Positions 1 through 38,749 of a stretch of DNA of 38,749 nucleotides are shown here, piece by piece. Position 1 is the first letter of the stretch, and every line of letters begins with the position of its first letter. Source of the stretch: Nocardiopsis listeri (lineage in GTDB: Bacteria > Actinomycetota > Actinomycetes > Streptosporangiales > Streptosporangiaceae). Made by a program: the position numbers and the translations under genes. The notes below the pieces were generated by a model. That model did no database searches, had not been told where the DNA came from, and saw only the letters and a list, made by a program, of their open reading frames with translations. The stretch covers positions 1 through 38,749 of the forward strand of contig NZ_DYZD01000300.1 in assembly GCF_020741345.1 (NCBI RefSeq), in the 5' to 3' direction.

Positions 1-44
1 AGCAGCAGGGCGGTGACCACCGCCGCCGTCGTCCTTCGTGTCAT
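1..44 (-). CDS. Partial gene, N-terminus of a probable exported protein
   Basis: Only the first 14 codons lie in the window (ATG at 44 reading leftwards): MTRRTTAAVVTALL. The Arg-Arg pair followed by an alanine/valine/leucine-rich stretch looks like the start of a signal peptide or membrane anchor. A GAGGGGG ribosome-binding site lies about 8 bases upstream of the ATG. The protein's identity cannot be determined from this fragment. Confidence 0.5.
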   Translation of the reverse strand, partial: MTRRTTAAVVTALL

Positions 45-161
45 GTCCGCACACCCCCTCGAACCAGGACACTCGGACCACCGATCCTAGGGTGAAATAC
101 AGCTTCTTGTCTGTTTTCTACACTTCTTAAAGGTTTTGTGACTGCGTCCTGGAACGCCCAT

Positions 162-192
162 GGCGTGGGCCGTCGAGTGGACGACCCACGCC
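162..192 (-). terminator. Terminator hairpin downstream of the conservon/P450 operon
   Basis: Inverted repeat GGCGTGGG-c-CGTC / GACG-a-CCCACGCC with a 5-base loop and one internal mismatch. It lies 11 bases beyond the stop of the last P450 gene (minus strand). There is no strong T-run on the minus strand, as is usual for GC-rich actinobacterial terminators. Confidence 0.6.
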
Positions 193-203
193 TTTTCGAT
201 CGA

Positions 204-1451
204 TCAGGGACGCAGCACGACGGGGAACTCCTTGAGGCTGTTGGTGGACAGCGCCGCCACCACCTCGAGCTCGGAGTCGGGAACGGCGAGCCGCAGGTCC
301 GGGAAACGTTCGAACAGCATCGGCAGGACGATCCGGGCCTCCAACCGCGAGAGAGGGGCGCCCGGGCAGATGTGCGGCCCGTAACCGAAGGAGATGTGGC
401 GGCCCTTGGTGCGGGCGGGATCGAACAGGTGCACGTCGTCGCCGAACTCTGCGCGGTCCCGGGTCGCGGCGCCGTAGTGGGTCAGCAGCGCCTCGCCCTT
501 GGCGATGGTCCGCCCGGCCACCTCGACGTCCTCGGTGGCGAAACGGAACATCATGACGTTGTTGGGCGGGTCGAAACGCAGGGTCTCCTCGATCACGTCG
601 TCCCAGCCCACCTCGCCCTCTCGCAGCAGTGCGTGCTGTTCGGGGTGGTTCAGCAGCGCGCGCACCACGTTGGTGAGCAGGTTGACGGTGGTCTCGTGCC
701 CGGCCGCCACCACCGTCAGCAGCGTCACGACGATCTCCGTGTCGCTGAGGCCGTCCTCGCCCTCCGTACCGGTGCGGATGAGGTCGGCGGTGAAGTCGTC
801 GCACTCGTCCAGGGCGGCCTTCTTACGGGCGACCACGTCGCCGAAGAACCGGAACAGGGCACCGTAGATCTCGATGTGCTCGCCCGGCTCGGTGGTGCCG
901 GAGAAGAGCTTGGCGTACATCTCACCGAGGTGGACGTACTCGGCCTCCTCGATGCCGTACAACTCCCCGATGACGCCCATGGGCACCTTGAAGGTCAACC
1001 TCGACTTCAGGTCCTGTGGTTCGTGGGCCCGTTCCTCCAGGGCGTCCAGGTACCGGGTGGTCAGGCGCTCGATGCGCGGGCGCAACCGTTCCACCCGACG
1101 GGCGGAGAACGGACCGGCTGTGAGCGTGCGCAGCCGGCGGTGCGCGGCACCGTCCAGGGCGAGCATGTTGGTGTCGTCGGTGGGGATGGTCGCCATCAGC
1201 GGCCACTCCTGGGTGACCACCCCGTTCTGGAGGTCGGCCCAGTGGTCGACGCTCTTGACCAGGCGCGGGTCGTTGAGCGTGGCCCGGCTCACCTCGTGGT
1301 GGGTGGTGGCCCAGGCCATGACGCCGCCGGGCAGTTCCACGCGGGTGAGCGGCCCCTCCTGGTGGAGGCGTTCACGGTCGGCCTGCACGTCTTCGGGCAC
1401 GGCGTGCAGGATCGGAACGCCGTCGGCGTTGTGCTGTACGGGGCAGGACAT
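204..1451 (-). CDS. Cytochrome P450 (CYP154-like), last gene of conservon operon
   Basis: A 415-aa bacterial class I P450, a cytosolic haem monooxygenase needing ferredoxin partners, none of which are encoded here. Visible motifs are the I-helix oxygen-activation motif AGHETT (residues 250-255), the K-helix ExxR as ETLR (289-292) and the haem-binding loop FGYGPHICPG with Cys362. The ATG at 1451 is chosen because AGGAGG precedes it by about 7 bases and the tandem upstream paralogue begins with the same MSCPVQH. The reading frame stays open further upstream but without a good ribosome-binding site. It lies 106 bases downstream of the previous P450, so it may be co-transcribed. The paralogues are alike along their whole length, so a tandem duplication is likely. 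The CYP154 assignment rests on motif resemblance and on CYP154 members occurring in conservons; the substrate is unknown. Confidence 0.9.
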   Translation of the reverse strand: MSCPVQHNADGVPILHAVPEDVQADRERLHQEGPLTRVELPGGVMAWATTHHEVSRATLNDPRLVKSVDHWADLQNGVVTQEWPLMATIPTDDTNMLALDGAAHRRLRTLTAGPFSARRVERLRPRIERLTTRYLDALEERAHEPQDLKSRLTFKVPMGVIGELYGIEEAEYVHLGEMYAKLFSGTTEPGEHIEIYGALFRFFGDVVARKKAALDECDDFTADLIRTGTEGEDGLSDTEIVVTLLTVVAAGHETTVNLLTNVVRALLNHPEQHALLREGEVGWDDVIEETLRFDPPNNVMMFRFATEDVEVAGRTIAKGEALLTHYGAATRDRAEFGDDVHLFDPARTKGRHISFGYGPHICPGAPLSRLEARIVLPMLFERFPDLRLAVPDSELEVVAALSTNSLKEFPVVLRP

Positions 1452-1557
1452 CGGGATCCTCCTGGGGGTGGGGGTGAGGCGGGTTCGATGTCGATGGAGG
1501 TCCCGCCCACCCCCTGGGGAATCGGGAGGCGGGCGGGGCCGGGTCACGGCCCGCGGG

Positions 1558-2802
1558 TCAGGGACGCAGCAGGACGGGGAGTTCCTTGAGGCTGTTCACC
1601 AGGATGGAGGGGTGGTTCTCCAGCTCGGAGTCGTCGACGGCGAGCTTCAGGTCCGGGAAGCGCTCGAACAGCAGCGGGAGGGCGATCCGGCCCTCCATGC
1701 GCGCCAGGTGCGAACCCGGGCACACGTGCGGCCCGTGACCGAAGGAGATGTGGCGGCCCTTGTTCCGGGTCAGGTCGAAGGTGTCGGGGTGCGGTTCCTC
1801 GCCGTGCTCGGCGCGGTCGCGGCTGATGGCCCCGTAGGAGGTCATCAGCGCCTCGCCCTTCTTGATGGTGGTCCCGCCGATCTCGATGTCCTCGGTGGCG
1901 AAGCGGAAGACGAAGTTGGAGGTGGGCGGGTCGAAGCGCAGGGTCTCCTCCACCACCGTGTCCCAGCCGACCTCGCCCTTCTTGACCAGGTCGAACTGCT
2001 CGGGGTGGGCCAGCAGGGCGCGGACGGCGTTGCACAGCAGGTTGACGGTGGTCTCGTGGCCGGCGGCGACCACGACCTGCAGGGTGCCGCGGACCTCCAG
2101 GTCGGTGAGGGAGTCACCGTTCTCGCCCGCGTTGAGCAGCTCGGTGGTCAGGTCCTCGGCCGGGTTGGCGCGCTTGTGGGCGATCATGTCGTCGTAGTAG
2201 CGCTCCAGGGTCGTGTACGTGTGCACGAACTCCTCGGGCGTGGTGACCGCGCTGAAGAACTTCACGTACATGTCGCGGAGCCAGTCGTGTTCGGCGGCGT
2301 CCACACCGTAGAGCTCACCGATCACGTTCATCGGCAGTTTGAAGGCGAATTCGCCCTTGAGGTCCAGGCGACCGTCGGCCTTGGACTCCATGGCGTCCAA
2401 CAGCTCGGTGGTGATCTCCTCCACGCGCGGGCGCAGACGCTCGATACCGCGCGCGGAGAACGCCTTCGCGGTGAGCAGGCGCAGCCGCTTGTGCTCGGCC
2501 CCGTCGGTGCCGAGGAGGTTGGTGGGCGCGGGTGGGATGGTGCTGAGCAGCGGCCAGGACTCGGGGATGCGCCCCTGTTGGAAGTCCTCCCAGTGCGCGA
2601 TGTCCTTGACCAGGCGCGGGTCGTTGAGGGTGGCGCGACCGGCCTCGTGGTGGGTCACGGCCCAGGCGGACACTCCGCCGGGCAGGTCCACCCGGGCGAT
2701 GGGACCCGCGGCGTACAGGGCCTCACGTTCGGCGCGCAGGTTCTTGACGTAGGGGTCCAGAGTGATTGTTCCCGAGGATCCGTGCTGTACGGGGCAGGAC
2801 AT
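1558..2802 (-). CDS. Cytochrome P450 (CYP154-like), second P450 of conservon operon
   Basis: A 414-aa P450 with all canonical motifs: AGHETT in the I helix, ETLRF in the K helix and FGHGPHVCPG around the haem cysteine near the C-terminus. The ATG at 2802 overlaps the TGA of the upstream P450 by one base (TGATG), so the two are translationally coupled. It shares the N-terminal MSCPVQH and most of its sequence with the downstream P450 at 204-1451. In Streptomyces conservons a CYP157-type P450 is often paired with a CYP154 or CYP156 member. The gene order here (atypical P450, then this one) reproduces that pairing, with one extra copy added. Substrate and redox partners cannot be told from the sequence. 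Confidence 0.92.
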   Translation of the reverse strand: MSCPVQHGSSGTITLDPYVKNLRAEREALYAAGPIARVDLPGGVSAWAVTHHEAGRATLNDPRLVKDIAHWEDFQQGRIPESWPLLSTIPPAPTNLLGTDGAEHKRLRLLTAKAFSARGIERLRPRVEEITTELLDAMESKADGRLDLKGEFAFKLPMNVIGELYGVDAAEHDWLRDMYVKFFSAVTTPEEFVHTYTTLERYYDDMIAHKRANPAEDLTTELLNAGENGDSLTDLEVRGTLQVVVAAGHETTVNLLCNAVRALLAHPEQFDLVKKGEVGWDTVVEETLRFDPPTSNFVFRFATEDIEIGGTTIKKGEALMTSYGAISRDRAEHGEEPHPDTFDLTRNKGRHISFGHGPHVCPGSHLARMEGRIALPLLFERFPDLKLAVDDSELENHPSILVNSLKELPVLLRP

Positions 2803-4034
2803 CAGTGTGCTCCTCGTGGGGGTGCGGGGGTGAAGGTGACCGGAAGGGACGTGACGCCGCGAACCCAGGGGGACGGGCGCCACCGGAGCTCATGAGCGGG
2901 GATGGCGAGCTCCAGGTCGGGGAGTCGGTCCATGAGGACCTCGATGCCGGTGATCGTGATGGCCTCGGCTATCTCCTGGGCGGGGTAGGGACAGCCGTGC
3001 GCGCCGTGCGAGAACGACAGGTGGGCGTGGTTGCCGCGGTCACCGGCCGCGGTGGGCGCCGAACGCACGTCGGGGTCGTGGTTGGCGGCGGCCAGTCCCA
3101 GGAGGAGCATGTCGCCGCCGCGGATCGACGTTCCGCCGAGTTGCACGTCGTGTACGGCGTAGCGGGCGGCGTAGATCTGTGTGGGGGTGTCCTCCCACAG
3201 GACTTCGTTGAGGGCTTCACGGGCGCTGCTGCGCGCCCCGACGATCGAGGCCGCGAACCGGTCGTCGGTGAGCATCAGGCGCAGGGCGTTGCCCAACCAC
3301 TCGGAGGTGGGCTGGTTGCCGCCGCCCAGGACCACGATGAGTTCGAGGATGATCTCCTCGACCGTGTACCCGGCGGGGTGGGCGAGCATCCGGGAGACCA
3401 GGTCGGGCCCGGGCGCGGCGCGCCGGCGGGTCACGATGTCGGCCATGAGACCGATCAAGGACTCTCGCGCCTTCATCGTGTCCGGACCACCGTCGATCAT
3501 CGTCGTCATGACCTCGGCGAGGTGGTCGCCACCGGCGTCGTCGAGACCGTAGATCCACCCCAGGGCCTGGGCGGGCAGCCGGGCGGCGTAGGCGGTGCGC
3601 AGGTCCACGCCGTCGGAGGCGCAGAACTCGTCGATGAGCCGGTCGGCCATGCGGGTGACGTTGGTGCGCAGCTCGTGCGCGTCCACCGCCGCCAGCGCGT
3701 CGTTGACCGCCCCGGACCGACGCCGGTGTTCGGCGCCCTCGGCGTACAGGATGGTGGGGCTGCGCATGACCAGGGGGCTCAGCGGCCAGTCGGGCGGGAC
3801 CAGGTCCCAGGAGTTCCAGCGTTCGGAGCTGCGTTGGAAAACGTCGGTCTCGGTGAGGACCTGGTGGAGTTCCCGGTAGCCGACGACCAGCCACGCGGGG
3901 ACGCCGCCCTCCATGGTCACCGGGACCACCGGTCCGTGTTCGGCGCGCATGGCCCGGTACAGGGCGGCCGGGTCGGTCTGGAACTCGGGTCCGTGCAGGG
4001 GGACACGGCCCCCGACGATCGGGCAACCGTTCAT
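2802..4034 (-). CDS. Atypical cytochrome P450 (CYP157-like, ExxR lost), cvnE-type
   Basis: A 410-aa P450-fold protein encoded directly after the conservon GTPase, overlapping it by ATGA. The haem-ligand loop is present (FSHGAHGCPYP, Cys348), but two core motifs are altered. The K-helix ExxR reads EVLW (277-280), with Trp in place of the otherwise near-invariant Arg. The I helix reads GGGNQPT (237-243) instead of AGxxT. CYP157 of Streptomyces is the known family that lacks ExxR and is encoded in conservons, so this is most likely a CYP157 relative. Whether it oxidises a substrate, acts as a haem-sensing or regulatory subunit, or needs the adjacent P450 is open. The ATG at 4034 is fixed by the overlap. 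Confidence 0.9.
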   Translation of the reverse strand: MNGCPIVGGRVPLHGPEFQTDPAALYRAMRAEHGPVVPVTMEGGVPAWLVVGYRELHQVLTETDVFQRSSERWNSWDLVPPDWPLSPLVMRSPTILYAEGAEHRRRSGAVNDALAAVDAHELRTNVTRMADRLIDEFCASDGVDLRTAYAARLPAQALGWIYGLDDAGGDHLAEVMTTMIDGGPDTMKARESLIGLMADIVTRRRAAPGPDLVSRMLAHPAGYTVEEIILELIVVLGGGNQPTSEWLGNALRLMLTDDRFAASIVGARSSAREALNEVLWEDTPTQIYAARYAVHDVQLGGTSIRGGDMLLLGLAAANHDPDVRSAPTAAGDRGNHAHLSFSHGAHGCPYPAQEIAEAITITGIEVLMDRLPDLELAIPAHELRWRPSPWVRGVTSLPVTFTPAPPRGAH

Positions 4035-4657
4035 CGTCGGCCCTCCTTCACCAGGGTGCGGACGTGTTCGACCAGGGCGATGAGGACCCGCTTGGCCGAG
4101 GTCCGATCGCGGGCGTCGCAGCGCAGCAGGGGCACGGCCGGGTCCAGGTCCAGGGCGGCGCGCACGTCCTCCAGGGGGTGGTCGGCCTCACCGAAGTCGT
4201 TGTGCGCCACCACGAACGGGGTGCCCTGGGCCTCCAGACGGTCGATGGCGTAGAAGCAGTCCTCCAGGCGACGCGTGTCCACGAGGACCACCGCGCCCAG
4301 GGCACCGGAGAACAGGCGGTCCCACAGGAACCAGAAGCGTTGCTGGCCGGGGGCGCCGAACAGGTACAGGACCGAGGTGGTGTCCATGGTGATGCGCCCG
4401 AAGTCGAAGGCGACGGTGGTGGTGCCCTTGGCCTCGACCCCCTGGAGGTCGTCCACCGAAGCGCCCGCGCTGGTCATGGTCTCTTCGGTGGTCAGGGGCC
4501 TGATCTCGCTGACCGAACGCACCAACGTGGTCTTGCCGACCCCGAAACCACCGACCACGGCGAGCTTGAGGGCCTGGGCGGCGCCGGCGGGGAGTGGGGT
4601 GCCCGGGACGCCGAGGGTTCCGTCGGCGGGTGCGGGTTCAGAGGTCGTGGAGTGCAA
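4031..4657 (-). CDS. cvnD: Conservon small GTP-binding protein (CvnD)
   Basis: A 208-aa Ras/MglA-like GTPase of the DUF7/conservon type. After about 30 proline/alanine-rich residues come the P-loop GGFGVGKTT, a switch II segment with GAPGQQRFWF in place of a strict DxxG, and an N-D base-recognition segment (AHNDF). In Streptomyces conservons CvnD forms a membrane-associated signalling complex with CvnA, CvnB and CvnC, likened to eukaryotic G-protein systems. The start at 4657 overlaps the end of cvnC by 20 bases, and the stop overlaps the CYP157-like gene by four. No GEF or GAP is recognisable beyond the Roadblock partner. Confidence 0.93.
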   Translation of the reverse strand: MHSTTSEPAPADGTLGVPGTPLPAGAAQALKLAVVGGFGVGKTTLVRSVSEIRPLTTEETMTSAGASVDDLQGVEAKGTTTVAFDFGRITMDTTSVLYLFGAPGQQRFWFLWDRLFSGALGAVVLVDTRRLEDCFYAIDRLEAQGTPFVVAHNDFGEADHPLEDVRAALDLDPAVPLLRCDARDRTSAKRVLIALVEHVRTLVKEGRR

Positions 4658-4997
4658 CGAGCACCTTCTCCAACACGTCCGGGGAGGTGAACGGGTGCGC
4701 CGGCGAGGGCGCGGGGATCGGGTGGCGCGCGGTCACCCGACCGGTGTCGATGAGGTCGGTGAGCAGGATGCGCACGACCGTCAGGGGCAGCCCCAGGTGT
4801 GCGGCGACCTCGACCACCGACAGGGGGCTCGTGCACAGACGCAGGATGTGGGCGTGCTCGGACTGCGTTCCGGGGGTGGGTTCGCTCTCGGCCACGATGA
4901 GGGTCACCGCGTCCAAGGTGTCGTCGACGCCGCCGCTGCGCCCGGAGGTGATGACGTAGAGCCGGTCCGGGCCCTCCTGGCGTGGCGAGGGGCTCAC
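4638..4997 (-). CDS. cvnC: DUF742 conservon protein (CvnC)
   Basis: A 119-aa protein whose GTG start (4997) overlaps the cvnB stop as GTGA. The N-terminal part holds the DUF742 signature (RLYVITSGRS), and the C-terminal half is a winged-helix-like segment ending in VLEKVLVALHDL. The frame stays open further upstream, but those extra residues are the off-frame shadow of cvnB, so the GTG is preferred; the length fits the family (about 115-130 aa). Known role: a partner of CvnB and CvnD in the conservon complex. It may bind nucleic acid or mediate protein contacts through the winged helix (inference). Confidence 0.9.
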   Translation of the reverse strand: MSPSPRQEGPDRLYVITSGRSGGVDDTLDAVTLIVAESEPTPGTQSEHAHILRLCTSPLSVVEVAAHLGLPLTVVRILLTDLIDTGRVTARHPIPAPSPAHPFTSPDVLEKVLVALHDL

Positions 4998-5392
4998 GCG
5001 TTCCCGACCCGGGTCGGGCTGGACAGGTGTTCGCCCAACTGCTCGACCAGTTCGCTCATGTTGTGACCGACCAGTCCGGGGTCGGCCTCCTCGGAGGTGA
5101 TGACGGCCAGGTGGGCGCCATGACCCGCCTCCACGATGAACAGCAGCCCCCCGTAGAACTCGGCCATGGCCTGGCGCACCCCGCCCCCGCCGTCGCCGAA
5201 TTCCTTCGAGGCTCCGTGGGCCAGACTCTGCAGACCGGCGGCGATCGCGGCGAGGTGGTCGGCGCTGTCCGTACCCATGCCGGCGCTGTGACACAGCTTG
5301 AGTCCGTCGCGGGAGAGCACGAGCGCGTGGCGGGTGCCGGGGGTGCGTTCGAGGAGGCCTTCGAGCAGCCAGGTGAGCTTGTCGAGATCCAT
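4994..5392 (-). CDS. cvnB: Roadblock/LC7-domain conservon protein (CvnB)
   Basis: A 132-aa single-domain Roadblock/LC7 protein. It has an N-terminal amphipathic helix (LTWLLEGLLERTPG), the strand HALVLSRDGL, a helix with HLAAIAAGLQSLA, and a final strand pair (GLLFIVEAGHGAHLAVIT). These proteins regulate small GTPases, so CvnB is the expected partner of CvnD. Its ATG overlaps the cvnA stop by one base (TGATG) and its TGA overlaps the cvnC start. All neighbours agree with the classical cvnABCD order. Confidence 0.93.
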   Translation of the reverse strand: MDLDKLTWLLEGLLERTPGTRHALVLSRDGLKLCHSAGMGTDSADHLAAIAAGLQSLAHGASKEFGDGGGGVRQAMAEFYGGLLFIVEAGHGAHLAVITSEEADPGLVGHNMSELVEQLGEHLSSPTRVGNA

Positions 5393-6789
5393 CAGGTGTC
5401 CTTGGATGAGTCGGCCGGCCCGCGTACGGCGGAGCGGAACGCGCCGAACCCCTTCGGCGAGGTGGAGGGGCCGGTGGCCGCGGGGGCGCCGCTGTCGGCG
5501 GGGGCGGTGGTCCGGTTGCGTTCGGCTGCGGCGAGGGTCCGGCCGCGCCGACGCTGGGGCAATCCGTTCGCGAGCCGGGACACGGGCTCGTCGGTGATGG
5601 TGGATTCGTCGGGACCCGTCGACTCGACGGGGACCTCGGACGGGGTCGTTCGGGTGGTCTCCTGGACCGGGGTGCTCGGTACCGGGTTCGTCGGTGCCGG
5701 CGACGGTTTGATGAGGCGCTGCGGCAGTAGCAGGATCACCGCGGTGCCACCGCGGGACGAGGAGCGGTAGGCGACCGACAGCCCGTAGCGCCGGGCGAGC
5801 CTGCCGACGACCGCCAGACCGAGACGGGTTCCGGAGATCGTGGTGATGTCCGAAGCGCTCTCGACCGTCCGCCGGGCGCGGCGTAGGGCCTCGTCGCCCA
5901 TCACCAGGCCGCAGTCCTCGACCATGATGGCCACCCCCGCCTGGACCTCCTCCACGTGGACGTGGACCTCGGCGGTGGGCGGGGAGAACTTGGCGGCGTT
6001 GTCGAGCAGTTCGGCCAGGGCGTGGATGACCCCTTCGGCGGCGAACCCGGCCACGGCCAGTCGGGAGACGCTGTGGGTGCGCACCCGACGGTAGGCGCCG
6101 ATGCGTCCCATGGCGCCGCGCAGGATGCTCTCCATCGGGATGGAGCGGCTCCAGCGGCGACCGGAGCGGGCGCCGGTCAGGACGGCGATGCCGTCGGCCA
6201 TACGACCGGCCTGCGCGGTGGTGTGGTCCAGGTGCATGAGGTCGCCGAGGATCTCGTCCCCGCCTCCGTCGTCACCGTGCCGTTCCTGCATCGCGCGCAG
6301 GTCGGCGAGCATGGTGGTGGTCAGTGCCTGGACCCGGCCGGCAGCCGTGGCGCAGGCGGCCATCGCGGCGGAGCGGCGGCGTTCGGCGTCGGAGATCTCC
6401 GTGGCGGCCAGTCGCAGCACCTCGGAGGTGCCCGGGTCCGCCGGGACGGTGACGCGGTGCAGGGCGGTTTCGGCGGAGTCGCCCTGGCGCAGGTGTTCGA
6501 CCACGCGTGGCAGCGTCTTCGAGCCGAGGGCGGTGGTCTCGGCCCGGACCCGTTCCACCTCGGCGCGCAGTGCCTCGACGCGGCGGTCTCGTGCCGCCAC
6601 GAGCAGGGCGAGGGCGATCCCGAGCACGAGGGTGATCGCGCCGGCGGCGAGGACGGACGCCCGGGCCTCGGGATGGGCGGCCCACAGGGCCCACCCCCAT
6701 AACGGAAGCGAGGGGGCCAGGAGCAGGAGCCATCGCGGTGCGGTGGAACGCGACGGCGGTGTGCCGTCGTGGGGGATCTCAGCGGTCAT
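5392..6789 (-). CDS. cvnA: Conservon sensor histidine kinase-like protein (CvnA)
   Basis: A 465-aa membrane-anchored kinase. Two transmembrane helices sit near residues 19-38 and 46-66 with a very short external loop, so it probably senses within or at the membrane. A coiled linker follows, then a dimerisation helix with the candidate phospho-acceptor His189 (HLDHTT), and a HATPase_c domain with N-box ELLDNAAKF (Asn264), G1 box EDCGLVM and G2 box GTRLGLAVVGRL. The G1 box departs from DxGxG, so catalytic strength is uncertain. A proline/threonine-rich tail of about 100 residues ends the protein. It is the first gene of the operon; no response regulator accompanies it, as is normal for conservons. 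ATG at 6789 with GGAG upstream. Confidence 0.92.
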   Translation of the reverse strand: MTAEIPHDGTPPSRSTAPRWLLLLAPSLPLWGWALWAAHPEARASVLAAGAITLVLGIALALLVAARDRRVEALRAEVERVRAETTALGSKTLPRVVEHLRQGDSAETALHRVTVPADPGTSEVLRLAATEISDAERRRSAAMAACATAAGRVQALTTTMLADLRAMQERHGDDGGGDEILGDLMHLDHTTAQAGRMADGIAVLTGARSGRRWSRSIPMESILRGAMGRIGAYRRVRTHSVSRLAVAGFAAEGVIHALAELLDNAAKFSPPTAEVHVHVEEVQAGVAIMVEDCGLVMGDEALRRARRTVESASDITTISGTRLGLAVVGRLARRYGLSVAYRSSSRGGTAVILLLPQRLIKPSPAPTNPVPSTPVQETTRTTPSEVPVESTGPDESTITDEPVSRLANGLPQRRRGRTLAAAERNRTTAPADSGAPAATGPSTSPKGFGAFRSAVRGPADSSKDT

Positions 6790-6866
6790 GTGGCTCCGTC
6801 GTCACTCTTTGTACATGCCGCGGGACACGGTCGAAGGCACCCGCGATCCACGTGCGAAGATGCGCG

Positions 6867-6901
6867 AAAAAGGCCGGAGAAACAACAACAATCCGGCCTT
6901 T
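6867..6901 (-). promoter_or_regulatory. Terminator-like hairpin in the conservon leader (possible attenuator)
   Basis: A perfect 10-bp inverted repeat AAAGGCCGGA / TCCGGCCTTT with a 13-base AC-rich loop. Read on the minus strand, the second arm runs into CCTTTTTCG, giving a T-run as in a Rho-independent terminator. It lies 78 bases upstream of the cvnA start, and no minus-strand gene lies further upstream. It is therefore either a leader attenuator of the conservon operon or a block against antisense transcription. Confidence 0.5.
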
Positions 6902-7306
6902 CAGACACACAGCGAGCAAACATACCACTCAGCCGGACCGACGCCTATGCCATGGGAATGCACAATGAATTACCCGAAACCGGATTCGCGAACCCCTTGC
7001 CCCCAGGGGAAGCCGGAGCACCAGCGGTCCCACCAATGCCGGAAGCGAGGACGCGCCGGCCATTGTGCGAAACCTGATCACACCCGACTTGAACTGCGTC
7101 TCCTCACCGAAAGTGCCCTTCGTCGATAACGGACGTACGGGTGATTCGACCTCGAGCCGCGCCCGGCACCCGCGTCGCTGCGCGGAGCCACCGACATCCG
7201 CCCCTAGAGTGGTGCAGATCACAATCACCGGAGGGGTCGACCAAGCCGCTCTCCCGGCACACGCGGGCTTCCCGCACCCACCGAAGAGGTTCGACCCACG
7301 ACAGTC

Positions 7307-7335
7307 GGGGAATCTTGACGTGGACCGACGCGTTA
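7307..7335 (+). promoter_or_regulatory. SigR (thiol-stress ECF sigma) type promoter of rbpA
   Basis: GGGGAAT (7307-7313) is followed after exactly 18 bases by GTTA (7332-7335). This matches the Streptomyces SigR consensus GGAAT-N18-GTT. Transcription would start near 7342, about 35 bases before the rbpA ATG. rbpA is an established SigR target in Streptomyces coelicolor, which supports the call. Confidence 0.75.
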
Positions 7336-7376
7336 CACCCCGCGAGACCGCACGAGCGCCTGGAGGCACCCACACG

Positions 7377-7760
7377 ATGGCCGAGCGAGCACTTCGCGGC
7401 ACCCGGCTCGGGGCGACGAGCTACGAGAACGACCGCAACACCGACCTGGCTCCCCGGCAGGAAGTCACCTACGACTGCACACGGGGCCACCGCTTCTCGG
7501 TCACCTTCGCGACCGAGGCGGAGATCCCCGGCGAATGGGAATGCCGCTTCTGCGGCGACCGAGCCCTTCGCCGAGACGGCAACGGCGAGGAGCCCAAGAA
7601 CACCAAACCGGTGCGAACGCACTGGGACATGCTGCTCGAACGGCGCAGCATGGAGGACCTCGAGGAGGTTCTCGCCGAACGCCTGGAACTGCTCCGCGCC
7701 CGCCGCCGTGAAGAGGCGGCCAAGGTGGAGGAGATCGCCAAGCAGCGACAGAGCGCCTGA
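7377..7760 (+). CDS. rbpA: RNA polymerase-binding protein RbpA
   Basis: A 127-aa RbpA: a small actinobacterial transcription factor that binds the principal sigma factor and RNA polymerase, stabilises open complexes and contributes to basal rifampicin tolerance. The order is a basic N-terminal tail (MAERALRGTRLGA), a core domain with candidate zinc ligands Cys34, His38, Cys56 and Cys59, a basic linker, and the sigma-interaction helix pair (THWDMLLERRS...). The C-terminus is extended by a charged helix beyond typical RbpA, which explains the 127 aa against about 110-125. The ATG at 7377 follows GGAGG by ten bases and sits at the expected distance from the SigR-type promoter. Upstream in-frame codons do not resemble the family. 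Confidence 0.93.
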   Translation: MAERALRGTRLGATSYENDRNTDLAPRQEVTYDCTRGHRFSVTFATEAEIPGEWECRFCGDRALRRDGNGEEPKNTKPVRTHWDMLLERRSMEDLEEVLAERLELLRARRREEAAKVEEIAKQRQSA

Positions 7761-7769
7761 CACGACGCC

Positions 7770-7803
7770 ACGGGGGCGGTGGACCATGGTCCACCGCCCC
7801 CGT
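7770..7803. terminator. Bidirectional terminator between rbpA and the HAD phosphatase
   Basis: A perfect 34-base palindrome (17 bp per arm) centred on CCATGG, with arms beginning ACGGGGGCGGTGG. It lies between the rbpA stop (7760) and the stop of the convergent HAD gene (7815), so it serves both units. Confidence 0.85.
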
Positions 7804-7814
7804 CGTGTTCGTCC

Positions 7815-8618
7815 CTACTCCTGTTCGCCGAAGGGGTCGCCGGTCCTGCCCACCAGGTCCTTGACCGACCCGATCACCCGGGTGGGCCGGTACGGGAACT
7901 CCTCGGCGGTCTCCCGACCGGAGATGCCCGACAACACCAGCACGGTCTGCAGACCGGCCTCCAGGCCGCTGAGCACGTCGGTGTCCATCCGGTCGCCGAC
8001 CATGAGGGCGCTCTCCGAGTGCGCGCCGATCCGGCGCAGCGCCGAACGCATCATCAGCGGATTGGGCTTGCCCACGAAGTAGGGCCGGCGTCCGGTGGCC
8101 TTCTCGATGAGCGCCGCGACCGCGCCGGTGGCGGGCAGCGGCCCCTCCGCGCTGGGGCCGGTCTCGTCGGGGTTGGTGGCGATGAACCGGGCACCGTTGC
8201 GCACCAGACGGATCGCCCGCGTGATGGCCTCGAAGCTGTAGGTGCGGGTCTCCCCCAGCACCACGTAGTCGGGGTCGCGTTCGGTCATCACGTAGCCGAC
8301 GTTGTGCAGCGCGGTGGTCAGACCGGACTCACCCACGACGTAGGCCGAACCGCCGGGCCGCTGGGTCTGCAGGAACTGGGCGGTGGCGAGCGCCGAGGTC
8401 CAGATCGACTCCTCCGGGATGTCCAGCCCCGTGTTGAGCAGTCGAGCCCGCAGGTCGCGCGGGGTGTAGATGGAGTTGTTCGTCAACACCATGAACGGGG
8501 TCCCCTGCTCGCGCAGCTCGGCTATGAGCGTGTCGGCCCCGGGGATCAGGTGCTCCTCGCGTACGAGCACGCCGTCCATGTCGAAAAGGTAGTTCCACTC
8601 GTTGCTCACAGGCACCAT
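7815..8618 (-). CDS. HAD-superfamily IIA hydrolase, NagD-like phosphatase
   Basis: A 267-aa cytosolic phosphatase of the NagD / p-nitrophenylphosphatase group. Motif I is FDMDGVL (nucleophile Asp13, acid/base Asp15), motif II VLTNNS, motif III Lys within GKPNP, and motif IV GDRMDTD; all catalytic residues are present. The large C2-type cap between motifs II and III marks subclass IIA. Physiological substrates of this family are sugar or nucleotide monophosphates; the exact one is unknown. It is co-directional with the SCO1664 and DUF3090 genes 70 bases upstream and could be the last gene of that operon. Start ATG at 8618; a GTG at 8609 is an alternative. Confidence 0.88.
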
Positions 8619-8688
8619 TGTGCCGGTGCCCGACTGTGGAACACCATTCCTACCCCCCGGTAACGAGCAATGAACGACTTGATGCTGC

Positions 8689-9465
8689 TCACACGGGCGG
8701 CCAGGGGACGGAGGGCCAATCGGGGGCCGGGTAGGGGTGGATGCGGTGATGGACGAGCAGATCCACCCTGGCGCGTACCGCGTAGGCCTCCGGACCGGTC
8801 AGGTGTCGGGCCAGTTCCATCGAGAGCGGATCCTCGGCGTCGTGCAGCCGGGCGCTCAACCGCGTCAGGGCCGCCAGGGCCTCATCGGTGAGGGGCCGTC
8901 CCTGCCACTGCCACAGCACGGTGCGCAGTTTGTAGTCCTCGGCGAAGGAGACCCCGTGGTCGCATCCGTACAGGTGTCCGCCGGGTCCGGGCAGCAGGTG
9001 GCCGATCTTGCGGTCGGAGTTGTTGATCACCGCGTCCAGCACAGCCATCCGACGCAGGCCCGGGTGGTCGGTGCGCCTGGACAGCTCGACCAGGTCGACG
9101 GTGGTGTCACCGTGCACCCACAACTGGACCATGCCCTCGCCGTAGGGGCCGTCACGGTGCACGGTCGGCGGCACCACGGACCAGCCCAACGCCTCGGAGA
9201 CCGCGTAGGCGGACACCTCGCGACCGGCCAGGGTGCCGTCGGGGAAGTCCCACAGGGGCCGCTCCCCCGCCACCGGCTTGTACACGCAGGCCGCCGAACG
9301 ATCACCGTCGGAGATCGTGCAGTACAGGGTGGTGTTGGAGGCCGCGGTCAGGCGGCCCCGCACCGTCAGGTCGCCCCTATGAAGCAGGTCGACGCCCTCG
9401 GCGGGGTCGATCCCGTCGAAGTCTGCGGAGGTCGGCCCGCCCTCGGTGGTGTCGTCGGCGTGCAC
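8689..9465 (-). CDS. SCO1664 family protein (PI3/4-kinase-like fold)
   Basis: A 258-aa member of the actinobacterial SCO1664 family. Conserved family segments are seen: [19 protein letters not shown] (nucleotide-binding lysine), [13 protein letters not shown], the catalytic-like [14 protein letters not shown] and [11 protein letters not shown], reminiscent of the HxxN and DxG loops of lipid or atypical kinases. The function is unknown; the family travels with DUF3090 and the MSMEG_4193 phosphatase near mycothiol or undecaprenyl genes. The GTG start at 9465 lies 3 bases after the DUF3090 stop and has no clear Shine-Dalgarno, so translation is probably coupled. Confidence 0.9.
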
Positions 9466-9468
9466 GGC

Positions 9469-10059
9469 TCAGACGAGTCGGTCCGGGCGGTAGCCGTTCT
9501 GGCGAGCGCAGATGTGACCGGCCGGGTCCAGGGGGCGACCGCACAGGGGGCAGTCGGGGCGCCCGGCGGAGACCACCTTCAGGGCGCGGCCCGCGAACGA
9601 GCGCGCCTCGCCGGGGGTGAGGTAGACGCGCAGAACGTCACGGTGGGCCGGGGCCTCCTCGGCGAAGACCTCCAGCTCCTCATCTTCTTCGTCCTCGTCC
9701 TCGACCAGTTCGTCGGGGCCGGACTCGTCGAGCTCCTGGGCCTCGATGATCACGCGGGCCGCCTCGGCGTCCCAGGCCAGGGCCAGGGTGCCCACACGGA
9801 AGTCCTGTTCGATGGGCTGTTCCAGGGGGCCGTCGTCCTCGGGGGCGGTCTCGTCACCGGGCGGGGCACCGAAACGGCGGTGCACCTCTTCCAGCAATTC
9901 CTCGATGCGGCCGGCCAGGGCCTCCACCTGAGCCTTCTCCAACACGACGCTGGTTATGCGACCCTCGCCCACCGCTTGGAGGAAGAAGGTGCGTTCCCCA
10001 GGCTGTCCCACGGTCCCCGCGATGAACCGTTCCGGTGGGTTGAACTGAAAGACGGGCAT
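9469..10059 (-). CDS. DUF3090 family protein
   Basis: A 196-aa protein of the DUF3090 (TIGR03847) family. It opens with the family hallmark MPVFQFNPPERFIAGTVGQPG and FFLQA, then a helical mid-section, a strongly acidic stretch (DELVEDEDEEDEELE), and a C-terminal zinc-ribbon-like CPLCGRPLD...HIC. Its function is not known. The ATG at 10059 is chosen because it starts the conserved block and has AAGG upstream. It is directly followed by SCO1664. In most actinobacteria the gene just upstream is the MSMEG_4193-type phosphatase; here that gene is 9 kb away (19150-19896), with an accessory cluster in between. Confidence 0.92.
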   Translation of the reverse strand: MPVFQFNPPERFIAGTVGQPGERTFFLQAVGEGRITSVVLEKAQVEALAGRIEELLEEVHRRFGAPPGDETAPEDDGPLEQPIEQDFRVGTLALAWDAEAARVIIEAQELDESGPDELVEDEDEEDEELEVFAEEAPAHRDVLRVYLTPGEARSFAGRALKVVSAGRPDCPLCGRPLDPAGHICARQNGYRPDRLV

Positions 10060-10110
10060 GGTTGCAACCTTACGGGATATCGGTGACACGGGACGATTCG
10101 CCCGCCCCGG

Positions 10111-11100
10111 TCAGGTGATGACCCGCTGGACCTCCAGCATGCGTTCCACCGTGCGGAACCCGAAGAGGTCGTTGACCGCACGCATCGGGGTGTTGGCGGG
10201 ATCCACCCAGGTACGGACCCACTTCGCCTCGGGAACGTCCCTGGAGAGCGCTTGGAGGTTGCGCCGCTTGAGCGCCACACCCAACCTGTTGCCCCGATGG
10301 GCGCGCATCACCAACGTGTCGTCCTGGTAGACCTCACCCTCTCCTTCCGTCGGGACCATCATCAGGCTGTACCCGGACCACTCCCCCGACCCGGCCCGCG
10401 CGACGGAGACGATGGTGGTGTACCCCTGGTCGGCACGGCGCAGGTCCTCCTTCCGGATCCGGTCGGCGTCCCACACCTGCGGTTCGGTGTCGAGCCCGCC
10501 CGTGGGCACGTCACGCTCCATCGCGGTGCGCATCCGCGCGTAGTCCTCCAGCAGTTCCTCCGGACAAGGACCCGTCCAGGTGAGCGTTCGGTGTTCACCG
10601 GTCACCTCGGGCAGGGCGGCCAACCGTTGCTCCGGGACGGGAAGGTCCAGCACCTGGTAGTCCTCCTCGTGCACGACGTCGAAGCCATGGGACCGGGCGA
10701 ACAGGGCACCCGGCCAAGCGTCCGGGTCGCACCCCCCGGGGACGTAGACCTCACCGGTCGCGGTGGTGCGCCCCTCCTCTTCCATGACCTTCGTGGCCAG
10801 TTCGAGCAGTCGTCCGCCCAGGCCCCTGCCCCGGTGTTCCGGGACCACCGAGACGTCCACCTCGGCCAGGTGCCGGTTCTCCAGGTCCGGAAGGTCGATG
10901 AGGAGGGTGCCCACGGTGCGTTCGTCCTCCACCGCGGCGTACAACCTGTGGTGCCGGTCCTCGCGCGGGGCGACCATCCCCTTGAGGTCGGGAAAGCCCA
11001 TAACGGCGGCCTCCGCGCGGCCGGCCGTCGCCCCCTCGACCAGGGCCGTGTGCCAGGCACGCAGGGCGGACTCGTCCGTGGCGTCGATCGGGTTGATCAT
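10111..11100 (-). CDS. Tandem GNAT-domain acetyltransferase
   Basis: A 329-aa protein with two GNAT folds, as in mycothiol synthase (MshD) and related double-GNAT enzymes. The N-terminal domain carries an acetyl-CoA loop RGRGLGGRLLELA (motif A). The C-terminal domain has AHRGNRLGVALKRRNLQAL and the typical N-x-x-M-x-x-V-N-x-x-x-G-F-R end (NTPMRAVNDLFGF). It is the last gene of the accessory operon, 33 bases after the MFS gene. It could acetylate the cluster product or a toxic intermediate (self-resistance or tailoring) (inference). The substrate is unknown. ATG at 11100. Confidence 0.85.
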   Translation of the reverse strand: MINPIDATDESALRAWHTALVEGATAGRAEAAVMGFPDLKGMVAPREDRHHRLYAAVEDERTVGTLLIDLPDLENRHLAEVDVSVVPEHRGRGLGGRLLELATKVMEEEGRTTATGEVYVPGGCDPDAWPGALFARSHGFDVVHEEDYQVLDLPVPEQRLAALPEVTGEHRTLTWTGPCPEELLEDYARMRTAMERDVPTGGLDTEPQVWDADRIRKEDLRRADQGYTTIVSVARAGSGEWSGYSLMMVPTEGEGEVYQDDTLVMRAHRGNRLGVALKRRNLQALSRDVPEAKWVRTWVDPANTPMRAVNDLFGFRTVERMLEVQRVIT

Positions 11101-11133
11101 CGCGGTGTACTCATTCCTTCGTGATCGGTCGGT

Positions 11134-12441
11134 TCAGGCGGGTTCGGAAGCCTTGCCGGCTCCCTCCGCGACGGGTTCACCGAAGCCGCGCAACCGCGCA
11201 GAGGTCATGGCCAGTAGCGCCGCGGCCACCCCCAGCAGGCCCGCGAAGACCAGGAAGAGGGCGGTGGCGCCGGTCTTTTCCTCACCCAGCAAGGTCACCA
11301 TGGTGTCCGCGCCGGTATCGGTGAACAGCGGTGTCAGTACGTAGTCCACGACCGGGCCGGCGATGAGCAGGCCCAGGGGCAGGGACGACTGCGCGAGGAG
11401 GCGACGGGCCCCGAAGACGCGGCCCTGTTGCCGCTCCGGCACGTGGGACTGCCAGATCGCCTGGTAGGCGGAGTTGACCGCAGGAAGCACGGCACCGGCC
11501 ACCAGGGAGGAGGCGATCCACAGCCACGGGGTCCAGGACAGACCCAGCAACAGGGGTCCGGCGACCGAACCGATCGCCATGCCGCCCAGCACGAGGGTCA
11601 TCCGTTGGAACCGGTCGCCCACCGCACTGACGACCAGGGCTCCCAGCACTCCGCCCGCGCCTCCGGCCGCCAGGACCACCCCCAGGAGAGCCTGGTCGTC
11701 CCCGCTGCGCAACATGATCAACGGGGTGGTCAGGGCGTAGGAGATCGCCCCGGAGAAGTTGAGCACGAAGAACAGCAGGAGTAGGAGCACCAGGGGCCGG
11801 CTGCGGAAGATGTAGGTGAACCCGAACAGCAGGTCCGCCCGGAACACCACCCACGAACGCCGCTGCTCTCCCTCGGCCACGGCCGGTCGAGGGGTGCGGA
11901 CCATCAGCAGGACCAGCGCGGCGAAGACGAAGGTCACCAGGTCCAGGAGCAGGATCATCGACAGGTCGGTCAGCGCCAGCAGGACACCCCCCAGGGCGGG
12001 GGCGAGGATCTCCGACCCGGGCGCGGCCAGACTGATCATTCCGTTGGCGCGAACCAGCCGTTCCTCCACCACCAGGAGTGGGACCAACGCCATGTAGGCC
12101 ACCAGGTGCAGGGACTCCATCACCCCTTCGAACACGGCGATGACGTACAGGTGCCAGATCTCCAGGTTCCCCGTGAGATAGAGCGTCAGAACGGTGGACG
12201 TGGTGATGGCGAGGGCGCCGTCACCGACCAGGACGGCCACCCGTGGCCCGATGCGGTCCACGAGTGCACCGGCGATCGGGGCCATGGCCAGGCCGGGGGC
12301 CAGGGAGAGCAGTGTGAGCATCGCGAACAGGGTCGCCGAACCGGATTCCGCCCACACCCACAGGGTGATGGCGAACCAGGCCGTGCCCGAGCCGATCGCC
12401 GACATGAGCTGGGTCGACCACACCAGGGAGAAACGTCGCAT
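11134..12441 (-). CDS. MFS efflux transporter
   Basis: A 435-aa major facilitator protein with about 12 hydrophobic segments, beginning FSLVWSTQLMSAIGSGTAWFAI. It carries the DRIGPR loop motif between helices 2 and 3 and a second DRFQR loop in the C-terminal half. It resembles the MacB/TetV-like drug-efflux branch (MFS_3). The start is 6 bases after the 2OG oxygenase stop and 33 bases precede the GNAT gene, so it belongs to the accessory operon and is the only exporter there. No peptidase-containing ABC transporter is present, so any leader removal must be done by another protein. Confidence 0.88.
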   Translation of the reverse strand: MRRFSLVWSTQLMSAIGSGTAWFAITLWVWAESGSATLFAMLTLLSLAPGLAMAPIAGALVDRIGPRVAVLVGDGALAITTSTVLTLYLTGNLEIWHLYVIAVFEGVMESLHLVAYMALVPLLVVEERLVRANGMISLAAPGSEILAPALGGVLLALTDLSMILLLDLVTFVFAALVLLMVRTPRPAVAEGEQRRSWVVFRADLLFGFTYIFRSRPLVLLLLLFFVLNFSGAISYALTTPLIMLRSGDDQALLGVVLAAGGAGGVLGALVVSAVGDRFQRMTLVLGGMAIGSVAGPLLLGLSWTPWLWIASSLVAGAVLPAVNSAYQAIWQSHVPERQQGRVFGARRLLAQSSLPLGLLIAGPVVDYVLTPLFTDTGADTMVTLLGEEKTGATALFLVFAGLLGVAAALLAMTSARLRGFGEPVAEGAGKASEPA

Positions 12442-12447
12442 ACCGCC

Positions 12448-13002
12448 CTAGACCGCCTCGCCGGAGAGGTCGTCGCCACGATGCGGCAACGGCGGGATCG
12501 TCACGAGGGTGTAGCGCTCCTCGCAGGCCACGGGATCGACCCAGTGCCAGGCCTGGGGGTCGTGCTCGACGAAGGTGCCGGCACGGTCGGGGACGAACAC
12601 CATGGTCTCGGGGTCGTGCTGGGCGTTGAGCCCATCCGTCCCCGAAGTGGTGAGCATGTACAGGCCCTGGCGCAGTGAGTCCCGGTGCGGCAGGACGTAG
12701 TCTCCCCGGTCGTACCTGTTGACCTGAACGTAGTAGTCCCTCTTCGGCGTCCCCTCGGGGGTGATGGCGGCGAAGATCGCCGCCCTGAGGTCCTCGGGCA
12801 TCCAGGCGGACTGGAGGACGTGATAGCGGTCGTCGTCCTCGTACTCGGAGTCCCGGTAGGGGTCGAAGGGGTCTGTTCCGGCCGGCCGGGGCGGGGCCGC
12901 GGGGTCGGGGTGATCGGCGAACAGGTGTCGGTAGCGGCGGGCGAGGGAGACGATCCCCGCGCAGTCGGCCACCACGTCCGGAACCACGGTCAACGGCCTC
13001 AT
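12448..13002 (-). CDS. 2-oxoglutarate/Fe(II)-dependent oxygenase-like protein
   Basis: A 184-aa compact double-stranded beta-helix protein. The facial triad is visible as His106-x-Asp108 (LPHRDS) and His153 (WHWVDPV), with Arg163 (ERYTLV) placed to bind 2-oxoglutarate. The preceding strand is YYVQVNRYDRGDYV. Such small oxygenases hydroxylate or desaturate amino acids or peptides. The ATG at 13002 overlaps the stop of the paralogous upstream gene (ATGA), so the two are probably made in equal amounts. Within the cluster it would oxidise the peptide or an amino-acid unit (inference). Confidence 0.8.
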   Translation of the reverse strand: MRPLTVVPDVVADCAGIVSLARRYRHLFADHPDPAAPPRPAGTDPFDPYRDSEYEDDDRYHVLQSAWMPEDLRAAIFAAITPEGTPKRDYYVQVNRYDRGDYVLPHRDSLRQGLYMLTTSGTDGLNAQHDPETMVFVPDRAGTFVEHDPQAWHWVDPVACEERYTLVTIPPLPHRGDDLSGEAV

Positions 13003-13466
13003 CGCACTCCCATCACAACGCTGTACCTGGGCGCACCTCGCACGGGACTCACCCACGCCCACGACCCCGGCGGCAGGAGCAGACCCGTGCCCACCCGATC
13101 CAGGACACGCTCGAAGCGCCCTCCGATCCAGGCGGTGACCCCGTCGACCTCGGAGTCGCTCAGGGGGAAGGTCAGCTCCCAGTCACCGGCCACGGTGTCG
13201 CCCACCCGACGGGGCAGGGTGAAATCGCCGACGTCGTGACGTTGCACCCGAACCGTCGCCGGGTCGGGTGTGCCGGGCAGTGACGAGGCGACGGCGACGA
13301 GGCGATCACGCAGACCCGGCTGGTCGACGGCCAGGTCGGTGTACCGGGACCGGGCCCCGGTGAGGTCCTGCGGTGCCGTGACCGGTAGACCTTCCAGCGC
13401 CGCTCTCACCTCCTGCGGCAGGGTGTGGGCGACGGGTACCTCCGTCGGCCCTTCGGTGAGGATCAT
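12999..13466 (-). CDS. Degenerate 2OG-oxygenase paralogue lacking iron ligands
   Basis: A 155-aa protein whose C-terminal half aligns by eye with its downstream neighbour: RVQRHDVGDFTLPRRV corresponds to QVNRYDRGDYVLPHRD, and WAWVSP...RYSVV to WHWVDP...RYTLV. In these positions the ligands are replaced: Arg86 for His106, Val88 for Asp108 and Ala137 for His153, while Arg147 is kept. It therefore cannot bind Fe(II) in the usual way. It may be a structural or substrate-binding partner of the active oxygenase (inference). ATG at 13466 with AAGGAG upstream; the stop overlaps the next start by four bases. Confidence 0.75.
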   Translation of the reverse strand: MILTEGPTEVPVAHTLPQEVRAALEGLPVTAPQDLTGARSRYTDLAVDQPGLRDRLVAVASSLPGTPDPATVRVQRHDVGDFTLPRRVGDTVAGDWELTFPLSDSEVDGVTAWIGGRFERVLDRVGTGLLLPPGSWAWVSPVRGAPRYSVVMGVR

Positions 13467-13477
13467 CGGTTTCTCCT

Positions 13478-14986
13478 TCACTCCAGATCGGTCAGGTCGA
13501 CGGGGACGGCGTCGGGGTCGGAACGGCGCAGGGAATCGATGTCGGGGTGGGCCGCCACCTCCATCAACAGCTCCACCACCGCCGCGCGCCCCCACCCGGC
13601 CCGTGCGCCCATCGCCACCTTGAACAGGCCCCGCCCTTCCTTGAGGGAGGGGATGATGCACTCGAAGCGGTGGGCGCGGAAACCGAAGCTCGACCCGTGC
13701 GAGAAGGGCAGTCCTCGACGACGCGCCTGGGAACGCAACACACCGAGCAACAGTCCGTGGTGCTCCAGCGTGTCCTCACGCAGGTGGCACACGACGAACG
13801 GAGCCTGCGCCCAAGGGGCGGCGGGGCCCTCGGCCAGCGAGGGATGGGCGATGCGGGTGAAGAGTCGTCCCGGCCCCGCCAGGTCGGCGAGCACTCGCGC
13901 GGTCAGCGCGTTGTTGCGCAGGACCGCGAGCGCGTGGTCACGGGCGGCCGCCCGATCCAGGACGAACGGGGCGCTGAGCACCGAGAGGGCTTCCAGGGAC
14001 AGACCGGATCCCACGACGGTGCGCATCTTGCGCAGGTACGTGGCCAGATCGGCGGCGGGGGGAAGTGCCGGATCGGACCGGCGTGCGTACAGGGAGGCCA
14101 CCCCCAGGTTGCCGAGTTCGAGCCCTCGCTGGTCGAGTTTGAGCCCGGAGCGGACCTCGACGACCAGGACGCCCGGGTCGCCGACGGCCTCCACGAACCG
14201 TTCCCTCGGCCACACCGGCGAGACGAGGGTGGAGTCCACCACGACCAGGCCGGGACGGCTCCCCCGCCGCCCCCGCCAGGCGCCCAGCAGCGCCGGCAGG
14301 TCGAGTGCGTCCAGTTCCCACTCGTAGCGCACGGGTTCGATGAACAGCACGTCCACCTCACCTGTGAGGAGACAGGACCGCAGTTCCTCTTGGGTGTCGG
14401 CGCGTCGACAGCGCAGGCCGTCGTCGGAGACCAGGTCGAAAAGGACTCCGGTCTCGTAGTAGGCACCCCACATCAGCAGGTTCAAAGGGCGGTCGGCGGT
14501 CTGCCGGATCAGACTCCGGTAGCACTGGAGGAGCCCGGCGATGGACGCCATACCGCTGGAGTACACGACGTGCGCCACCTCGTGGTGATCGAGCTCGGCG
14601 TCCTGGGCCGCGAGCCGTTCCTCCAGGGAGTGGCATTCGATGTTGCGTTCGTAGCTGTGCGTGGAGGGAGGCCCGAAGGGCAACGTCATCGGGGTTCCCA
14701 GGGGCGGTGACTTGTAGCGCGGATCCGTGAATCCGTGGGCGTGGCGGATCCACATCACCCGCAGGTCCGCCTCCGCCCGGTCCATCTCCGCCTCTGCCTC
14801 GGGTCCCTGCCGTCCGGTCAGGGAGGTGACCCGTTCACGCCACCCTCGGATCGACTCGGTCGGATTCCCCTCCGCGTCCGGGGGAAAGAGCGCGTCGGCC
14901 AGCCCGAGCAGGGCGGTGACGTCGTCGTGTGCGGTCATCGGGGCCGCGCCCGTGCGTCCCTCGGTCGCGTCCATGGTCCCGGTCAT
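13478..14986 (-). CDS. Fold-type I PLP-dependent enzyme (Cys/Met-metabolism-like)
   Basis: A 502-aa protein with the layout of the cystathionine-synthase/lyase group. After about 130 N-terminal residues comes a PLP-phosphate loop VVYSSGMASI (141-150), then a stacking aromatic segment (WGAYYET), an IEP strand, Asp251 in VVVDSTL to pair with the PLP nitrogen, and the Schiff-base Lys283 in RSGLKLDQ. A C-terminal small domain follows. Reactions in this family are beta/gamma eliminations or replacements; the actual substrate is unknown. The ATG at 14986 overlaps the upstream stop (ATGA), and the protein is longer than the 380-400 aa typical of the group. It is in the middle of the accessory operon. 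Confidence 0.75.
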   Translation of the reverse strand: MTGTMDATEGRTGAAPMTAHDDVTALLGLADALFPPDAEGNPTESIRGWRERVTSLTGRQGPEAEAEMDRAEADLRVMWIRHAHGFTDPRYKSPPLGTPMTLPFGPPSTHSYERNIECHSLEERLAAQDAELDHHEVAHVVYSSGMASIAGLLQCYRSLIRQTADRPLNLLMWGAYYETGVLFDLVSDDGLRCRRADTQEELRSCLLTGEVDVLFIEPVRYEWELDALDLPALLGAWRGRRGSRPGLVVVDSTLVSPVWPRERFVEAVGDPGVLVVEVRSGLKLDQRGLELGNLGVASLYARRSDPALPPAADLATYLRKMRTVVGSGLSLEALSVLSAPFVLDRAAARDHALAVLRNNALTARVLADLAGPGRLFTRIAHPSLAEGPAAPWAQAPFVVCHLREDTLEHHGLLLGVLRSQARRRGLPFSHGSSFGFRAHRFECIIPSLKEGRGLFKVAMGARAGWGRAAVVELLMEVAAHPDIDSLRRSDPDAVPVDLTDLE

Positions 14987-16104
14987 GTGTTCCGCCCTCC
15001 TTCGGCGCGCACGACCTCCTGATGCGGCGGGCCCCATCCGTGCAGGTCGCGCATCATGCTCGCGGTGTAGGCCCCGGACGCGTTGAACACCAGACGGTCC
15101 CCGGGCCGAGGGTCGGACAGCGACACCTCCTCGGCCAACACGTCGTTCTCGTAGCAGGTCACCCCACCGATCAGGTGGGGACGCCCCGGCCCGTCCCGTT
15201 CGGGCAGGCGCGCCACCACCCTCGGGCTCCCCCAGGTGAACAGGTTCCATCCGGAGGCGTCGGCCACGGCGTATCCACGGCCGTCGGGGAACCCATCGAC
15301 GGAGCGCAGGCGGACCACGAGGTAGCCGGCCAGCGCGGTCGTCAACATGCCGGGTTCCAGGAGCACGCGCACGGGAGCACCGGCGAGACGTTCGGCGACG
15401 CGCTTCCAGGCCCGCCGGGCCTGCTGCCGGTCGGTGTACAGCGTGGTCAGACCGCCGCCCAGGTTGAGTTCGCGCACTTGTGGGAAGGCGCGCAGGCAGG
15501 TGGTCAGGGCCGACGTCAGCAGGTCGGCCCGGTCGGGTGTCCCGATCTCGCCGCTGTGCACGTGCAGTCGTACGACGCGTGTGTCGGTCCCGGCCAGGAG
15601 CCGGTGGAGTTCGGGGTCGGCGGGATCGACACCGAACCTGCTCGCGCGGCGCCCGGAGGTCCGGTCCTGTTCGGCCATGGGCACGCGCAGACGCAGTCCG
15701 ATCTCCCGTGGCGAGGGTCGGGTCTGCAGGAGTGAGCGCAGCTGGTCGACGCCATCGACGTCGACCAAGGCCCCCTGCTCGGCCATGGCGGCGAGCCGGT
15801 CGCCGGTCAGTCCGGGCCCGGTGACGCTGATCGGGTCCATGCCGGCTTCCCGGGCCGCGCGGTACTCGGCGGGTGAGGCGACGTCCGCGCCCACGCCGAG
15901 GTCGGCCAGGTGGCGCAGCAACGGCGGGAAGCGGTTGGCCTTGAGGGCGAACAGCAGGACGCTCTTCGGGAACGGAGCGGTGTCCTCGCGCAGTTCCCGG
16001 ACCGTGGCCGTGACCGCGTCCAGGTCGTACAGGAGTGCGGGGGTGGTGACGGTCCGGGCGGACCGCAGGATCGCCTCGCCGGGTGTGGAGGAGCCCATCG
16101 TCAC
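14983..16104 (-). CDS. Alanine-racemase-fold PLP decarboxylase-like protein (DapDC/ODC type), copy 1
   Basis: A 373-aa fold-type III PLP protein. The N-terminal TIM barrel carries the Schiff-base Lys55 in FALKANRFP, followed by GVGADVASPAEY, SRFGVDP, HVHSGE, a glycine-rich LNLGGGL and EPG. The C-terminal beta domain holds GVTCYENDVL and GAYT. In ornithine and diaminopimelate decarboxylases the corresponding C-(D/E)SxD segment contributes Cys and Asp across the dimer interface. Here the Cys is kept and the context is changed to CYEND. The start is a GTG at 16104 overlapping the arginase-like stop (GTGA), or an ATG two codons in. A paralogue is encoded at 17345-18547. Confidence 0.82.
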   Translation of the reverse strand: MTMGSSTPGEAILRSARTVTTPALLYDLDAVTATVRELREDTAPFPKSVLLFALKANRFPPLLRHLADLGVGADVASPAEYRAAREAGMDPISVTGPGLTGDRLAAMAEQGALVDVDGVDQLRSLLQTRPSPREIGLRLRVPMAEQDRTSGRRASRFGVDPADPELHRLLAGTDTRVVRLHVHSGEIGTPDRADLLTSALTTCLRAFPQVRELNLGGGLTTLYTDRQQARRAWKRVAERLAGAPVRVLLEPGMLTTALAGYLVVRLRSVDGFPDGRGYAVADASGWNLFTWGSPRVVARLPERDGPGRPHLIGGVTCYENDVLAEEVSLSDPRPGDRLVFNASGAYTASMMRDLHGWGPPHQEVVRAEGGRNT

Positions 16105-17348
16105 GCACCCCCTTCCCGATGGCCGATGGCCGAGTCCAGGGCCCGCAACAGCAGGTCGGCGACGATCAGCCCGTCCGTCTCCCCCTCATGGGGCAGGAAC
16201 TCGACCACGTCGATCCCGACGATGCGTCGGGCCGAGCACAGGTCGGTCAACAACCCGACCAGTTCGGCGTGGGTGAAACCTCCGGGCAGGGGCGTGCCCG
16301 TGGCGGAGAGCACCGAGGGGTCCAGCGCGTCCACGTCGATGGTCAGGTGGTAGGGCAGGGAGTCGGGGAGTTCGGCGAGGATCTCGCCGAGCGGGGTGCT
16401 CAGCGCCGACCTTCCGGGCCAGCGGCGCAGTGTGTCGTCCGGCCGTGCGGGCGGATCCTCCAGTTGGCGCAGGCCGAACTGGGCGAGGCGGACCACCCGA
16501 GGATCGCCTACCACCCAGTCCATGACGTTTCCGTGGTGGCAGTGGAGTTCGGCGTCGTCGTGGCGGGGACGGGCGTAGTCGCCGTGGGCGTCGATGTGCA
16601 GGACGCCGAGATCGCCGTGGACCTCGGCCAGACCTCGGACGATGGGCAACGTGACGGAGTGGTCGCCGCCCAGGATCACCGGGAGGCGGCCGTGCCCGCT
16701 GAGGCGGCCCACCACGTTCTCCAGCACCGACCAGGTGGGCCCGGCGGAACGGTGCACGTTGGTGGTCACGTCGCCGATGTCCGCCAGACGTACTCCGGCC
16801 AACACACGTCTCCCGGTCACCGGGTCCACGGCACCGGACGGGCCGTCGACGGTGTCCCGGTAGCGGAACAGGGCGCCTCCGGTACGTCGTAACTGGGCGG
16901 GACCGAACCTGCTGCCGGGCCGGTGCGAGGCCCCCAGGTCGTAGGGCATCCCGAGGAAGACGACATCGCAGGACTCACCGCGCAGTGCCTCGGCCAGGGT
17001 GAGGACCGGGGCGCCGAACATGCCGCCTCGCCCGGCGGGGGTGGGGACTCCGTCCGGGTCGTGTCGTCTTATGAGGCCTCGTTCTCCCAGGGCCGTGACC
17101 AGGGCGCGCAGGTGGGATCGGTCGGTTCCTTCGCCTTGGGCAAGGGTGGCCAGGGTGCGGGGAACGGCGAAGGCGGCGAGCAGGTCGGCGGTGACCGGAC
17201 CGACCTCCAGTTCCCACCCCTCACGGGTGTGCCACACGGTGGTGCGACCGTCCTGCGAGCCCCGCAGGGCCAGCAGGGGTTCGGTGGCCAAGAGGGTGTC
17301 GTCGGTGATCGGAGGGGCCTGCATCGCCCCGGGGCCGGAGTCGTTCAC
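16101..17348 (-). CDS. Agmatinase/arginase-family ureohydrolase with N-terminal RRE/PqqD-like domain
   Basis: A 415-aa two-domain protein. Residues about 115-410 form a ureohydrolase with every manganese ligand in place: GGDH (His230), DAHGD (Asp253, His255, Asp257) and the DVDALDP motif (Asp338, Asp340), plus GIDVVEF (Glu383). The family hydrolyses guanidino groups to amine and urea. Residues about 15-97 are not part of known arginases. They form a strand-rich start (TTVWHTREGWELEVG) and then a winged-helix pattern (PVTADLLAAF...HLRALVTALGERGLIRR) like the PqqD/RiPP-recognition fold. This suggests leader-guided action on a peptide arginine. GTG start at 17348, overlapping the upstream stop. 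The domain junction uses the rare codons ATA-AGA (residues 93-94). Confidence 0.82.
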   Translation of the reverse strand: MNDSGPGAMQAPPITDDTLLATEPLLALRGSQDGRTTVWHTREGWELEVGPVTADLLAAFAVPRTLATLAQGEGTDRSHLRALVTALGERGLIRRHDPDGVPTPAGRGGMFGAPVLTLAEALRGESCDVVFLGMPYDLGASHRPGSRFGPAQLRRTGGALFRYRDTVDGPSGAVDPVTGRRVLAGVRLADIGDVTTNVHRSAGPTWSVLENVVGRLSGHGRLPVILGGDHSVTLPIVRGLAEVHGDLGVLHIDAHGDYARPRHDDAELHCHHGNVMDWVVGDPRVVRLAQFGLRQLEDPPARPDDTLRRWPGRSALSTPLGEILAELPDSLPYHLTIDVDALDPSVLSATGTPLPGGFTHAELVGLLTDLCSARRIVGIDVVEFLPHEGETDGLIVADLLLRALDSAIGHREGGA

Positions 17349-18547
17349 GCGGTGGCCCCCGCGGTGGTGAGCGCGGCTTCGGCGTCGATCATGTGCTCAC
17401 CGTCGAAGAGGTGTTCACGTGGCGGGGGGATGCGGTTGAACCACCGGGCGTTGGTGATGGTGTAGGCGCCGGTCGCGGTGATGACCAGGCGGTCGCCCGC
17501 ACGGCAGTGGGGCACCTCCAGGGTGGTGCGAGCGGCGGTGGGGGTGGCGCCGAAGAAGTCGTTCTCGTAGAGGGTGCAGCCTGCCAGGAGGGCGGGAGCG
17601 CCGGGCCGACGTCCGTCCAGGGACAGGACCTGGGGCCGGTTGTGCCAGGGGGCGAGGTTCCAGGCGGAGGCGTCCAGGGTCACGACGCGGGTGTCGAGGA
17701 CCGGATGGTGCTCCTCCACCGACCGCACCCTGGTGAGGAGATACCCGTAGGGGGTGAGCAGCGCACCTCCGGGCTCGAAGCGCAGGGAGATCGAGCGACC
17801 GGTACGTTCGCGCCAGCCCGTGACGAGCGCGGCGACGTCGCCGAACGCGTCGATGGCGCTCGCCCGATCCCGGTAGAGGTGGAAGAACCCGCCTCCGAGG
17901 TCGATGGTGTGCACCTCGGGCAGGTGCTCGGCGACGGTGAGGAGGTAGCGGGTCTTGTAACGCAGGGAGTCCGGGGTCATCTGGCCGGTGTGGACGTGCA
18001 GCCGGGTGGGCCTCAGCCGATGTCGTTCGAGCACCCGTGTGAGTTCGGGGTCGGCGGGGCGGACTCCGAAGCGGCTGTCTCCGGCGAAGGTCGCCGTGTC
18101 CTCCAGGGCCTCGGGGAGGTCCACTCGCACACGTATCCCCACCTCGTCCCCGGGGCGATGCCGTCCGTAGGAGTCGAGTTGATCGAGGGAATCACAGTCC
18201 AGGGTGATCCCTCGCGCGGCCAGGGCGTCGAAGTCGGTTTCGGTGAAAACGGGGCCCGTCGCGGAGATCTCGGCGAAGCCGGCGTTCACGGCCAGGTCGA
18301 GTTCTCCGGGGGAGGCGACGTCGCAGCCGAGTCCGAGCGCGGCCATCTCCCCGAGCACGGCGGGGGTGTGGCACGCCTTGAGTGCCAGGTTGAGTCCTGC
18401 GTCGGGGATGAGGGCGACGTCGTGGCGCATCGCCTCCACACCCGCACGAATACCGGGCAGGTCGTAGATCAGCGCGGGGGTGTCGAGATCCTCGGCGAGC
18501 GCGAAGAGGCGTTCGCTCGGTGGGGTGAACAGGGGGGCTGGTGGCAT
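17345..18547 (-). CDS. Alanine-racemase-fold PLP decarboxylase-like protein, copy 2
   Basis: A 400-aa paralogue of the protein at 14983-16104, with Lys57 (NLALKACH) as Schiff-base lysine, CDVASPGEL, SRFGVRPADPEL, HVHTGQM, IDLGGGFF, EPGG and the C-terminal GCTLYENDFF and GAYT. The residue matching the catalytic Cys of ornithine/diaminopimelate decarboxylase is Leu here, whereas copy 1 keeps Cys. These enzymes build active sites from two chains, so the copies could form a heterodimer with one full site (inference). ATG at 18547 with GAAGGA upstream; the frame continues upstream but only as an off-frame shadow of the precursor gene. It is the first enzyme gene after the putative precursor. Confidence 0.82.
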   Translation of the reverse strand: MPPAPLFTPPSERLFALAEDLDTPALIYDLPGIRAGVEAMRHDVALIPDAGLNLALKACHTPAVLGEMAALGLGCDVASPGELDLAVNAGFAEISATGPVFTETDFDALAARGITLDCDSLDQLDSYGRHRPGDEVGIRVRVDLPEALEDTATFAGDSRFGVRPADPELTRVLERHRLRPTRLHVHTGQMTPDSLRYKTRYLLTVAEHLPEVHTIDLGGGFFHLYRDRASAIDAFGDVAALVTGWRERTGRSISLRFEPGGALLTPYGYLLTRVRSVEEHHPVLDTRVVTLDASAWNLAPWHNRPQVLSLDGRRPGAPALLAGCTLYENDFFGATPTAARTTLEVPHCRAGDRLVITATGAYTITNARWFNRIPPPREHLFDGEHMIDAEAALTTAGATA

Positions 18548-18574
18548 CGACGATCCTTCACCGGGGATAGGACC

Positions 18575-18602
18575 CGTCGGGCCGGTGGCGGCCGGCCCGA
18601 CG
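18575..18602 (-). promoter_or_regulatory. Strong hairpin between precursor gene and first enzyme gene
   Basis: A perfect 11-bp inverted repeat CGTCGGGCCGG / CCGGCCCGACG with a 6-base loop. It lies 33 bases after the precursor stop and about 27 bases before the next start. There is no T-run on the minus strand. Its position fits an attenuator or mRNA-end stabiliser that would keep the short precursor transcript more abundant than the enzyme mRNA, as in many RiPP operons. Confidence 0.6.
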
Positions 18603-18635
18603 GACGAGGTTCCCAGGGACTCGGAGAAGCTCGGA

Positions 18636-18818
18636 CTAGTTGGCGCGGGGGCGGCTGCCGCCGAGGGTGCCGAGGTCCATGCTGATCTCGCGGACGTCTG
18701 CACCGCCGATCTCACGGATGGACTCGTCGATGACGGCCTGTTCGCTCCAGGCCTCGCCGGTGAAGTTGGCGTCGAACTCCTTTTCGAGGTCGGCCAGCTT
18801 CGTCTGCAAAGTGGGCAT
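18636..18818 (-). CDS. Putative RiPP precursor peptide (60 aa)
   Basis: A 60-aa acidic peptide of unknown family, first gene of the accessory operon. The N-terminal 50 residues are helical and rich in Asp/Glu (LQTKLADLEKEFDANF, then AVIDESIREIGGADV), like a leader. The C-terminus is MDLGTLGG followed by SRPRAN, so a double-Gly at 53-54 precedes a six-residue tail with Arg56 and Arg58. It has no Cys and a single Trp24. AAAGGA lies about 7 bases before the ATG. The RRE-like domain fused to the arginase and the modifying enzymes downstream make a ribosomal precursor the best reading. A small non-substrate partner protein is the alternative. The core boundary is inferred only from the Gly-Gly. 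Confidence 0.72.
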   Translation of the reverse strand: MPTLQTKLADLEKEFDANFTGEAWSEQAVIDESIREIGGADVREISMDLGTLGGSRPRAN

Positions 18819-19149
18819 AGTTCGTCCTTTCGCCTAGAAGGGTGGATTCGCGGACGTAACCACCTCATGGCGCCTTACCGGTGGGCGGCGTCGAACGCAG
18901 TGCCCACTGTAAGAATCGACTTTTCCCAGGACAACACGGTGACCAATTGCGGCCACAATGAAACCCAGACCCAGTTGAAAAAACCATGAACAGAATTCAT
19001 GAATAAGTGCGACATAGCACAGAAAAGCATTATGGCTTTCCCGCCGCCTTATCCCTCGAAACCGCCACGAACAAAGTCAGGGGGTAATAAGGGGCAGGGT
19101 CCAGGGGGAGCGAACGGTGTCCTGGCCGCCCGGGAGGCGTCCGTGTGCC
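18819..19149. other. Upstream region of the RiPP-like operon
   Basis: 331 bases between the phosphatase stop and the precursor start, less GC-rich than its surroundings (18,900-19,090). It contains the candidate promoter at 18906-18934 and an inverted repeat CATGAA-N5-TTCATG (18985-19001) that could be a regulator site. No regulator gene lies nearby. It is also one edge of the insertion into the conserved phosphatase-DUF3090 pair. No convincing gene is seen. Confidence 0.5.
18906..18934 (-). promoter_or_regulatory. Candidate sigma-70 type promoter of the RiPP-like operon
   Basis: Reading the minus strand, TTGTCC (18934-18929) and TACAGT (18911-18906) are separated by 17 bases. Each matches the -35/-10 consensus at four of six positions. 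The predicted start lies near 18899, about 80 bases before the precursor ATG. Confidence 0.4.
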
Positions 19150-19896
19150 TCACTCGATGTCGGATGCCCCGGCACCGCCGCCCACGGGGGCGTCGCCCTC
19201 GGTCTCGGCGGCGGTGGGCAGCACCCCGGCCAGGGGGCGTCCGGTGTCGTTGAGCCCGTTGAGGAAGGGACGGGTGCGCGTGTAGGTGATGGAGGTGACC
19301 GAACAGGGGTCCACCCGCACCCGTTGGAACAGGTCCAGGTGGACACCGAGCGCGTCGGCGACGATCGCCTTGATGATGTCTCCGTGGCTGCACACCACGT
19401 ACACGGGCGGGTCCTGGGCCGCCTCCCGGGTGAGTCGGGTGTTCCAGTCCCGCACGGCCTCCACCGCACGGGCGGAGGCGGCGGCGAGGGACTCCCCACC
19501 GGGGAAGCGCGCTGCGCTGGGGTGGTCCTGCACGACCCGCCATAGGGGTTCGGCGGCGAGGTCGGTGAGGGAGCGCCCGGTCCAGCTTCCGTAGTCGCAC
19601 TCGAGGAAGCGCTCGTCCAGGGCGAGGGGCACTCCGAGCCGTTGGGCCAGGGCCTCGGCGGTCTCCTGGCAGCGTTCGAGCGGGCTGGAGACCAGGGCCG
19701 AGGGGGTGAGTCCCTCCAGCCGGTCCGCGAGGTGGGCGGCCTGGTCCCGGCCGGTGTCGTTGAGGTGCACCCCCGGGGCCCGACCGGCCAGCCGCGGGCC
19801 GGTGGCGTCGGTCATCCCGTGCCGTACGAGCAGGAGGGTGACCGCTTCGGGAGCGGGCGGGGTGTCCTTGGTCTGCGCCGATGTCGCCATGACCAC
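19150..19896 (-). CDS. Histidine phosphatase, MSMEG_4193 family
   Basis: A 248-aa member of the phosphoglycerate-mutase-like histidine phosphatase superfamily (TIGR03848, MSMEG_4193 type). The RHG motif (LLVRHGMTD, phospho-accepting His26), SPLERCQETA, the acid segment ECDYGSWTG and the second catalytic His in VVCSHGDII are all present. The substrate is not known. In related genomes this gene sits directly before DUF3090 and SCO1664; here those follow only after the 9-kb insertion. The GTG at 19896 has GGTGGAA eight bases upstream; an ATG at 19890 is an alternative. It lies 77 bases after uppP, probably in the same operon. Confidence 0.88.
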   Translation of the reverse strand: MVMATSAQTKDTPPAPEAVTLLLVRHGMTDATGPRLAGRAPGVHLNDTGRDQAAHLADRLEGLTPSALVSSPLERCQETAEALAQRLGVPLALDERFLECDYGSWTGRSLTDLAAEPLWRVVQDHPSAARFPGGESLAAASARAVEAVRDWNTRLTREAAQDPPVYVVCSHGDIIKAIVADALGVHLDLFQRVRVDPCSVTSITYTRTRPFLNGLNDTGRPLAGVLPTAAETEGDAPVGGGAGASDIE

Positions 19897-19973
19897 AGAC
19901 TATGTTCCACCGCCGGGGGTCGGCCGTTCGGGCGCCGGGGCCGGCCGCCGGACGCGGCCGGCCCCGGCGATCG

Positions 19974-20813
19974 TCAGCCGATCCCGGCTCCGCCCTCCGG
20001 GGCGAGCGCACCGAAGAAGACCAGGCCCAGGATGAGCAGGCCCAGCGCGATGCGGTAGTACACGAACGGCATGAAGCTGTGCGTGCTGATGAACTTCATC
20101 AGCCAGGCGATGACGATGTAGCCGATCACGAACGCCACGACGGTGCCGACGATGGTGGCGCCCCAACCCGCGTACTCGTCGCCGCCGATGTCGAGCATCT
20201 TGTACAGCCCGGAGGCGAACACGGCGGGCAGGGCGAGCAGGAACGCGAACTCGGCGGCGGCCGGCCGGTCGAAGCCCAGCAGTCGACCACCGGTGATGGT
20301 GGCGCCCGAGCGGGAGACGCCCGGGATGAGGGCGAGTGTCTGGAACAGACCGAAGATCAGACCCCGTTTGAGGTTCAGGTCCTCGATCTCGTTCTGACGG
20401 CGCGCGAGGTGGTCGACGATACCGAGCAGGATGCCGAAGATGATGAGGTTGAGGGCGATCAGGCGCAGATCGCGGAAGACCCCCTCGATCTGGTCCTCCA
20501 GGAGCAGGCCCAGCACACCGATCGGGATGGTGCCGATGATGATGTACCAACCCATGCGGGCGTTGACGTCGCCGCGCAGGTCCCGATCGAAGAGGGCCCG
20601 GCACCAGACGGAGATGATCGCCCAGATGCGCTTGCGGAAGTAGAGGACCACCGCGAGCTCGGTACCGATCTGGCTCACCGCGGTGAACGCCGCGCCGGGG
20701 TCGGGCCAGTTGAAGAACGCCGCGAAGACACGCAGGTGGGCGCTGGAAGAGATGGGTAGGAACTCGGTGAGTCCTTGGATGAGGCCGAGAACGACCGCCT
20801 CGAAGATGGACAC
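19974..20813 (-). CDS. uppP: Undecaprenyl-diphosphatase UppP (BacA family)
   Basis: A 279-aa polytopic membrane enzyme that dephosphorylates undecaprenyl diphosphate to recycle the lipid carrier for cell-wall synthesis; overexpression of the family gives bacitracin resistance. Signature motifs are GLTEFLPISSSAHL near the N-terminus (catalytic Glu17) and PGVSRSGATI in the middle. About eight transmembrane segments are visible. The GTG at 20813 (VSIFEAVVLGLIQG) is chosen because it gives the family's standard N-terminus and length; the 30 upstream in-frame residues are unlike the family. GAAAGA lies upstream of the start. Confidence 0.93.
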   Translation of the reverse strand: MSIFEAVVLGLIQGLTEFLPISSSAHLRVFAAFFNWPDPGAAFTAVSQIGTELAVVLYFRKRIWAIISVWCRALFDRDLRGDVNARMGWYIIIGTIPIGVLGLLLEDQIEGVFRDLRLIALNLIIFGILLGIVDHLARRQNEIEDLNLKRGLIFGLFQTLALIPGVSRSGATITGGRLLGFDRPAAAEFAFLLALPAVFASGLYKMLDIGGDEYAGWGATIVGTVVAFVIGYIVIAWLMKFISTHSFMPFVYYRIALGLLILGLVFFGALAPEGGAGIG

Positions 20814-21126
20814 GCGGTTCGGTCTTTCGTTTTCAGGGGTGGCCCAAAGCAGGGCACGGGCACATGTTCTTGCGTGGGGAGCGGTCGCCTGGGGCCGCGT
20901 CACACCTCACTCGTCGCACCTCGGCCCCGGACCGGACCGTGATGACAGTACGCAGCCAAGGTGTACCCCCGCCCTACGTTCGGTCAACTACCGGTGTCCG
21001 ACGATCCACGAGAACCTGTCCGGAACATCACGTCTTGGTGATCGGGCGCCCTCTGCGCTGGTGAGCCGGGCGTCCGAAACCGGCCGAGCACCCCGCCGAC
21101 AGGGGGGACAGGGTAATCTCCGCCGC
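20814..21126. other. Divergent intergenic region uppP / aldo-keto reductase
   Basis: 313 bases between two divergently transcribed genes, so both promoters must lie here. No sequence close to a known promoter consensus, repeat or small gene stood out. Confidence 0.5.
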
Positions 21127-22080
21127 ATGGAACAGCGACAGGTGGGCAGATCAGGACTCTGGGTGTCTCGTACCGCTCTGGGCACGATGACCTGGGGAAA
21201 GGACACCTCCGAGGAGGAAGCCGGGCAGCAGCTCACCGCGTTCGCGGACGCCGGCGGCACACTCGTGGACACGGCCGACATCTACACGGGAGGACAGAGC
21301 GAGCGCATCCTGGGCCGATTGCTGCGAGGGACGGTGCGGCGCGAGGACGTCGTCGTGGCGACCAAGAGCGGCCACACCCCCGAGGGGTACCGACCGGTGG
21401 ACGCCTCCCGAAGGCACCTGCTGGCGTCGCTGGACGCCTCCTTGCGACGGTTGCAGACCGACTACGTGGACCTGTGGCAGCTGCACGTGTTCGACCCGCA
21501 CACCCCGCCGGAGGAGACACTGTCGGCGATGGAGGCCGCCGTGGCCGCCGGCAAGGCCCGCTACGTGGGCACCGGGAACCTGGAGGCCTGGCAGTTCGCG
21601 ACCCTGGCGACCTGGCAGCGCGCCCGCTCGGGCCGGGTCCCCCTGGTGAGTGCGGGCACGGAGTACTCGCTGCTCAACCGGTCCGCCGACCACTCCCTGC
21701 GGCCGGCGACCGCGGCGAGCGACGCCCACCTGATCGCCTGGTCCCCGCTGGGTCGCGGGGTGCTCAGCGCCAAGTACCGCAACGGGGTTCCCTCGGACTC
21801 ACGGGCGACCTTCCCGCACATGGCGCCCTACGTCGAGCCCTACCTGGACGACCGCAGCCGTCGGGTGGTGGAGTCGGTGTGCACCGCGGCGGAGGGCCTG
21901 GGCGTGTCTCCGCTCGCGGTGGCGTTGAGCTGGGCGCGCGACCAGAGCGGCGTCGCTTCCGCTGTCGTCGGGCCGCGCACCCTGCCCCAACTGGAGGAGA
22001 TCCTCTCGGTGGAGAGCGTGGAGCTGCCGCCCAAGATCAGGGACGCGCTGGACGACGCCACCGCCGGCCCCGGACGCTGA
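21127..22080 (+). CDS. Aldo/keto reductase
   Basis: A 317-aa NADPH-dependent oxidoreductase of the aldo/keto reductase superfamily. The tetrad is visible: Asp and Tyr in LVDTADIYTGG, Lys in VVATKSGH and His in LWQLHVFD. A cofactor-binding region follows toward the C-terminus (WSPLGRGVLSAKYR and AVVGPRTLPQLEE). The ATG at 21127 begins the typical MEQRQVGRSGLWVSRTALG opening. Upstream open frame is non-coding in character. The gene belongs to the same conserved neighbourhood as uppP and the MSMEG_4193 phosphatase. The substrate is unknown. Confidence 0.92.
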   Translation: MEQRQVGRSGLWVSRTALGTMTWGKDTSEEEAGQQLTAFADAGGTLVDTADIYTGGQSERILGRLLRGTVRREDVVVATKSGHTPEGYRPVDASRRHLLASLDASLRRLQTDYVDLWQLHVFDPHTPPEETLSAMEAAVAAGKARYVGTGNLEAWQFATLATWQRARSGRVPLVSAGTEYSLLNRSADHSLRPATAASDAHLIAWSPLGRGVLSAKYRNGVPSDSRATFPHMAPYVEPYLDDRSRRVVESVCTAAEGLGVSPLAVALSWARDQSGVASAVVGPRTLPQLEEILSVESVELPPKIRDALDDATAGPGR

Positions 22081-22101
22081 TCGTCCGGTCGGCCGACCCG
22101 G

Positions 22102-24369
22102 TCAATCGGCCAGGGGCGGGATCGGGAAGTTGTGGTCGAAGACCCGCTCCGGGTCGTACTGGGCCTTGATCGCCCGCAGCCTCCCCAGGGTGGGTTCGGG
22201 GAAGGCCTGGGCCAGCACCTCGGGTCCGGTGCGGGTGTCGAAGCTCAGGTACATGCCCTGGAGTTCGCCCTCCAGTGCCGCCCAACGCGGATCCAACCGG
22301 TCGGCGCTCCGACCGAGCGCGGCCACCGAGAAGTTCGCCGAACGGTGGGCGTAGGCGGTGGTCTCGCGCGCGACGTCGTTGACCGCCCCGCCGACCTGAC
22401 GGAACTGGGTGAAGTAGGAGTCCCCCGAGGCGACCATCCCCGCGATGATCTCGGCGGTGGTGTCGGTGATCGTGCCCACCAGTCCTGAACGGGAGACGGG
22501 GACCCCGGCGCCCTGGTGCGGGCCCTGGTGCGGAACGAGCAGCGCCGAGTAGGGCGCCTGCTGCGCGCGCTGGTCCAGGACCGGTCCGGCCTTCAGGAAG
22601 GGTTCGAGCGCGGTGACGGCCGCGTCGGTGTCGTCGTCCGCGTACACCACCATCGCCTGCGCGATCGGCCCCTGGCCCGCGCGTCCCCCGCCCAGGGTGA
22701 GGAAGGCGGTGACCTCGCGCGGCGCGGCGGTGGCGATCTCCCCCCAGGCGCGAAGGAACGCGGCGGTGGCCGCGGCGTCGTAGGCGAACTGTCCCAGCAC
22801 CACGGTGTTCACGTGGGCGGCCTCGATCTCCACGGAGGTGACCACGCCCATGTTCGCGCCCGCGCCACGGACCGCCCAGAACAGGTCGGGGTGGTGGTCG
22901 GCGTCCACCCGCAGGAGCCGGCCGTCGGCGGTGACCAGTTCGGCGGCGACGACGTTGTCGATGGTGAGCCCGTGGGAGCGGGACATGTAGCCGACACCGC
23001 CGGTGGTGGCGAGTCCGCCCACGCCCACTCCCCCGTGGTCGCCGGAGCTGATGGCGAGCCCGTGCGCGCCGAGCCGATCGGCGACGTCGCCCCAGCGGGC
23101 CCCGGCGCCCAGGCGCACCAGGCCGGATCCGGAGTCGAGGACCTCGATCCCGTTCATCCGGCCCAGGTCGATGATCACGCCACCATCACTGGTGGAGGCG
23201 CCGCTGATCCCGTGTCCGCCGGACCGCACGTTGAGGGTCACGTCCTGTTCGCGGGCGTAGGCCAGGGCCTCGGCGACCCGGGCCGGCTCGTCGGGGCGCA
23301 GGACCAGGCCGGGTCGACCGTTCTGCATGTAGCCGTGCCGCAGGCCTCGGTAGTCCTTGTCGCCGGGCTCGACGGCGCTCTCGTGCAGGGACTCGGGCAC
23401 GCCGTCGTAGTCGATGCCGGGGCGGCGGGCGCCGAGCGCGGTGGCGGACCTGGCCGGCCCGGTGGGCGTTCCGGCGGTGGCGCGTTCGCGGTCCACGGCC
23501 TCGCGCAGGGCGGGGGCCACCTCCGCACCGAAGATCTCGATGGTGCGCGGGTCGTCGGTGCCCAGGATGAAGGTGGCCACACCGTTCTCGACCGCCAGGG
23601 GCAGGAGCTGCTCGACCCATTGTTCGGGCGGGCCCTGAAGGAAGCCGCGATCGACGGGCGAGAAGGCGACCCCGGAGAGGTTGAGCAGGCGTCGGATCTG
23701 TCGGGGGTGGCGTCCGGCCGCCTCGGCGGCGTCGTCGATGATCCGGTTGGACTCGGGCAGGTCGGCCGGGTCCAGGTAGCCCAGGCTCGGCAGCCAGCCG
23801 TCGGCCTTGGCACCGACCAGGCGGAGCATGCGGGGTTTGTAGGCGCCCAGCCAGATGCCGATGTCGTGGTGGGGGCGGGGGCCGCGCTTCATTCCGTGGA
23901 CGGAGTAGTGCTCGCCCTGGGTGCGCAGTCCACCGCGGGCGTCGGTATCCCATACCTCACGGATGAGGTCGATGGCCTCGGAGAGTGCGTCCACCGACTG
24001 TCCGGGGGTGCGGCGCCGACCGCCCATGCCGTGGATCCCGTCCCAGAAGGCGCCCGCCCCCAGGCCGAGTTCGAAGCGCCCCTTGGAGAGCAGGTCCAGG
24101 CCGGCGGCGGCGCGGGCCAGGACCGCCGGGGGGCGAAGGGGCAGATTGAGGACGTTGCCCGTCACGCGCAGGCGTTCCGTACGGGCGGCGACCCAGCTCA
24201 GCAGGGTCCAGGTATCGAGGAAGTCAGGGTTGTAGGGGTGGTCCTGGAAGCTCGCCAGGTCCAGACCGGCGGCCTCGGTCGCTTCGGCCAGCCCGACCGC
24301 GTGTTCGGGGTCCTGGGCGGTCGGCGTGATGAAGGTGCCGAACTCCAGGCGGTGTCCGTAGTCGGTCAT
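22102..24369 (-). CDS. Fusion: luciferase-like monooxygenase + BBE-type FAD-linked oxidase
   Basis: A 755-aa two-domain flavoprotein. Residues 1-300 form a bacterial-luciferase-like (LLM class, F420 or FMN dependent) TIM barrel, with ELGLGAGAFWDGI and PHHDIGIWLGAYKPRML. Residues about 320-755 form a vanillyl-alcohol-oxidase/BBE-type FAD enzyme with the PP-loop VRSGGHGISG, where His386 is placed for covalent FAD attachment, then GVGVGGLATTGGVGYMSRSHGL and a C-terminal berberine-bridge segment (YDPERVFDHNFPI). The two halves would pass a substrate or reduced flavin between them (inference). ATG at 24369 with GAGGAG upstream. A MarR gene is divergent, and the shared spacer carries an operator repeat. 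Confidence 0.88.
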   Translation of the reverse strand: MTDYGHRLEFGTFITPTAQDPEHAVGLAEATEAAGLDLASFQDHPYNPDFLDTWTLLSWVAARTERLRVTGNVLNLPLRPPAVLARAAAGLDLLSKGRFELGLGAGAFWDGIHGMGGRRRTPGQSVDALSEAIDLIREVWDTDARGGLRTQGEHYSVHGMKRGPRPHHDIGIWLGAYKPRMLRLVGAKADGWLPSLGYLDPADLPESNRIIDDAAEAAGRHPRQIRRLLNLSGVAFSPVDRGFLQGPPEQWVEQLLPLAVENGVATFILGTDDPRTIEIFGAEVAPALREAVDRERATAGTPTGPARSATALGARRPGIDYDGVPESLHESAVEPGDKDYRGLRHGYMQNGRPGLVLRPDEPARVAEALAYAREQDVTLNVRSGGHGISGASTSDGGVIIDLGRMNGIEVLDSGSGLVRLGAGARWGDVADRLGAHGLAISSGDHGGVGVGGLATTGGVGYMSRSHGLTIDNVVAAELVTADGRLLRVDADHHPDLFWAVRGAGANMGVVTSVEIEAAHVNTVVLGQFAYDAAATAAFLRAWGEIATAAPREVTAFLTLGGGRAGQGPIAQAMVVYADDDTDAAVTALEPFLKAGPVLDQRAQQAPYSALLVPHQGPHQGAGVPVSRSGLVGTITDTTAEIIAGMVASGDSYFTQFRQVGGAVNDVARETTAYAHRSANFSVAALGRSADRLDPRWAALEGELQGMYLSFDTRTGPEVLAQAFPEPTLGRLRAIKAQYDPERVFDHNFPIPPLAD

Positions 24370-24401
24370 GGCTTCTCCTCGGGCGCGACGTGACCATAAT
24401 C

Positions 24402-24448
24402 GTTTGTGGGACAAACAATGTTCCTTTCAACATATCTGATGGACAAAC
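24402..24448. promoter_or_regulatory. Candidate MarR operator: GTTTGT-N3-ACAAAC plus a second ACAAAC
   Basis: The 100-base divergent spacer contains the perfect inverted repeat GTTTGT-GGG-ACAAAC (24402-24416) and a further GGACAAAC (half-site 24443-24448). The two ACAAAC half-sites are exactly 32 bases apart, about three helical turns. The site is positioned to control both the flavoenzyme and the MarR gene. Confidence 0.6.
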
Positions 24449-24469
24449 TGTTCCTGGTATCGTGAGCCC

Positions 24470-25000
24470 ATGAGCGCCAGCACCTCGGAGGACCTTCCCG
24501 GACCCGACCTCGGGTGGTCGCTGGCCGTCCTGCTCCGTCGCTGGCACGAGCACGTCGAACAGGCCCTGTCCGACCTGCCGCACGGCAGCCGGGGGTTCCA
24601 CGTGCTCACCACGGCCGCCGCGGGCGATCCCCCCACCCAGGCCGCGCTCGCCGAACGACTCCTCATCGACCGCAGTGTCATGACCTATCTGCTCGACGAC
24701 CTGGAGGCCGCCGATCTGGTCCGGCGCCGGGTCGATCCCAAGGACCGCCGGGTGCGTCGGGTCTGCCCCACCGACCACGGGCTCTCCGTACTGCGACGGG
24801 CCGAGGAACTGGTCGCGCACGTGGAGGACCGGATGCTGGGCGGGCTCCCCCGGGCACAACGCGAGCTCTTCCGGGACTCCGCCGCGATCGCCGCGGACGC
24901 GATCCGGCTCAGTGCCCCCGAGACCGACCCCTGCGAGGCGGTCCTTCGGGTGGTCGCCCCAGATCGAGAGAACCCCCGGACCGCCTCCGACCACGCCTGA
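24470..25000 (+). CDS. MarR-family transcriptional regulator
   Basis: A 176-aa winged-helix regulator. The recognition helix region is TQAALAERLLIDRSVMTYLLDDLEAADLVRRRV, followed by the beta-wing DPKDRRVRRVCPTDHG, the MarR signature, and C-terminal dimerisation helices. A tail of about 30 residues beyond the usual fold is present. It is divergent from the LLM-FAD fusion gene and likely represses it and itself until a phenolic or other small ligand binds (family knowledge plus context). ATG at 24470; no strong Shine-Dalgarno, so a leaderless or weakly initiated mRNA is possible. Confidence 0.88.
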   Translation: MSASTSEDLPGPDLGWSLAVLLRRWHEHVEQALSDLPHGSRGFHVLTTAAAGDPPTQAALAERLLIDRSVMTYLLDDLEAADLVRRRVDPKDRRVRRVCPTDHGLSVLRRAEELVAHVEDRMLGGLPRAQRELFRDSAAIAADAIRLSAPETDPCEAVLRVVAPDRENPRTASDHA

Positions 25001-25117
25001 AAGCCGTTTCCCCGAATGTCAAGGACGATGGCCGGGCCCGGCCGACCCCGCACCGGATCGTCGCCGTGAGTCGATAGGCTCACCCGGAAACCACCCACCA
25101 CCTGACGAGGGGAACCG

Positions 25118-26863
25118 GTGTCCGAGGCCGTCGAGAAGGTCAGTGCCGTCCTTGACCGGATGGGCGCCCCGCGCGCCCTCGCACCGCGCCTGGTGTCCGA
25201 ACTGGGCCCACAGCCCGCCGCCGCGTTGGAGGCCGACCCATGGCTGTTGCTGCGCGTGCCCGGTGTGACCCGGGAACAGGCCGACTACTGTGCCCGCAAG
25301 CACCTGGGCGATGGCGCCCGCCCCGACGACCCGCGCAGGTTGGCCGCCCTGGTGCGGCACACCCTGCGCACCGCCGCGAACCGCGGACACACCGCGGTGG
25401 AGGAGAAGCGCCTGGCCACGGTGGTCGGCAAGCTGGGAGTGTCCGACCCCATGGCGGCCCTGGAGGCCGCAGTCGACACCGAGCAGGCGGCGCTGTTCGA
25501 GAGCACCGACGAGCCCGACGACGACTTCGACTTCACCGAGGGCGGCGTCCCCGACCTGCCCGACCCCGAACGCTTCTACGCCCTGCCCGACCTCGGGCAC
25601 TCCGAACAACGTCTGGGTACCCAACTGGCCCGGCTGATCGGCGCGAACGATCCGGTGATGGACTCGCTGACCGCCGCCGAGACCGTGGAGGCGGCGGCCG
25701 AGCGCGGCGGGTTCGACCTGTCGGAGCAGACCCGTGAGGCCCTGGTGACGGTGGCGCTGCGCCCGGTCACCGTGGTGCGGCACGGCCCCGGAGACCACGC
25801 CGAACTGGCACGTGCCCTGCACGCCCTGGCCGCGATCGCCGCCGAGAGCGGCGTGGGCATCGCCGTGGTCGCCCCCACCGCCCAGACCGCGGCGGCCGTC
25901 AACGCCGACCTGGCCCGGGTGAGCGATGCGGAGTCCGACACCGAAGAGCCGCTTCGCGCCCTCTCCCTGGCCGCGCTGCCGGCCCGGGCACCGGTCGAGG
26001 CGGGCATCGTGGTCCTGTGCGAGTCCATGTCGATGGGCACCTCCCGGATGGCCGAACTGGCGTCGGTGTGCGCCGACGGAGCGCACCTGGTGCTGCTCGC
26101 CGACCTCGACCAGGCGCCTTCGGCCACCCCCGGACGCGTGGTGGTCGACGTGGCCGCCTCTCGTACGGCGCACGTGACCGCCCTGGCCGACGAGACCGCT
26201 CCCGGCCCGCTCGGGGTACTGGCCGGATCGGTGGCCGCGGGCGAGTGGAGCGAGGTGGAGGCGCCCGACCGCGAGGTGGTGCGGGTTCCGTCCGCATCCG
26301 CCGAGGAGGCCGCGCACCGCGTGACGCAGCTGGTCACCGACTCCATCCCGCGCGCTCTGGGCATCGCCGCCGAGGACGTGCAGGTGGTGACCGCCCGCGA
26401 GGACGGGCCGGCGGGGGCCCGGGCGCTCAACGCCGCCTGCAAGGAACGGTTGAACCCGGGCCAGGGCGCACACGGTGGTTTCGACCCGGGCGACCGGGTC
26501 CTGCTCACCGCCGAGGGTCCCGGTTACGGCCCGGGCGACACGGGCCACCTGCGCGAGTTCGCCGACGGCGCCGTGGTGGAGCTGTCCGATGGTTCCCGGG
26601 TGAAGGTCGCCGACCCCTCCGCGCTGCGTCACGGCTGGGCGGTCACCGTGGCGGCCGCGCACGGCGGCCGATGGCCGGCGGTGGTGGCGGTGTTCCCACC
26701 GAAGGTCCCGGTGTCGCGCCCCCAGGTGTACACGGCGCTGACCCGCGCGGTGCGGCACGTGTCGGTGGTGGACGCCACCGATGGCGCGTTGCAGAGCGGT
26801 GTGCGCGAGAACCTGACCCCCGAACGCACCACGAGGCTGGTCCAGGTCCTGCGCGAGGGCTGA
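25118..26863 (+). CDS. RecD2-like helicase homologue with degenerate ATPase motifs
   Basis: A 581-aa protein with RecD2 architecture. N-terminal helix-hairpin-helix segments (PWLLLRVPGVTREQADYCA, then RRLAALVRHTLRTAANRGHTAV) are followed by a RecA-like region and a UvrD-C-like end (QVYTALTRAVRHVSVV). The Walker A loop is destroyed: at 221-229 the sequence reads RHGPGDHAE, where active enzymes have GGPGTGKTT. The Walker B DE is CE (VVLCESMSM), and motif III GDxxQLPSV is ADLDQAPSA. It therefore probably cannot hydrolyse ATP and may act as a DNA-binding scaffold (inference). GTG at 25118 with GAGGGGAACC upstream. An acidic linker (DEPDDDFDF) splits the halves. Confidence 0.78.
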   Translation: MSEAVEKVSAVLDRMGAPRALAPRLVSELGPQPAAALEADPWLLLRVPGVTREQADYCARKHLGDGARPDDPRRLAALVRHTLRTAANRGHTAVEEKRLATVVGKLGVSDPMAALEAAVDTEQAALFESTDEPDDDFDFTEGGVPDLPDPERFYALPDLGHSEQRLGTQLARLIGANDPVMDSLTAAETVEAAAERGGFDLSEQTREALVTVALRPVTVVRHGPGDHAELARALHALAAIAAESGVGIAVVAPTAQTAAAVNADLARVSDAESDTEEPLRALSLAALPARAPVEAGIVVLCESMSMGTSRMAELASVCADGAHLVLLADLDQAPSATPGRVVVDVAASRTAHVTALADETAPGPLGVLAGSVAAGEWSEVEAPDREVVRVPSASAEEAAHRVTQLVTDSIPRALGIAAEDVQVVTAREDGPAGARALNAACKERLNPGQGAHGGFDPGDRVLLTAEGPGYGPGDTGHLREFADGAVVELSDGSRVKVADPSALRHGWAVTVAAAHGGRWPAVVAVFPPKVPVSRPQVYTALTRAVRHVSVVDATDGALQSGVRENLTPERTTRLVQVLREG

Positions 26864-26876
26864 TCCGGCACGTGTG

Positions 26877-26891
26877 GCGGCCTGGGGCCGC
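26877..26891. terminator. Short hairpin between convergent genes
   Basis: GCGGCC-TGG-GGCCGC, a 6-bp all-GC stem with a 3-base loop, lies between the stop of the RecD2-like gene (26863) and the stop of the convergent SDR gene (26906). It is weak as a terminator but is the only candidate in the 42-base gap. Confidence 0.35.
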
Positions 26892-26905
26892 GGTGGGGAT
26901 CGCGG

Positions 26906-27667
26906 TCAGACGCGGTCCAGGAAACCCCCGTCGACCACCAGGTTCTGACCGGTGACGTAGGTCGCGGCCGGGCTCGCCAGGAAGGCCACCGAACGGGCGA
27001 CCTCCTCGGGGCGGCCCAGACGTCCGGTGGGGACGCGTTCGCGGATGCTCTCGTAGAACTTCGGGTCGTTCTCACGGCGCCGCTCCCAGCCGCCGCCGGG
27101 GAACTCGGTGGGACCCGGGGAGACCGTGTTGACGCGCAGGCCCTTGGGCGCCCACTCGCGGGCCAGCGAGGAGGCGTGGTGGTTGAGCGCCGCCTTGACC
27201 GCCCCGTAGGAGCGCGCCCCGGCCGGGCGGGTGACGTGCAACGCGGAGGTGGTGGAGACCAACACCACCGACCCGCCCCTCTCCGAGCGCAGCAGGTGGG
27301 GTTCGGCGGCCTCCGTCAGGAGCACGAACGGCATGAGGTCGGCGTCGAAGCCGCGCCGCCACTGGTCGGGAGTGGGAGCGCTGCCGCCGGAGACGTTGGA
27401 GACCAGCACGTCCAGGCCGCCGAGTGCGGTGACGGCGTCCTCGATGAAGGCGGGCAGCGCGTCGTGGTCGGTGACGTCCAGGGCCCGGCTGAAGACCTCG
27501 GCCCCGGTCTCACCCAGTTCACGGGCGGCCCGGTCCAGTGGTTCGGGGGTGCGGGCGCACAGGGCCAGGTCGGCTCCCTCTTCGGCGAACACCTGGGCGA
27601 TGGCGCGGCCGATCCCCCTGCTCGCCCCGGTCACCACGACCTTGGCCCCCGACAGTCCCAGATCCAT
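26906..27667 (-). CDS. Short-chain dehydrogenase/reductase (classical SDR)
   Basis: A 253-aa NAD(P)-dependent oxidoreductase with the TGASRGIG dinucleotide motif (residues 13-20), catalytic Tyr154 and Lys158 in the YGAVK segment, a serine in VLVSTTS, and the C-terminal [13 protein letters not shown]. The usual NNAG motif is changed to VSNVSGG. The substrate is unknown. ATG at 27667. It follows the fabG-fabI pair in the same direction but is separated from it by a strong hairpin, so it probably has its own promoter or depends on read-through. Confidence 0.9.
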
Positions 27668-27710
27668 GTCCCACCTTCTCCACTCGACTCGGCCGCCCCG
27701 ATGCTACAAG

Positions 27711-27738
27711 GCGGGCGGCGCGATGACGCGCCGCCCGC
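27711..27738 (-). terminator. Terminator of the fabG-fabI operon
   Basis: A perfect 12-bp stem GCGGGCGGCGCG / CGCGCCGCCCGC with a 4-base ATGA loop, located 18 bases after the fabI stop and 43 bases before the SDR start. There is no T-run. Confidence 0.75.
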
Positions 27739-27756
27739 CCCCGTCGGTGCTTCGTG

Positions 27757-28521
27757 TCAGGCCCCGGTGGAGTGGAAACCGCCGTCGACGTGCACGGTCT
27801 CGCCGGTGGTGGCGGGAAACCAGTCGGACAGCAGCGCCACGACCGCCTTGGCCGCGGGCTCGGGGTCCTTGACATCCCAGCCGAGCGGGGCACGCTCGGG
27901 CCAGTTCTCGGCCAGCTCCTCGAAGCCGGGGATGCTACGGGCCGCCATGGTGCTCAGCGGCCCGGCGGAGACCAGGTTGACCCGCACGTTGCGGTCCCCC
28001 ACGTACCGGGCGAGGTAGCGGGCGGTGGAGGTCAGCGCGGACTTGGCCACGCCCATCCAGTCGTAGACGGGGTAGGAGACGCTGTTGTCGAAGTCGAGTG
28101 CCACCACCGATCCGCCCCGGTCCATGAGGGGCAGCAGGGATGTGGTGAGCGACTTCAGGGAGAAGGTGGAGGTGTGCATCGCCTGGGCGACGTCGCTCCA
28201 CTCGGTGTTGAGGAAGTTGCCGCCCAGGGCGTCCTGCGGAGTGAAGCCGATGGAGTGGACGATGCCGTCGAGGCCGTCGACGTGTTCACCGACCCGGTCG
28301 GCCAGGGTCGCGAGGTGTTCGTCGTCGGTGACGTCCAGTTCCAGGACCGGGGCTTCTTGGGGCAGACGCTTGGCGATGCGCCGGACCAGGCCCAGACGGC
28401 CGTAGCCGGTGAGGACGACGGTGGCGCCCTGTTCCTGGGCCAGGCGGGCGACGTGGAAGGCGATGGAGGAGTCGGTGAGCACCCCGGTGACGAGGATGCG
28501 TTTGCCGTCGAGGATTCCCAT
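27757..28521 (-). CDS. fabI: Enoyl-[acyl-carrier-protein] reductase (FabI/InhA)
   Basis: A 254-aa NADH-dependent enoyl-ACP reductase, the last reductive step of each fatty-acid elongation cycle and the target family of triclosan and isoniazid. It has the N-terminal TGVLTDSSIAF, a central HSIGF, and the catalytic pair Tyr153 and Lys160 in YDWMGVAKSAL, followed by NLVSAGPLSTMAA and the C-terminal VHVDGGFHS. The motifs are closest to actinobacterial InhA. It lies 29 bases downstream of fabG, the standard actinobacterial pair (mabA-inhA order). ATG at 28521. Confidence 0.95.
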   Translation of the reverse strand: MGILDGKRILVTGVLTDSSIAFHVARLAQEQGATVVLTGYGRLGLVRRIAKRLPQEAPVLELDVTDDEHLATLADRVGEHVDGLDGIVHSIGFTPQDALGGNFLNTEWSDVAQAMHTSTFSLKSLTTSLLPLMDRGGSVVALDFDNSVSYPVYDWMGVAKSALTSTARYLARYVGDRNVRVNLVSAGPLSTMAARSIPGFEELAENWPERAPLGWDVKDPEPAAKAVVALLSDWFPATTGETVHVDGGFHSTGA

Positions 28522-28550
28522 GGCGGTCCGTTCTTCGTGGTGCCGGTCGG

Positions 28551-29264
<714 letters not shown>

Positions 29265-29333
29265 TCATTCTCTGGTGGCCTGAACAGCCACGACGTGTGT
29301 TGCTCGGGTGGGGATCGCCTTGCAGCGTACCGA

Positions 29334-29349
29334 GCTACCGGCCGGTAGC
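29334..29349 (-). promoter_or_regulatory. Perfect 16-bp palindrome upstream of fabG (putative operator)
   Basis: GCTACCGG-CCGGTAGC, a perfect palindrome 78 bases upstream of the fabG start in the spacer after the response-regulator gene. The size and symmetry suit a TetR-type dimer. No matching regulator is encoded nearby, so the ligand and protein are unknown. Confidence 0.5.
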
Positions 29350-29442
29350 CGCAACCGAGGGCAAAGGTGTGATCGGCGATGAACCGCCACAAAACACGCG
29401 GGATGTGATAGGGGTGACTACTCCGGCGGTGTCGAGCAACGG

Positions 29443-30102
29443 TCAGGCCCAGCCGGCGTCGTGGGCCAGGATGGCCGCCTGGACTCGGTTGGACATCTCC
29501 AGCTTGGCCAGGATGCGGCTCACGTGCGCCTTGACGGTGGTCTCCCGCATGCCCAGGGACCGGCCCGCCTCCGCGTTGGACTTGCCCTCGGCCACCGCGA
29601 CCAGCACCTGCTGTTCGCGTTCGCTGAGCACCGACAACCGGCTCAGGGCGTCCTGTCGTCCGGCCGCGGAGTCGGCGGGCGCGGGCGAGGCGAAACGTTC
29701 GAGCATGCGCTTGGTGACGCTGGGCGAGAGCATGGCGTGCCCGTTGTTCACGGTGCGCACGGCGGCGATGAGGTCCCGCGGCGGAGTGTCCTTGAGCAGG
29801 AACCCCACCGCCCCGGCCCGCAGTGCGCTGTGCACGTACTCGTCCAGGTCGAAGGTGGTCAGCAGCACCACGCGGGGCGGCTCGGGCAGGGACGTGATGC
29901 GTTCGGCGGCGGCCAACCCGTCGGTTCCGGCCATCCTGATGTCCAGCAGGACCACGTCGGGGCGCAATTCCTCGGTCAGGCTCACGGCCTCCTCGCCGTC
30001 GCCGCCCTCCCCGACCACCTCGATGTCCGGGGCGGACTCCAGGATCATCCGCAGTCCGGAGCGGACCAGGATCTCGTCATCGACCAGGATCGTGCGGATC
30101 AC
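29443..30102 (-). CDS. NarL/LuxR-family response regulator (orphaned)
   Basis: A 219-aa two-component response regulator. The receiver domain holds acidic residues in LVDDE, phospho-acceptor Asp54 (VVLLDIRM), Thr82 and Lys104 (LLKDT). The C-terminal LuxR-type helix-turn-helix reads LSEREQQVLVAVAEGKSNAEAGRSLGMRETTVKAHVSRIL. The GTG start (30102) overlaps by four bases the stop of a sensor-kinase remnant, so it was once the second gene of a normal kinase-regulator pair. With the kinase lost, its phosphorylation source is unknown. It might be read from the ABC operon upstream. Confidence 0.92.
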   Translation of the reverse strand: MIRTILVDDEILVRSGLRMILESAPDIEVVGEGGDGEEAVSLTEELRPDVVLLDIRMAGTDGLAAAERITSLPEPPRVVLLTTFDLDEYVHSALRAGAVGFLLKDTPPRDLIAAVRTVNNGHAMLSPSVTKRMLERFASPAPADSAAGRQDALSRLSVLSEREQQVLVAVAEGKSNAEAGRSLGMRETTVKAHVSRILAKLEMSNRVQAAILAHDAGWA

Positions 30103-30299
30103 CCTCGGTGCCCTCTTCCTCTGTTTTCCGTCTCCAGCGCGTCGTACGAGGCGGACTCGGCGGTCTCCTCCCCCGGCAAGATAGCGCGCAGGCGCCATCC
30201 GCCGTCGGGGCAGGGCCCCGCGCTGACCTCACCACCCGCCAAAGTCACCCGCTCCCGCACTTGGGCGTGTACGGGTTCGGGGCCCGGATGGTGCACCAT
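30099..30299 (-). pseudogene. C-terminal remnant of a NarL-type sensor histidine kinase
   Basis: The open stretch ends QVRERVTLAGGEVSAGP...GGWRLRAILPGEE, matching the end of the HATPase domain of NarL-family kinases (usually GMRERV.LLGG...GPGF.VRA.LP). Its TGA overlaps the GTG of the response regulator, exactly as in an intact pair. Everything upstream (sensor, dimerisation and most of the ATPase domain) is absent: homology stops near 30,265 and runs into the palindromic terminator of the ABC operon. Only about 55-60 residues are left and no start with a ribosome-binding site exists. It is most likely a decapitated gene left by a rearrangement. Confidence 0.75.
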
Positions 30300-30309
30300 C
30301 CGGGCCCCG
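30278..30309 (-). terminator. Palindromic terminator of the ABC-transporter operon
   Basis: A perfect 32-base palindrome, 16 bp per arm beginning CGGGGCCCGGATGG, lying about 90 bases after the stop of the last permease gene. It coincides with the breakpoint of the kinase remnant. Confidence 0.75.
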
Positions 30310-30396
30310 GATCCCCCAATCGGTCGAGAAGACGGCCCAGGACGGTGGCCGCCTCTCGATCCGCGGATAGGACGGCCCGAGGGCCGTCCCCGATGG

Positions 30397-31266
30397 TCAG
30401 TTCGCCATGCCGGTGGAGGCGTAGCCCTCCACGAAACGACGTTGCAGGACCAGGAACAACAGCAGTACGGGCAGGATCATGATGATCCCGGCCGCGCTGA
30501 CCAGGGCGTAGTTGACGGTGAAGCCCTGCTGGAAGGAGTACAGCGAGATCGACACCGGAAGGGCCTCGTTGTCCTGGATGAAGGTGACCGCGAGCAGGAA
30601 CTCGTTGTAGGCCTGGAGCGCGGCGACCAGGCCGGCCGTGATCACACCGGGCCAGATGAGGGGCAGCACGATGCGGAAGAACACCGTCGCCTCCCCCGCT
30701 CCGTCCATGCGGGCGGCGGCCTCGTAGTCGGGTGGGATGGCGATGAGGTACGACCTGAGCAGCAGGGTGCTGAACGGACTGTAGATCGCCCAGTAGATCA
30801 GGATGAGCCCGATCTGCGTGTCGTACAGACCCAACCGCGTCCACCAGTTCACCAGCGGGACGAGGAAGAGCTGGATGGGGAGCGCCGTCACCACCAGGAG
30901 GTACATCGTGAGCGCGCCGGGGGCCGGGATGTCCAACCGGACCATGGCGTAGGCGGCCGCTCCGGAGATCAGGCAGACCCCGACCGCCGTGGCGAGCACG
31001 ATGACGAGGCTGTTGGACAGGCCTGCCGCCATGTTCGCGTTCTGCCAGGCGGTGAGGAAGTTGTCCCACATCGCCTCGCTGGGCGGCCCCATCGGGTTGG
31101 TGCTGATCTCGGCCGGGTTCTTCAGCGAGCTGAAGAGCAGGACCAGGATCGGACCGATGGCGTACAAGGCCAGTAGTACGAGAACCAGGTAGACGAGCGG
31201 CCCACCTCGCCGCGAGGAGGTCGCGCGTCGCCTTCGCGGCGCACGCCGTTGCGGTACGGACGTCAT
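30397..31266 (-). CDS. ABC sugar transporter permease (MalG type)
   Basis: A 289-aa inner-membrane permease of carbohydrate uptake family CUT1. It has six hydrophobic segments and the EAA loop EAAARMDGAGEATVFFRIVLP that docks the ATPase, followed by a C-terminal RRFVEGYASTGM typical of MalG-like subunits. The ATG at 31266 overlaps the stop of the MalF-type permease by one base (TGATG); a GTG one codon upstream is an alternative. No ATPase gene is present in the operon. As in other actinobacteria, a shared MsiK-like ATPase encoded elsewhere probably energises it. Confidence 0.92.
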   Translation of the reverse strand: MTSVPQRRAPRRRRATSSRRGGPLVYLVLVLLALYAIGPILVLLFSSLKNPAEISTNPMGPPSEAMWDNFLTAWQNANMAAGLSNSLVIVLATAVGVCLISGAAAYAMVRLDIPAPGALTMYLLVVTALPIQLFLVPLVNWWTRLGLYDTQIGLILIYWAIYSPFSTLLLRSYLIAIPPDYEAAARMDGAGEATVFFRIVLPLIWPGVITAGLVAALQAYNEFLLAVTFIQDNEALPVSISLYSFQQGFTVNYALVSAAGIIMILPVLLLFLVLQRRFVEGYASTGMAN

Positions 31267-32204
31267 CACACCTCCCAGCGCAGTCGACGCCGGAGCACGA
31301 GGTAACCGGCGATGGTGGTGGCGCTGATCAGGGCCATGACGACGCCTACGGCGGAGGCGTGGCCGGCTCGGCCCTCACCGAACGCCGTGCGGTAGAGCAG
31401 AGTGCTCAGCATGTCCGTGGAACCGGCGGGGCCGCCCTGGGTGAGGATGTACACGTAGTCGAAGACCAGGAACGACCAGATGATGGTCATCAGCAGCAGA
31501 AAGACCAGGGTCGGCCTGATACCCGGCAGGGTGACGTGCCAGAACTCGCGCCAGCGCCCCGCCCCGTCCAGGCGGGCCGCCTCGTACAGGGCCGGGTTGA
31601 CCGACTGCATGGCGGCCAGGAAGAGCATGACCAGGAAGCCCCACCACTGCCAGTTGTTGATGAGGGCGATGGCGCCCAGCGCCAGTTGCGGGTCGCCGAG
31701 CGGGTTGAGGTCGCTCACCCCCGGCACCCCGAAGGAGTCCAGGACGGGGATGAGCCCGGCCGTCGGGCTGAGGATCTGCCGCCAGACGGCCGCCGAGACG
31801 ACCGTGGCCACCACGTACGGGATGAAGAACAGGGTCTGGAAGAGGAGCCGCCCCCGACGGATGCGACTGAGCAGGTAGGCGCCCAACAGGCCCATGCTCA
31901 TGGGCACCGTGAGGAAGAACAGCGTCCACAGCAGGTTGTGACCGAGCGCGCCGACGAAGGCGTCGTCCCCGGTCAACGCGACGTAGTTCTCCCAACCGAC
32001 GAAGGACGGGGGGTTGATCCCGTCCCAGTCGGTGAACGAATACGCCACCGAGGTCAACGCCGGTCCGGCGATCACCAGGACGTTGACGATCAACAAGGGT
32101 GCCAGGAACAGGAGCCCGGTCAGGCGGCGACGCCTGTCGTTGCGGGCCGGCGAGGGACGCGGTGTGGCTGTTCCCCCGCCGGCCACGTGAGTGGTGGTGG
32201 ACAT
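31266..32204 (-). CDS. ABC sugar transporter permease (MalF type)
   Basis: A 312-aa CUT1-family permease with a basic cytoplasmic N-terminus, six transmembrane helices and the EAA loop EAARLDGAGRWREFWHVTLPGIRPT. It pairs with the MalG-type protein encoded downstream, with which it overlaps by one base. It is 24 bases after the solute-binding protein gene. ATG at 32204; the ribosome-binding site is weak. The sugar specificity cannot be judged from the permease. Confidence 0.92.
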   Translation of the reverse strand: MSTTTHVAGGGTATPRPSPARNDRRRRLTGLLFLAPLLIVNVLVIAGPALTSVAYSFTDWDGINPPSFVGWENYVALTGDDAFVGALGHNLLWTLFFLTVPMSMGLLGAYLLSRIRRGRLLFQTLFFIPYVVATVVSAAVWRQILSPTAGLIPVLDSFGVPGVSDLNPLGDPQLALGAIALINNWQWWGFLVMLFLAAMQSVNPALYEAARLDGAGRWREFWHVTLPGIRPTLVFLLLMTIIWSFLVFDYVYILTQGGPAGSTDMLSTLLYRTAFGEGRAGHASAVGVVMALISATTIAGYLVLRRRLRWEV

Positions 32205-32228
32205 CCGGTGGGTTTTTCCGTTCCCTGT

Positions 32229-33584
32229 CTACTGGGGCGTGAAGGGCGCGGGGGCCGCGCCCGCACCGAGTTCCTGGTGGAAGGTCGAGTCCAGGATCTC
32301 CGTGTACTCCTTGGGCGACATGTCACCGGTGATGACCTTGTCGAACTCGGTGTACAGCGCGGTGTTGGTCTCGGGCGGCAGGAAGGTCCAGCTCGCGTAA
32401 CCGAGGTTCTCCGATTCGGGGATCTGCTCGTACAGGCGCTGGACCCTGGGGTCGGTGCCCTCGGGGAAGTCGGTGGGCTCGTAGGCGACCGGCGGCGGGT
32501 TCTCCCCCTGCTCGGCGAGGTACTCCAGGGAACGAGTGGTGTCCCCCATGATGTGGTCCAGGAAGGCCGCCGCGGCGTCGGGGTCGGTGCTGCCGGAGTC
32601 GATCGACAGCGCGGTCCCGATCGCGAGGGGGAACACACCGGGGTCGACGCCGTCGGCCAGGGAGGGAAGCGGCGCCCAGTCCCAGTCCTGGGGATCGTTG
32701 CCCGAGTCGGTGAAGAAGCTCCCCATGGAAGCGAAGCTCCAGGTGCCGCTCATGTACATCGCCACGTCACCGGTGGCCAGCCCGGTGCACATGTCGGGGT
32801 CGGTGTTGGTGAAGTAACGGTCGGCTCCGCCGCCCCACCAACCCTTGTCCAGCTGCGACTTCATCGACTGGATGAGGTCGACCACGGCCGGGTCGGACCA
32901 GTCGCGGTCACCGGTGAGCACGTCGTACAGGAAGTGCGGGCCCAGCCCGGCGTTGAGCAGGCAGGTCAGGTACCACTCGCTCTGGGCGGGGTAGCCGCTG
33001 TTGCCCGCGCCGACCGGGATCATGCCCTTGGAGTCGGCCTCCTCGCAGAGGTCCTCGAACTCGGCCTTGGTCGTGGGAGGCGTCCAGCCGTTGTCCTCGA
33101 AGACGGTCCGGTTGTAGTACAGGACCATGGAACCGTAGCTGGTGGGAACGGAGTGGAGACGGTCGTCCACCCGGCTCAGCTGTGTCGCCCAGGGCAGCAG
33201 GCGGTCCTCCCACCCGTACTCGGTCGCGTAGTCGTCCAGTTCGAGGGTCTTGAGCCCTTGAGCGTAGTTGACCGAGGTGGAGGGGCCTGGCGAGTAGATG
33301 ATGTCCGGGGCGTTCCCGGAGGAGACCGCGGTGTCGGTGAGCGAGGCCAGGTCGGTGAGCTGCTTGGTCGACATGCTCACCGAGTACGAGGTGGACTCGT
33401 TGAAGGTGTCGATGAACTGGGAGCGGAAGTACTCCTCGGTCTCGGGCGTGGGGAAGGCACCCCAGTACTCGATACCGGACGAGGAACCGCCCCCGGAGCT
33501 TCCGCAGCCCGTCAGGAGCCAGGCTCCGGCGAACGCTCCTCCCGCGAGCTTGAACATGTCACGGCGGGGAAGTTGGTAGGTCAC
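32229..33584 (-). CDS. Extracellular solute-binding lipoprotein, sugar type
   Basis: A 451-aa substrate-binding protein of the CUT1 (family 1) type. The signal peptide has a twin-arginine-like start (LPRRDMFKLAGG) and the lipobox LLTGC, so it is probably exported by Tat and anchored by lipid at Cys27. A Gly/Ser-rich linker follows, then the binding domain (EYWGAFPTPETEEYF...). It captures the ligand and presents it to the two permeases. GTG start at 33584 with AAAGGA upstream, 18 bases after lacI, so all four genes are likely one transcript. The nearby ADP-ribosylglycohydrolase genes hint at a ribosylated ligand (inference). Confidence 0.92.
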   Translation of the reverse strand: MTYQLPRRDMFKLAGGAFAGAWLLTGCGSSGGGSSSGIEYWGAFPTPETEEYFRSQFIDTFNESTSYSVSMSTKQLTDLASLTDTAVSSGNAPDIIYSPGPSTSVNYAQGLKTLELDDYATEYGWEDRLLPWATQLSRVDDRLHSVPTSYGSMVLYYNRTVFEDNGWTPPTTKAEFEDLCEEADSKGMIPVGAGNSGYPAQSEWYLTCLLNAGLGPHFLYDVLTGDRDWSDPAVVDLIQSMKSQLDKGWWGGGADRYFTNTDPDMCTGLATGDVAMYMSGTWSFASMGSFFTDSGNDPQDWDWAPLPSLADGVDPGVFPLAIGTALSIDSGSTDPDAAAAFLDHIMGDTTRSLEYLAEQGENPPPVAYEPTDFPEGTDPRVQRLYEQIPESENLGYASWTFLPPETNTALYTEFDKVITGDMSPKEYTEILDSTFHQELGAGAAPAPFTPQ

Positions 33585-33602
33585 GGGGGTCCTTTTGGGT
33601 CG

Positions 33603-34610
33603 TCAGGTCGATTCGCGGACGATGAGTTTTTGGGGGAGCACGACCTCGCGCACACCTTCACTGGGGGTGCCGGAGAGGCGGTCGAGGAGGAGACGGGCAC
33701 AGGCACGGCCTATCTCCAGGGCGGGGTTGTGCACGGTGGTGAGTCGCGGCGTCACGAGCGAGGCGGCCTCGATGTCGTCGTAGCCGGTGACGGCGACGTC
33801 GCCGGGGACGGTCAGTCCCCTTTCGCGGATCGCGTCCATGGCACCGACGGCCATCAGGTCGTTTCCGCAGACCAGGGCCTCTGGCCTCCGGTCCAGGTTC
33901 AACAACGCGTGCGAGCCCCTCGCCCCACCGGTGCGGGTGAAGGGCCCCGCGGTGATGAGCTCCTCGTCCACCTCCAGGCCGAACTCCCGAAGGGCCCGAC
34001 GGTAACCGGCCAGGCGCAGTCGCCCGGGTGCGCTGTCGGGATCGCCGTTGACCAACCCGATCCTGCGATAGCCGAGCTCCAGCAGGTGTGCGACCACATC
34101 GGCCATGCCACCGGTGTCGTCGGCGCGCACGATGTCACCGAAACGCGGATCCAGTTCGCCGCTGAGTCGCACCAGCGCGGTCCCGGCGGCGGTGATGTCG
34201 TTGAAGTGACGATCCTGAGCGTTCAGCGACGCGAGGACGACGCCGTCGACCCTGCGGTTCAGTAGGTGGCCGATCACCGAGTCCAGGTCCTGGGTGGACC
34301 CCTGGGCCACACAGACGGAGATCAAGAATCCCTCGGGTTGCAGAACCTCCTGCAACCCCGCCGCCATCAGCGGATAGAACGGGTTGGTGACGTCGGAGAC
34401 GACCAGGGCGACCGCGTGGCTACGACCGGTGCGCAGTCCACGCGCCGAGGGATCGGGGCGGTACCCCAGTTCTTCGATGACCCGGAGGACCTTGGCCTTG
34501 GTGCGTTCACTCACCGGCCTACGACCGCTCAGAACGTGGGAGACGGTCGTGACACTCACCGCCGCGGCGGCCGCGACATCGGCGATGCCGACGCGGTGTT
34601 CCTTGCTCAT
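33603..34610 (-). CDS. LacI-family transcriptional regulator
   Basis: A 335-aa repressor. The N-terminal helix-turn-helix is GIADVAAAAAVSVTTVSHVLSG with the hinge helix (GYRPDPSARGLRTG), followed by a periplasmic-binding-like ligand domain (SHAVALVVSDVTNPFYPLMAAGLQEV ... DDIEAASLVTPRLTTV). ATG at 34610 with GGAG eight bases upstream; a GTG at 34619 is possible. It is the first gene of the ABC operon and divergent from the ADP-ribosylglycohydrolase pair. Two GCAAAACG sites in the shared spacer are probable operators, so it likely controls both units and itself. Confidence 0.92.
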   Translation of the reverse strand: MSKEHRVGIADVAAAAAVSVTTVSHVLSGRRPVSERTKAKVLRVIEELGYRPDPSARGLRTGRSHAVALVVSDVTNPFYPLMAAGLQEVLQPEGFLISVCVAQGSTQDLDSVIGHLLNRRVDGVVLASLNAQDRHFNDITAAGTALVRLSGELDPRFGDIVRADDTGGMADVVAHLLELGYRRIGLVNGDPDSAPGRLRLAGYRRALREFGLEVDEELITAGPFTRTGGARGSHALLNLDRRPEALVCGNDLMAVGAMDAIRERGLTVPGDVAVTGYDDIEAASLVTPRLTTVHNPALEIGRACARLLLDRLSGTPSEGVREVVLPQKLIVREST

Positions 34611-34629
34611 CGTCCCCACTCCGACGCAT

Positions 34630-34643
34630 GCAAAACGTCTTGC
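34630..34643. promoter_or_regulatory. LacI-type operator 1
   Basis: GCAAAACGTCTTGC, an almost perfect palindrome with the central ACGT expected of LacI-family sites, 20 bases upstream of the lacI ATG. The flanking ATGCAAAACG is repeated at operator 2. Confidence 0.65.
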
Positions 34644-34749
34644 GAATTTCCGAGCCTCATGGTGTCGAAATCACCCCGAACTGTCAAACAAGCAACCTGT
34701 ATGCCCCTTTGCCCCTGCTCTGAGCTCATGTCATCCTGGTCCGGCTTAT

Positions 34750-34763
34750 GCAAAACGATGTGA
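34750..34763. promoter_or_regulatory. LacI-type operator 2
   Basis: GCAAAACGATGTGA, preserving the half-site ATGCAAAACG of operator 1 but with a poorer second half. It lies 11 bases before the first ADP-ribosylglycohydrolase ATG and exactly 120 bases from operator 1, so looping or dual control of the divergent promoters is possible. Confidence 0.5.
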
Positions 34764-34773
34764 GAGGACTCCG

Positions 34774-35772
34774 ATGGTCACGCGTGACCGGTGCCGAGGG
34801 GCACTGTTGGGGTTGGCCGTGGGCGACGCCATGGGGGCGCCCACCGAGGGCATGACCCCGGAGGCCATCCACGCCGCACACGGACGTGTCGAGGGTTTCC
34901 TCCACACCCGGGCTTCGGGAACCGATGACACCGAGTACGCGGTGTTGTGCGCCCAAGGGCTGCTCGCCCACGGTCGCCGGTTGACCTCGAACGACGTCGC
35001 GGCCGTATGGACACGGGCCGTGCTGTCCCAGGAAGGGGGTTTCCACGGGGCCGGCTTCAGCGAGATGGGCGCCATCGCCAACCTCCGGGCCGGGGTCGCC
35101 CCGCCCGTGAGCGGCAACGACAACCACGAATCGTGGAGCGATGGCGCGGCCATGAGAGTGGCGCCCATCGGCATCCTGTGCGCCGGTGACCCCGCGGAGG
35201 CGGCCCGACTGGCTCGTGAGGACGCCCAGGTCAGTCACGCCGCGGACGGGATCTACGGAGCGCAGGCCATCGCCGCGGCCGTGGCGCGCGCCCTGGTGAC
35301 CGACGACCACACCGAGGTCATCGCCGCCGGCCTCGCCGCGGTGGCCGAGGACACTTGGACCGCCAGGCTCCTTCGACGGGCCCTGGACGTGGCGTCCCAT
35401 GCATCCACCATGGCCGAAGCCGAGCGGGAGCTCTACCGTCGGATCCCGCTCTTCCACTACCCCTGGCCCGACAGCGCCCCCGAGGCGGTGGCCCTGTCCT
35501 TCGGGCTCTTCGCCGCGGCCGAGGGCGCCTTCATCCCCAGCGTGGTGAGCGCCGTCAACATCGGCCGGGACTCGGACACGATCGCGGCCATGGCGGGGGC
35601 GATGGCCGGAGCGCTGCACGGTGACGCCGCCATCCCCCCCGCGTGGCGGACCAAGGTCAGGCAGGTCTCCGGCGTCTGTGTGACCGCGACCGCCGGCACC
35701 GACCTGGTGGAGCTGGCCGACGCCCTGTACGAGGCATCCCAGGGGAACGAGGAGTACGAGAATGCGATCTGA
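34774..35772 (+). CDS. ADP-ribosylglycohydrolase-family protein, copy 1
   Basis: A 332-aa all-helical hydrolase of the ARH/DraG family, which removes ADP-ribose (or related ribosyl groups) from proteins or small molecules using two metal ions. Metal-binding segments are complete: GDAMGAP at the N-terminus, TDDT (50-53) and RDSDT (265-269). ATG at 34774 with GAGAGG upstream; the longer upstream open frame crosses the operators and is unlikely to be translated. It overlaps copy 2 by 11 bases. Placement opposite a LacI-controlled sugar importer suggests a catabolic role on an imported ribosyl compound (inference). Confidence 0.9.
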   Translation: MVTRDRCRGALLGLAVGDAMGAPTEGMTPEAIHAAHGRVEGFLHTRASGTDDTEYAVLCAQGLLAHGRRLTSNDVAAVWTRAVLSQEGGFHGAGFSEMGAIANLRAGVAPPVSGNDNHESWSDGAAMRVAPIGILCAGDPAEAARLAREDAQVSHAADGIYGAQAIAAAVARALVTDDHTEVIAAGLAAVAEDTWTARLLRRALDVASHASTMAEAERELYRRIPLFHYPWPDSAPEAVALSFGLFAAAEGAFIPSVVSAVNIGRDSDTIAAMAGAMAGALHGDAAIPPAWRTKVRQVSGVCVTATAGTDLVELADALYEASQGNEEYENAI

Positions 35773-36817
35773 GAACGCTCGCGGCGCCCTGCTCGGCCTG
35801 GCGATGGGCGACGCCCTGGGCCTGCCCGCGGAGTACCACCGCCACGCCCGCGCCGGTTGGGGTCGCGGCGTGCTGTGGGAGAAGAACATCGACCTGGACC
35901 GCCAACGGATCTCCCGGCCCCTTCTACCCTTCGTTCCAGGACACACCGAGCTCAACCCGTTGTCCGGGACCGATGACACCGAGACCGCGGCCACCGCCGC
36001 GCTCATCCTGTTGGAAGCCGGTGCGCACGACCTCCACGCGCTGTTCCAGGAGTGGCGCACGCACTACGTGGCCACCGAGGACGTCTGGTGCGGGATCGCC
36101 GAGCGAGGCGCCGTCCTCCAGGCCCTGGAAGGCCGGGTGCCGCCGGAGACGGGGACCGACAACCCGGTCTACTGGGACGACGGGGCGGTACCGGCCGCGG
36201 TGTCCGTCGGTCTGTTCCACTCGGGTGACACCGAGAACGCCACCAAGGTGGCCACGGATTACGCACGTATCACGCACGACCGTGACGGGGTGTGGGCGGC
36301 GGGTGCGATGGCGCACGCCATCGCCGCCCTGTCCGCGGAAGAGCACCTCACCGTGGCCCTGGCGGAGGCCGAGCGCACCATCCCGGACGACAGTTGGCTG
36401 CACCGCGGCTTCGAACGCGCCGCGGCCATCGCCCCCGGCCACGCGAAGGGTGCTTTCGCGATGGTCCCATCCCTGATCGACGCCTTCGGACGCCCCGACT
36501 ACAGTCACGGTGGCGTGGCACCCGAGACCCTTCCGCTCGCCTTCGCCATCACACGCCTGGTCGAGGGGGATCTCGCGTCCGGTCTGCAGACCGCGGCCCT
36601 TTTCCCACGCCAGTCCGACAGCCTGCCCGCGATGGTGGGTGCCCTGTGCGGAGCGGCCGGTGGCGAGAACGCGGTCCCCGAAACCTGGCGGAACCACGTG
36701 GACCTGGTCGAAGGGGTCCTCCTGCCCAGGGTGGCCGGTCACCGCCTGACCGAACTGGCGGACCGGCTGACGAGACCTCGTGCGGCCACGGAGCACCCCG
36801 ACGCGTCCACGCGCTGA
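35762..36817 (+). CDS. ADP-ribosylglycohydrolase-family protein, copy 2 (altered metal site)
   Basis: A 351-aa paralogue of copy 1, starting 11 bases inside its end. GDALGLP and TDDT (70-73) are present, but the C-terminal metal motif reads RQSDS (283-287) where copy 1 has RDSDT: the first Asp is Gln and the Thr is Ser. Enzymes of this family need that Asp for one metal ion, so activity may be changed or lost. The middle of the protein also has a different substrate-loop region (GWGRGVLWEKNIDLDRQ). It could be a modified-specificity partner of copy 1. ATG at 35762. Confidence 0.88.
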   Translation: MRSENARGALLGLAMGDALGLPAEYHRHARAGWGRGVLWEKNIDLDRQRISRPLLPFVPGHTELNPLSGTDDTETAATAALILLEAGAHDLHALFQEWRTHYVATEDVWCGIAERGAVLQALEGRVPPETGTDNPVYWDDGAVPAAVSVGLFHSGDTENATKVATDYARITHDRDGVWAAGAMAHAIAALSAEEHLTVALAEAERTIPDDSWLHRGFERAAAIAPGHAKGAFAMVPSLIDAFGRPDYSHGGVAPETLPLAFAITRLVEGDLASGLQTAALFPRQSDSLPAMVGALCGAAGGENAVPETWRNHVDLVEGVLLPRVAGHRLTELADRLTRPRAATEHPDASTR

Positions 36818-36844
36818 CCCGGGACCCGATCCGGTCCCGCGATT

Positions 36845-36881
36845 CCGGCGGCCACACGGTGTGAACGGCTGTGGCCGCCGG
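36845..36881 (+). terminator. Terminator of the ADP-ribosylglycohydrolase operon
   Basis: A perfect 12-bp stem CCGGCGGCCACA / TGTGGCCGCCGG with a 13-base loop, 27 bases after the stop of copy 2. Confidence 0.75.
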
Positions 36882-37107
36882 TCGGCTCCCACATCCGCGC
36901 GTCGCGTCGATGAAGTCCAACCATCGGTCCACACGGGTCGAGATCCGTTCCTCGGTCATGGTCCGGGGCAGGTTCTCGACCACCGAGGGCGGCACCTGAG
37001 CAGTGGTCGACTCTTCGCCGTCAGACTCACCATCGTGATTCGTTCACCTCGAGCAGTCGGGTGACCTTCACAGTCTTCCTCCCCTTCCGGACGGGCGCAG
37101 GGCAGGC
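36882..37107. other. Gap with possible degraded coding fragment
   Basis: 226 bases after the terminator and beyond the stop of the minus-strand SDR. On the minus strand one frame reads VPPSVVENLPRTMTEERIST and then RVDRWLDFIDATRG, which has a protein-like composition but no start, ribosome-binding site or recognised family. It may be a decayed gene end; no call is made. Confidence 0.3.
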
Positions 37108-37953
37108 TCATGAGGAGACTGAGGTGTAGGGGGCCATGTCGTAGGCCTTTTGAACCGGTTCCGGGCGCCTTCCATCGTTGAGCCCCCGATCCCAGAAGCC
37201 GTCGACCTGTTGACGGACCTCGGGTTCCATCTCCTCGGGAAGCACGTGGCGGTAGCGCGTGTCCTGGCCGAGCAGCACCTTGATCGTTGTCTCGAAGACG
37301 GGCTCCGGGTCGTACTGCTCGTGGGGGAAGGACAGCTCGGAGTAGTCGAAGAGGCGCTGGGACGGGTCGTCGCCCCACGTCTTCCACTCCTCGAACATGG
37401 TGTCGTTGAACCCCGTCAGGAACGGCCCAGGGTTGACTGTTGCGACGGTGACACCGAACTCGGCCAGTTCCTGGTCCAACGCGTCGGCGAAGGCCTCCAC
37501 GGCATGCTTGGAACCCGAGTAGGCACCGGTGAACGGATCCGTGGTGAGCCCCGCGACCGAGGACATGAAGACGATCCTGCCGCGCCGACGCGCCGCCATC
37601 CTCTTCGCGAAGCGCTGGGTGAGCAGGACCGGGCCGAACACGTTGACGTCGAACTGCCGGAACAGCCGGTCCTCGGGGATGTCCACGGTCGAGCCGCCCT
37701 CGGAGACACCCGCGTTGTTGAGCAGAACATCGACGTCCCACGTCCAGGCGTGTTGCCGGTCGTCGGGATCGGTCACGTCCAGCTTCTCCACGCGCAGGTC
37801 CGCCCCGCGCGCCTTTGCCTCGAATCGGAGGGAGTTGACCTGCGCGATGATCTCGACGCCGGCGATGACGTCGTGCCCCTGGGACGCGAGCCGCAGGGCG
37901 ATCTCCTTGCCAAAACCCGTACCCGCCCCGGTGATGAGGATCGTTCCGGTCAT
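37108..37953 (-). CDS. Short-chain dehydrogenase/reductase
   Basis: A 281-aa classical SDR with TGAGTGFG (8-15), LLNNAGVSEGG, Ser131/132, Tyr145 and Lys149 (YSGSK), and PGPFLTGFND. The long C-terminal part after residue 180 (WKTWGDDPSQRLFDYSEL...) is a substrate-binding region of the size seen in SDRs annotated as acting on retinol- or steroid-like compounds; the substrate here is unknown. ATG at 37953 with GAAGGG upstream, overlapping (ATGA) the stop of a small upstream ORF. It sits between the ADP-ribosylglycohydrolase operon and the integrase remnant and may be cargo of the former element. Confidence 0.9.
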   Translation of the reverse strand: MTGTILITGAGTGFGKEIALRLASQGHDVIAGVEIIAQVNSLRFEAKARGADLRVEKLDVTDPDDRQHAWTWDVDVLLNNAGVSEGGSTVDIPEDRLFRQFDVNVFGPVLLTQRFAKRMAARRRGRIVFMSSVAGLTTDPFTGAYSGSKHAVEAFADALDQELAEFGVTVATVNPGPFLTGFNDTMFEEWKTWGDDPSQRLFDYSELSFPHEQYDPEPVFETTIKVLLGQDTRYRHVLPEEMEPEVRQQVDGFWDRGLNDGRRPEPVQKAYDMAPYTSVSS

Positions 37954-38126
37954 GGTGTTCCCTTCGATGAGTCGGTAGGTTCCTCGAGGGCCGTGCCGGA
38001 ATGGGTTCGGAGGACGGCTGACGCCGCTTCGGCCACGGCGATATCGCTCGAGGAATCAATTTCCCTAGATTTGACCATTCCCGCGTTTATTATTCGCATG
38101 GCGTCGTCGAGGTCGACTATTGCCAT
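37950..38126 (-). CDS. Small ORF coupled to the SDR gene (58 aa, possible truncated GlcG/HbpS-like)
   Basis: A 58-aa frame starting MAIVDLDDAMRIINAGM, with GGAG five bases before the ATG at 38126. Its TGA overlaps the SDR start by ATGA, which argues for real translation. The N-terminal third faintly resembles the first helix of GlcG/HbpS (DUF336) proteins, which are normally about 140 aa, so it would be truncated. That resemblance is by eye only. An ATG three codons upstream (38135) is an alternative start. Confidence 0.4.
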   Translation of the reverse strand: MAIVDLDDAMRIINAGMVKSREIDSSSDIAVAEAASAVLRTHSGTALEEPTDSSKGTP

Positions 38127-38224
38127 GGGCTCCATCGGTTGGACCGTAAGCCCATGCCCACAGCCGGTCAAGGAACCAGGAAATGGTCGGCGAGCCTTTG
38201 CCCTGAGACAATGAACCCTATTGA

Positions 38225-38613
38225 CGACACCGACACCAGGCACACGAACGCCTGACCGCGGGAGAGCTACGGCAGGACAACAACCTGGCCTTCTGCGCAC
38301 GCAGCGGCGCCCCGCGGTACCGGCACAATATCCTGCGGGAGCCGCGCACGATCATGAGAAATGCGGGGTTGAACGACAAAGAATGGACCGCGCAAGACCT
38401 GCGGCACACATTCGTTCCCTGTTCTTCGACCACGGAATCGGTATCGAGGAGATCTCACTGTTGGTCGGGCACAACGGCACCGACACCACCGAACGCGTCT
38501 ACCGCCGCCGATCGCGACCGGTGCGCCGCTTCGCGGCGACAGCGGTGAACCGGATACCGCACGACGTGGGCTGGCACCCCCATCTGAAACGCAAAGAGGG
38601 GCCCATCGGATGA
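38225..38613 (+). pseudogene. Tyrosine site-specific integrase remnant (5'-truncated, frameshifted)
   Basis: Frame one reads ERLTAGELRQDNNLAFCARS ... NDKEWTAQDLRHTFV. The match then continues in another frame as SLFFDHGIGIEEISLLVGHN ... TERVYRRRSRPV. Together they give the C-terminal catalytic domain of a phage/AICE-type integrase, with box II Arg (LRHTF), His in LVGH and the Tyr nucleophile in ERVY. One missing base near 38,415-38,419 explains the shift. A stop codon precedes the homology, so the N-terminal two-thirds are gone. It cannot be active. It lies 22 bases from the 3' end of tRNA-Pro, the classic integration site. Confidence 0.85.
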
Positions 38614-38625
38614 TGGACCCCTCTT
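38594..38625 (-). terminator. Terminator downstream of tRNA-Pro
   Basis: Stem AAGAGGGG-c-CCATC / GATGG-a-CCCCTCTT with one mismatch and a 4-base loop, followed on the minus strand by CTCTTT. It ends tRNA-Pro transcription and overlaps the last codons of the convergent integrase remnant. Confidence 0.75.
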
Positions 38626-38634
38626 ACTGTTCTG

Positions 38635-38708
38635 TCGGGACGGCGGGATTTGAACCCACGACCCCTTGACCCCCAGTCAAGTGCGCTGCCAAACTGCGCT
38701 ACGTCCCG
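38635..38708 (-). tRNA. tRNA-Pro (anticodon GGG)
   Basis: 74 bases. The acceptor stem CGGGACG (5') pairs with CGTCCCG (3') and the discriminator is A. The D arm is GCGC..GCGC, the anticodon arm CTTGA/TCAAG encloses a 7-base loop with GGG at positions 34-36, and the T arm holds GTTCAAATC. CCA is not encoded. The GGG anticodon reads CCC/CCU proline codons. tRNA-Pro genes are known targets of actinomycete integrative elements such as pSAM2. Confidence 0.93.
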
Positions 38709-38749
38709 TCCGTCGACCGGCGCCTGCGGCGTCGCCAACAGGGAAAACC

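What the first reader, a model, noticed from the sequence alone, without database searches (positions are those of the whole stretch)
10111..18934. Uncharacterised RiPP-type gene cluster with an unusual enzyme set
Seen: nine minus-strand genes with 4-base overlaps or very short gaps. In order they encode a 60-aa acidic peptide, a PLP decarboxylase-like protein, an RRE-like/ureohydrolase fusion, a second PLP decarboxylase-like protein, a fold-I PLP enzyme, a dead and a live 2OG oxygenase, an MFS transporter and a double GNAT. Known: leader-guided peptide arginases exist in RiPP pathways (OspR-type). Inferred: combining a peptide arginase with three PLP enzymes and an oxygenase pair does not match any RiPP class I know. 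A core Arg could become Orn and then be modified further.
Basis: partly seen in the sequence, partly recalled or inferred. Interest (0 to 1): 0.93.

Follow-up and report, generated by a model that had tools for sequence, protein, structure and literature searches.

The report
Arginase-containing modified-peptide gene cluster
A compact set of nine bacterial genes encodes a small peptide and enzymes that probably turn its conserved arginines into ornithine and then build a longer amine side chain on them; I found no description of such a pathway, and it recurs, rarely, in both actinobacteria and a staphylococcal plasmid.

Summary
All nine genes are present, and two other Nocardiopsis genomes lack exactly 10105-19126, so the cluster is a discrete 9.0-kb unit. 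Precursor and enzyme core recur with shuffled gene order in another genus, and without the oxygenases on a Mammaliicoccus sciuri plasmid. All five precursors end in a GGSRPR motif plus two variable residues. The arginase is PF00491 (KgrD-like), not the OspR family, and carries an N-terminal domain that matches PqqD-type recognition domains well above controls. B and D are LysA-like PLP proteins; D keeps the catalytic Cys, B has Leu in 5/5, so a B/D heterodimer is plausible. E is a distant cystathionine-gamma-synthase-like enzyme. G has an intact 2OG iron triad; F lost it in 4/4. A GNAT gene lies in every arginase locus. Best mechanism: arginase makes Orn in the core; E adds a 3-amino-3-carboxypropyl group to the new amine; B/D decarboxylate it to aminopropyl, as Mur24/Mur23 do in muraymycin; G hydroxylates; GNAT protects the producer. 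The RiPP reading is well supported; the PLP chemistry is inference.

The parts
10105..19126 (.). whole discrete unit; absent from two other Nocardiopsis whose flanks join at 10104/19127-19129
   Evidence: same place in N. coralli
18636..18818 (-). A, precursor peptide, 60 aa, acidic leader and C-terminal GGSRPRAN
   Evidence: dN/dS 0.16-0.33
18645..18662 (-). GGSRPR motif (residues 53-58), identical in 5/5 precursors; Arg56 and Arg58 are the presumed targets
17345..18547 (-). B, LysA-like fold-III PLP protein; PLP Lys kept, catalytic Cys replaced by Leu in 5/5
16101..17348 (-). C, PqqD-like domain fused to PF00491 arginase; metal ligands kept in 5/5
17034..17300 (-). PqqD-like recognition domain at the N-terminus of C (residues 17-105)
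   Evidence: hhalign against 25 PqqD sequences
14983..16104 (-). D, LysA-like fold-III PLP protein; PLP Lys and Cys kept in 5/5
13478..14986 (-). E, cystathionine-gamma-synthase-like fold-I PLP enzyme with PLP Lys283
12999..13466 (-). F, paralogue of G without iron ligands in 4/4; purifying selection
12448..13002 (-). G, 2OG/Fe(II) oxygenase-like protein with HxD...H
11134..12441 (-). H, MFS exporter
10111..11100 (-). I, GNAT acetyltransferase, probable self-protection
   Evidence: inside the discrete unit

Best explanation
It is a gene cluster for a ribosomally made, modified peptide (RiPP) of a type I found no description of. Proposed path: (1) the PqqD-like domain of C holds the leader of A and the arginase domain converts one or both Arg of GGSRPR to Orn (inferred, well founded). 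(2) E makes a PLP-bound vinylglycine species from SAM or an activated homoserine and adds a 3-amino-3-carboxypropyl group to the Orn delta-amine (inferred). (3) B and D, probably one heterodimeric decarboxylase, remove the carboxylate, leaving N-delta-(3-aminopropyl)ornithine, a spermidine- or hypusine-like side chain (inferred). (4) In actinobacteria G, helped by its dead paralogue F, hydroxylates core or side chain (inferred). (5) A host peptidase cuts the leader, perhaps at GG; H or an ABC transporter exports the product; the GNAT acetylates a free amine to protect the producer (inferred). Shown here: gene content, domain identities, motif conservation, co-inheritance, discrete unit. I put the RiPP-with-core-arginase part near 0.85 and the aminopropylation part near 0.45; the confidence given is for the whole statement.
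For: Precursor travels with B-C-D-E across two phyla and keeps GGSRPR in 5/5. C has a PqqD-like domain and all metal ligands. E carries the cystathionine-gamma-synthase motifs, including a basic residue at the carboxylate site. B/D resemble LysA and carboxynorspermidine decarboxylase, which decarboxylates just this kind of amine-linked group. The same E-plus-decarboxylase pair occurs without an arginase beside ThiF in two lactic acid bacteria, so it looks like one module. Published precedent: Mur24 then Mur23 build an aminopropyl group on an amine, and Cpz10, an iron/2OG enzyme, hydroxylates the same intermediate (PMC10491745; PMC9814697); MccD/MccE do so in microcin C. A GNAT lies in every arginase locus.
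Against: No activity data. E is CGS-like, not ACC-synthase-like as Mur24 is, and has Lys where CGS has Arg at the carboxylate site. B/D have Tyr where LysA has the Glu next to the catalytic Cys. Two decarboxylase genes for one step need the heterodimer assumption. No peptidase in the unit. Recognition domain not called by Pfam or NCBIfam.
Confidence: 0.45

Rival explanations
1. Same RiPP and same arginase step, but the PLP enzymes act directly on the Orn delta-amine (oxidation, ring closure, elimination), with no group added.
For: Arginase creates the primary amine that PLP enzymes need; B and D lack some substrate residues of true decarboxylases.
Against: E keeps a basic residue at the carboxylate-binding position, which implies a free amino acid substrate; B/D keep the PLP lysine, Glu of EPG and Tyr of decarboxylases.
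Confidence: 0.25
2. RiPP cluster in which the PLP trio makes a free small molecule that is later joined to, or acts beside, the peptide.
For: LysA, NspC and CGS relatives act on free amino acids.
Against: No ligase in the arginase loci; B-C-D-E are translationally coupled in Nocardiopsis and M. sciuri.
Confidence: 0.15
3. Not a RiPP: polyamine-type small-molecule pathway from free arginine or agmatine, with A as a small regulatory or carrier protein.
For: C resembles agmatinases and guanidinobutyrase most.
Against: PqqD-like domain on C; precursor shrinks to 27 residues in M. sciuri yet keeps GGSRPR; aKG-HExxH peptide hydroxylase relative in the second genus.
Confidence: 0.1

Closest known systems
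Enteropeptin pathway, KgrD arginase (PF00491; PMC12703449)
   Same: PF00491 arginase makes Orn in a ribosomal peptide
   Different: KgrD needs a radical-SAM-made thiomorpholine and is followed by N-methylation; here an RRE is fused and PLP enzymes follow
Landornamide OspR peptide arginase (PF12640)
   Same: Arg-to-Orn maturation with PLP-free ureohydrolase chemistry
   Different: Different Pfam family; no fused recognition domain reported; different precursors
Muraymycin/caprazamycin Mur24, Mur23, Cpz10 (PMC10491745, PMC9814697)
   Same: Fold-I PLP enzyme, PLP decarboxylase and iron/2OG hydroxylase working on one amine-linked group; the proposed chemistry
   Different: Nucleoside, not peptide; Mur24 is ACC-synthase-like, E is cystathionine-gamma-synthase-like
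Microcin C MccB/MccD/MccE
   Same: Ribosomal peptide, PLP decarboxylase for an aminopropyl group, GNAT protection, MFS exporter
   Different: No ThiF adenylyltransferase here; MccD is a SAM methyltransferase-fold enzyme
Carboxynorspermidine decarboxylase NspC
   Same: Fold III; substrate carries the same 3-amino-3-carboxypropyl amine
   Different: Free polyamine substrate; single homodimer

Membership tests
RiPP cluster | short precursor conserved next to the enzymes | tested here: met
   5 of 5 loci
RiPP cluster | recognition element (RRE) | tested here: met
   PqqD-like domain in C by profile; not called by Pfam; structure model too poor
RiPP cluster | modified core peptide released from a leader | not testable with these tools
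   needs mass spectrometry; no peptidase in the unit
OspR-type peptide arginase (PF12640) | match to PF12640 | tested here: not met
   only PF00491 found
PF00491 arginase | family match and six metal ligands (GGDH, DAHxD, DxD) | tested here: met
PF00491 arginase | activity on peptidyl Arg | not testable with these tools
   needs assay
Fold-III PLP decarboxylase (B, D) | PLP lysine | tested here: met
   invariant in 11 sequences
Fold-III PLP decarboxylase (B, D) | catalytic Cys lent by the partner subunit | tested here: inconclusive
   D yes, B no (Leu) in 5/5
Cystathionine-gamma-synthase family (E) | YxR, SGM, DxT, PLP Lys, SLG-type loop, carboxylate Arg | tested here: inconclusive
   all present except Lys for the carboxylate Arg in the arginase clade; below NCBIfam cut-offs
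2OG/Fe(II) oxygenase (G, F) | HxD...H iron triad | tested here: met
   met for G, not for F in 4/4
Microcin C family | ThiF/MccB adenylyltransferase | tested here: not met
   none in the unit; present only in the distant L026/L027 loci

The most novel reading that the evidence does not exclude
A RiPP class in which an RRE-fused arginase unmasks a side-chain amine so that a PLP gamma-replacement enzyme and a heterodimeric PLP decarboxylase can build a polyamine, hypusine-like side chain on a ribosomal peptide.
Probability: 0.4. Interest if true: 0.85.

Novelty: new variant of a known kind. Interest (0 to 1): 0.75.

Why it matters
If right, it adds a RiPP class with a new side-chain-building logic (unmask an amine, extend it, decarboxylate) and enzymes that could place polyamine side chains on chosen peptides. 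GGSRPR plus B-C-D-E is a simple search handle. The constant GNAT neighbour suggests an antibacterial product whose free amine matters. Recurrence in two phyla, once on a plasmid, and the clean empty site point to a mobile trait. The prediction is testable by mass with five proteins.

Tried and rejected
OspR-type arginase: no PF12640 match. LysW-like carrier: precursor lacks a zinc motif and its conserved end is GGSRPR. Further E homologues: none beyond the window genome in 396 phylum and 395 class genomes, 4 in 343 family genomes; none in viral contigs by E or by C of M. sciuri; 3 plasmids. RRE against the ThiF N-termini of L026/L027: no signal with two sequences; against PDB: no PqqD hit. Papers on RiPPs with PLP enzymes and arginase: none found.

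Full report
What is there. The window belongs to a Nocardiopsis-like genome (nearest named relative found, Nocardiopsis coralli HNM0947). Nine minus-strand genes occupy 10111-18818. Domain searches give B and D as PLP decarboxylases of the LysA/ornithine-decarboxylase fold, C as a PF00491 arginase with about 125 extra N-terminal residues, H as an MFS exporter and I as a GNAT. E and F match no Pfam family; G matches a 2OG oxygenase family weakly.

A discrete unit. N. coralli carries all nine genes in the same order and place, 78-92% identical. In two other genomes of the genus the flanking DNA (89-94% identical) runs directly from window position 10104 to 19127-19129. So the unit is 10105-19126 and holds exactly the nine genes. 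E was found in 4 of 343 genomes of the family, and in only the window genome among 395 drawn from the class and 396 from the phylum, so the cluster is rare.

Independent recurrences. Two genomes of another genus of the family carry A, D, F, G, B, C, E in that order with a divergent H; B is 59-61% and E 44% identical. A plasmid of Mammaliicoccus sciuri carries B, C, D, E, ABC-exporter genes and a GNAT, without F and G. Upstream of B there, behind a strong ribosome-binding site, is the ORF MTENIRNATPSISLDLDLMGGSRPRLK, absent from the gene table shown. The five precursors share GGSRPR exactly, after an (M/L)DL element, and differ in the last two residues. dN/dS is 0.14-0.33 for every gene, precursor included.

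Recognition domain. The N-terminal part of C was compared with 25 PqqD-family sequences from related genomes. The profile score is 29.5 over 58 collinear columns, against at most 15.4 for 100 column shuffles and 14.9 for 38 tiles of other cluster proteins. The low-confidence model shows strands followed by helices, the expected order. I take it as a recognition element, noting that Pfam and NCBIfam do not call it.

Active sites. C keeps all metal ligands. B and D keep the PLP lysine; at the cysteine that each subunit lends to its partner, D has Cys and B has Leu in every locus. A B/D heterodimer would look like this; that is inference. E aligns motif by motif with a cystathionine-gamma-synthase-family protein of the same genome, with a basic residue at the carboxylate site: Lys in the arginase clade, Arg in the two lactic-acid-bacterial relatives. 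Profile and Foldseek searches agree on cystathionine/methionine gamma-lyases. G keeps the iron triad; F has lost it in all four genomes but stays under purifying selection.

Mechanism. Arg to Orn by C is the natural first step, as for KgrD and OspR (PMC12703449). Mur24 and Mur23 suggest what follows: a PLP enzyme adds a 3-amino-3-carboxypropyl group to an amine and a PLP decarboxylase trims it to aminopropyl, while an iron/2OG enzyme can hydroxylate the same intermediate (PMC10491745; PMC9814697). Microcin C reaches an aminopropyl group with MccD and a PLP decarboxylase domain. E, B/D and G fit these three roles. The predicted side chain is N-delta-(3-aminopropyl)ornithine, +15.04 Da relative to Arg; hypusine is the nearest protein side chain I know of (own knowledge). 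Every chemical step is inferred.

Support from neighbours. Plasmids of E. faecalis (LR962333) and L. lactis (NZ_CP053672) carry an E-like gene and a fold-III decarboxylase near a ThiF adenylyltransferase, an MFS gene and an acetyltransferase, with no arginase. A review notes decarboxylases and PLP enzymes near such ThiF genes (PMC12250964). That E and the decarboxylase stay together without the arginase argues for one module. In the second genus the locus adds an APH-type kinase and a sub-threshold relative of the aKG-HExxH peptide hydroxylase. A GNAT lies in all five arginase loci, of three kinds that are not orthologous by BLAST, which fits repeated recruitment of self-protection by N-acetylation.

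Limits. No activity is known. The library held no paper on such a cluster, but most subscription journals are missing from it. Only five arginase loci were found. The structure models are weak. The aminopropylation proposal is a specific, mass-testable hypothesis at about 0.45, not a result.

Noticed in passing
L026:4200-12544 (E. faecalis LR962333) and L027:4300-11186 (L. lactis NZ_CP053672): E-like PLP enzyme plus fold-III decarboxylase beside a ThiF adenylyltransferase, MFS and acetyltransferase; candidate precursors MNEEGKTTEMTFEDLFVEIISVERT and MEENDIITENIDFEEIFSDLEMRVRT, both ending in RT. Microcin-C-like with E possibly in place of MccD. The L. lactis copy looks decayed (split decarboxylase and MFS).
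   Followed up: partly
L021:2802-3770 and the matching gene in L022: APH-type phosphotransferase directly upstream of the precursor in the second genus; tailoring or self-resistance kinase.
   Followed up: no
L073:11279-12337 (minus): Relative of the aKG-HExxH peptide beta-hydroxylase family (TIGR04267, E 5e-7, below cut-off) beyond the MFS gene in the second genus.
   Followed up: partly
L022:1334-1627 and L021:1137-1385 (minus): Conserved 83-98-aa ORF after the MFS gene; weak match to the PqqD profile (hhalign 43%), perhaps a stand-alone recognition protein.
   Followed up: partly
L026:9239-10855: Oligoendopeptidase F-like (M3) gene inside the E. faecalis ThiF locus; possible leader peptidase.
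   Followed up: no
L026:5489-6667: 392-aa protein with no Pfam or NCBIfam family between the ThiF and E-like genes; a split homologue-sized pair sits at the same place in L027.
   Followed up: no
window 38634-38708: tRNA-Pro (ggg) near the window end; not adjacent to the insertion site.
   Followed up: no

What the first reader, a model, noticed from the sequence alone, without database searches (positions are those of the whole stretch)
12448..13466. Co-translated active and iron-ligand-less 2OG oxygenase pair
The upstream protein aligns with the downstream oxygenase, but its His-x-Asp...His triad is Arg-x-Val...Ala, while the 2OG-binding Arg is kept. The genes overlap by ATGA, so equimolar synthesis is likely. 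This suggests an obligate heterodimer in which a pseudo-oxygenase binds substrate or regulates its partner.
Basis: partly seen in the sequence, partly recalled or inferred. Interest (0 to 1): 0.72.

Follow-up and report, generated by a model that had tools for sequence, protein, structure and literature searches.

The report
Live-dead oxygenase pair, peptide cluster
Two overlapping bacterial genes encode related oxygenases, one with an intact iron site and one with it destroyed; the pair recurs in seven genomes inside what looks like an undescribed gene cluster for making a modified peptide, so the dead copy is probably a needed partner rather than a broken gene.

Summary
Observation confirmed. 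Pseudo-oxygenase (12999-13466, minus) and live oxygenase (12448-13002, minus) overlap by ATGA and are homologous (profile E 2.9e-17); both models have the jelly-roll fold of prolyl hydroxylases. The pair, genes always overlapping, occurs in 7 genomes: the window, Nocardiopsis coralli, Thermoactinospora, Nonomuraea, two of Catenulispora's order, one Solirubrobacteraceae MAG. In 7 of 7 the live protein keeps His-x-Asp...His...Arg; in 7 of 7 the pseudo lacks the Asp and distal His but keeps the Arg. It is under purifying selection (dN/dS about 0.30), and one branch separates all pseudos from all lives. All 7 genomes also carry a short precursor peptide (core DL....GSRP; duplicated in the MAG), two LysA-like proteins, an arginase-like protein and an orphan PLP-type protein: probably an undescribed RiPP-type pathway. 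Best reading: a heteromeric peptide hydroxylase with a non-catalytic substrate-binding or scaffold subunit, comparable to fungal TlxI/TlxJ and to the tandem domains of OGFOD1/Tpa1. Complex formation, equimolarity and activity are untested: the obligate heterodimer is plausible, not shown. New variant of a known kind.

The parts
12999..13466 (-). pseudo-2OG oxygenase, 155 aa; R86-x-V88...A137 in place of the triad, Arg147 kept
   Evidence: fold
12448..13002 (-). live 2OG oxygenase, 184 aa; H106-x-D108...H153, R163
   Evidence: fold; PF13640 below cutoff
12999..13002 (-). ATGA stop/start overlap of the two genes
18636..18818 (-). putative RiPP precursor, 60 aa, C-terminal core ISMDLGTLGGSRPRAN
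   Evidence: homologues in 7 of 7 genomes; two core copies in L067
17345..18547 (-). LysA-like fold-type-III PLP protein a; PLP Lys kept, Leu in place of the catalytic Cys
16101..17348 (-). arginase/agmatinase-family protein (PF00491) with a ~110-residue N-terminal extension
14983..16104 (-). LysA-like fold-type-III PLP protein b; PLP Lys and Cys kept
13478..14986 (-). orphan protein, probably PLP fold-type-I-like (Lys in SGLKLDQ); no Pfam hit
11134..12441 (-). MFS exporter
   Evidence: PF07690; MFS homologue beside the cluster in 5 other genomes
10111..11100 (-). GNAT acetyltransferase, possible accessory or self-protection gene
   Evidence: PF00583 in 5 of 5 GNATs tested next to the cluster

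Best explanation
The two genes encode a heteromeric peptide oxygenase in an undescribed RiPP-type pathway. The downstream protein is the Fe(II)/2OG catalyst; the upstream paralogue no longer binds iron and serves as a non-catalytic partner that packs on the catalyst and helps to hold the precursor peptide, perhaps while still binding 2OG or another carboxylate through its kept Arg-x-Ser/Thr. The likely target is the conserved core motif DL-x-x-x-x-G-S-R-P of the 60-aa precursor (hydroxylation at Pro57 or at Arg/Orn56 is my guess), with the arginase-like protein turning Arg into Orn and the PLP proteins acting before or after. Shown: homology, triad loss, conserved gene overlap, co-conservation with precursor and maturases, selection on the pseudo-protein. 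Inferred: the complex, its role in substrate binding, the substrate and the chemistry.
For: Pair adjacent with overlapping genes in 7 of 7 genomes that have either member at strong scores: overlaps of 4, 4, 4, 4, 13, 13 and 8 bases. Live triad and Arg intact 7 of 7; pseudo lacks Asp and distal His 7 of 7, keeps Arg 7 of 7. Tree: one branch (97/96) separates the 7 pseudos from the 7 lives, so the dead state has been inherited since before the genera split. Pseudo dN/dS 0.31, 0.30, 0.30 in three species pairs. Models: pseudo pLDDT 76.7, best match a P4H at Z 12.0; live pLDDT 86.3, PHD2 at Z 15.3 and bacterial P4H at Z 14.8, enzymes of peptidyl substrates. Gene order around the pair differs between lineages, yet the pair stays together. 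Precursor, LysA pair, arginase and orphan PLP protein present in all 7 genomes. Precedents: TlxI/TlxJ (PMC12141560, section read) and OGFOD1/Tpa1 (PMC4396695 and PMC5802723, passages).
Against: No complex was predicted or measured. The pseudo evolves about twice as fast as the live protein (0.30 against 0.14-0.17). Four of 7 pseudos keep the proximal His. The N-terminal 40 residues of the pseudo model have pLDDT 55-65, and Foldseek also lists cupins near its top. Shared gene order alone could reflect shared pathway membership. No RRE or PqqD-like hit was found. The MAG locus is split over two contigs and its precursor starts at a contig edge.
Confidence: 0.62

Rival explanations
1. The pseudo-protein is a separate 2OG or carboxylate sensor, or a leader-peptide guide, that does not bind the live enzyme stably but delivers the precursor to one or several maturases.
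For: Arg-x-Ser/Thr is kept in 7 of 7 pseudos without the iron ligands; no recognisable RRE domain was found in the arginase N-terminus, so some other protein may bind the leader.
Against: Gene overlap is always with the live oxygenase, even where the gene order around the pair changed. In T. rubra and N. jabiensis the pseudo start also overlaps the end of LysA_b, so overlap is not unique to the live gene.
Confidence: 0.2
2. The pseudo-protein has an iron-independent catalytic role of its own, using another residue set in the jelly-roll pocket.
For: Pseudo-specific invariant residues (E25, L45, T111, G115, R120, S140).
Against: The residues that replace the triad differ between lineages, which argues against a conserved new active site there.
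Confidence: 0.07
3. The pseudo-gene is a decaying duplicate without function.
For: It evolves faster than its partner.
Against: Open frame in 7 of 7 genomes, dN/dS about 0.30 in three independent pairs, one old split.
Confidence: 0.03
4. The pseudo-protein is a 2OG halogenase-type enzyme in which the Asp is replaced to make room for chloride.
For: The Asp is replaced in 7 of 7, by Gly or Ala in 2 of 7.
Against: Halogenases keep both His ligands (recalled); the distal His is absent in 7 of 7 and the proximal one in 3 of 7.
Confidence: 0.01

Closest known systems
TlxI/TlxJ (and TlxA/TlxC) heterodimeric nonheme iron oxygenases, fungal talaromyolide pathway
   Same: Two paralogous 2OG-oxygenase-fold proteins from one biosynthetic cluster, one catalytically incompetent; with the partner kcat/Km is 1.63 against 0.02 per min per uM alone, and the partner's loop is needed for substrate binding (PMC12141560, section read).
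   Different: Fungal meroterpenoid substrate; TlxI lacks the 2OG-binding Arg, whereas here the Arg is kept and the iron ligands are lost. Here bacterial, overlapping genes, peptide-type cluster. Complex not shown here.
OGFOD1 / Tpa1p ribosomal prolyl hydroxylases
   Same: A catalytic jelly-roll domain packed on a second jelly-roll domain that lacks a metal site, acting on a peptidyl substrate (PMC4396695, PMC5802723, passages).
   Different: One polypeptide, live domain first, in eukaryotes; here two genes, dead one first.
Peptide arginases (OspR family, pfam12640; KgrD, pfam00491)
   Same: An arginase-type maturase in a cluster with a precursor peptide that has a conserved Arg (PMC12703449 introduction).
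   Different: The protein here matches PF00491 like KgrD, not pfam12640, and has an N-terminal extension without a Pfam match; partners and precursor motif differ.
Microcin C MccE
   Same: Fold-III PLP decarboxylase in a peptide pathway (decarboxylase role in one passage of PMC8503589; its GNAT domain and immunity role are recalled).
   Different: No adenylating enzyme was seen in this cluster; the LysA-like protein is duplicated here.

Membership tests
Fe(II)/2OG oxygenase (live protein) | His-x-Asp...His facial triad and 2OG-binding Arg-x-Ser/Thr on a jelly-roll fold | tested here: met
   7 of 7 rows; VIA Z 15.3 to PHD2, 14.8 to bacterial P4H
Fe(II)/2OG oxygenase (live protein) | Fe- and 2OG-dependent turnover | not testable with these tools
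   needs protein
Fe(II)/2OG oxygenase (pseudo protein as an active member) | intact facial triad | tested here: not met
   Asp and distal His absent in 7 of 7
2OG-oxygenase fold (pseudo protein) | jelly-roll fold and homology to a live member | tested here: met
   hhalign E 2.9e-17; VIA Z 12.0 to P4H, 124 residues, rmsd 2.8
TlxI/TlxJ-like heterodimeric oxygenase | physical heterodimer with the inactive paralogue needed for full activity | not testable with these tools
   no complex prediction or bench work available
TlxI/TlxJ-like heterodimeric oxygenase | inactive subunit lacks the 2OG-binding Arg | tested here: not met
   Arg147 column kept in 7 of 7
2OG halogenase | Asp replaced by Gly/Ala with both His kept (recalled) | tested here: not met
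   distal His absent in 7 of 7 pseudos
RiPP gene cluster | short precursor gene with leader and conserved core, co-conserved with modifying enzymes | tested here: met
   7 of 7 genomes; invariant R43, I45, D48, L49, G54-S55-R56-P57; duplicated core in the MAG
RiPP gene cluster | ribosomal product with the predicted modifications | not testable with these tools
   needs mass spectrometry
RiPP gene cluster | RRE/PqqD-like leader-binding domain (common, not universal) | tested here: inconclusive
   no such Pfam hit in six arginase N-termini
Peptide arginase pfam12640 | pfam12640 match | tested here: not met
   only PF00491 matched at E up to 1

The most novel reading that the evidence does not exclude
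A new RiPP class in which two different enzyme types each work as a pair of one complete and one crippled paralogue: the 2OG oxygenases (iron site lost in one) and the LysA-like PLP proteins (catalytic Cys replaced by Leu in one, in all seven genomes, while the PLP Lys stays in both). Each pair would make an asymmetric dimer with one working site and one peptide-docking site, acting on an -SRP- core.
Probability: 0.35. Interest if true: 0.78.

Novelty: new variant of a known kind. Interest (0 to 1): 0.6.

Why it matters
Heteromeric 2OG oxygenases with an inactive paralogous subunit are known from very few systems; the review read here calls the fungal TlxI/TlxJ and TlxA/TlxC pairs unprecedented. 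A compact bacterial pair of 155 and 184 residues, with a likely 60-residue peptide substrate encoded nearby, would be a tractable model for asking why a dead active site is kept. The surrounding gene set also points to an uncharacterised peptide natural product with unusual PLP and arginase chemistry.

Tried and rejected
Decaying duplicate: rejected. Halogenase reading: rejected on the missing distal His. Pfam and NCBIfam on the pseudo protein: no family. PDB sequence profile search: pseudo nothing useful (best E 1.3); live weak, 9ei6 at E 0.016. Orphan PLP-type protein: no PDB relative by sequence (one chance-level row), 1 of 6 members with weak PF01053. RRE in the arginase N-terminus: no hit.

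Breadth: the pseudo query in 341 family genomes gave 30 genomes at E<=0.01, of which 4 carry the true protein (E<=1.7e-20); the other 26, best E 9.0e-5, were treated as noise and not examined one by one. Live profile: 1 of 396 (phylum sample), 1 of 249 (class of the MAG), 2 of 197 (order of Catenulispora), 1 of 394 (class sample). Orphan PLP profile: 4 of 338 family genomes, the same four. These sets overlap.

Papers: ten searches. None of the listings I saw described this gene set; PMC12703449 has no occurrence of Nonomuraea, Catenulispora, Nocardiopsis, decarboxylase, 2-oxoglutarate or pyridoxal. PMC13174530 was only checked for five terms. Subscription journals are largely outside the library, so absence from print is not shown.

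Full report
What is there. On the minus strand, the ORF 12999-13466 (155 aa) ends in the ATGA that starts the ORF 12448-13002 (184 aa). The proteins are homologous by local alignment (score 97; 1000 shuffles, mean 31, maximum 64), by tblastn in the own genome (38%, E 3.9e-6) and by profile-profile comparison (98.9%, E 2.9e-17). The live one has H106-x-D108...H153 and R163; the pseudo has R86-x-V88...A137 and R147.

Not a one-off. The genes overlap in 7 of 7, by 4, 4, 4, 4, 13, 13 and 8 bases. All 7 live proteins keep the triad and Arg; all 7 pseudos lack the Asp and the distal His; 3 of 7 also lack the proximal His; all 7 keep the Arg, followed two residues on by Ser or Thr. The replacements differ between lineages, which fits released constraint on metal binding rather than a new shared active site. 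A single branch (support 97/96) parts pseudos from lives (the tree tool warned of long branches, the two MAG rows above all). Nei-Gojobori dN/dS for the pseudo is 0.308, 0.296 and 0.300 in three species pairs, for the live 0.142, 0.136 and 0.166. So the dead copy is old, kept and under selection, though it changes about twice as fast as its partner.

Fold. With 14 sequences each, the pseudo model has mean pLDDT 76.7 (N-terminal 40 residues weaker) and the live model 86.3. The best VIA matches of the pseudo are a bacterial prolyl 4-hydroxylase (Z 12.0, rmsd 2.8, 124 residues) and others within 1 Z unit, a few cupin-type chains among them; those of the live are PHD2 (Z 15.3) and the same bacterial P4H (Z 14.8). 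Both are jelly-roll proteins; the live one sits near enzymes that hydroxylate peptidyl substrates. A shared fold does not prove that substrate class.

Setting. Upstream on the same strand lie a 60-aa ORF (18636-18818), two LysA-like proteins (17345-18547 and 14983-16104), a PF00491 arginase-like protein (16101-17348) and an orphan protein with a likely PLP lysine (13478-14986); downstream an MFS exporter (11134-12441) and a GNAT (10111-11100). tblastn finds the small ORF, both LysA-like proteins, the arginase, the orphan and the MFS with the pair in the five other complete loci. In the MAG the pair ends one contig, and the small ORF, LysA_a, GNAT, arginase, LysA_b and orphan lie on another; that these contigs are neighbours is inference. 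Gene order differs (precursor-LysA_b-pseudo-live-LysA_a-arginase-orphan in four; precursor-LysA_a-arginase-LysA_b-orphan-pseudo-live in the window and N. coralli), but pseudo and live stay together.

The small ORF looks like a RiPP precursor: acidic N-terminal part, then a core with R43, I45, D48, L49 and G54-S55-R56-P57 invariant in 7 of 7. In the MAG the core unit (DL..MGGSRPR) is present twice (34-nt repeat, 82% identical, spacing 48), as in multi-core precursors. The arginase-like protein and the conserved Arg suggest an Arg-to-Orn step, by analogy with KgrD (PF00491) of enteropeptins (PMC12703449 introduction).

A second unequal pair. In LysA_a the residue aligned with the Cys of the Cys-x-x-x-Asp motif of E. 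coli LysA is Leu, in 6 of 6 rows of the alignment and in the MAG copy; LysA_b has Cys in all of these. The PLP Lys is kept in 12 of 12 aligned rows. Because fold-III enzymes build their sites across a dimer interface (recalled), a mixed dimer is possible; this is a lead only.

Mechanism. I take the pair to be a heteromeric peptide hydroxylase. The closest worked example is fungal TlxI/TlxJ, where the incompetent paralogue supplies a loop for substrate binding and kcat/Km rises from 0.02 to 1.63 per min per uM (PMC12141560, section read); the same review notes that in other oxidative RiPP enzymes (MNIOs) the non-catalytic partner more likely guides the precursor peptide. OGFOD1 and Tpa1 carry a second, metal-free jelly-roll domain packed on the catalytic one. 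The arrangement here is the reverse of TlxI in one respect: the Arg is kept and the iron ligands are gone. My likelihoods: physical partnership 0.65-0.7; pseudo as substrate-binding or scaffold rather than sensor or guide about 0.6; hydroxylation within the SRP core about 0.35.

Verdict. Observation confirmed; interpretation partly supported; a new variant of a known kind, in a gene cluster for which ten paper searches of one open library gave no description that I saw.

Noticed in passing
window 17345-18547 and 14983-16104: Two LysA-like paralogues; one has Leu instead of the catalytic Cys in all seven genomes seen, while the PLP Lys stays in both. A second unequal pair in the same cluster.
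   Followed up: partly
L067:1-249: MAG precursor with two copies of the core unit (LDLVVMGGSRPR, LDLNLMGGSRPR) followed by a short charged tail.
   Followed up: partly
window 13478-14986: Orphan protein family with an SGLKLDQ motif, no Pfam family and no PDB relative by sequence; in 338 family genomes it occurs only in the four that have this cluster.
   Followed up: partly
window 16101-17348: About 110-residue N-terminal extension on the arginase-like protein, conserved in the homologues and without a Pfam match of the RRE type; could be a leader-binding domain.
   Followed up: partly
window 204-6789: Three P450-like ORFs (by eye), a PF03029 GTPase-type protein and an HATPase_c protein in a row, resembling an actinobacterial conservon (label recalled; for the two Pfam hits, none for the ORF at 2802-4034).
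   Followed up: no
window 10111-11100; L036, L037, L040, L067: GNAT proteins lie next to the cluster in all five loci tested, in different positions and strands; possible self-protection.
   Followed up: partly

Follow-up and report, generated by a model that had tools for sequence, protein, structure and literature searches.

An apparent RRE-fused peptide arginase in a seemingly undescribed family of RiPP gene clusters

Introduction

What does a manganese ureohydrolase do with an additional N-terminal domain, when a short peptide is encoded close by? This question is raised by contig NZ_DYZD01000300.1 of Nocardiopsis listeri, whose positions 1 to 38,749, the whole stretch of 38,749 nucleotides analysed here, we refer to as the window. 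Enzymes that convert arginine to ornithine in RiPP precursors after translation have precedents in OspR, FlmR, OhkR, PbsE, BipC and KgrD. According to PMC12703449, most of the characterised peptide arginases (OspR, FlmR, OhkR and PbsE) belong to PF12640, KgrD being the exception in PF00491, and the basis on which such enzymes recognise their precursors is called unclear.

The best reading of the gene studied here, and one in which we place considerable confidence, is a peptide arginase that docks the leader of its own substrate. That is, we infer for this protein both leader binding and arginine-to-ornithine turnover. We take it for an RRE-fused peptide arginase in an apparently undescribed RiPP family, and it very probably acts early in the route to what looks like a new type of ribosomal peptide natural product.

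Results

A ureohydrolase with an additional domain

The features of the locus are collected in Table 1. The fusion gene encodes 415 amino acids, and its GTG start codon overlaps the stop codon of the gene upstream. Its sole Pfam match is to the Arginase family PF00491 (residues 128-392, E 1.4e-50), and all six manganese ligands are in place: H230 in the motif GGDHS, D253, H255 and D257 in DAHGD, and D338 and D340 in DVDALDP. The family match and the six ligands together mark the protein as a ureohydrolase, and the complete ligand set anticipated in the original prediction is thereby borne out. The predicted reaction is hydrolysis of a guanidine group.

Table 1. Features of the RRE-arginase locus in the window
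Feature	Coordinates	Strand	Basis
GNAT acetyltransferase	10111..11100	(-)	Pfam
MFS exporter	11134..12441	(-)	Pfam MFS_1, E 2.4e-35; kept in L006-L008
Small putative 2OG-Fe(II) oxygenase B	12448..13002	(-)	weak 2OG-FeII_Oxy_3 match, E 0.022, below cutoff
Small putative oxygenase A, partly similar to oxygenase B	12999..13484	(-)	A/B cross-hits, tblastn; no Pfam match of its own
Cystathionine gamma-synthase-like (CGS-like) fold-I PLP enzyme	13478..14986	(-)	motifs; profile match to 1n8p
DC2, second fold-III PLP decarboxylase-like protein, catalytic Cys kept (GVTCYEND)	14983..16104	(-)	Pfam, alignment
RRE-arginase fusion	16101..17348	(-)	ORF reading, Pfam, alignment, clade
Ureohydrolase catalytic domain, residues ~124-406	16131..16979	(-)	PF00491, agmatinase/guanidinase fold, Mn ligands
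Predicted RRE domain of the fusion, residues ~18-96	17061..17297	(-)	AlphaFold2 domain model; Foldseek and VIA matches
DC1, fold-III PLP decarboxylase-like protein, DapDC/carboxynorspermidine decarboxylase family	17345..18547	(-)	Pfam, profile search, alignment
Precursor peptide, 60 aa, ...REISMDLGTLGGSRPRAN	18636..18818	(-)	direct reading; motif conservation
Arg58 codon of precursor	18645-18647	(-)	variable
Arg56 codon of precursor	18651-18653	(-)	invariant

The fold of the N-terminal domain

In a Pfam scan, the N-terminal ~110 residues of the fusion match no family above threshold; there are weak sub-threshold matches, some of them to winged helices. The RRE (RiPP recognition element) is therefore visible by predicted structure and not by sequence profiles. 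We modelled residues 15-112 alone with AlphaFold2, using an alignment with seven homologues, which is shallow but yields structure matches that are mutually consistent. The model has a mean pLDDT of 80.7, and its strands (model residues 6-8, 12-18, 21-26 and 31-35) and helices (37-45, 52-56 and 63-75) follow the order of an RRE; that is, the predicted structure is a PqqD-like winged helix in which a three-strand sheet is followed by three helices.

When the model is compared with the PDB by Foldseek, TigE (8vpo, E 2.1e-4) and the TbiB1-leader complex (5v1v, 2.9e-4) are found at the top with a probability of 1.00, together with another lasso B1 protein with its leader and the heterocyclases LynD and TruD; MccB ranks lower. 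The VIA Z scores are 11.2 for TigE, 9.6 for TbiB1 and 9.2 for LynD (heterocyclase 4v1v). TruD and MccB both score 8.6, the PbtF RRE 8.2, and PqqD 7.6, its superposition covering 79 residues at 2.3 A. The winged helices of the ribosomal oxygenases NO66, MINA53 and YcfD also match, but the RREs outrank them in Foldseek E-value and in VIA Z (7.8 or less, versus 11.2 for 8vpo). Fold prediction had been set beforehand as the test that could overturn the proposal of an RRE-like extra domain, and both searches returned RREs. Thus, we conclude that the domain is, in its predicted structure, of the RRE fold. The TbiB1-leader complex among the top matches is suggestive of precursor leader binding by the domain. 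In the full-length AlphaFold2 model the domain has a pLDDT of ~35-55, so it is poorly placed relative to the active site.

Seven homologues carry the same domain, which the agmatinases of those genomes lack. A comparison of the window with Nocardiopsis coralli gives a dN/dS of 0.25 for the RRE region and 0.18 for the catalytic part, which indicates purifying selection on the RRE. Given its presence in the homologues, this selection, and the agmatinases without it, a chance origin of the domain is unlikely. Its predicted fold is that of the RREs of TigE, TbiB1, LynD/TruD, MccB and PqqD, to which its sequence identity is ~10-23%, and here too a precursor gene lies next door. Several known RREs are, like this one, N-terminal fusions to the modifying enzyme; an RRE fused to a ureohydrolase is not described in the open-access literature that we searched.

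A clade apart from housekeeping agmatinases

In a tree that includes housekeeping paralogues from the window's genome and from the genomes of its homologues, the eight RRE-arginases (a small set, in which two pairs are close relatives) form a single clade with support 100/99, apart from eight paralogues of agmatinase type. The housekeeping proteins align with the fusion from about residue 91-117 onward, that is, without the N-terminal domain. The substrate loop of the RRE clade, DYARPRHDDAELHCHHGN, which sits between the second manganese motif and the following HG motif, is specific to the clade and 2-3 residues longer than that of the housekeeping agmatinases (for example, DTWDTYFGEPYTHGT). 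Such a loop would be consistent with a different substrate. Of the eight genomes searched by profile, seven contain separate agmatinase-like paralogues, as does the window's own genome. The cassette appears to be rare: outside the window and the loci described here, no copy turned up when viral contigs, phages and samples of 150-400 genomes from the family and phylum were scanned.

A conserved precursor peptide

Directly upstream of the cassette genes, seven clusters (six from Actinomycetota and one from a plasmid of Mammaliicoccus, in Bacillota) encode a peptide of 27-60 aa. Besides the window, whose peptide ends ISMDLGTLGGSRPRAN, the hosts are Nocardiopsis coralli, Nonomuraea jabiensis, Thermoactinospora rubra, Actinacidiphila glaucinigra, Nocardioides and Mammaliicoccus sciuri. 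The peptides end in [GA][GA]SRP followed by two or three residues, with GGSRPR in six of the seven; the motif is kept in L003 and L006-L009, and takes the form AASRPSGN in L010. Homologous cassettes in other genera, and in another phylum, are preceded by a peptide with this C-terminal motif, and for that reason we regard the 60-aa peptide gene of the window as real. Its dN/dS against L006 is 0.33. The locus thus has the makeup of a RiPP cluster: a short precursor gene with conserved leader and core segments lies beside modifying enzymes, and the arrangement recurs across taxa.

In the alignment of the precursors, Ser-Arg-Pro is invariant (7/7), the second arginine is replaced by serine in Nocardioides, whose peptide ends VLAASRPSGN, and variation is also seen in the final one or two residues. 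Since Arg56 is invariant and Arg58 is not, Arg56 is the main predicted substrate. The original prediction had named the neighbouring peptide as the substrate, which the conservation of the motif across clusters backs, and Arg56 and/or Arg58 as the targets; of these, the case for Arg56 is strengthened by its invariance, and that for Arg58 is weakened by the serine in Nocardioides. The I-x-M-D-L-like segment just before Arg56 is, from its sequence, the best candidate for docking to the RRE.

The precursor on the Mammaliicoccus sciuri plasmid pWHA07 (L003:7644-7727, unannotated, MTENIRNATPSISLDLDLMGGSRPRLK) has 27 aa, fewer than any other member of the family, and its leader amounts to little besides the conserved segment. 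We also considered a microcin-C-like action on the C-terminal asparagine of the window peptide, and dropped it: the peptides end in different residues (N, S, T, K), and the arginase clusters show no MccB homologue, which counts against it as well.

The PLP enzymes of the cassette

In the clusters compared, the RRE-arginase is always accompanied by DC1 and by the CGS-like enzyme. (The Actinoplanes contig ends inside DC1, and the precursor region of that cluster would lie beyond it.) The window, L003, L006, L007 and L008 also have DC2, and all of these but L003 carry the two small putative oxygenases. No radical SAM gene is seen in the RRE-arginase cluster, PLP enzymes standing in its place, and no dedicated protease is recognised there. 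The original prediction did not include this conserved cassette, which is more informative about the pathway than the arginase by itself.

The CGS-like enzyme matches the profile of yeast cystathionine gamma-lyase (1n8p, E 5e-6), and its Y-x-R, SSGM, Asp and PLP lysine motifs are invariant, or nearly so, in ten sequences, which places it in that family. At the position that we take to be the usual carboxylate-binding arginine, these enzymes have lysine, except in L005. Among the fold-III decarboxylase-like proteins the PLP lysine is kept throughout; the catalytic cysteine is present in DC2 and in the partners of L012 and L013, and is leucine in all seven DC1 proteins compared. The profile of this family matches diaminopimelate and carboxynorspermidine decarboxylases almost equally, with the carboxynorspermidine decarboxylase 3n29 at 5e-45.

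A CGS-like enzyme paired with a DC also occurs at three places without the arginase. In the marine gammaproteobacterium HTCC2148 (L013:8539-14872), the pair stands beside a lasso-cyclase-like protein (E 4e-112, below the curated cutoff), an HPr-kinase-like protein, and a peptide whose lasso-leader match is sub-threshold and whose probable core contains Lys-Lys-Lys; no lasso protease is seen near this cluster. On the Enterococcus faecalis plasmid LR962333 (L005:4303-11974), it is found with a ThiF/E1-like protein, a 392-aa protein of no named family, an MFS-like protein, a large peptidase-like protein and a candidate precursor of 25 aa (4303-4380); the locus probably belongs with the ThiF-type RiPP clusters that PMC12250964 mentions. 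In a Rhodospirillaceae MAG (L012:8055-11515), the CGS-like gene is divergent from a carboxynorspermidine-decarboxylase-like gene, which matches nspC (E 9.8e-68, below the equivalog cutoff), and the pair lies beside a giant repetitive protein; this genome has no RRE-arginase, and no precursor was recognised at the locus. A CxxCxxCC (PF03692-type) protein adjoins the pair in both L012 and L013.

Discussion

A proposed pathway

We propose that the N-terminal RRE would dock the leader of the 60-aa peptide, whose gene lies two places upstream of the fusion gene, most likely with the conserved segment IxMDLxxL adding as a strand to the RRE sheet. With the leader docked, the neighbouring SRPR would come to lie at the di-manganese centre, where Arg56, and probably Arg58 too, would be hydrolysed to ornithine and urea. 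The CGS-like enzyme might then alkylate the new delta-amine with a 3-amino-3-carboxypropyl group, and the DapDC/carboxynorspermidine-decarboxylase-like partner might decarboxylate the adduct, so that a polyamine bound to the peptide is left. Trimming of the product would follow, along with export through an MFS or ABC transporter, and possibly acetylation that protects the producer.

The later steps of this scheme are much less secure than the first. The idea that the CGS-like enzyme and DC build aminopropyl groups on the ornithine amine draws upon the nspC-like partner in L012, the profile match to 3n29, and the precedents of MccD/MccE and Mur24, and we offer it tentatively, as less likely than not. 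It is similarly doubtful that the clusters make ribosomal peptides with polyamine side chains and that the same two-enzyme module decorates the amines of lasso-type and E1-type peptides, or that the transferase is a CGS-like PLP enzyme and not one of SAM methyltransferase or spermidine synthase type.

Weighing the alternatives

The enzyme might instead hydrolyse a free guanidine compound (arginine, agmatine or guanidinobutyrate), with the ornithine or amine so formed feeding the PLP enzymes; some other factor would then modify the peptide, and the N-terminal domain would have a different role. Its catalytic domain is indeed closest, in sequence and in fold, to guanidinobutyrase, agmatinase and guanidinase, and the decarboxylase-like neighbours resemble enzymes of free amino acids. 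However, the RRE fold on the same chain, the invariant arginine in the adjacent peptide of seven clusters, and the separate agmatinase-like paralogues all make this an unlikely account. Still less probable, in our judgment, is that the domain is an oligomerisation or lid element, as in the N-terminal extensions of guanidinases, whose likeness to an RRE reflects a common winged-helix arrangement. The longer-chain guanidinases 9fek and 7esr do rank high against the full-length model, and the ribosomal-oxygenase winged helices also score, but these rank below the RREs, and the gene sits in a cluster that contains a precursor.

With peptide arginase activity retained as the preferred reading, it is the polyamine step alone that competes with other PLP chemistry, to which we would give somewhat less than an even chance. 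The CGS-like enzyme or DC1 might form an aldimine with the delta-amine and transaminate it, and the resulting semialdehyde might close a ring with the backbone or a neighbour; or the enzymes might act elsewhere on the peptide. Cysteine variants of ornithine decarboxylase shift to decarboxylation-dependent transamination, and DC1 has leucine in place of the decarboxylase cysteine, which makes decarboxylation by DC1 doubtful. The change of the substrate-carboxylate arginine to lysine in the CGS-like enzyme points the same way. Against this, DC2 and the partners in L012 and L013 keep the cysteine, and the L012 partner is clearly carboxynorspermidine-decarboxylase-like. Given DC1 without its cysteine and the altered carboxylate-binding residue, we treat the polyamine step as hypothetical, with transamination and cyclisation, or other chemistry, as likely.

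Relation to known systems

The closest precedent for the arginase is KgrD of the enteropeptins, likewise a PF00491 manganese ureohydrolase that acts on an arginine of a RiPP precursor beside other maturases. As described in PMC12703449, KgrD differs in that the enteropeptin is a sactipeptide and its thiomorpholine must be formed first; no RRE fusion is mentioned in that description. OspR, FlmR, OhkR, PbsE and BipC have PF12640/UPF0489 motifs (DXHXD, EEHNEAF, LDIDLDYFSC), unlike the RRE-arginase, and a fused RRE is reported for none of them in the open-access literature searched. It had been claimed that the known peptide arginases are single-domain, which is too simple, since PbsE is described as TPR-containing (PMC12257519) and OspR carries an inserted extra dimerisation domain (PMC10028609). 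In the literature searched, peptide arginases have no dedicated leader-docking domain, and the RRE fusion would supply one. A native fusion of this kind would be a clean, separable recognition module, and possibly a portable tool for arginine-to-ornithine editing.

For the PLP pair, the precedents are the aminopropylation of microcin C, by MccD and then MccE, and muraymycin Mur24, which catalyses PLP-dependent transfer of an aminocarboxypropyl group from SAM (PMC12250964, PMC10491745). With carboxynorspermidine decarboxylase they share the logic proposed here, in which 3-amino-3-carboxypropyl transfer is followed by fold-III PLP decarboxylation, and Mur24 demonstrates that a PLP enzyme is capable of the transfer. 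MccD, however, is of SAM methyltransferase type and acts on a phosphate, whereas the candidate transferase here is cystathionine-synthase-like. MccE also carries a GNAT immunity domain, and GNATs adjoin the RRE-arginase cassette. No cluster with this fusion, a polyamine RiPP, a CGS/decarboxylase RiPP or this type of precursor is described in the open-access literature searched. If the polyamine reading is true, the pathway chemistry would be new. The conservation of the pair from actinomycetes to a Mammaliicoccus plasmid, and its lasso-type and E1-type settings, point to a peptide modification that is still unexplored, perhaps polyamine side chains on ribosomal peptides.

Other genes near the cassette

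The usual neighbours of the cassette are GNAT acetyltransferases (adjoining it in L003, L007 and L010) and an MFS or ABC exporter; the GNAT of the window likely serves in self-protection or tailoring. The genes for oxygenases A and B (window:12448-13484) overlap and resemble each other, and are probably a tandem duplication. Two further kinds of protein recur near the cassette and may possibly serve in self-protection: an APH-like phosphotransferase (L007:4041-5009, L009:6081-7088) and a ~344-370-aa protein of no named family (L007:1336-2370, L009:4643-5686, L010:7239-8351).

What the first reader, a model, noticed from the sequence alone, without database searches (positions are those of the whole stretch)
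18636..18818. Candidate precursor ending LGG-SRPRAN
A 60-aa acidic, Cys-free peptide in first position of the operon with a strong ribosome-binding site and a double-Gly before a hexapeptide holding two Arg. A very short Arg-Pro-Arg core suits an arginase-dependent pathway. No peptidase is encoded in the cluster.
Basis: partly seen in the sequence, partly recalled or inferred. Interest (0 to 1): 0.8.

Follow-up and report, generated by a model that had tools for sequence, protein, structure and literature searches.

The report
Ribosomal peptide likely given polyamine side-chains
A short gene encodes a small peptide whose tail, GGSRPR, is kept unchanged in soil actinobacteria and on a Mammaliicoccus plasmid next to the same four enzymes, which suggests a new family of ribosomally made antibiotics whose arginines are turned into ornithine and perhaps extended into spermidine-like side chains.

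Summary
The ORF is real and lies on the minus strand (18818-18636). It is the first gene of a nine-gene operon. Its C-terminus GGSRPR-xx is invariant in all 5 clusters found (window, Nocardiopsis coralli, Nonomuraea jabiensis, Thermoactinospora rubra, and an unannotated 27-aa ORF on a Mammaliicoccus sciuri plasmid). The leader shrinks and diverges. In all 5, the ORF stands before the same four enzymes: two DAP/ornithine-decarboxylase-like proteins, an arginase with an N-terminal extension, and a cystathionine-gamma-synthase-like PLP enzyme, plus an exporter and a GNAT. The actinobacterial versions add a 2OG-oxygenase-like pair. In the window the set is a 9,044-bp island that replaces 11 bp of a close relative's chromosome. 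I call it a new RiPP family; 'precursor' is near-certain. Best mechanism, inferred: Arg to Orn, 3-amino-3-carboxypropyl transfer to the Orn amine by the PLP enzyme, decarboxylation to an aminopropyl (spermidine-like) side chain, oxidation, cleavage after GG by an outside protease, export, and self-protection by N-acetylation, as with edeine, paenilamicin and odilorhabdin. No chemistry was tested. The RRE and the GG cleavage are unconfirmed, and one decarboxylase lacks the family's usual cysteine.

The parts
18636..18818 (-). A: precursor peptide, 60 aa, ending MDLGTLGG-SRPRAN
   Evidence: same ORF in 5 of 5 clusters, GGSRPR invariant
18573..18604 (-). RNA hairpin between precursor and first enzyme gene (possible attenuator that keeps the precursor in excess)
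   Evidence: 13-bp stem, z -2.53; comparable hairpins of different sequence at the same place in 4 of 4 actinobacterial clusters, none in M. sciuri
17345..18547 (-). B: DAP/ornithine-decarboxylase-like PLP protein (fold type III), loop LYEND without the usual Cys
16101..17348 (-). C: ureohydrolase (arginase family PF00491) with about 100-residue N-terminal extension
   Evidence: metal-ligand motifs GGDHS, DAHxD, D[VI]D invariant in 5 of 5
14983..16104 (-). D: second DAP/ornithine-decarboxylase-like PLP protein, loop CYExD with Cys
13478..14986 (-). E: divergent cystathionine-gamma-synthase-like PLP enzyme; proposed 3-amino-3-carboxypropyl transferase
   Evidence: (M. sciuri homologue to PF01053, E 8.3e-6, just under cut-off)
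12999..13466 (-). F: relative of G that lacks the HxD...H iron ligands
   Evidence: missing in 4 of 4
12448..13002 (-). G: 2OG-Fe(II)-oxygenase-like protein with HxD...H
   Evidence: PF13640 E 0.017, below cut-off; motif in 4 of 4
11134..12441 (-). H: MFS exporter
10111..11100 (-). I: GNAT N-acetyltransferase with two GNAT regions; proposed self-resistance enzyme
   Evidence: a GNAT gene lies in 5 of 5 clusters
10105..19148 (.). Whole island (9,044 bp) holding A-I, absent from the same site in close relative G113

Best explanation
The ORF is the precursor of a new family of RiPPs. SHOWN by sequence: a conserved tail GGSRPR-xx, a variable leader, and a fixed partner set of two decarboxylase-like proteins, an arginase and a cystathionine-gamma-synthase-like PLP enzyme, with an exporter and a GNAT, in two phyla. 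INFERRED: (1) the arginase hydrolyses the two core arginines to ornithine; (2) the PLP enzyme E activates SAM or an O-acyl/phospho-homoserine as a vinylglycine-PLP species and transfers a 3-amino-3-carboxypropyl group to the ornithine amine; (3) decarboxylases D and B remove the new carboxyl group (a residue inside a peptide has no free alpha-amino/carboxyl pair for them, but this appended group does), which leaves a 3-aminopropyl-ornithine, i.e. spermidine-like, side chain at one or both positions; (4) in actinobacteria the G/F oxygenase-like pair oxidises the product; (5) an outside protease cuts, probably after GG; (6) the MFS or ABC exporter removes it; (7) the GNAT protects the producer by N-acetylating an amine. 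The product would be a small polycationic antibiotic that works like edeine, paenilamicin or odilorhabdin, probably on the ribosome (target is a guess). Confidence by step: precursor 0.95, Arg to Orn on the core 0.75, aminopropylation 0.45, ribosome target 0.25.
For: Precursor. Same B-C-D-E set; M. sciuri B pairs with B (251-273 bits v. 145-155 with D), D with D (166-183 v. 122-152). Arginase metal-ligand motifs intact in 5 of 5; nearest solved relatives guanidinobutyrase, agmatinase, proclavaminate amidinohydrolase. Decarboxylase profile nearest to DAP decarboxylase, then carboxynorspermidine decarboxylase, BtrK and others, with N-citrylornithine decarboxylase further down. E: yeast cystathionine gamma-lyase E 3.2e-4 by profile, Foldseek to methionine gamma-lyases E 4.9e-12 with low TM, YxR, SSG and D aligned. 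Precedent for steps 2-3: Mur24 (PLP-dependent aminocarboxypropyl transfer to an amine) then Mur23 decarboxylase; MccD then MccE in microcin C (passages of PMC10491745, PMC9814697, PMC12250964). GNAT self-resistance: PamZ, OatA, EdeQ (passages). Exporter and GNAT in 5 of 5 clusters. Island with all nine genes.
Against: No chemistry was tested. B lacks the loop Cys in 5 of 5 (LYEND), so B may not be an ordinary decarboxylase. E has no Pfam match in the window; VIA rows put aminotransferases first over the N-terminal half and align the CGS family only with rmsd about 14 A on a model of pLDDT 64. No peptidase in the island. RRE not found. The target rests only on analogy, and GNAT genes are common neighbours of many genes; the GNATs of the three lineages are not recognisably alike by tblastn.
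Confidence: 0.45

Rival explanations
1. RiPP with ornithines, but B, D and E do something other than aminopropylation: e.g. E makes another gamma-substituted or C-C bonded adduct, and B (no Cys) catalyses an oxidative or epimerising reaction rather than decarboxylation.
For: B lacks the loop Cys in 5 of 5; CGS-family and fold-III PLP enzymes catalyse many reactions (general knowledge).
Against: Two co-conserved decarboxylase-like genes next to a gamma-substitution-type PLP enzyme match the Mur24/Mur23 and MccD/MccE logic.
Confidence: 0.25
2. B, D, C and E make a free polyamine-like small molecule, and the peptide is only a carrier or a regulator of the operon.
For: Arginase/agmatinase, decarboxylases and PLP enzymes are typical of polyamine metabolism; nearest solved relatives of C act on free guanidino compounds.
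Against: GGSRPR is fixed across two phyla with a freely varying leader, and no ligase that would join a free amine to the peptide was found in the island.
Confidence: 0.12
3. The arginines stay; C acts on another guanidino group and the core is modified elsewhere (Ser, Pro, C-terminus).
For: Not excluded by sequence; the oxygenase-like G could act on Pro or Asn.
Against: Both Arg are invariant in 5 of 5 while the last two residues vary (AN, AS, PN, SN, LK).
Confidence: 0.1
4. The ORF is not a precursor but a chance or regulatory small ORF.
For: Short ORFs are abundant in this GC-rich DNA.
Against: Same ORF, tail and place in 5 of 5 clusters; purifying selection; 0 of 20,000 shuffles.
Confidence: 0.03

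Closest known systems
Enteropeptin pathway, KgrD arginase (PF00491)
   Same: A PF00491-family arginase, not PF12640, that makes ornithine in a ribosomal peptide (introduction of PMC12703449)
   Different: Enteropeptins need a thiomorpholine made first and an Fe-S methyltransferase; here no radical-SAM match was found, and there are PLP enzymes instead
OspR-type peptide arginases (PF12640; landornamide, selidamides, DD(I/V)LF precursors)
   Same: Arg-to-Orn on a core peptide
   Different: C matches PF00491, not PF12640; none of the precursor types named in the introduction of PMC12703449 resembles GGSRPR
Microcin C (MccA-F)
   Same: Short peptide, PLP decarboxylase (MccE N-terminal domain) for aminopropylation, GNAT self-immunity
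   Different: No ThiF/MccB-like or MccD-like match in the window's island; arginase and CGS-like enzyme instead. An E. faecalis plasmid cluster (L010) has ThiF + E-like + decarboxylase-like + GNAT
Muraymycin Mur24/Mur23
   Same: PLP-dependent aminocarboxypropyl transfer to an amine followed by PLP decarboxylation to aminopropyl
   Different: Nucleoside, not peptide; Mur24 is described as ACC-synthase-like, E is CGS-like
Edeine, paenilamicin, odilorhabdin
   Same: Cationic peptide-type antibiotics with GNAT self-resistance (PamZ: tandem GNAT); paenilamicin carries 4,3-spermidine
   Different: Made by NRPS/PKS, not ribosomally

Membership tests
RiPP (ribosomally made, post-translationally modified peptide) | Gene-encoded precursor with conserved core next to modifying enzymes | tested here: met
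   5 of 5 clusters
RiPP (ribosomally made, post-translationally modified peptide) | Modified core peptide actually produced | not testable with these tools
   needs expression and MS
RiPP (ribosomally made, post-translationally modified peptide) | RRE (PqqD-like leader-binding domain) in a modifying enzyme (common, not universal) | tested here: inconclusive
   no PqqD or RRE match in 6 N-termini, one of them the E. faecalis ThiF protein; weak winged-helix match to RPA32, E 0.21; model pLDDT 43
PF12640 peptide arginase (OspR type) | match to PF12640 | tested here: not met
   only PF00491 listed for C at E up to 1
PF00491 ureohydrolase (arginase/agmatinase; KgrD is one) | PF00491 match with metal-ligand motifs | tested here: met
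   E 1.4e-50; motifs invariant in 5 of 5
Enteropeptin-type pathway | radical-SAM thiomorpholine synthase and Fe-S methyltransferase | tested here: not met
   no radical-SAM match in the 9 island proteins
Microcin C type | ThiF-like adenylyltransferase (MccB) | tested here: not met
   no ThiF match in the 9 island proteins
Microcin C type | PLP decarboxylase and GNAT immunity | tested here: inconclusive
   family matches present, functions untested
Cystathionine-gamma-synthase (PF01053) enzymes | PF01053 above its cut-off | tested here: not met
   window E has no match; T. rubra 15.6, M. sciuri 25 and E. faecalis 26.5 bits v. cut-off 27
Cystathionine-gamma-synthase (PF01053) enzymes | overall fold | tested here: inconclusive
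   Foldseek E 4.9e-12 but TM 0.30; VIA rows mixed with aminotransferases
2OG-Fe(II) oxygenase | HxD...H ligands | tested here: met
   G in 4 of 4; F in 0 of 4; PF13640 below cut-off

The most novel reading that the evidence does not exclude
A class of ribosomal peptides whose arginines become spermidine-like side chains (3-aminopropyl-ornithine) by arginase, PLP-dependent aminocarboxypropyl transfer and decarboxylation: a ribosomal counterpart of the polyamine-bearing translation inhibitors edeine and paenilamicin, from a six-residue core and precursors as short as 27 aa, present in Actinomycetota chromosomes and on a Bacillota plasmid.
Probability: 0.4. Interest if true: 0.88.

Novelty: new variant of a known kind. 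Interest (0 to 1): 0.77.

Why it matters
If true it adds a post-translational modification (polyamine side chains built on Arg) for which my searches found no RiPP report, shows that edeine/paenilamicin-like cationic pharmacophores can be made ribosomally and so be re-coded by mutating a short gene, and gives a minimal pathway (27-aa precursor plus four enzymes) that can be tested directly in E. coli. It also offers candidate peptide-acting PLP aminocarboxypropyl transferases and decarboxylases for peptide engineering.

Tried and rejected
Searches for more members: E in the phages collection, no match; viral contigs twice, no relative; plasmids, only M. sciuri and E. faecalis; the M. sciuri arginase against plasmids gave 453 records: one is M. 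sciuri itself, the 29 others listed are 26.5-32.7% identical and mostly annotated agmatinase or unannotated, and 423 were not listed; none was pursued. Weak partial E matches (E 1.7e-4 to 9.9e-4) in 6 further genomes, and one each, were not counted as members. RRE: no Pfam support, weak PDB profile hits; the PkwA kinase hit there (E 3.7e-4, no stretch passing alone) was taken as spurious. The AlphaFold model of C (pLDDT 43) was not used for claims beyond its arginase fold. The decarboxylase tree did not resolve the M. sciuri rows (long branches), so pairing rests on BLAST scores and loop motifs. Saskemycin (PMC12637814, abstract and passages) was checked as a possible match: it is a glycolipid, unrelated. 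The LolC/LolD loline parallel was recalled; the passages found gave no chemistry, so it is not used as evidence.

Full report
1. The observation. The ORF exists on the minus strand at 18818-18636 and reads MPTLQTKLADLEKEFDANFTGEAWSEQAVIDESIREIGGADVREISMDLGTLGGSRPRAN. It is first in a tightly packed operon: A (precursor), B and D (decarboxylase-like), C (arginase), E (PLP enzyme), F and G (oxygenase-like pair), H (MFS), I (GNAT).

2. Is it more than chance? A search with E found the same cluster in three named actinobacteria: Nocardiopsis coralli (L006), Nonomuraea jabiensis (L007) and Thermoactinospora rubra (L008; also read as L004). A plasmid search found it on the Mammaliicoccus sciuri plasmid pWHA07 (L009). 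In all 5 clusters an ORF with the same tail stands before the enzymes...INMDLGTIGGSRPRAS...INMDLVPLGGSRPRPN...INMDLVPLGGSRPRSN, and the 27-aa MTENIRNATPSISLDLDLMGGSRPRLK. The last is not in the gene table shown for that plasmid. GGSRPR is invariant; the last two residues vary; the precursor is 60 aa in actinobacteria and 27 aa in M. sciuri. The codons for GGSRPR differ. dN/dS by NG86 is 0.070/0.216 and 0.068/0.443 for the two close pairs, and 0 of 20,000 mononucleotide shuffles of the 400 nt before the M. sciuri enzymes encode GGSRPR in a forward frame.

3. The fixed partner set. B, C, D and E are in 5 of 5 clusters. M. sciuri keeps the order A-B-C-D-E; in T. rubra and Nonomuraea the order is A-D-F-G-B-C-E. 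M. sciuri B scores 251-273 bits with the four B proteins and 145-155 with the D proteins, and its D scores 166-183 with D and 122-152 with B, so two distinct decarboxylase-like genes have travelled together. D keeps the loop Cys (CYExD) and B does not (LYEND), each in 5 of 5. PLP-contact positions (K57, H184, E258 in B numbering; roles recalled, not from a call) are invariant in the 11 rows aligned, which include the E. faecalis protein. C is a PF00491 ureohydrolase with intact metal-ligand motifs; its closest solved relatives are guanidinobutyrase and agmatinases, with proclavaminate amidinohydrolase sixth. Window E has no Pfam match, but the M. sciuri and E. faecalis relatives match PF01053 just below its cut-off (25 and 26.5 v. 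27 bits), the profile of five E rows hits yeast cystathionine gamma-lyase at 3.2e-4, and Foldseek ranks methionine gamma-lyases first with a low TM. The VIA second look put aminotransferases on top over part of the model. Fold type I PLP is safe; the CGS family is likely.

4. Accessory genes. G has the HxD...H ligands in 4 of 4 actinobacterial clusters; its neighbour F is a relative that has lost them in 4 of 4, perhaps a partner subunit. Neither was seen among the genes and ORFs of the M. sciuri cluster. Exporters are in 5 of 5 (MFS in 4, ABC in M. sciuri). A GNAT gene is in 5 of 5: window I and its N. coralli copy are alike, the T. rubra and Nonomuraea ones are alike (71%), and the three lineages do not find each other by tblastn (a BLASTP of window I against the M. 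sciuri GNAT gave only 26.9 bits), so different GNATs seem to have been recruited for one need. T. rubra and Nonomuraea also have an APH-family phosphotransferase directly upstream. A hairpin lies between the precursor and the next gene in 4 of 4 actinobacterial clusters, with different sequences, and not in M. sciuri.

5. A unit. In 28 of 30 loci examined from 31 genomes of the genus (one genome, G581, gave no locus), a histidine phosphatase and a DUF3090 gene lie 50-1,207 bp apart (measured between tblastn alignment ends) without GNAT I or the MFS; only the window and N. coralli carry the island there. Against the closest relative (G113, L023) the alignment stops at window 19149 and resumes at 10104: 9,044 bp (10105-19148) stand where L023 has 11 bp. 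N. coralli has the island at the same site and about 85% identical, close to the flanks at 82-87%, which fits old presence with loss in G113, though independent gain is not excluded.

6. Rarity. The E profile hits 4 of 341 genomes of the GTDB family strongly (own, N. coralli, Nonomuraea, T. rubra; 6 more weak partial hits not counted) and 1 of 396 sampled across the phylum, the window's own. Bacillota genomes could not be sampled.

7. Mechanism. Fold-III decarboxylases need a free alpha-amino acid (recalled), which a residue inside a peptide does not offer. The simplest way to use an arginase, a gamma-substitution-type PLP enzyme and two decarboxylases on one peptide is: Arg to Orn; aminocarboxypropyl transfer to the Orn amine; decarboxylation to aminopropyl. 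Each half has a precedent: Mur24 then Mur23 in muraymycin (passages of PMC10491745; passages of PMC9814697) and MccD then MccE in microcin C (passages of PMC12250964; the review adds that the reverse order is not ruled out). An arginase of this family acting on a RiPP has one precedent, KgrD of enteropeptins (introduction of PMC12703449). The GNAT and the predicted polycation point to self-resistance by acetylation as in paenilamicin (PamZ, tandem GNAT; the compound carries 4,3-spermidine), odilorhabdin (OatA) and edeine (EdeQ) (passages). All of this section is inference.

8. What weighs against it. B without Cys, unproved CGS assignment, no peptidase, no proven RRE, no chemistry. Two core Arg and two decarboxylases may mean two sites or two rounds; sequence cannot tell.

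9. Novelty. Searches for arginase + RiPP + decarboxylase/PLP terms, for aminocarboxypropyl + RiPP, and for aminopropyl + ornithine + ribosomally synthesized found no report of this family (only open-licence PMC papers are held, and of those listed I read only the ones cited here). I rate it a new family of a known kind (RiPP) with a probably new modification.

10. A sibling. The E. faecalis plasmid LR962333.1 (L010) has a ThiF-family protein, an E-like PLP protein, an MFS, a decarboxylase-like protein and a GNAT near each other, but no arginase was seen among its listed ORFs; a review lists decarboxylases, N-acetyltransferases and PLP enzymes near ThiF-like RiPP genes in Enterococcus and Streptococcus (section read). 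This ties the E + decarboxylase pair to peptide pathways more widely.

Noticed in passing
L010 4300-12544 (E. faecalis plasmid LR962333.1): Unannotated ThiF-type RiPP-like cluster with an E-like PLP protein, a decarboxylase-like protein, MFS and GNAT; two tiny ORFs upstream (25 and 13 codons, read by eye) are candidate precursors.
   Followed up: partly
window 12999-13466 (-): F is a relative of oxygenase-like G without the iron ligands, next to G in 4 of 4 actinobacterial clusters: a possible pseudo-enzyme partner.
   Followed up: partly
L004 3094-4053 and L007 4041-5009: APH-family phosphotransferase directly upstream of the precursor in T. rubra and Nonomuraea, 81% alike; possible second self-resistance gene.
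   Followed up: partly
window 10105-19148: 9,044-bp island in place of 11 bp of the close relative G113, between a histidine phosphatase and DUF3090; the same site is used in N. coralli.
   Followed up: yes
window 22102-24414 (-): 770-aa ORF joining a luciferase-like monooxygenase domain and an FAD-binding/BBE oxidase domain, with a divergent MarR regulator at 24470-25000 (+).
   Followed up: no
window 18573-18604 (-): Strong hairpin after the precursor gene; hairpins of different sequence at the same place in the three other actinobacterial clusters.
   Followed up: partly
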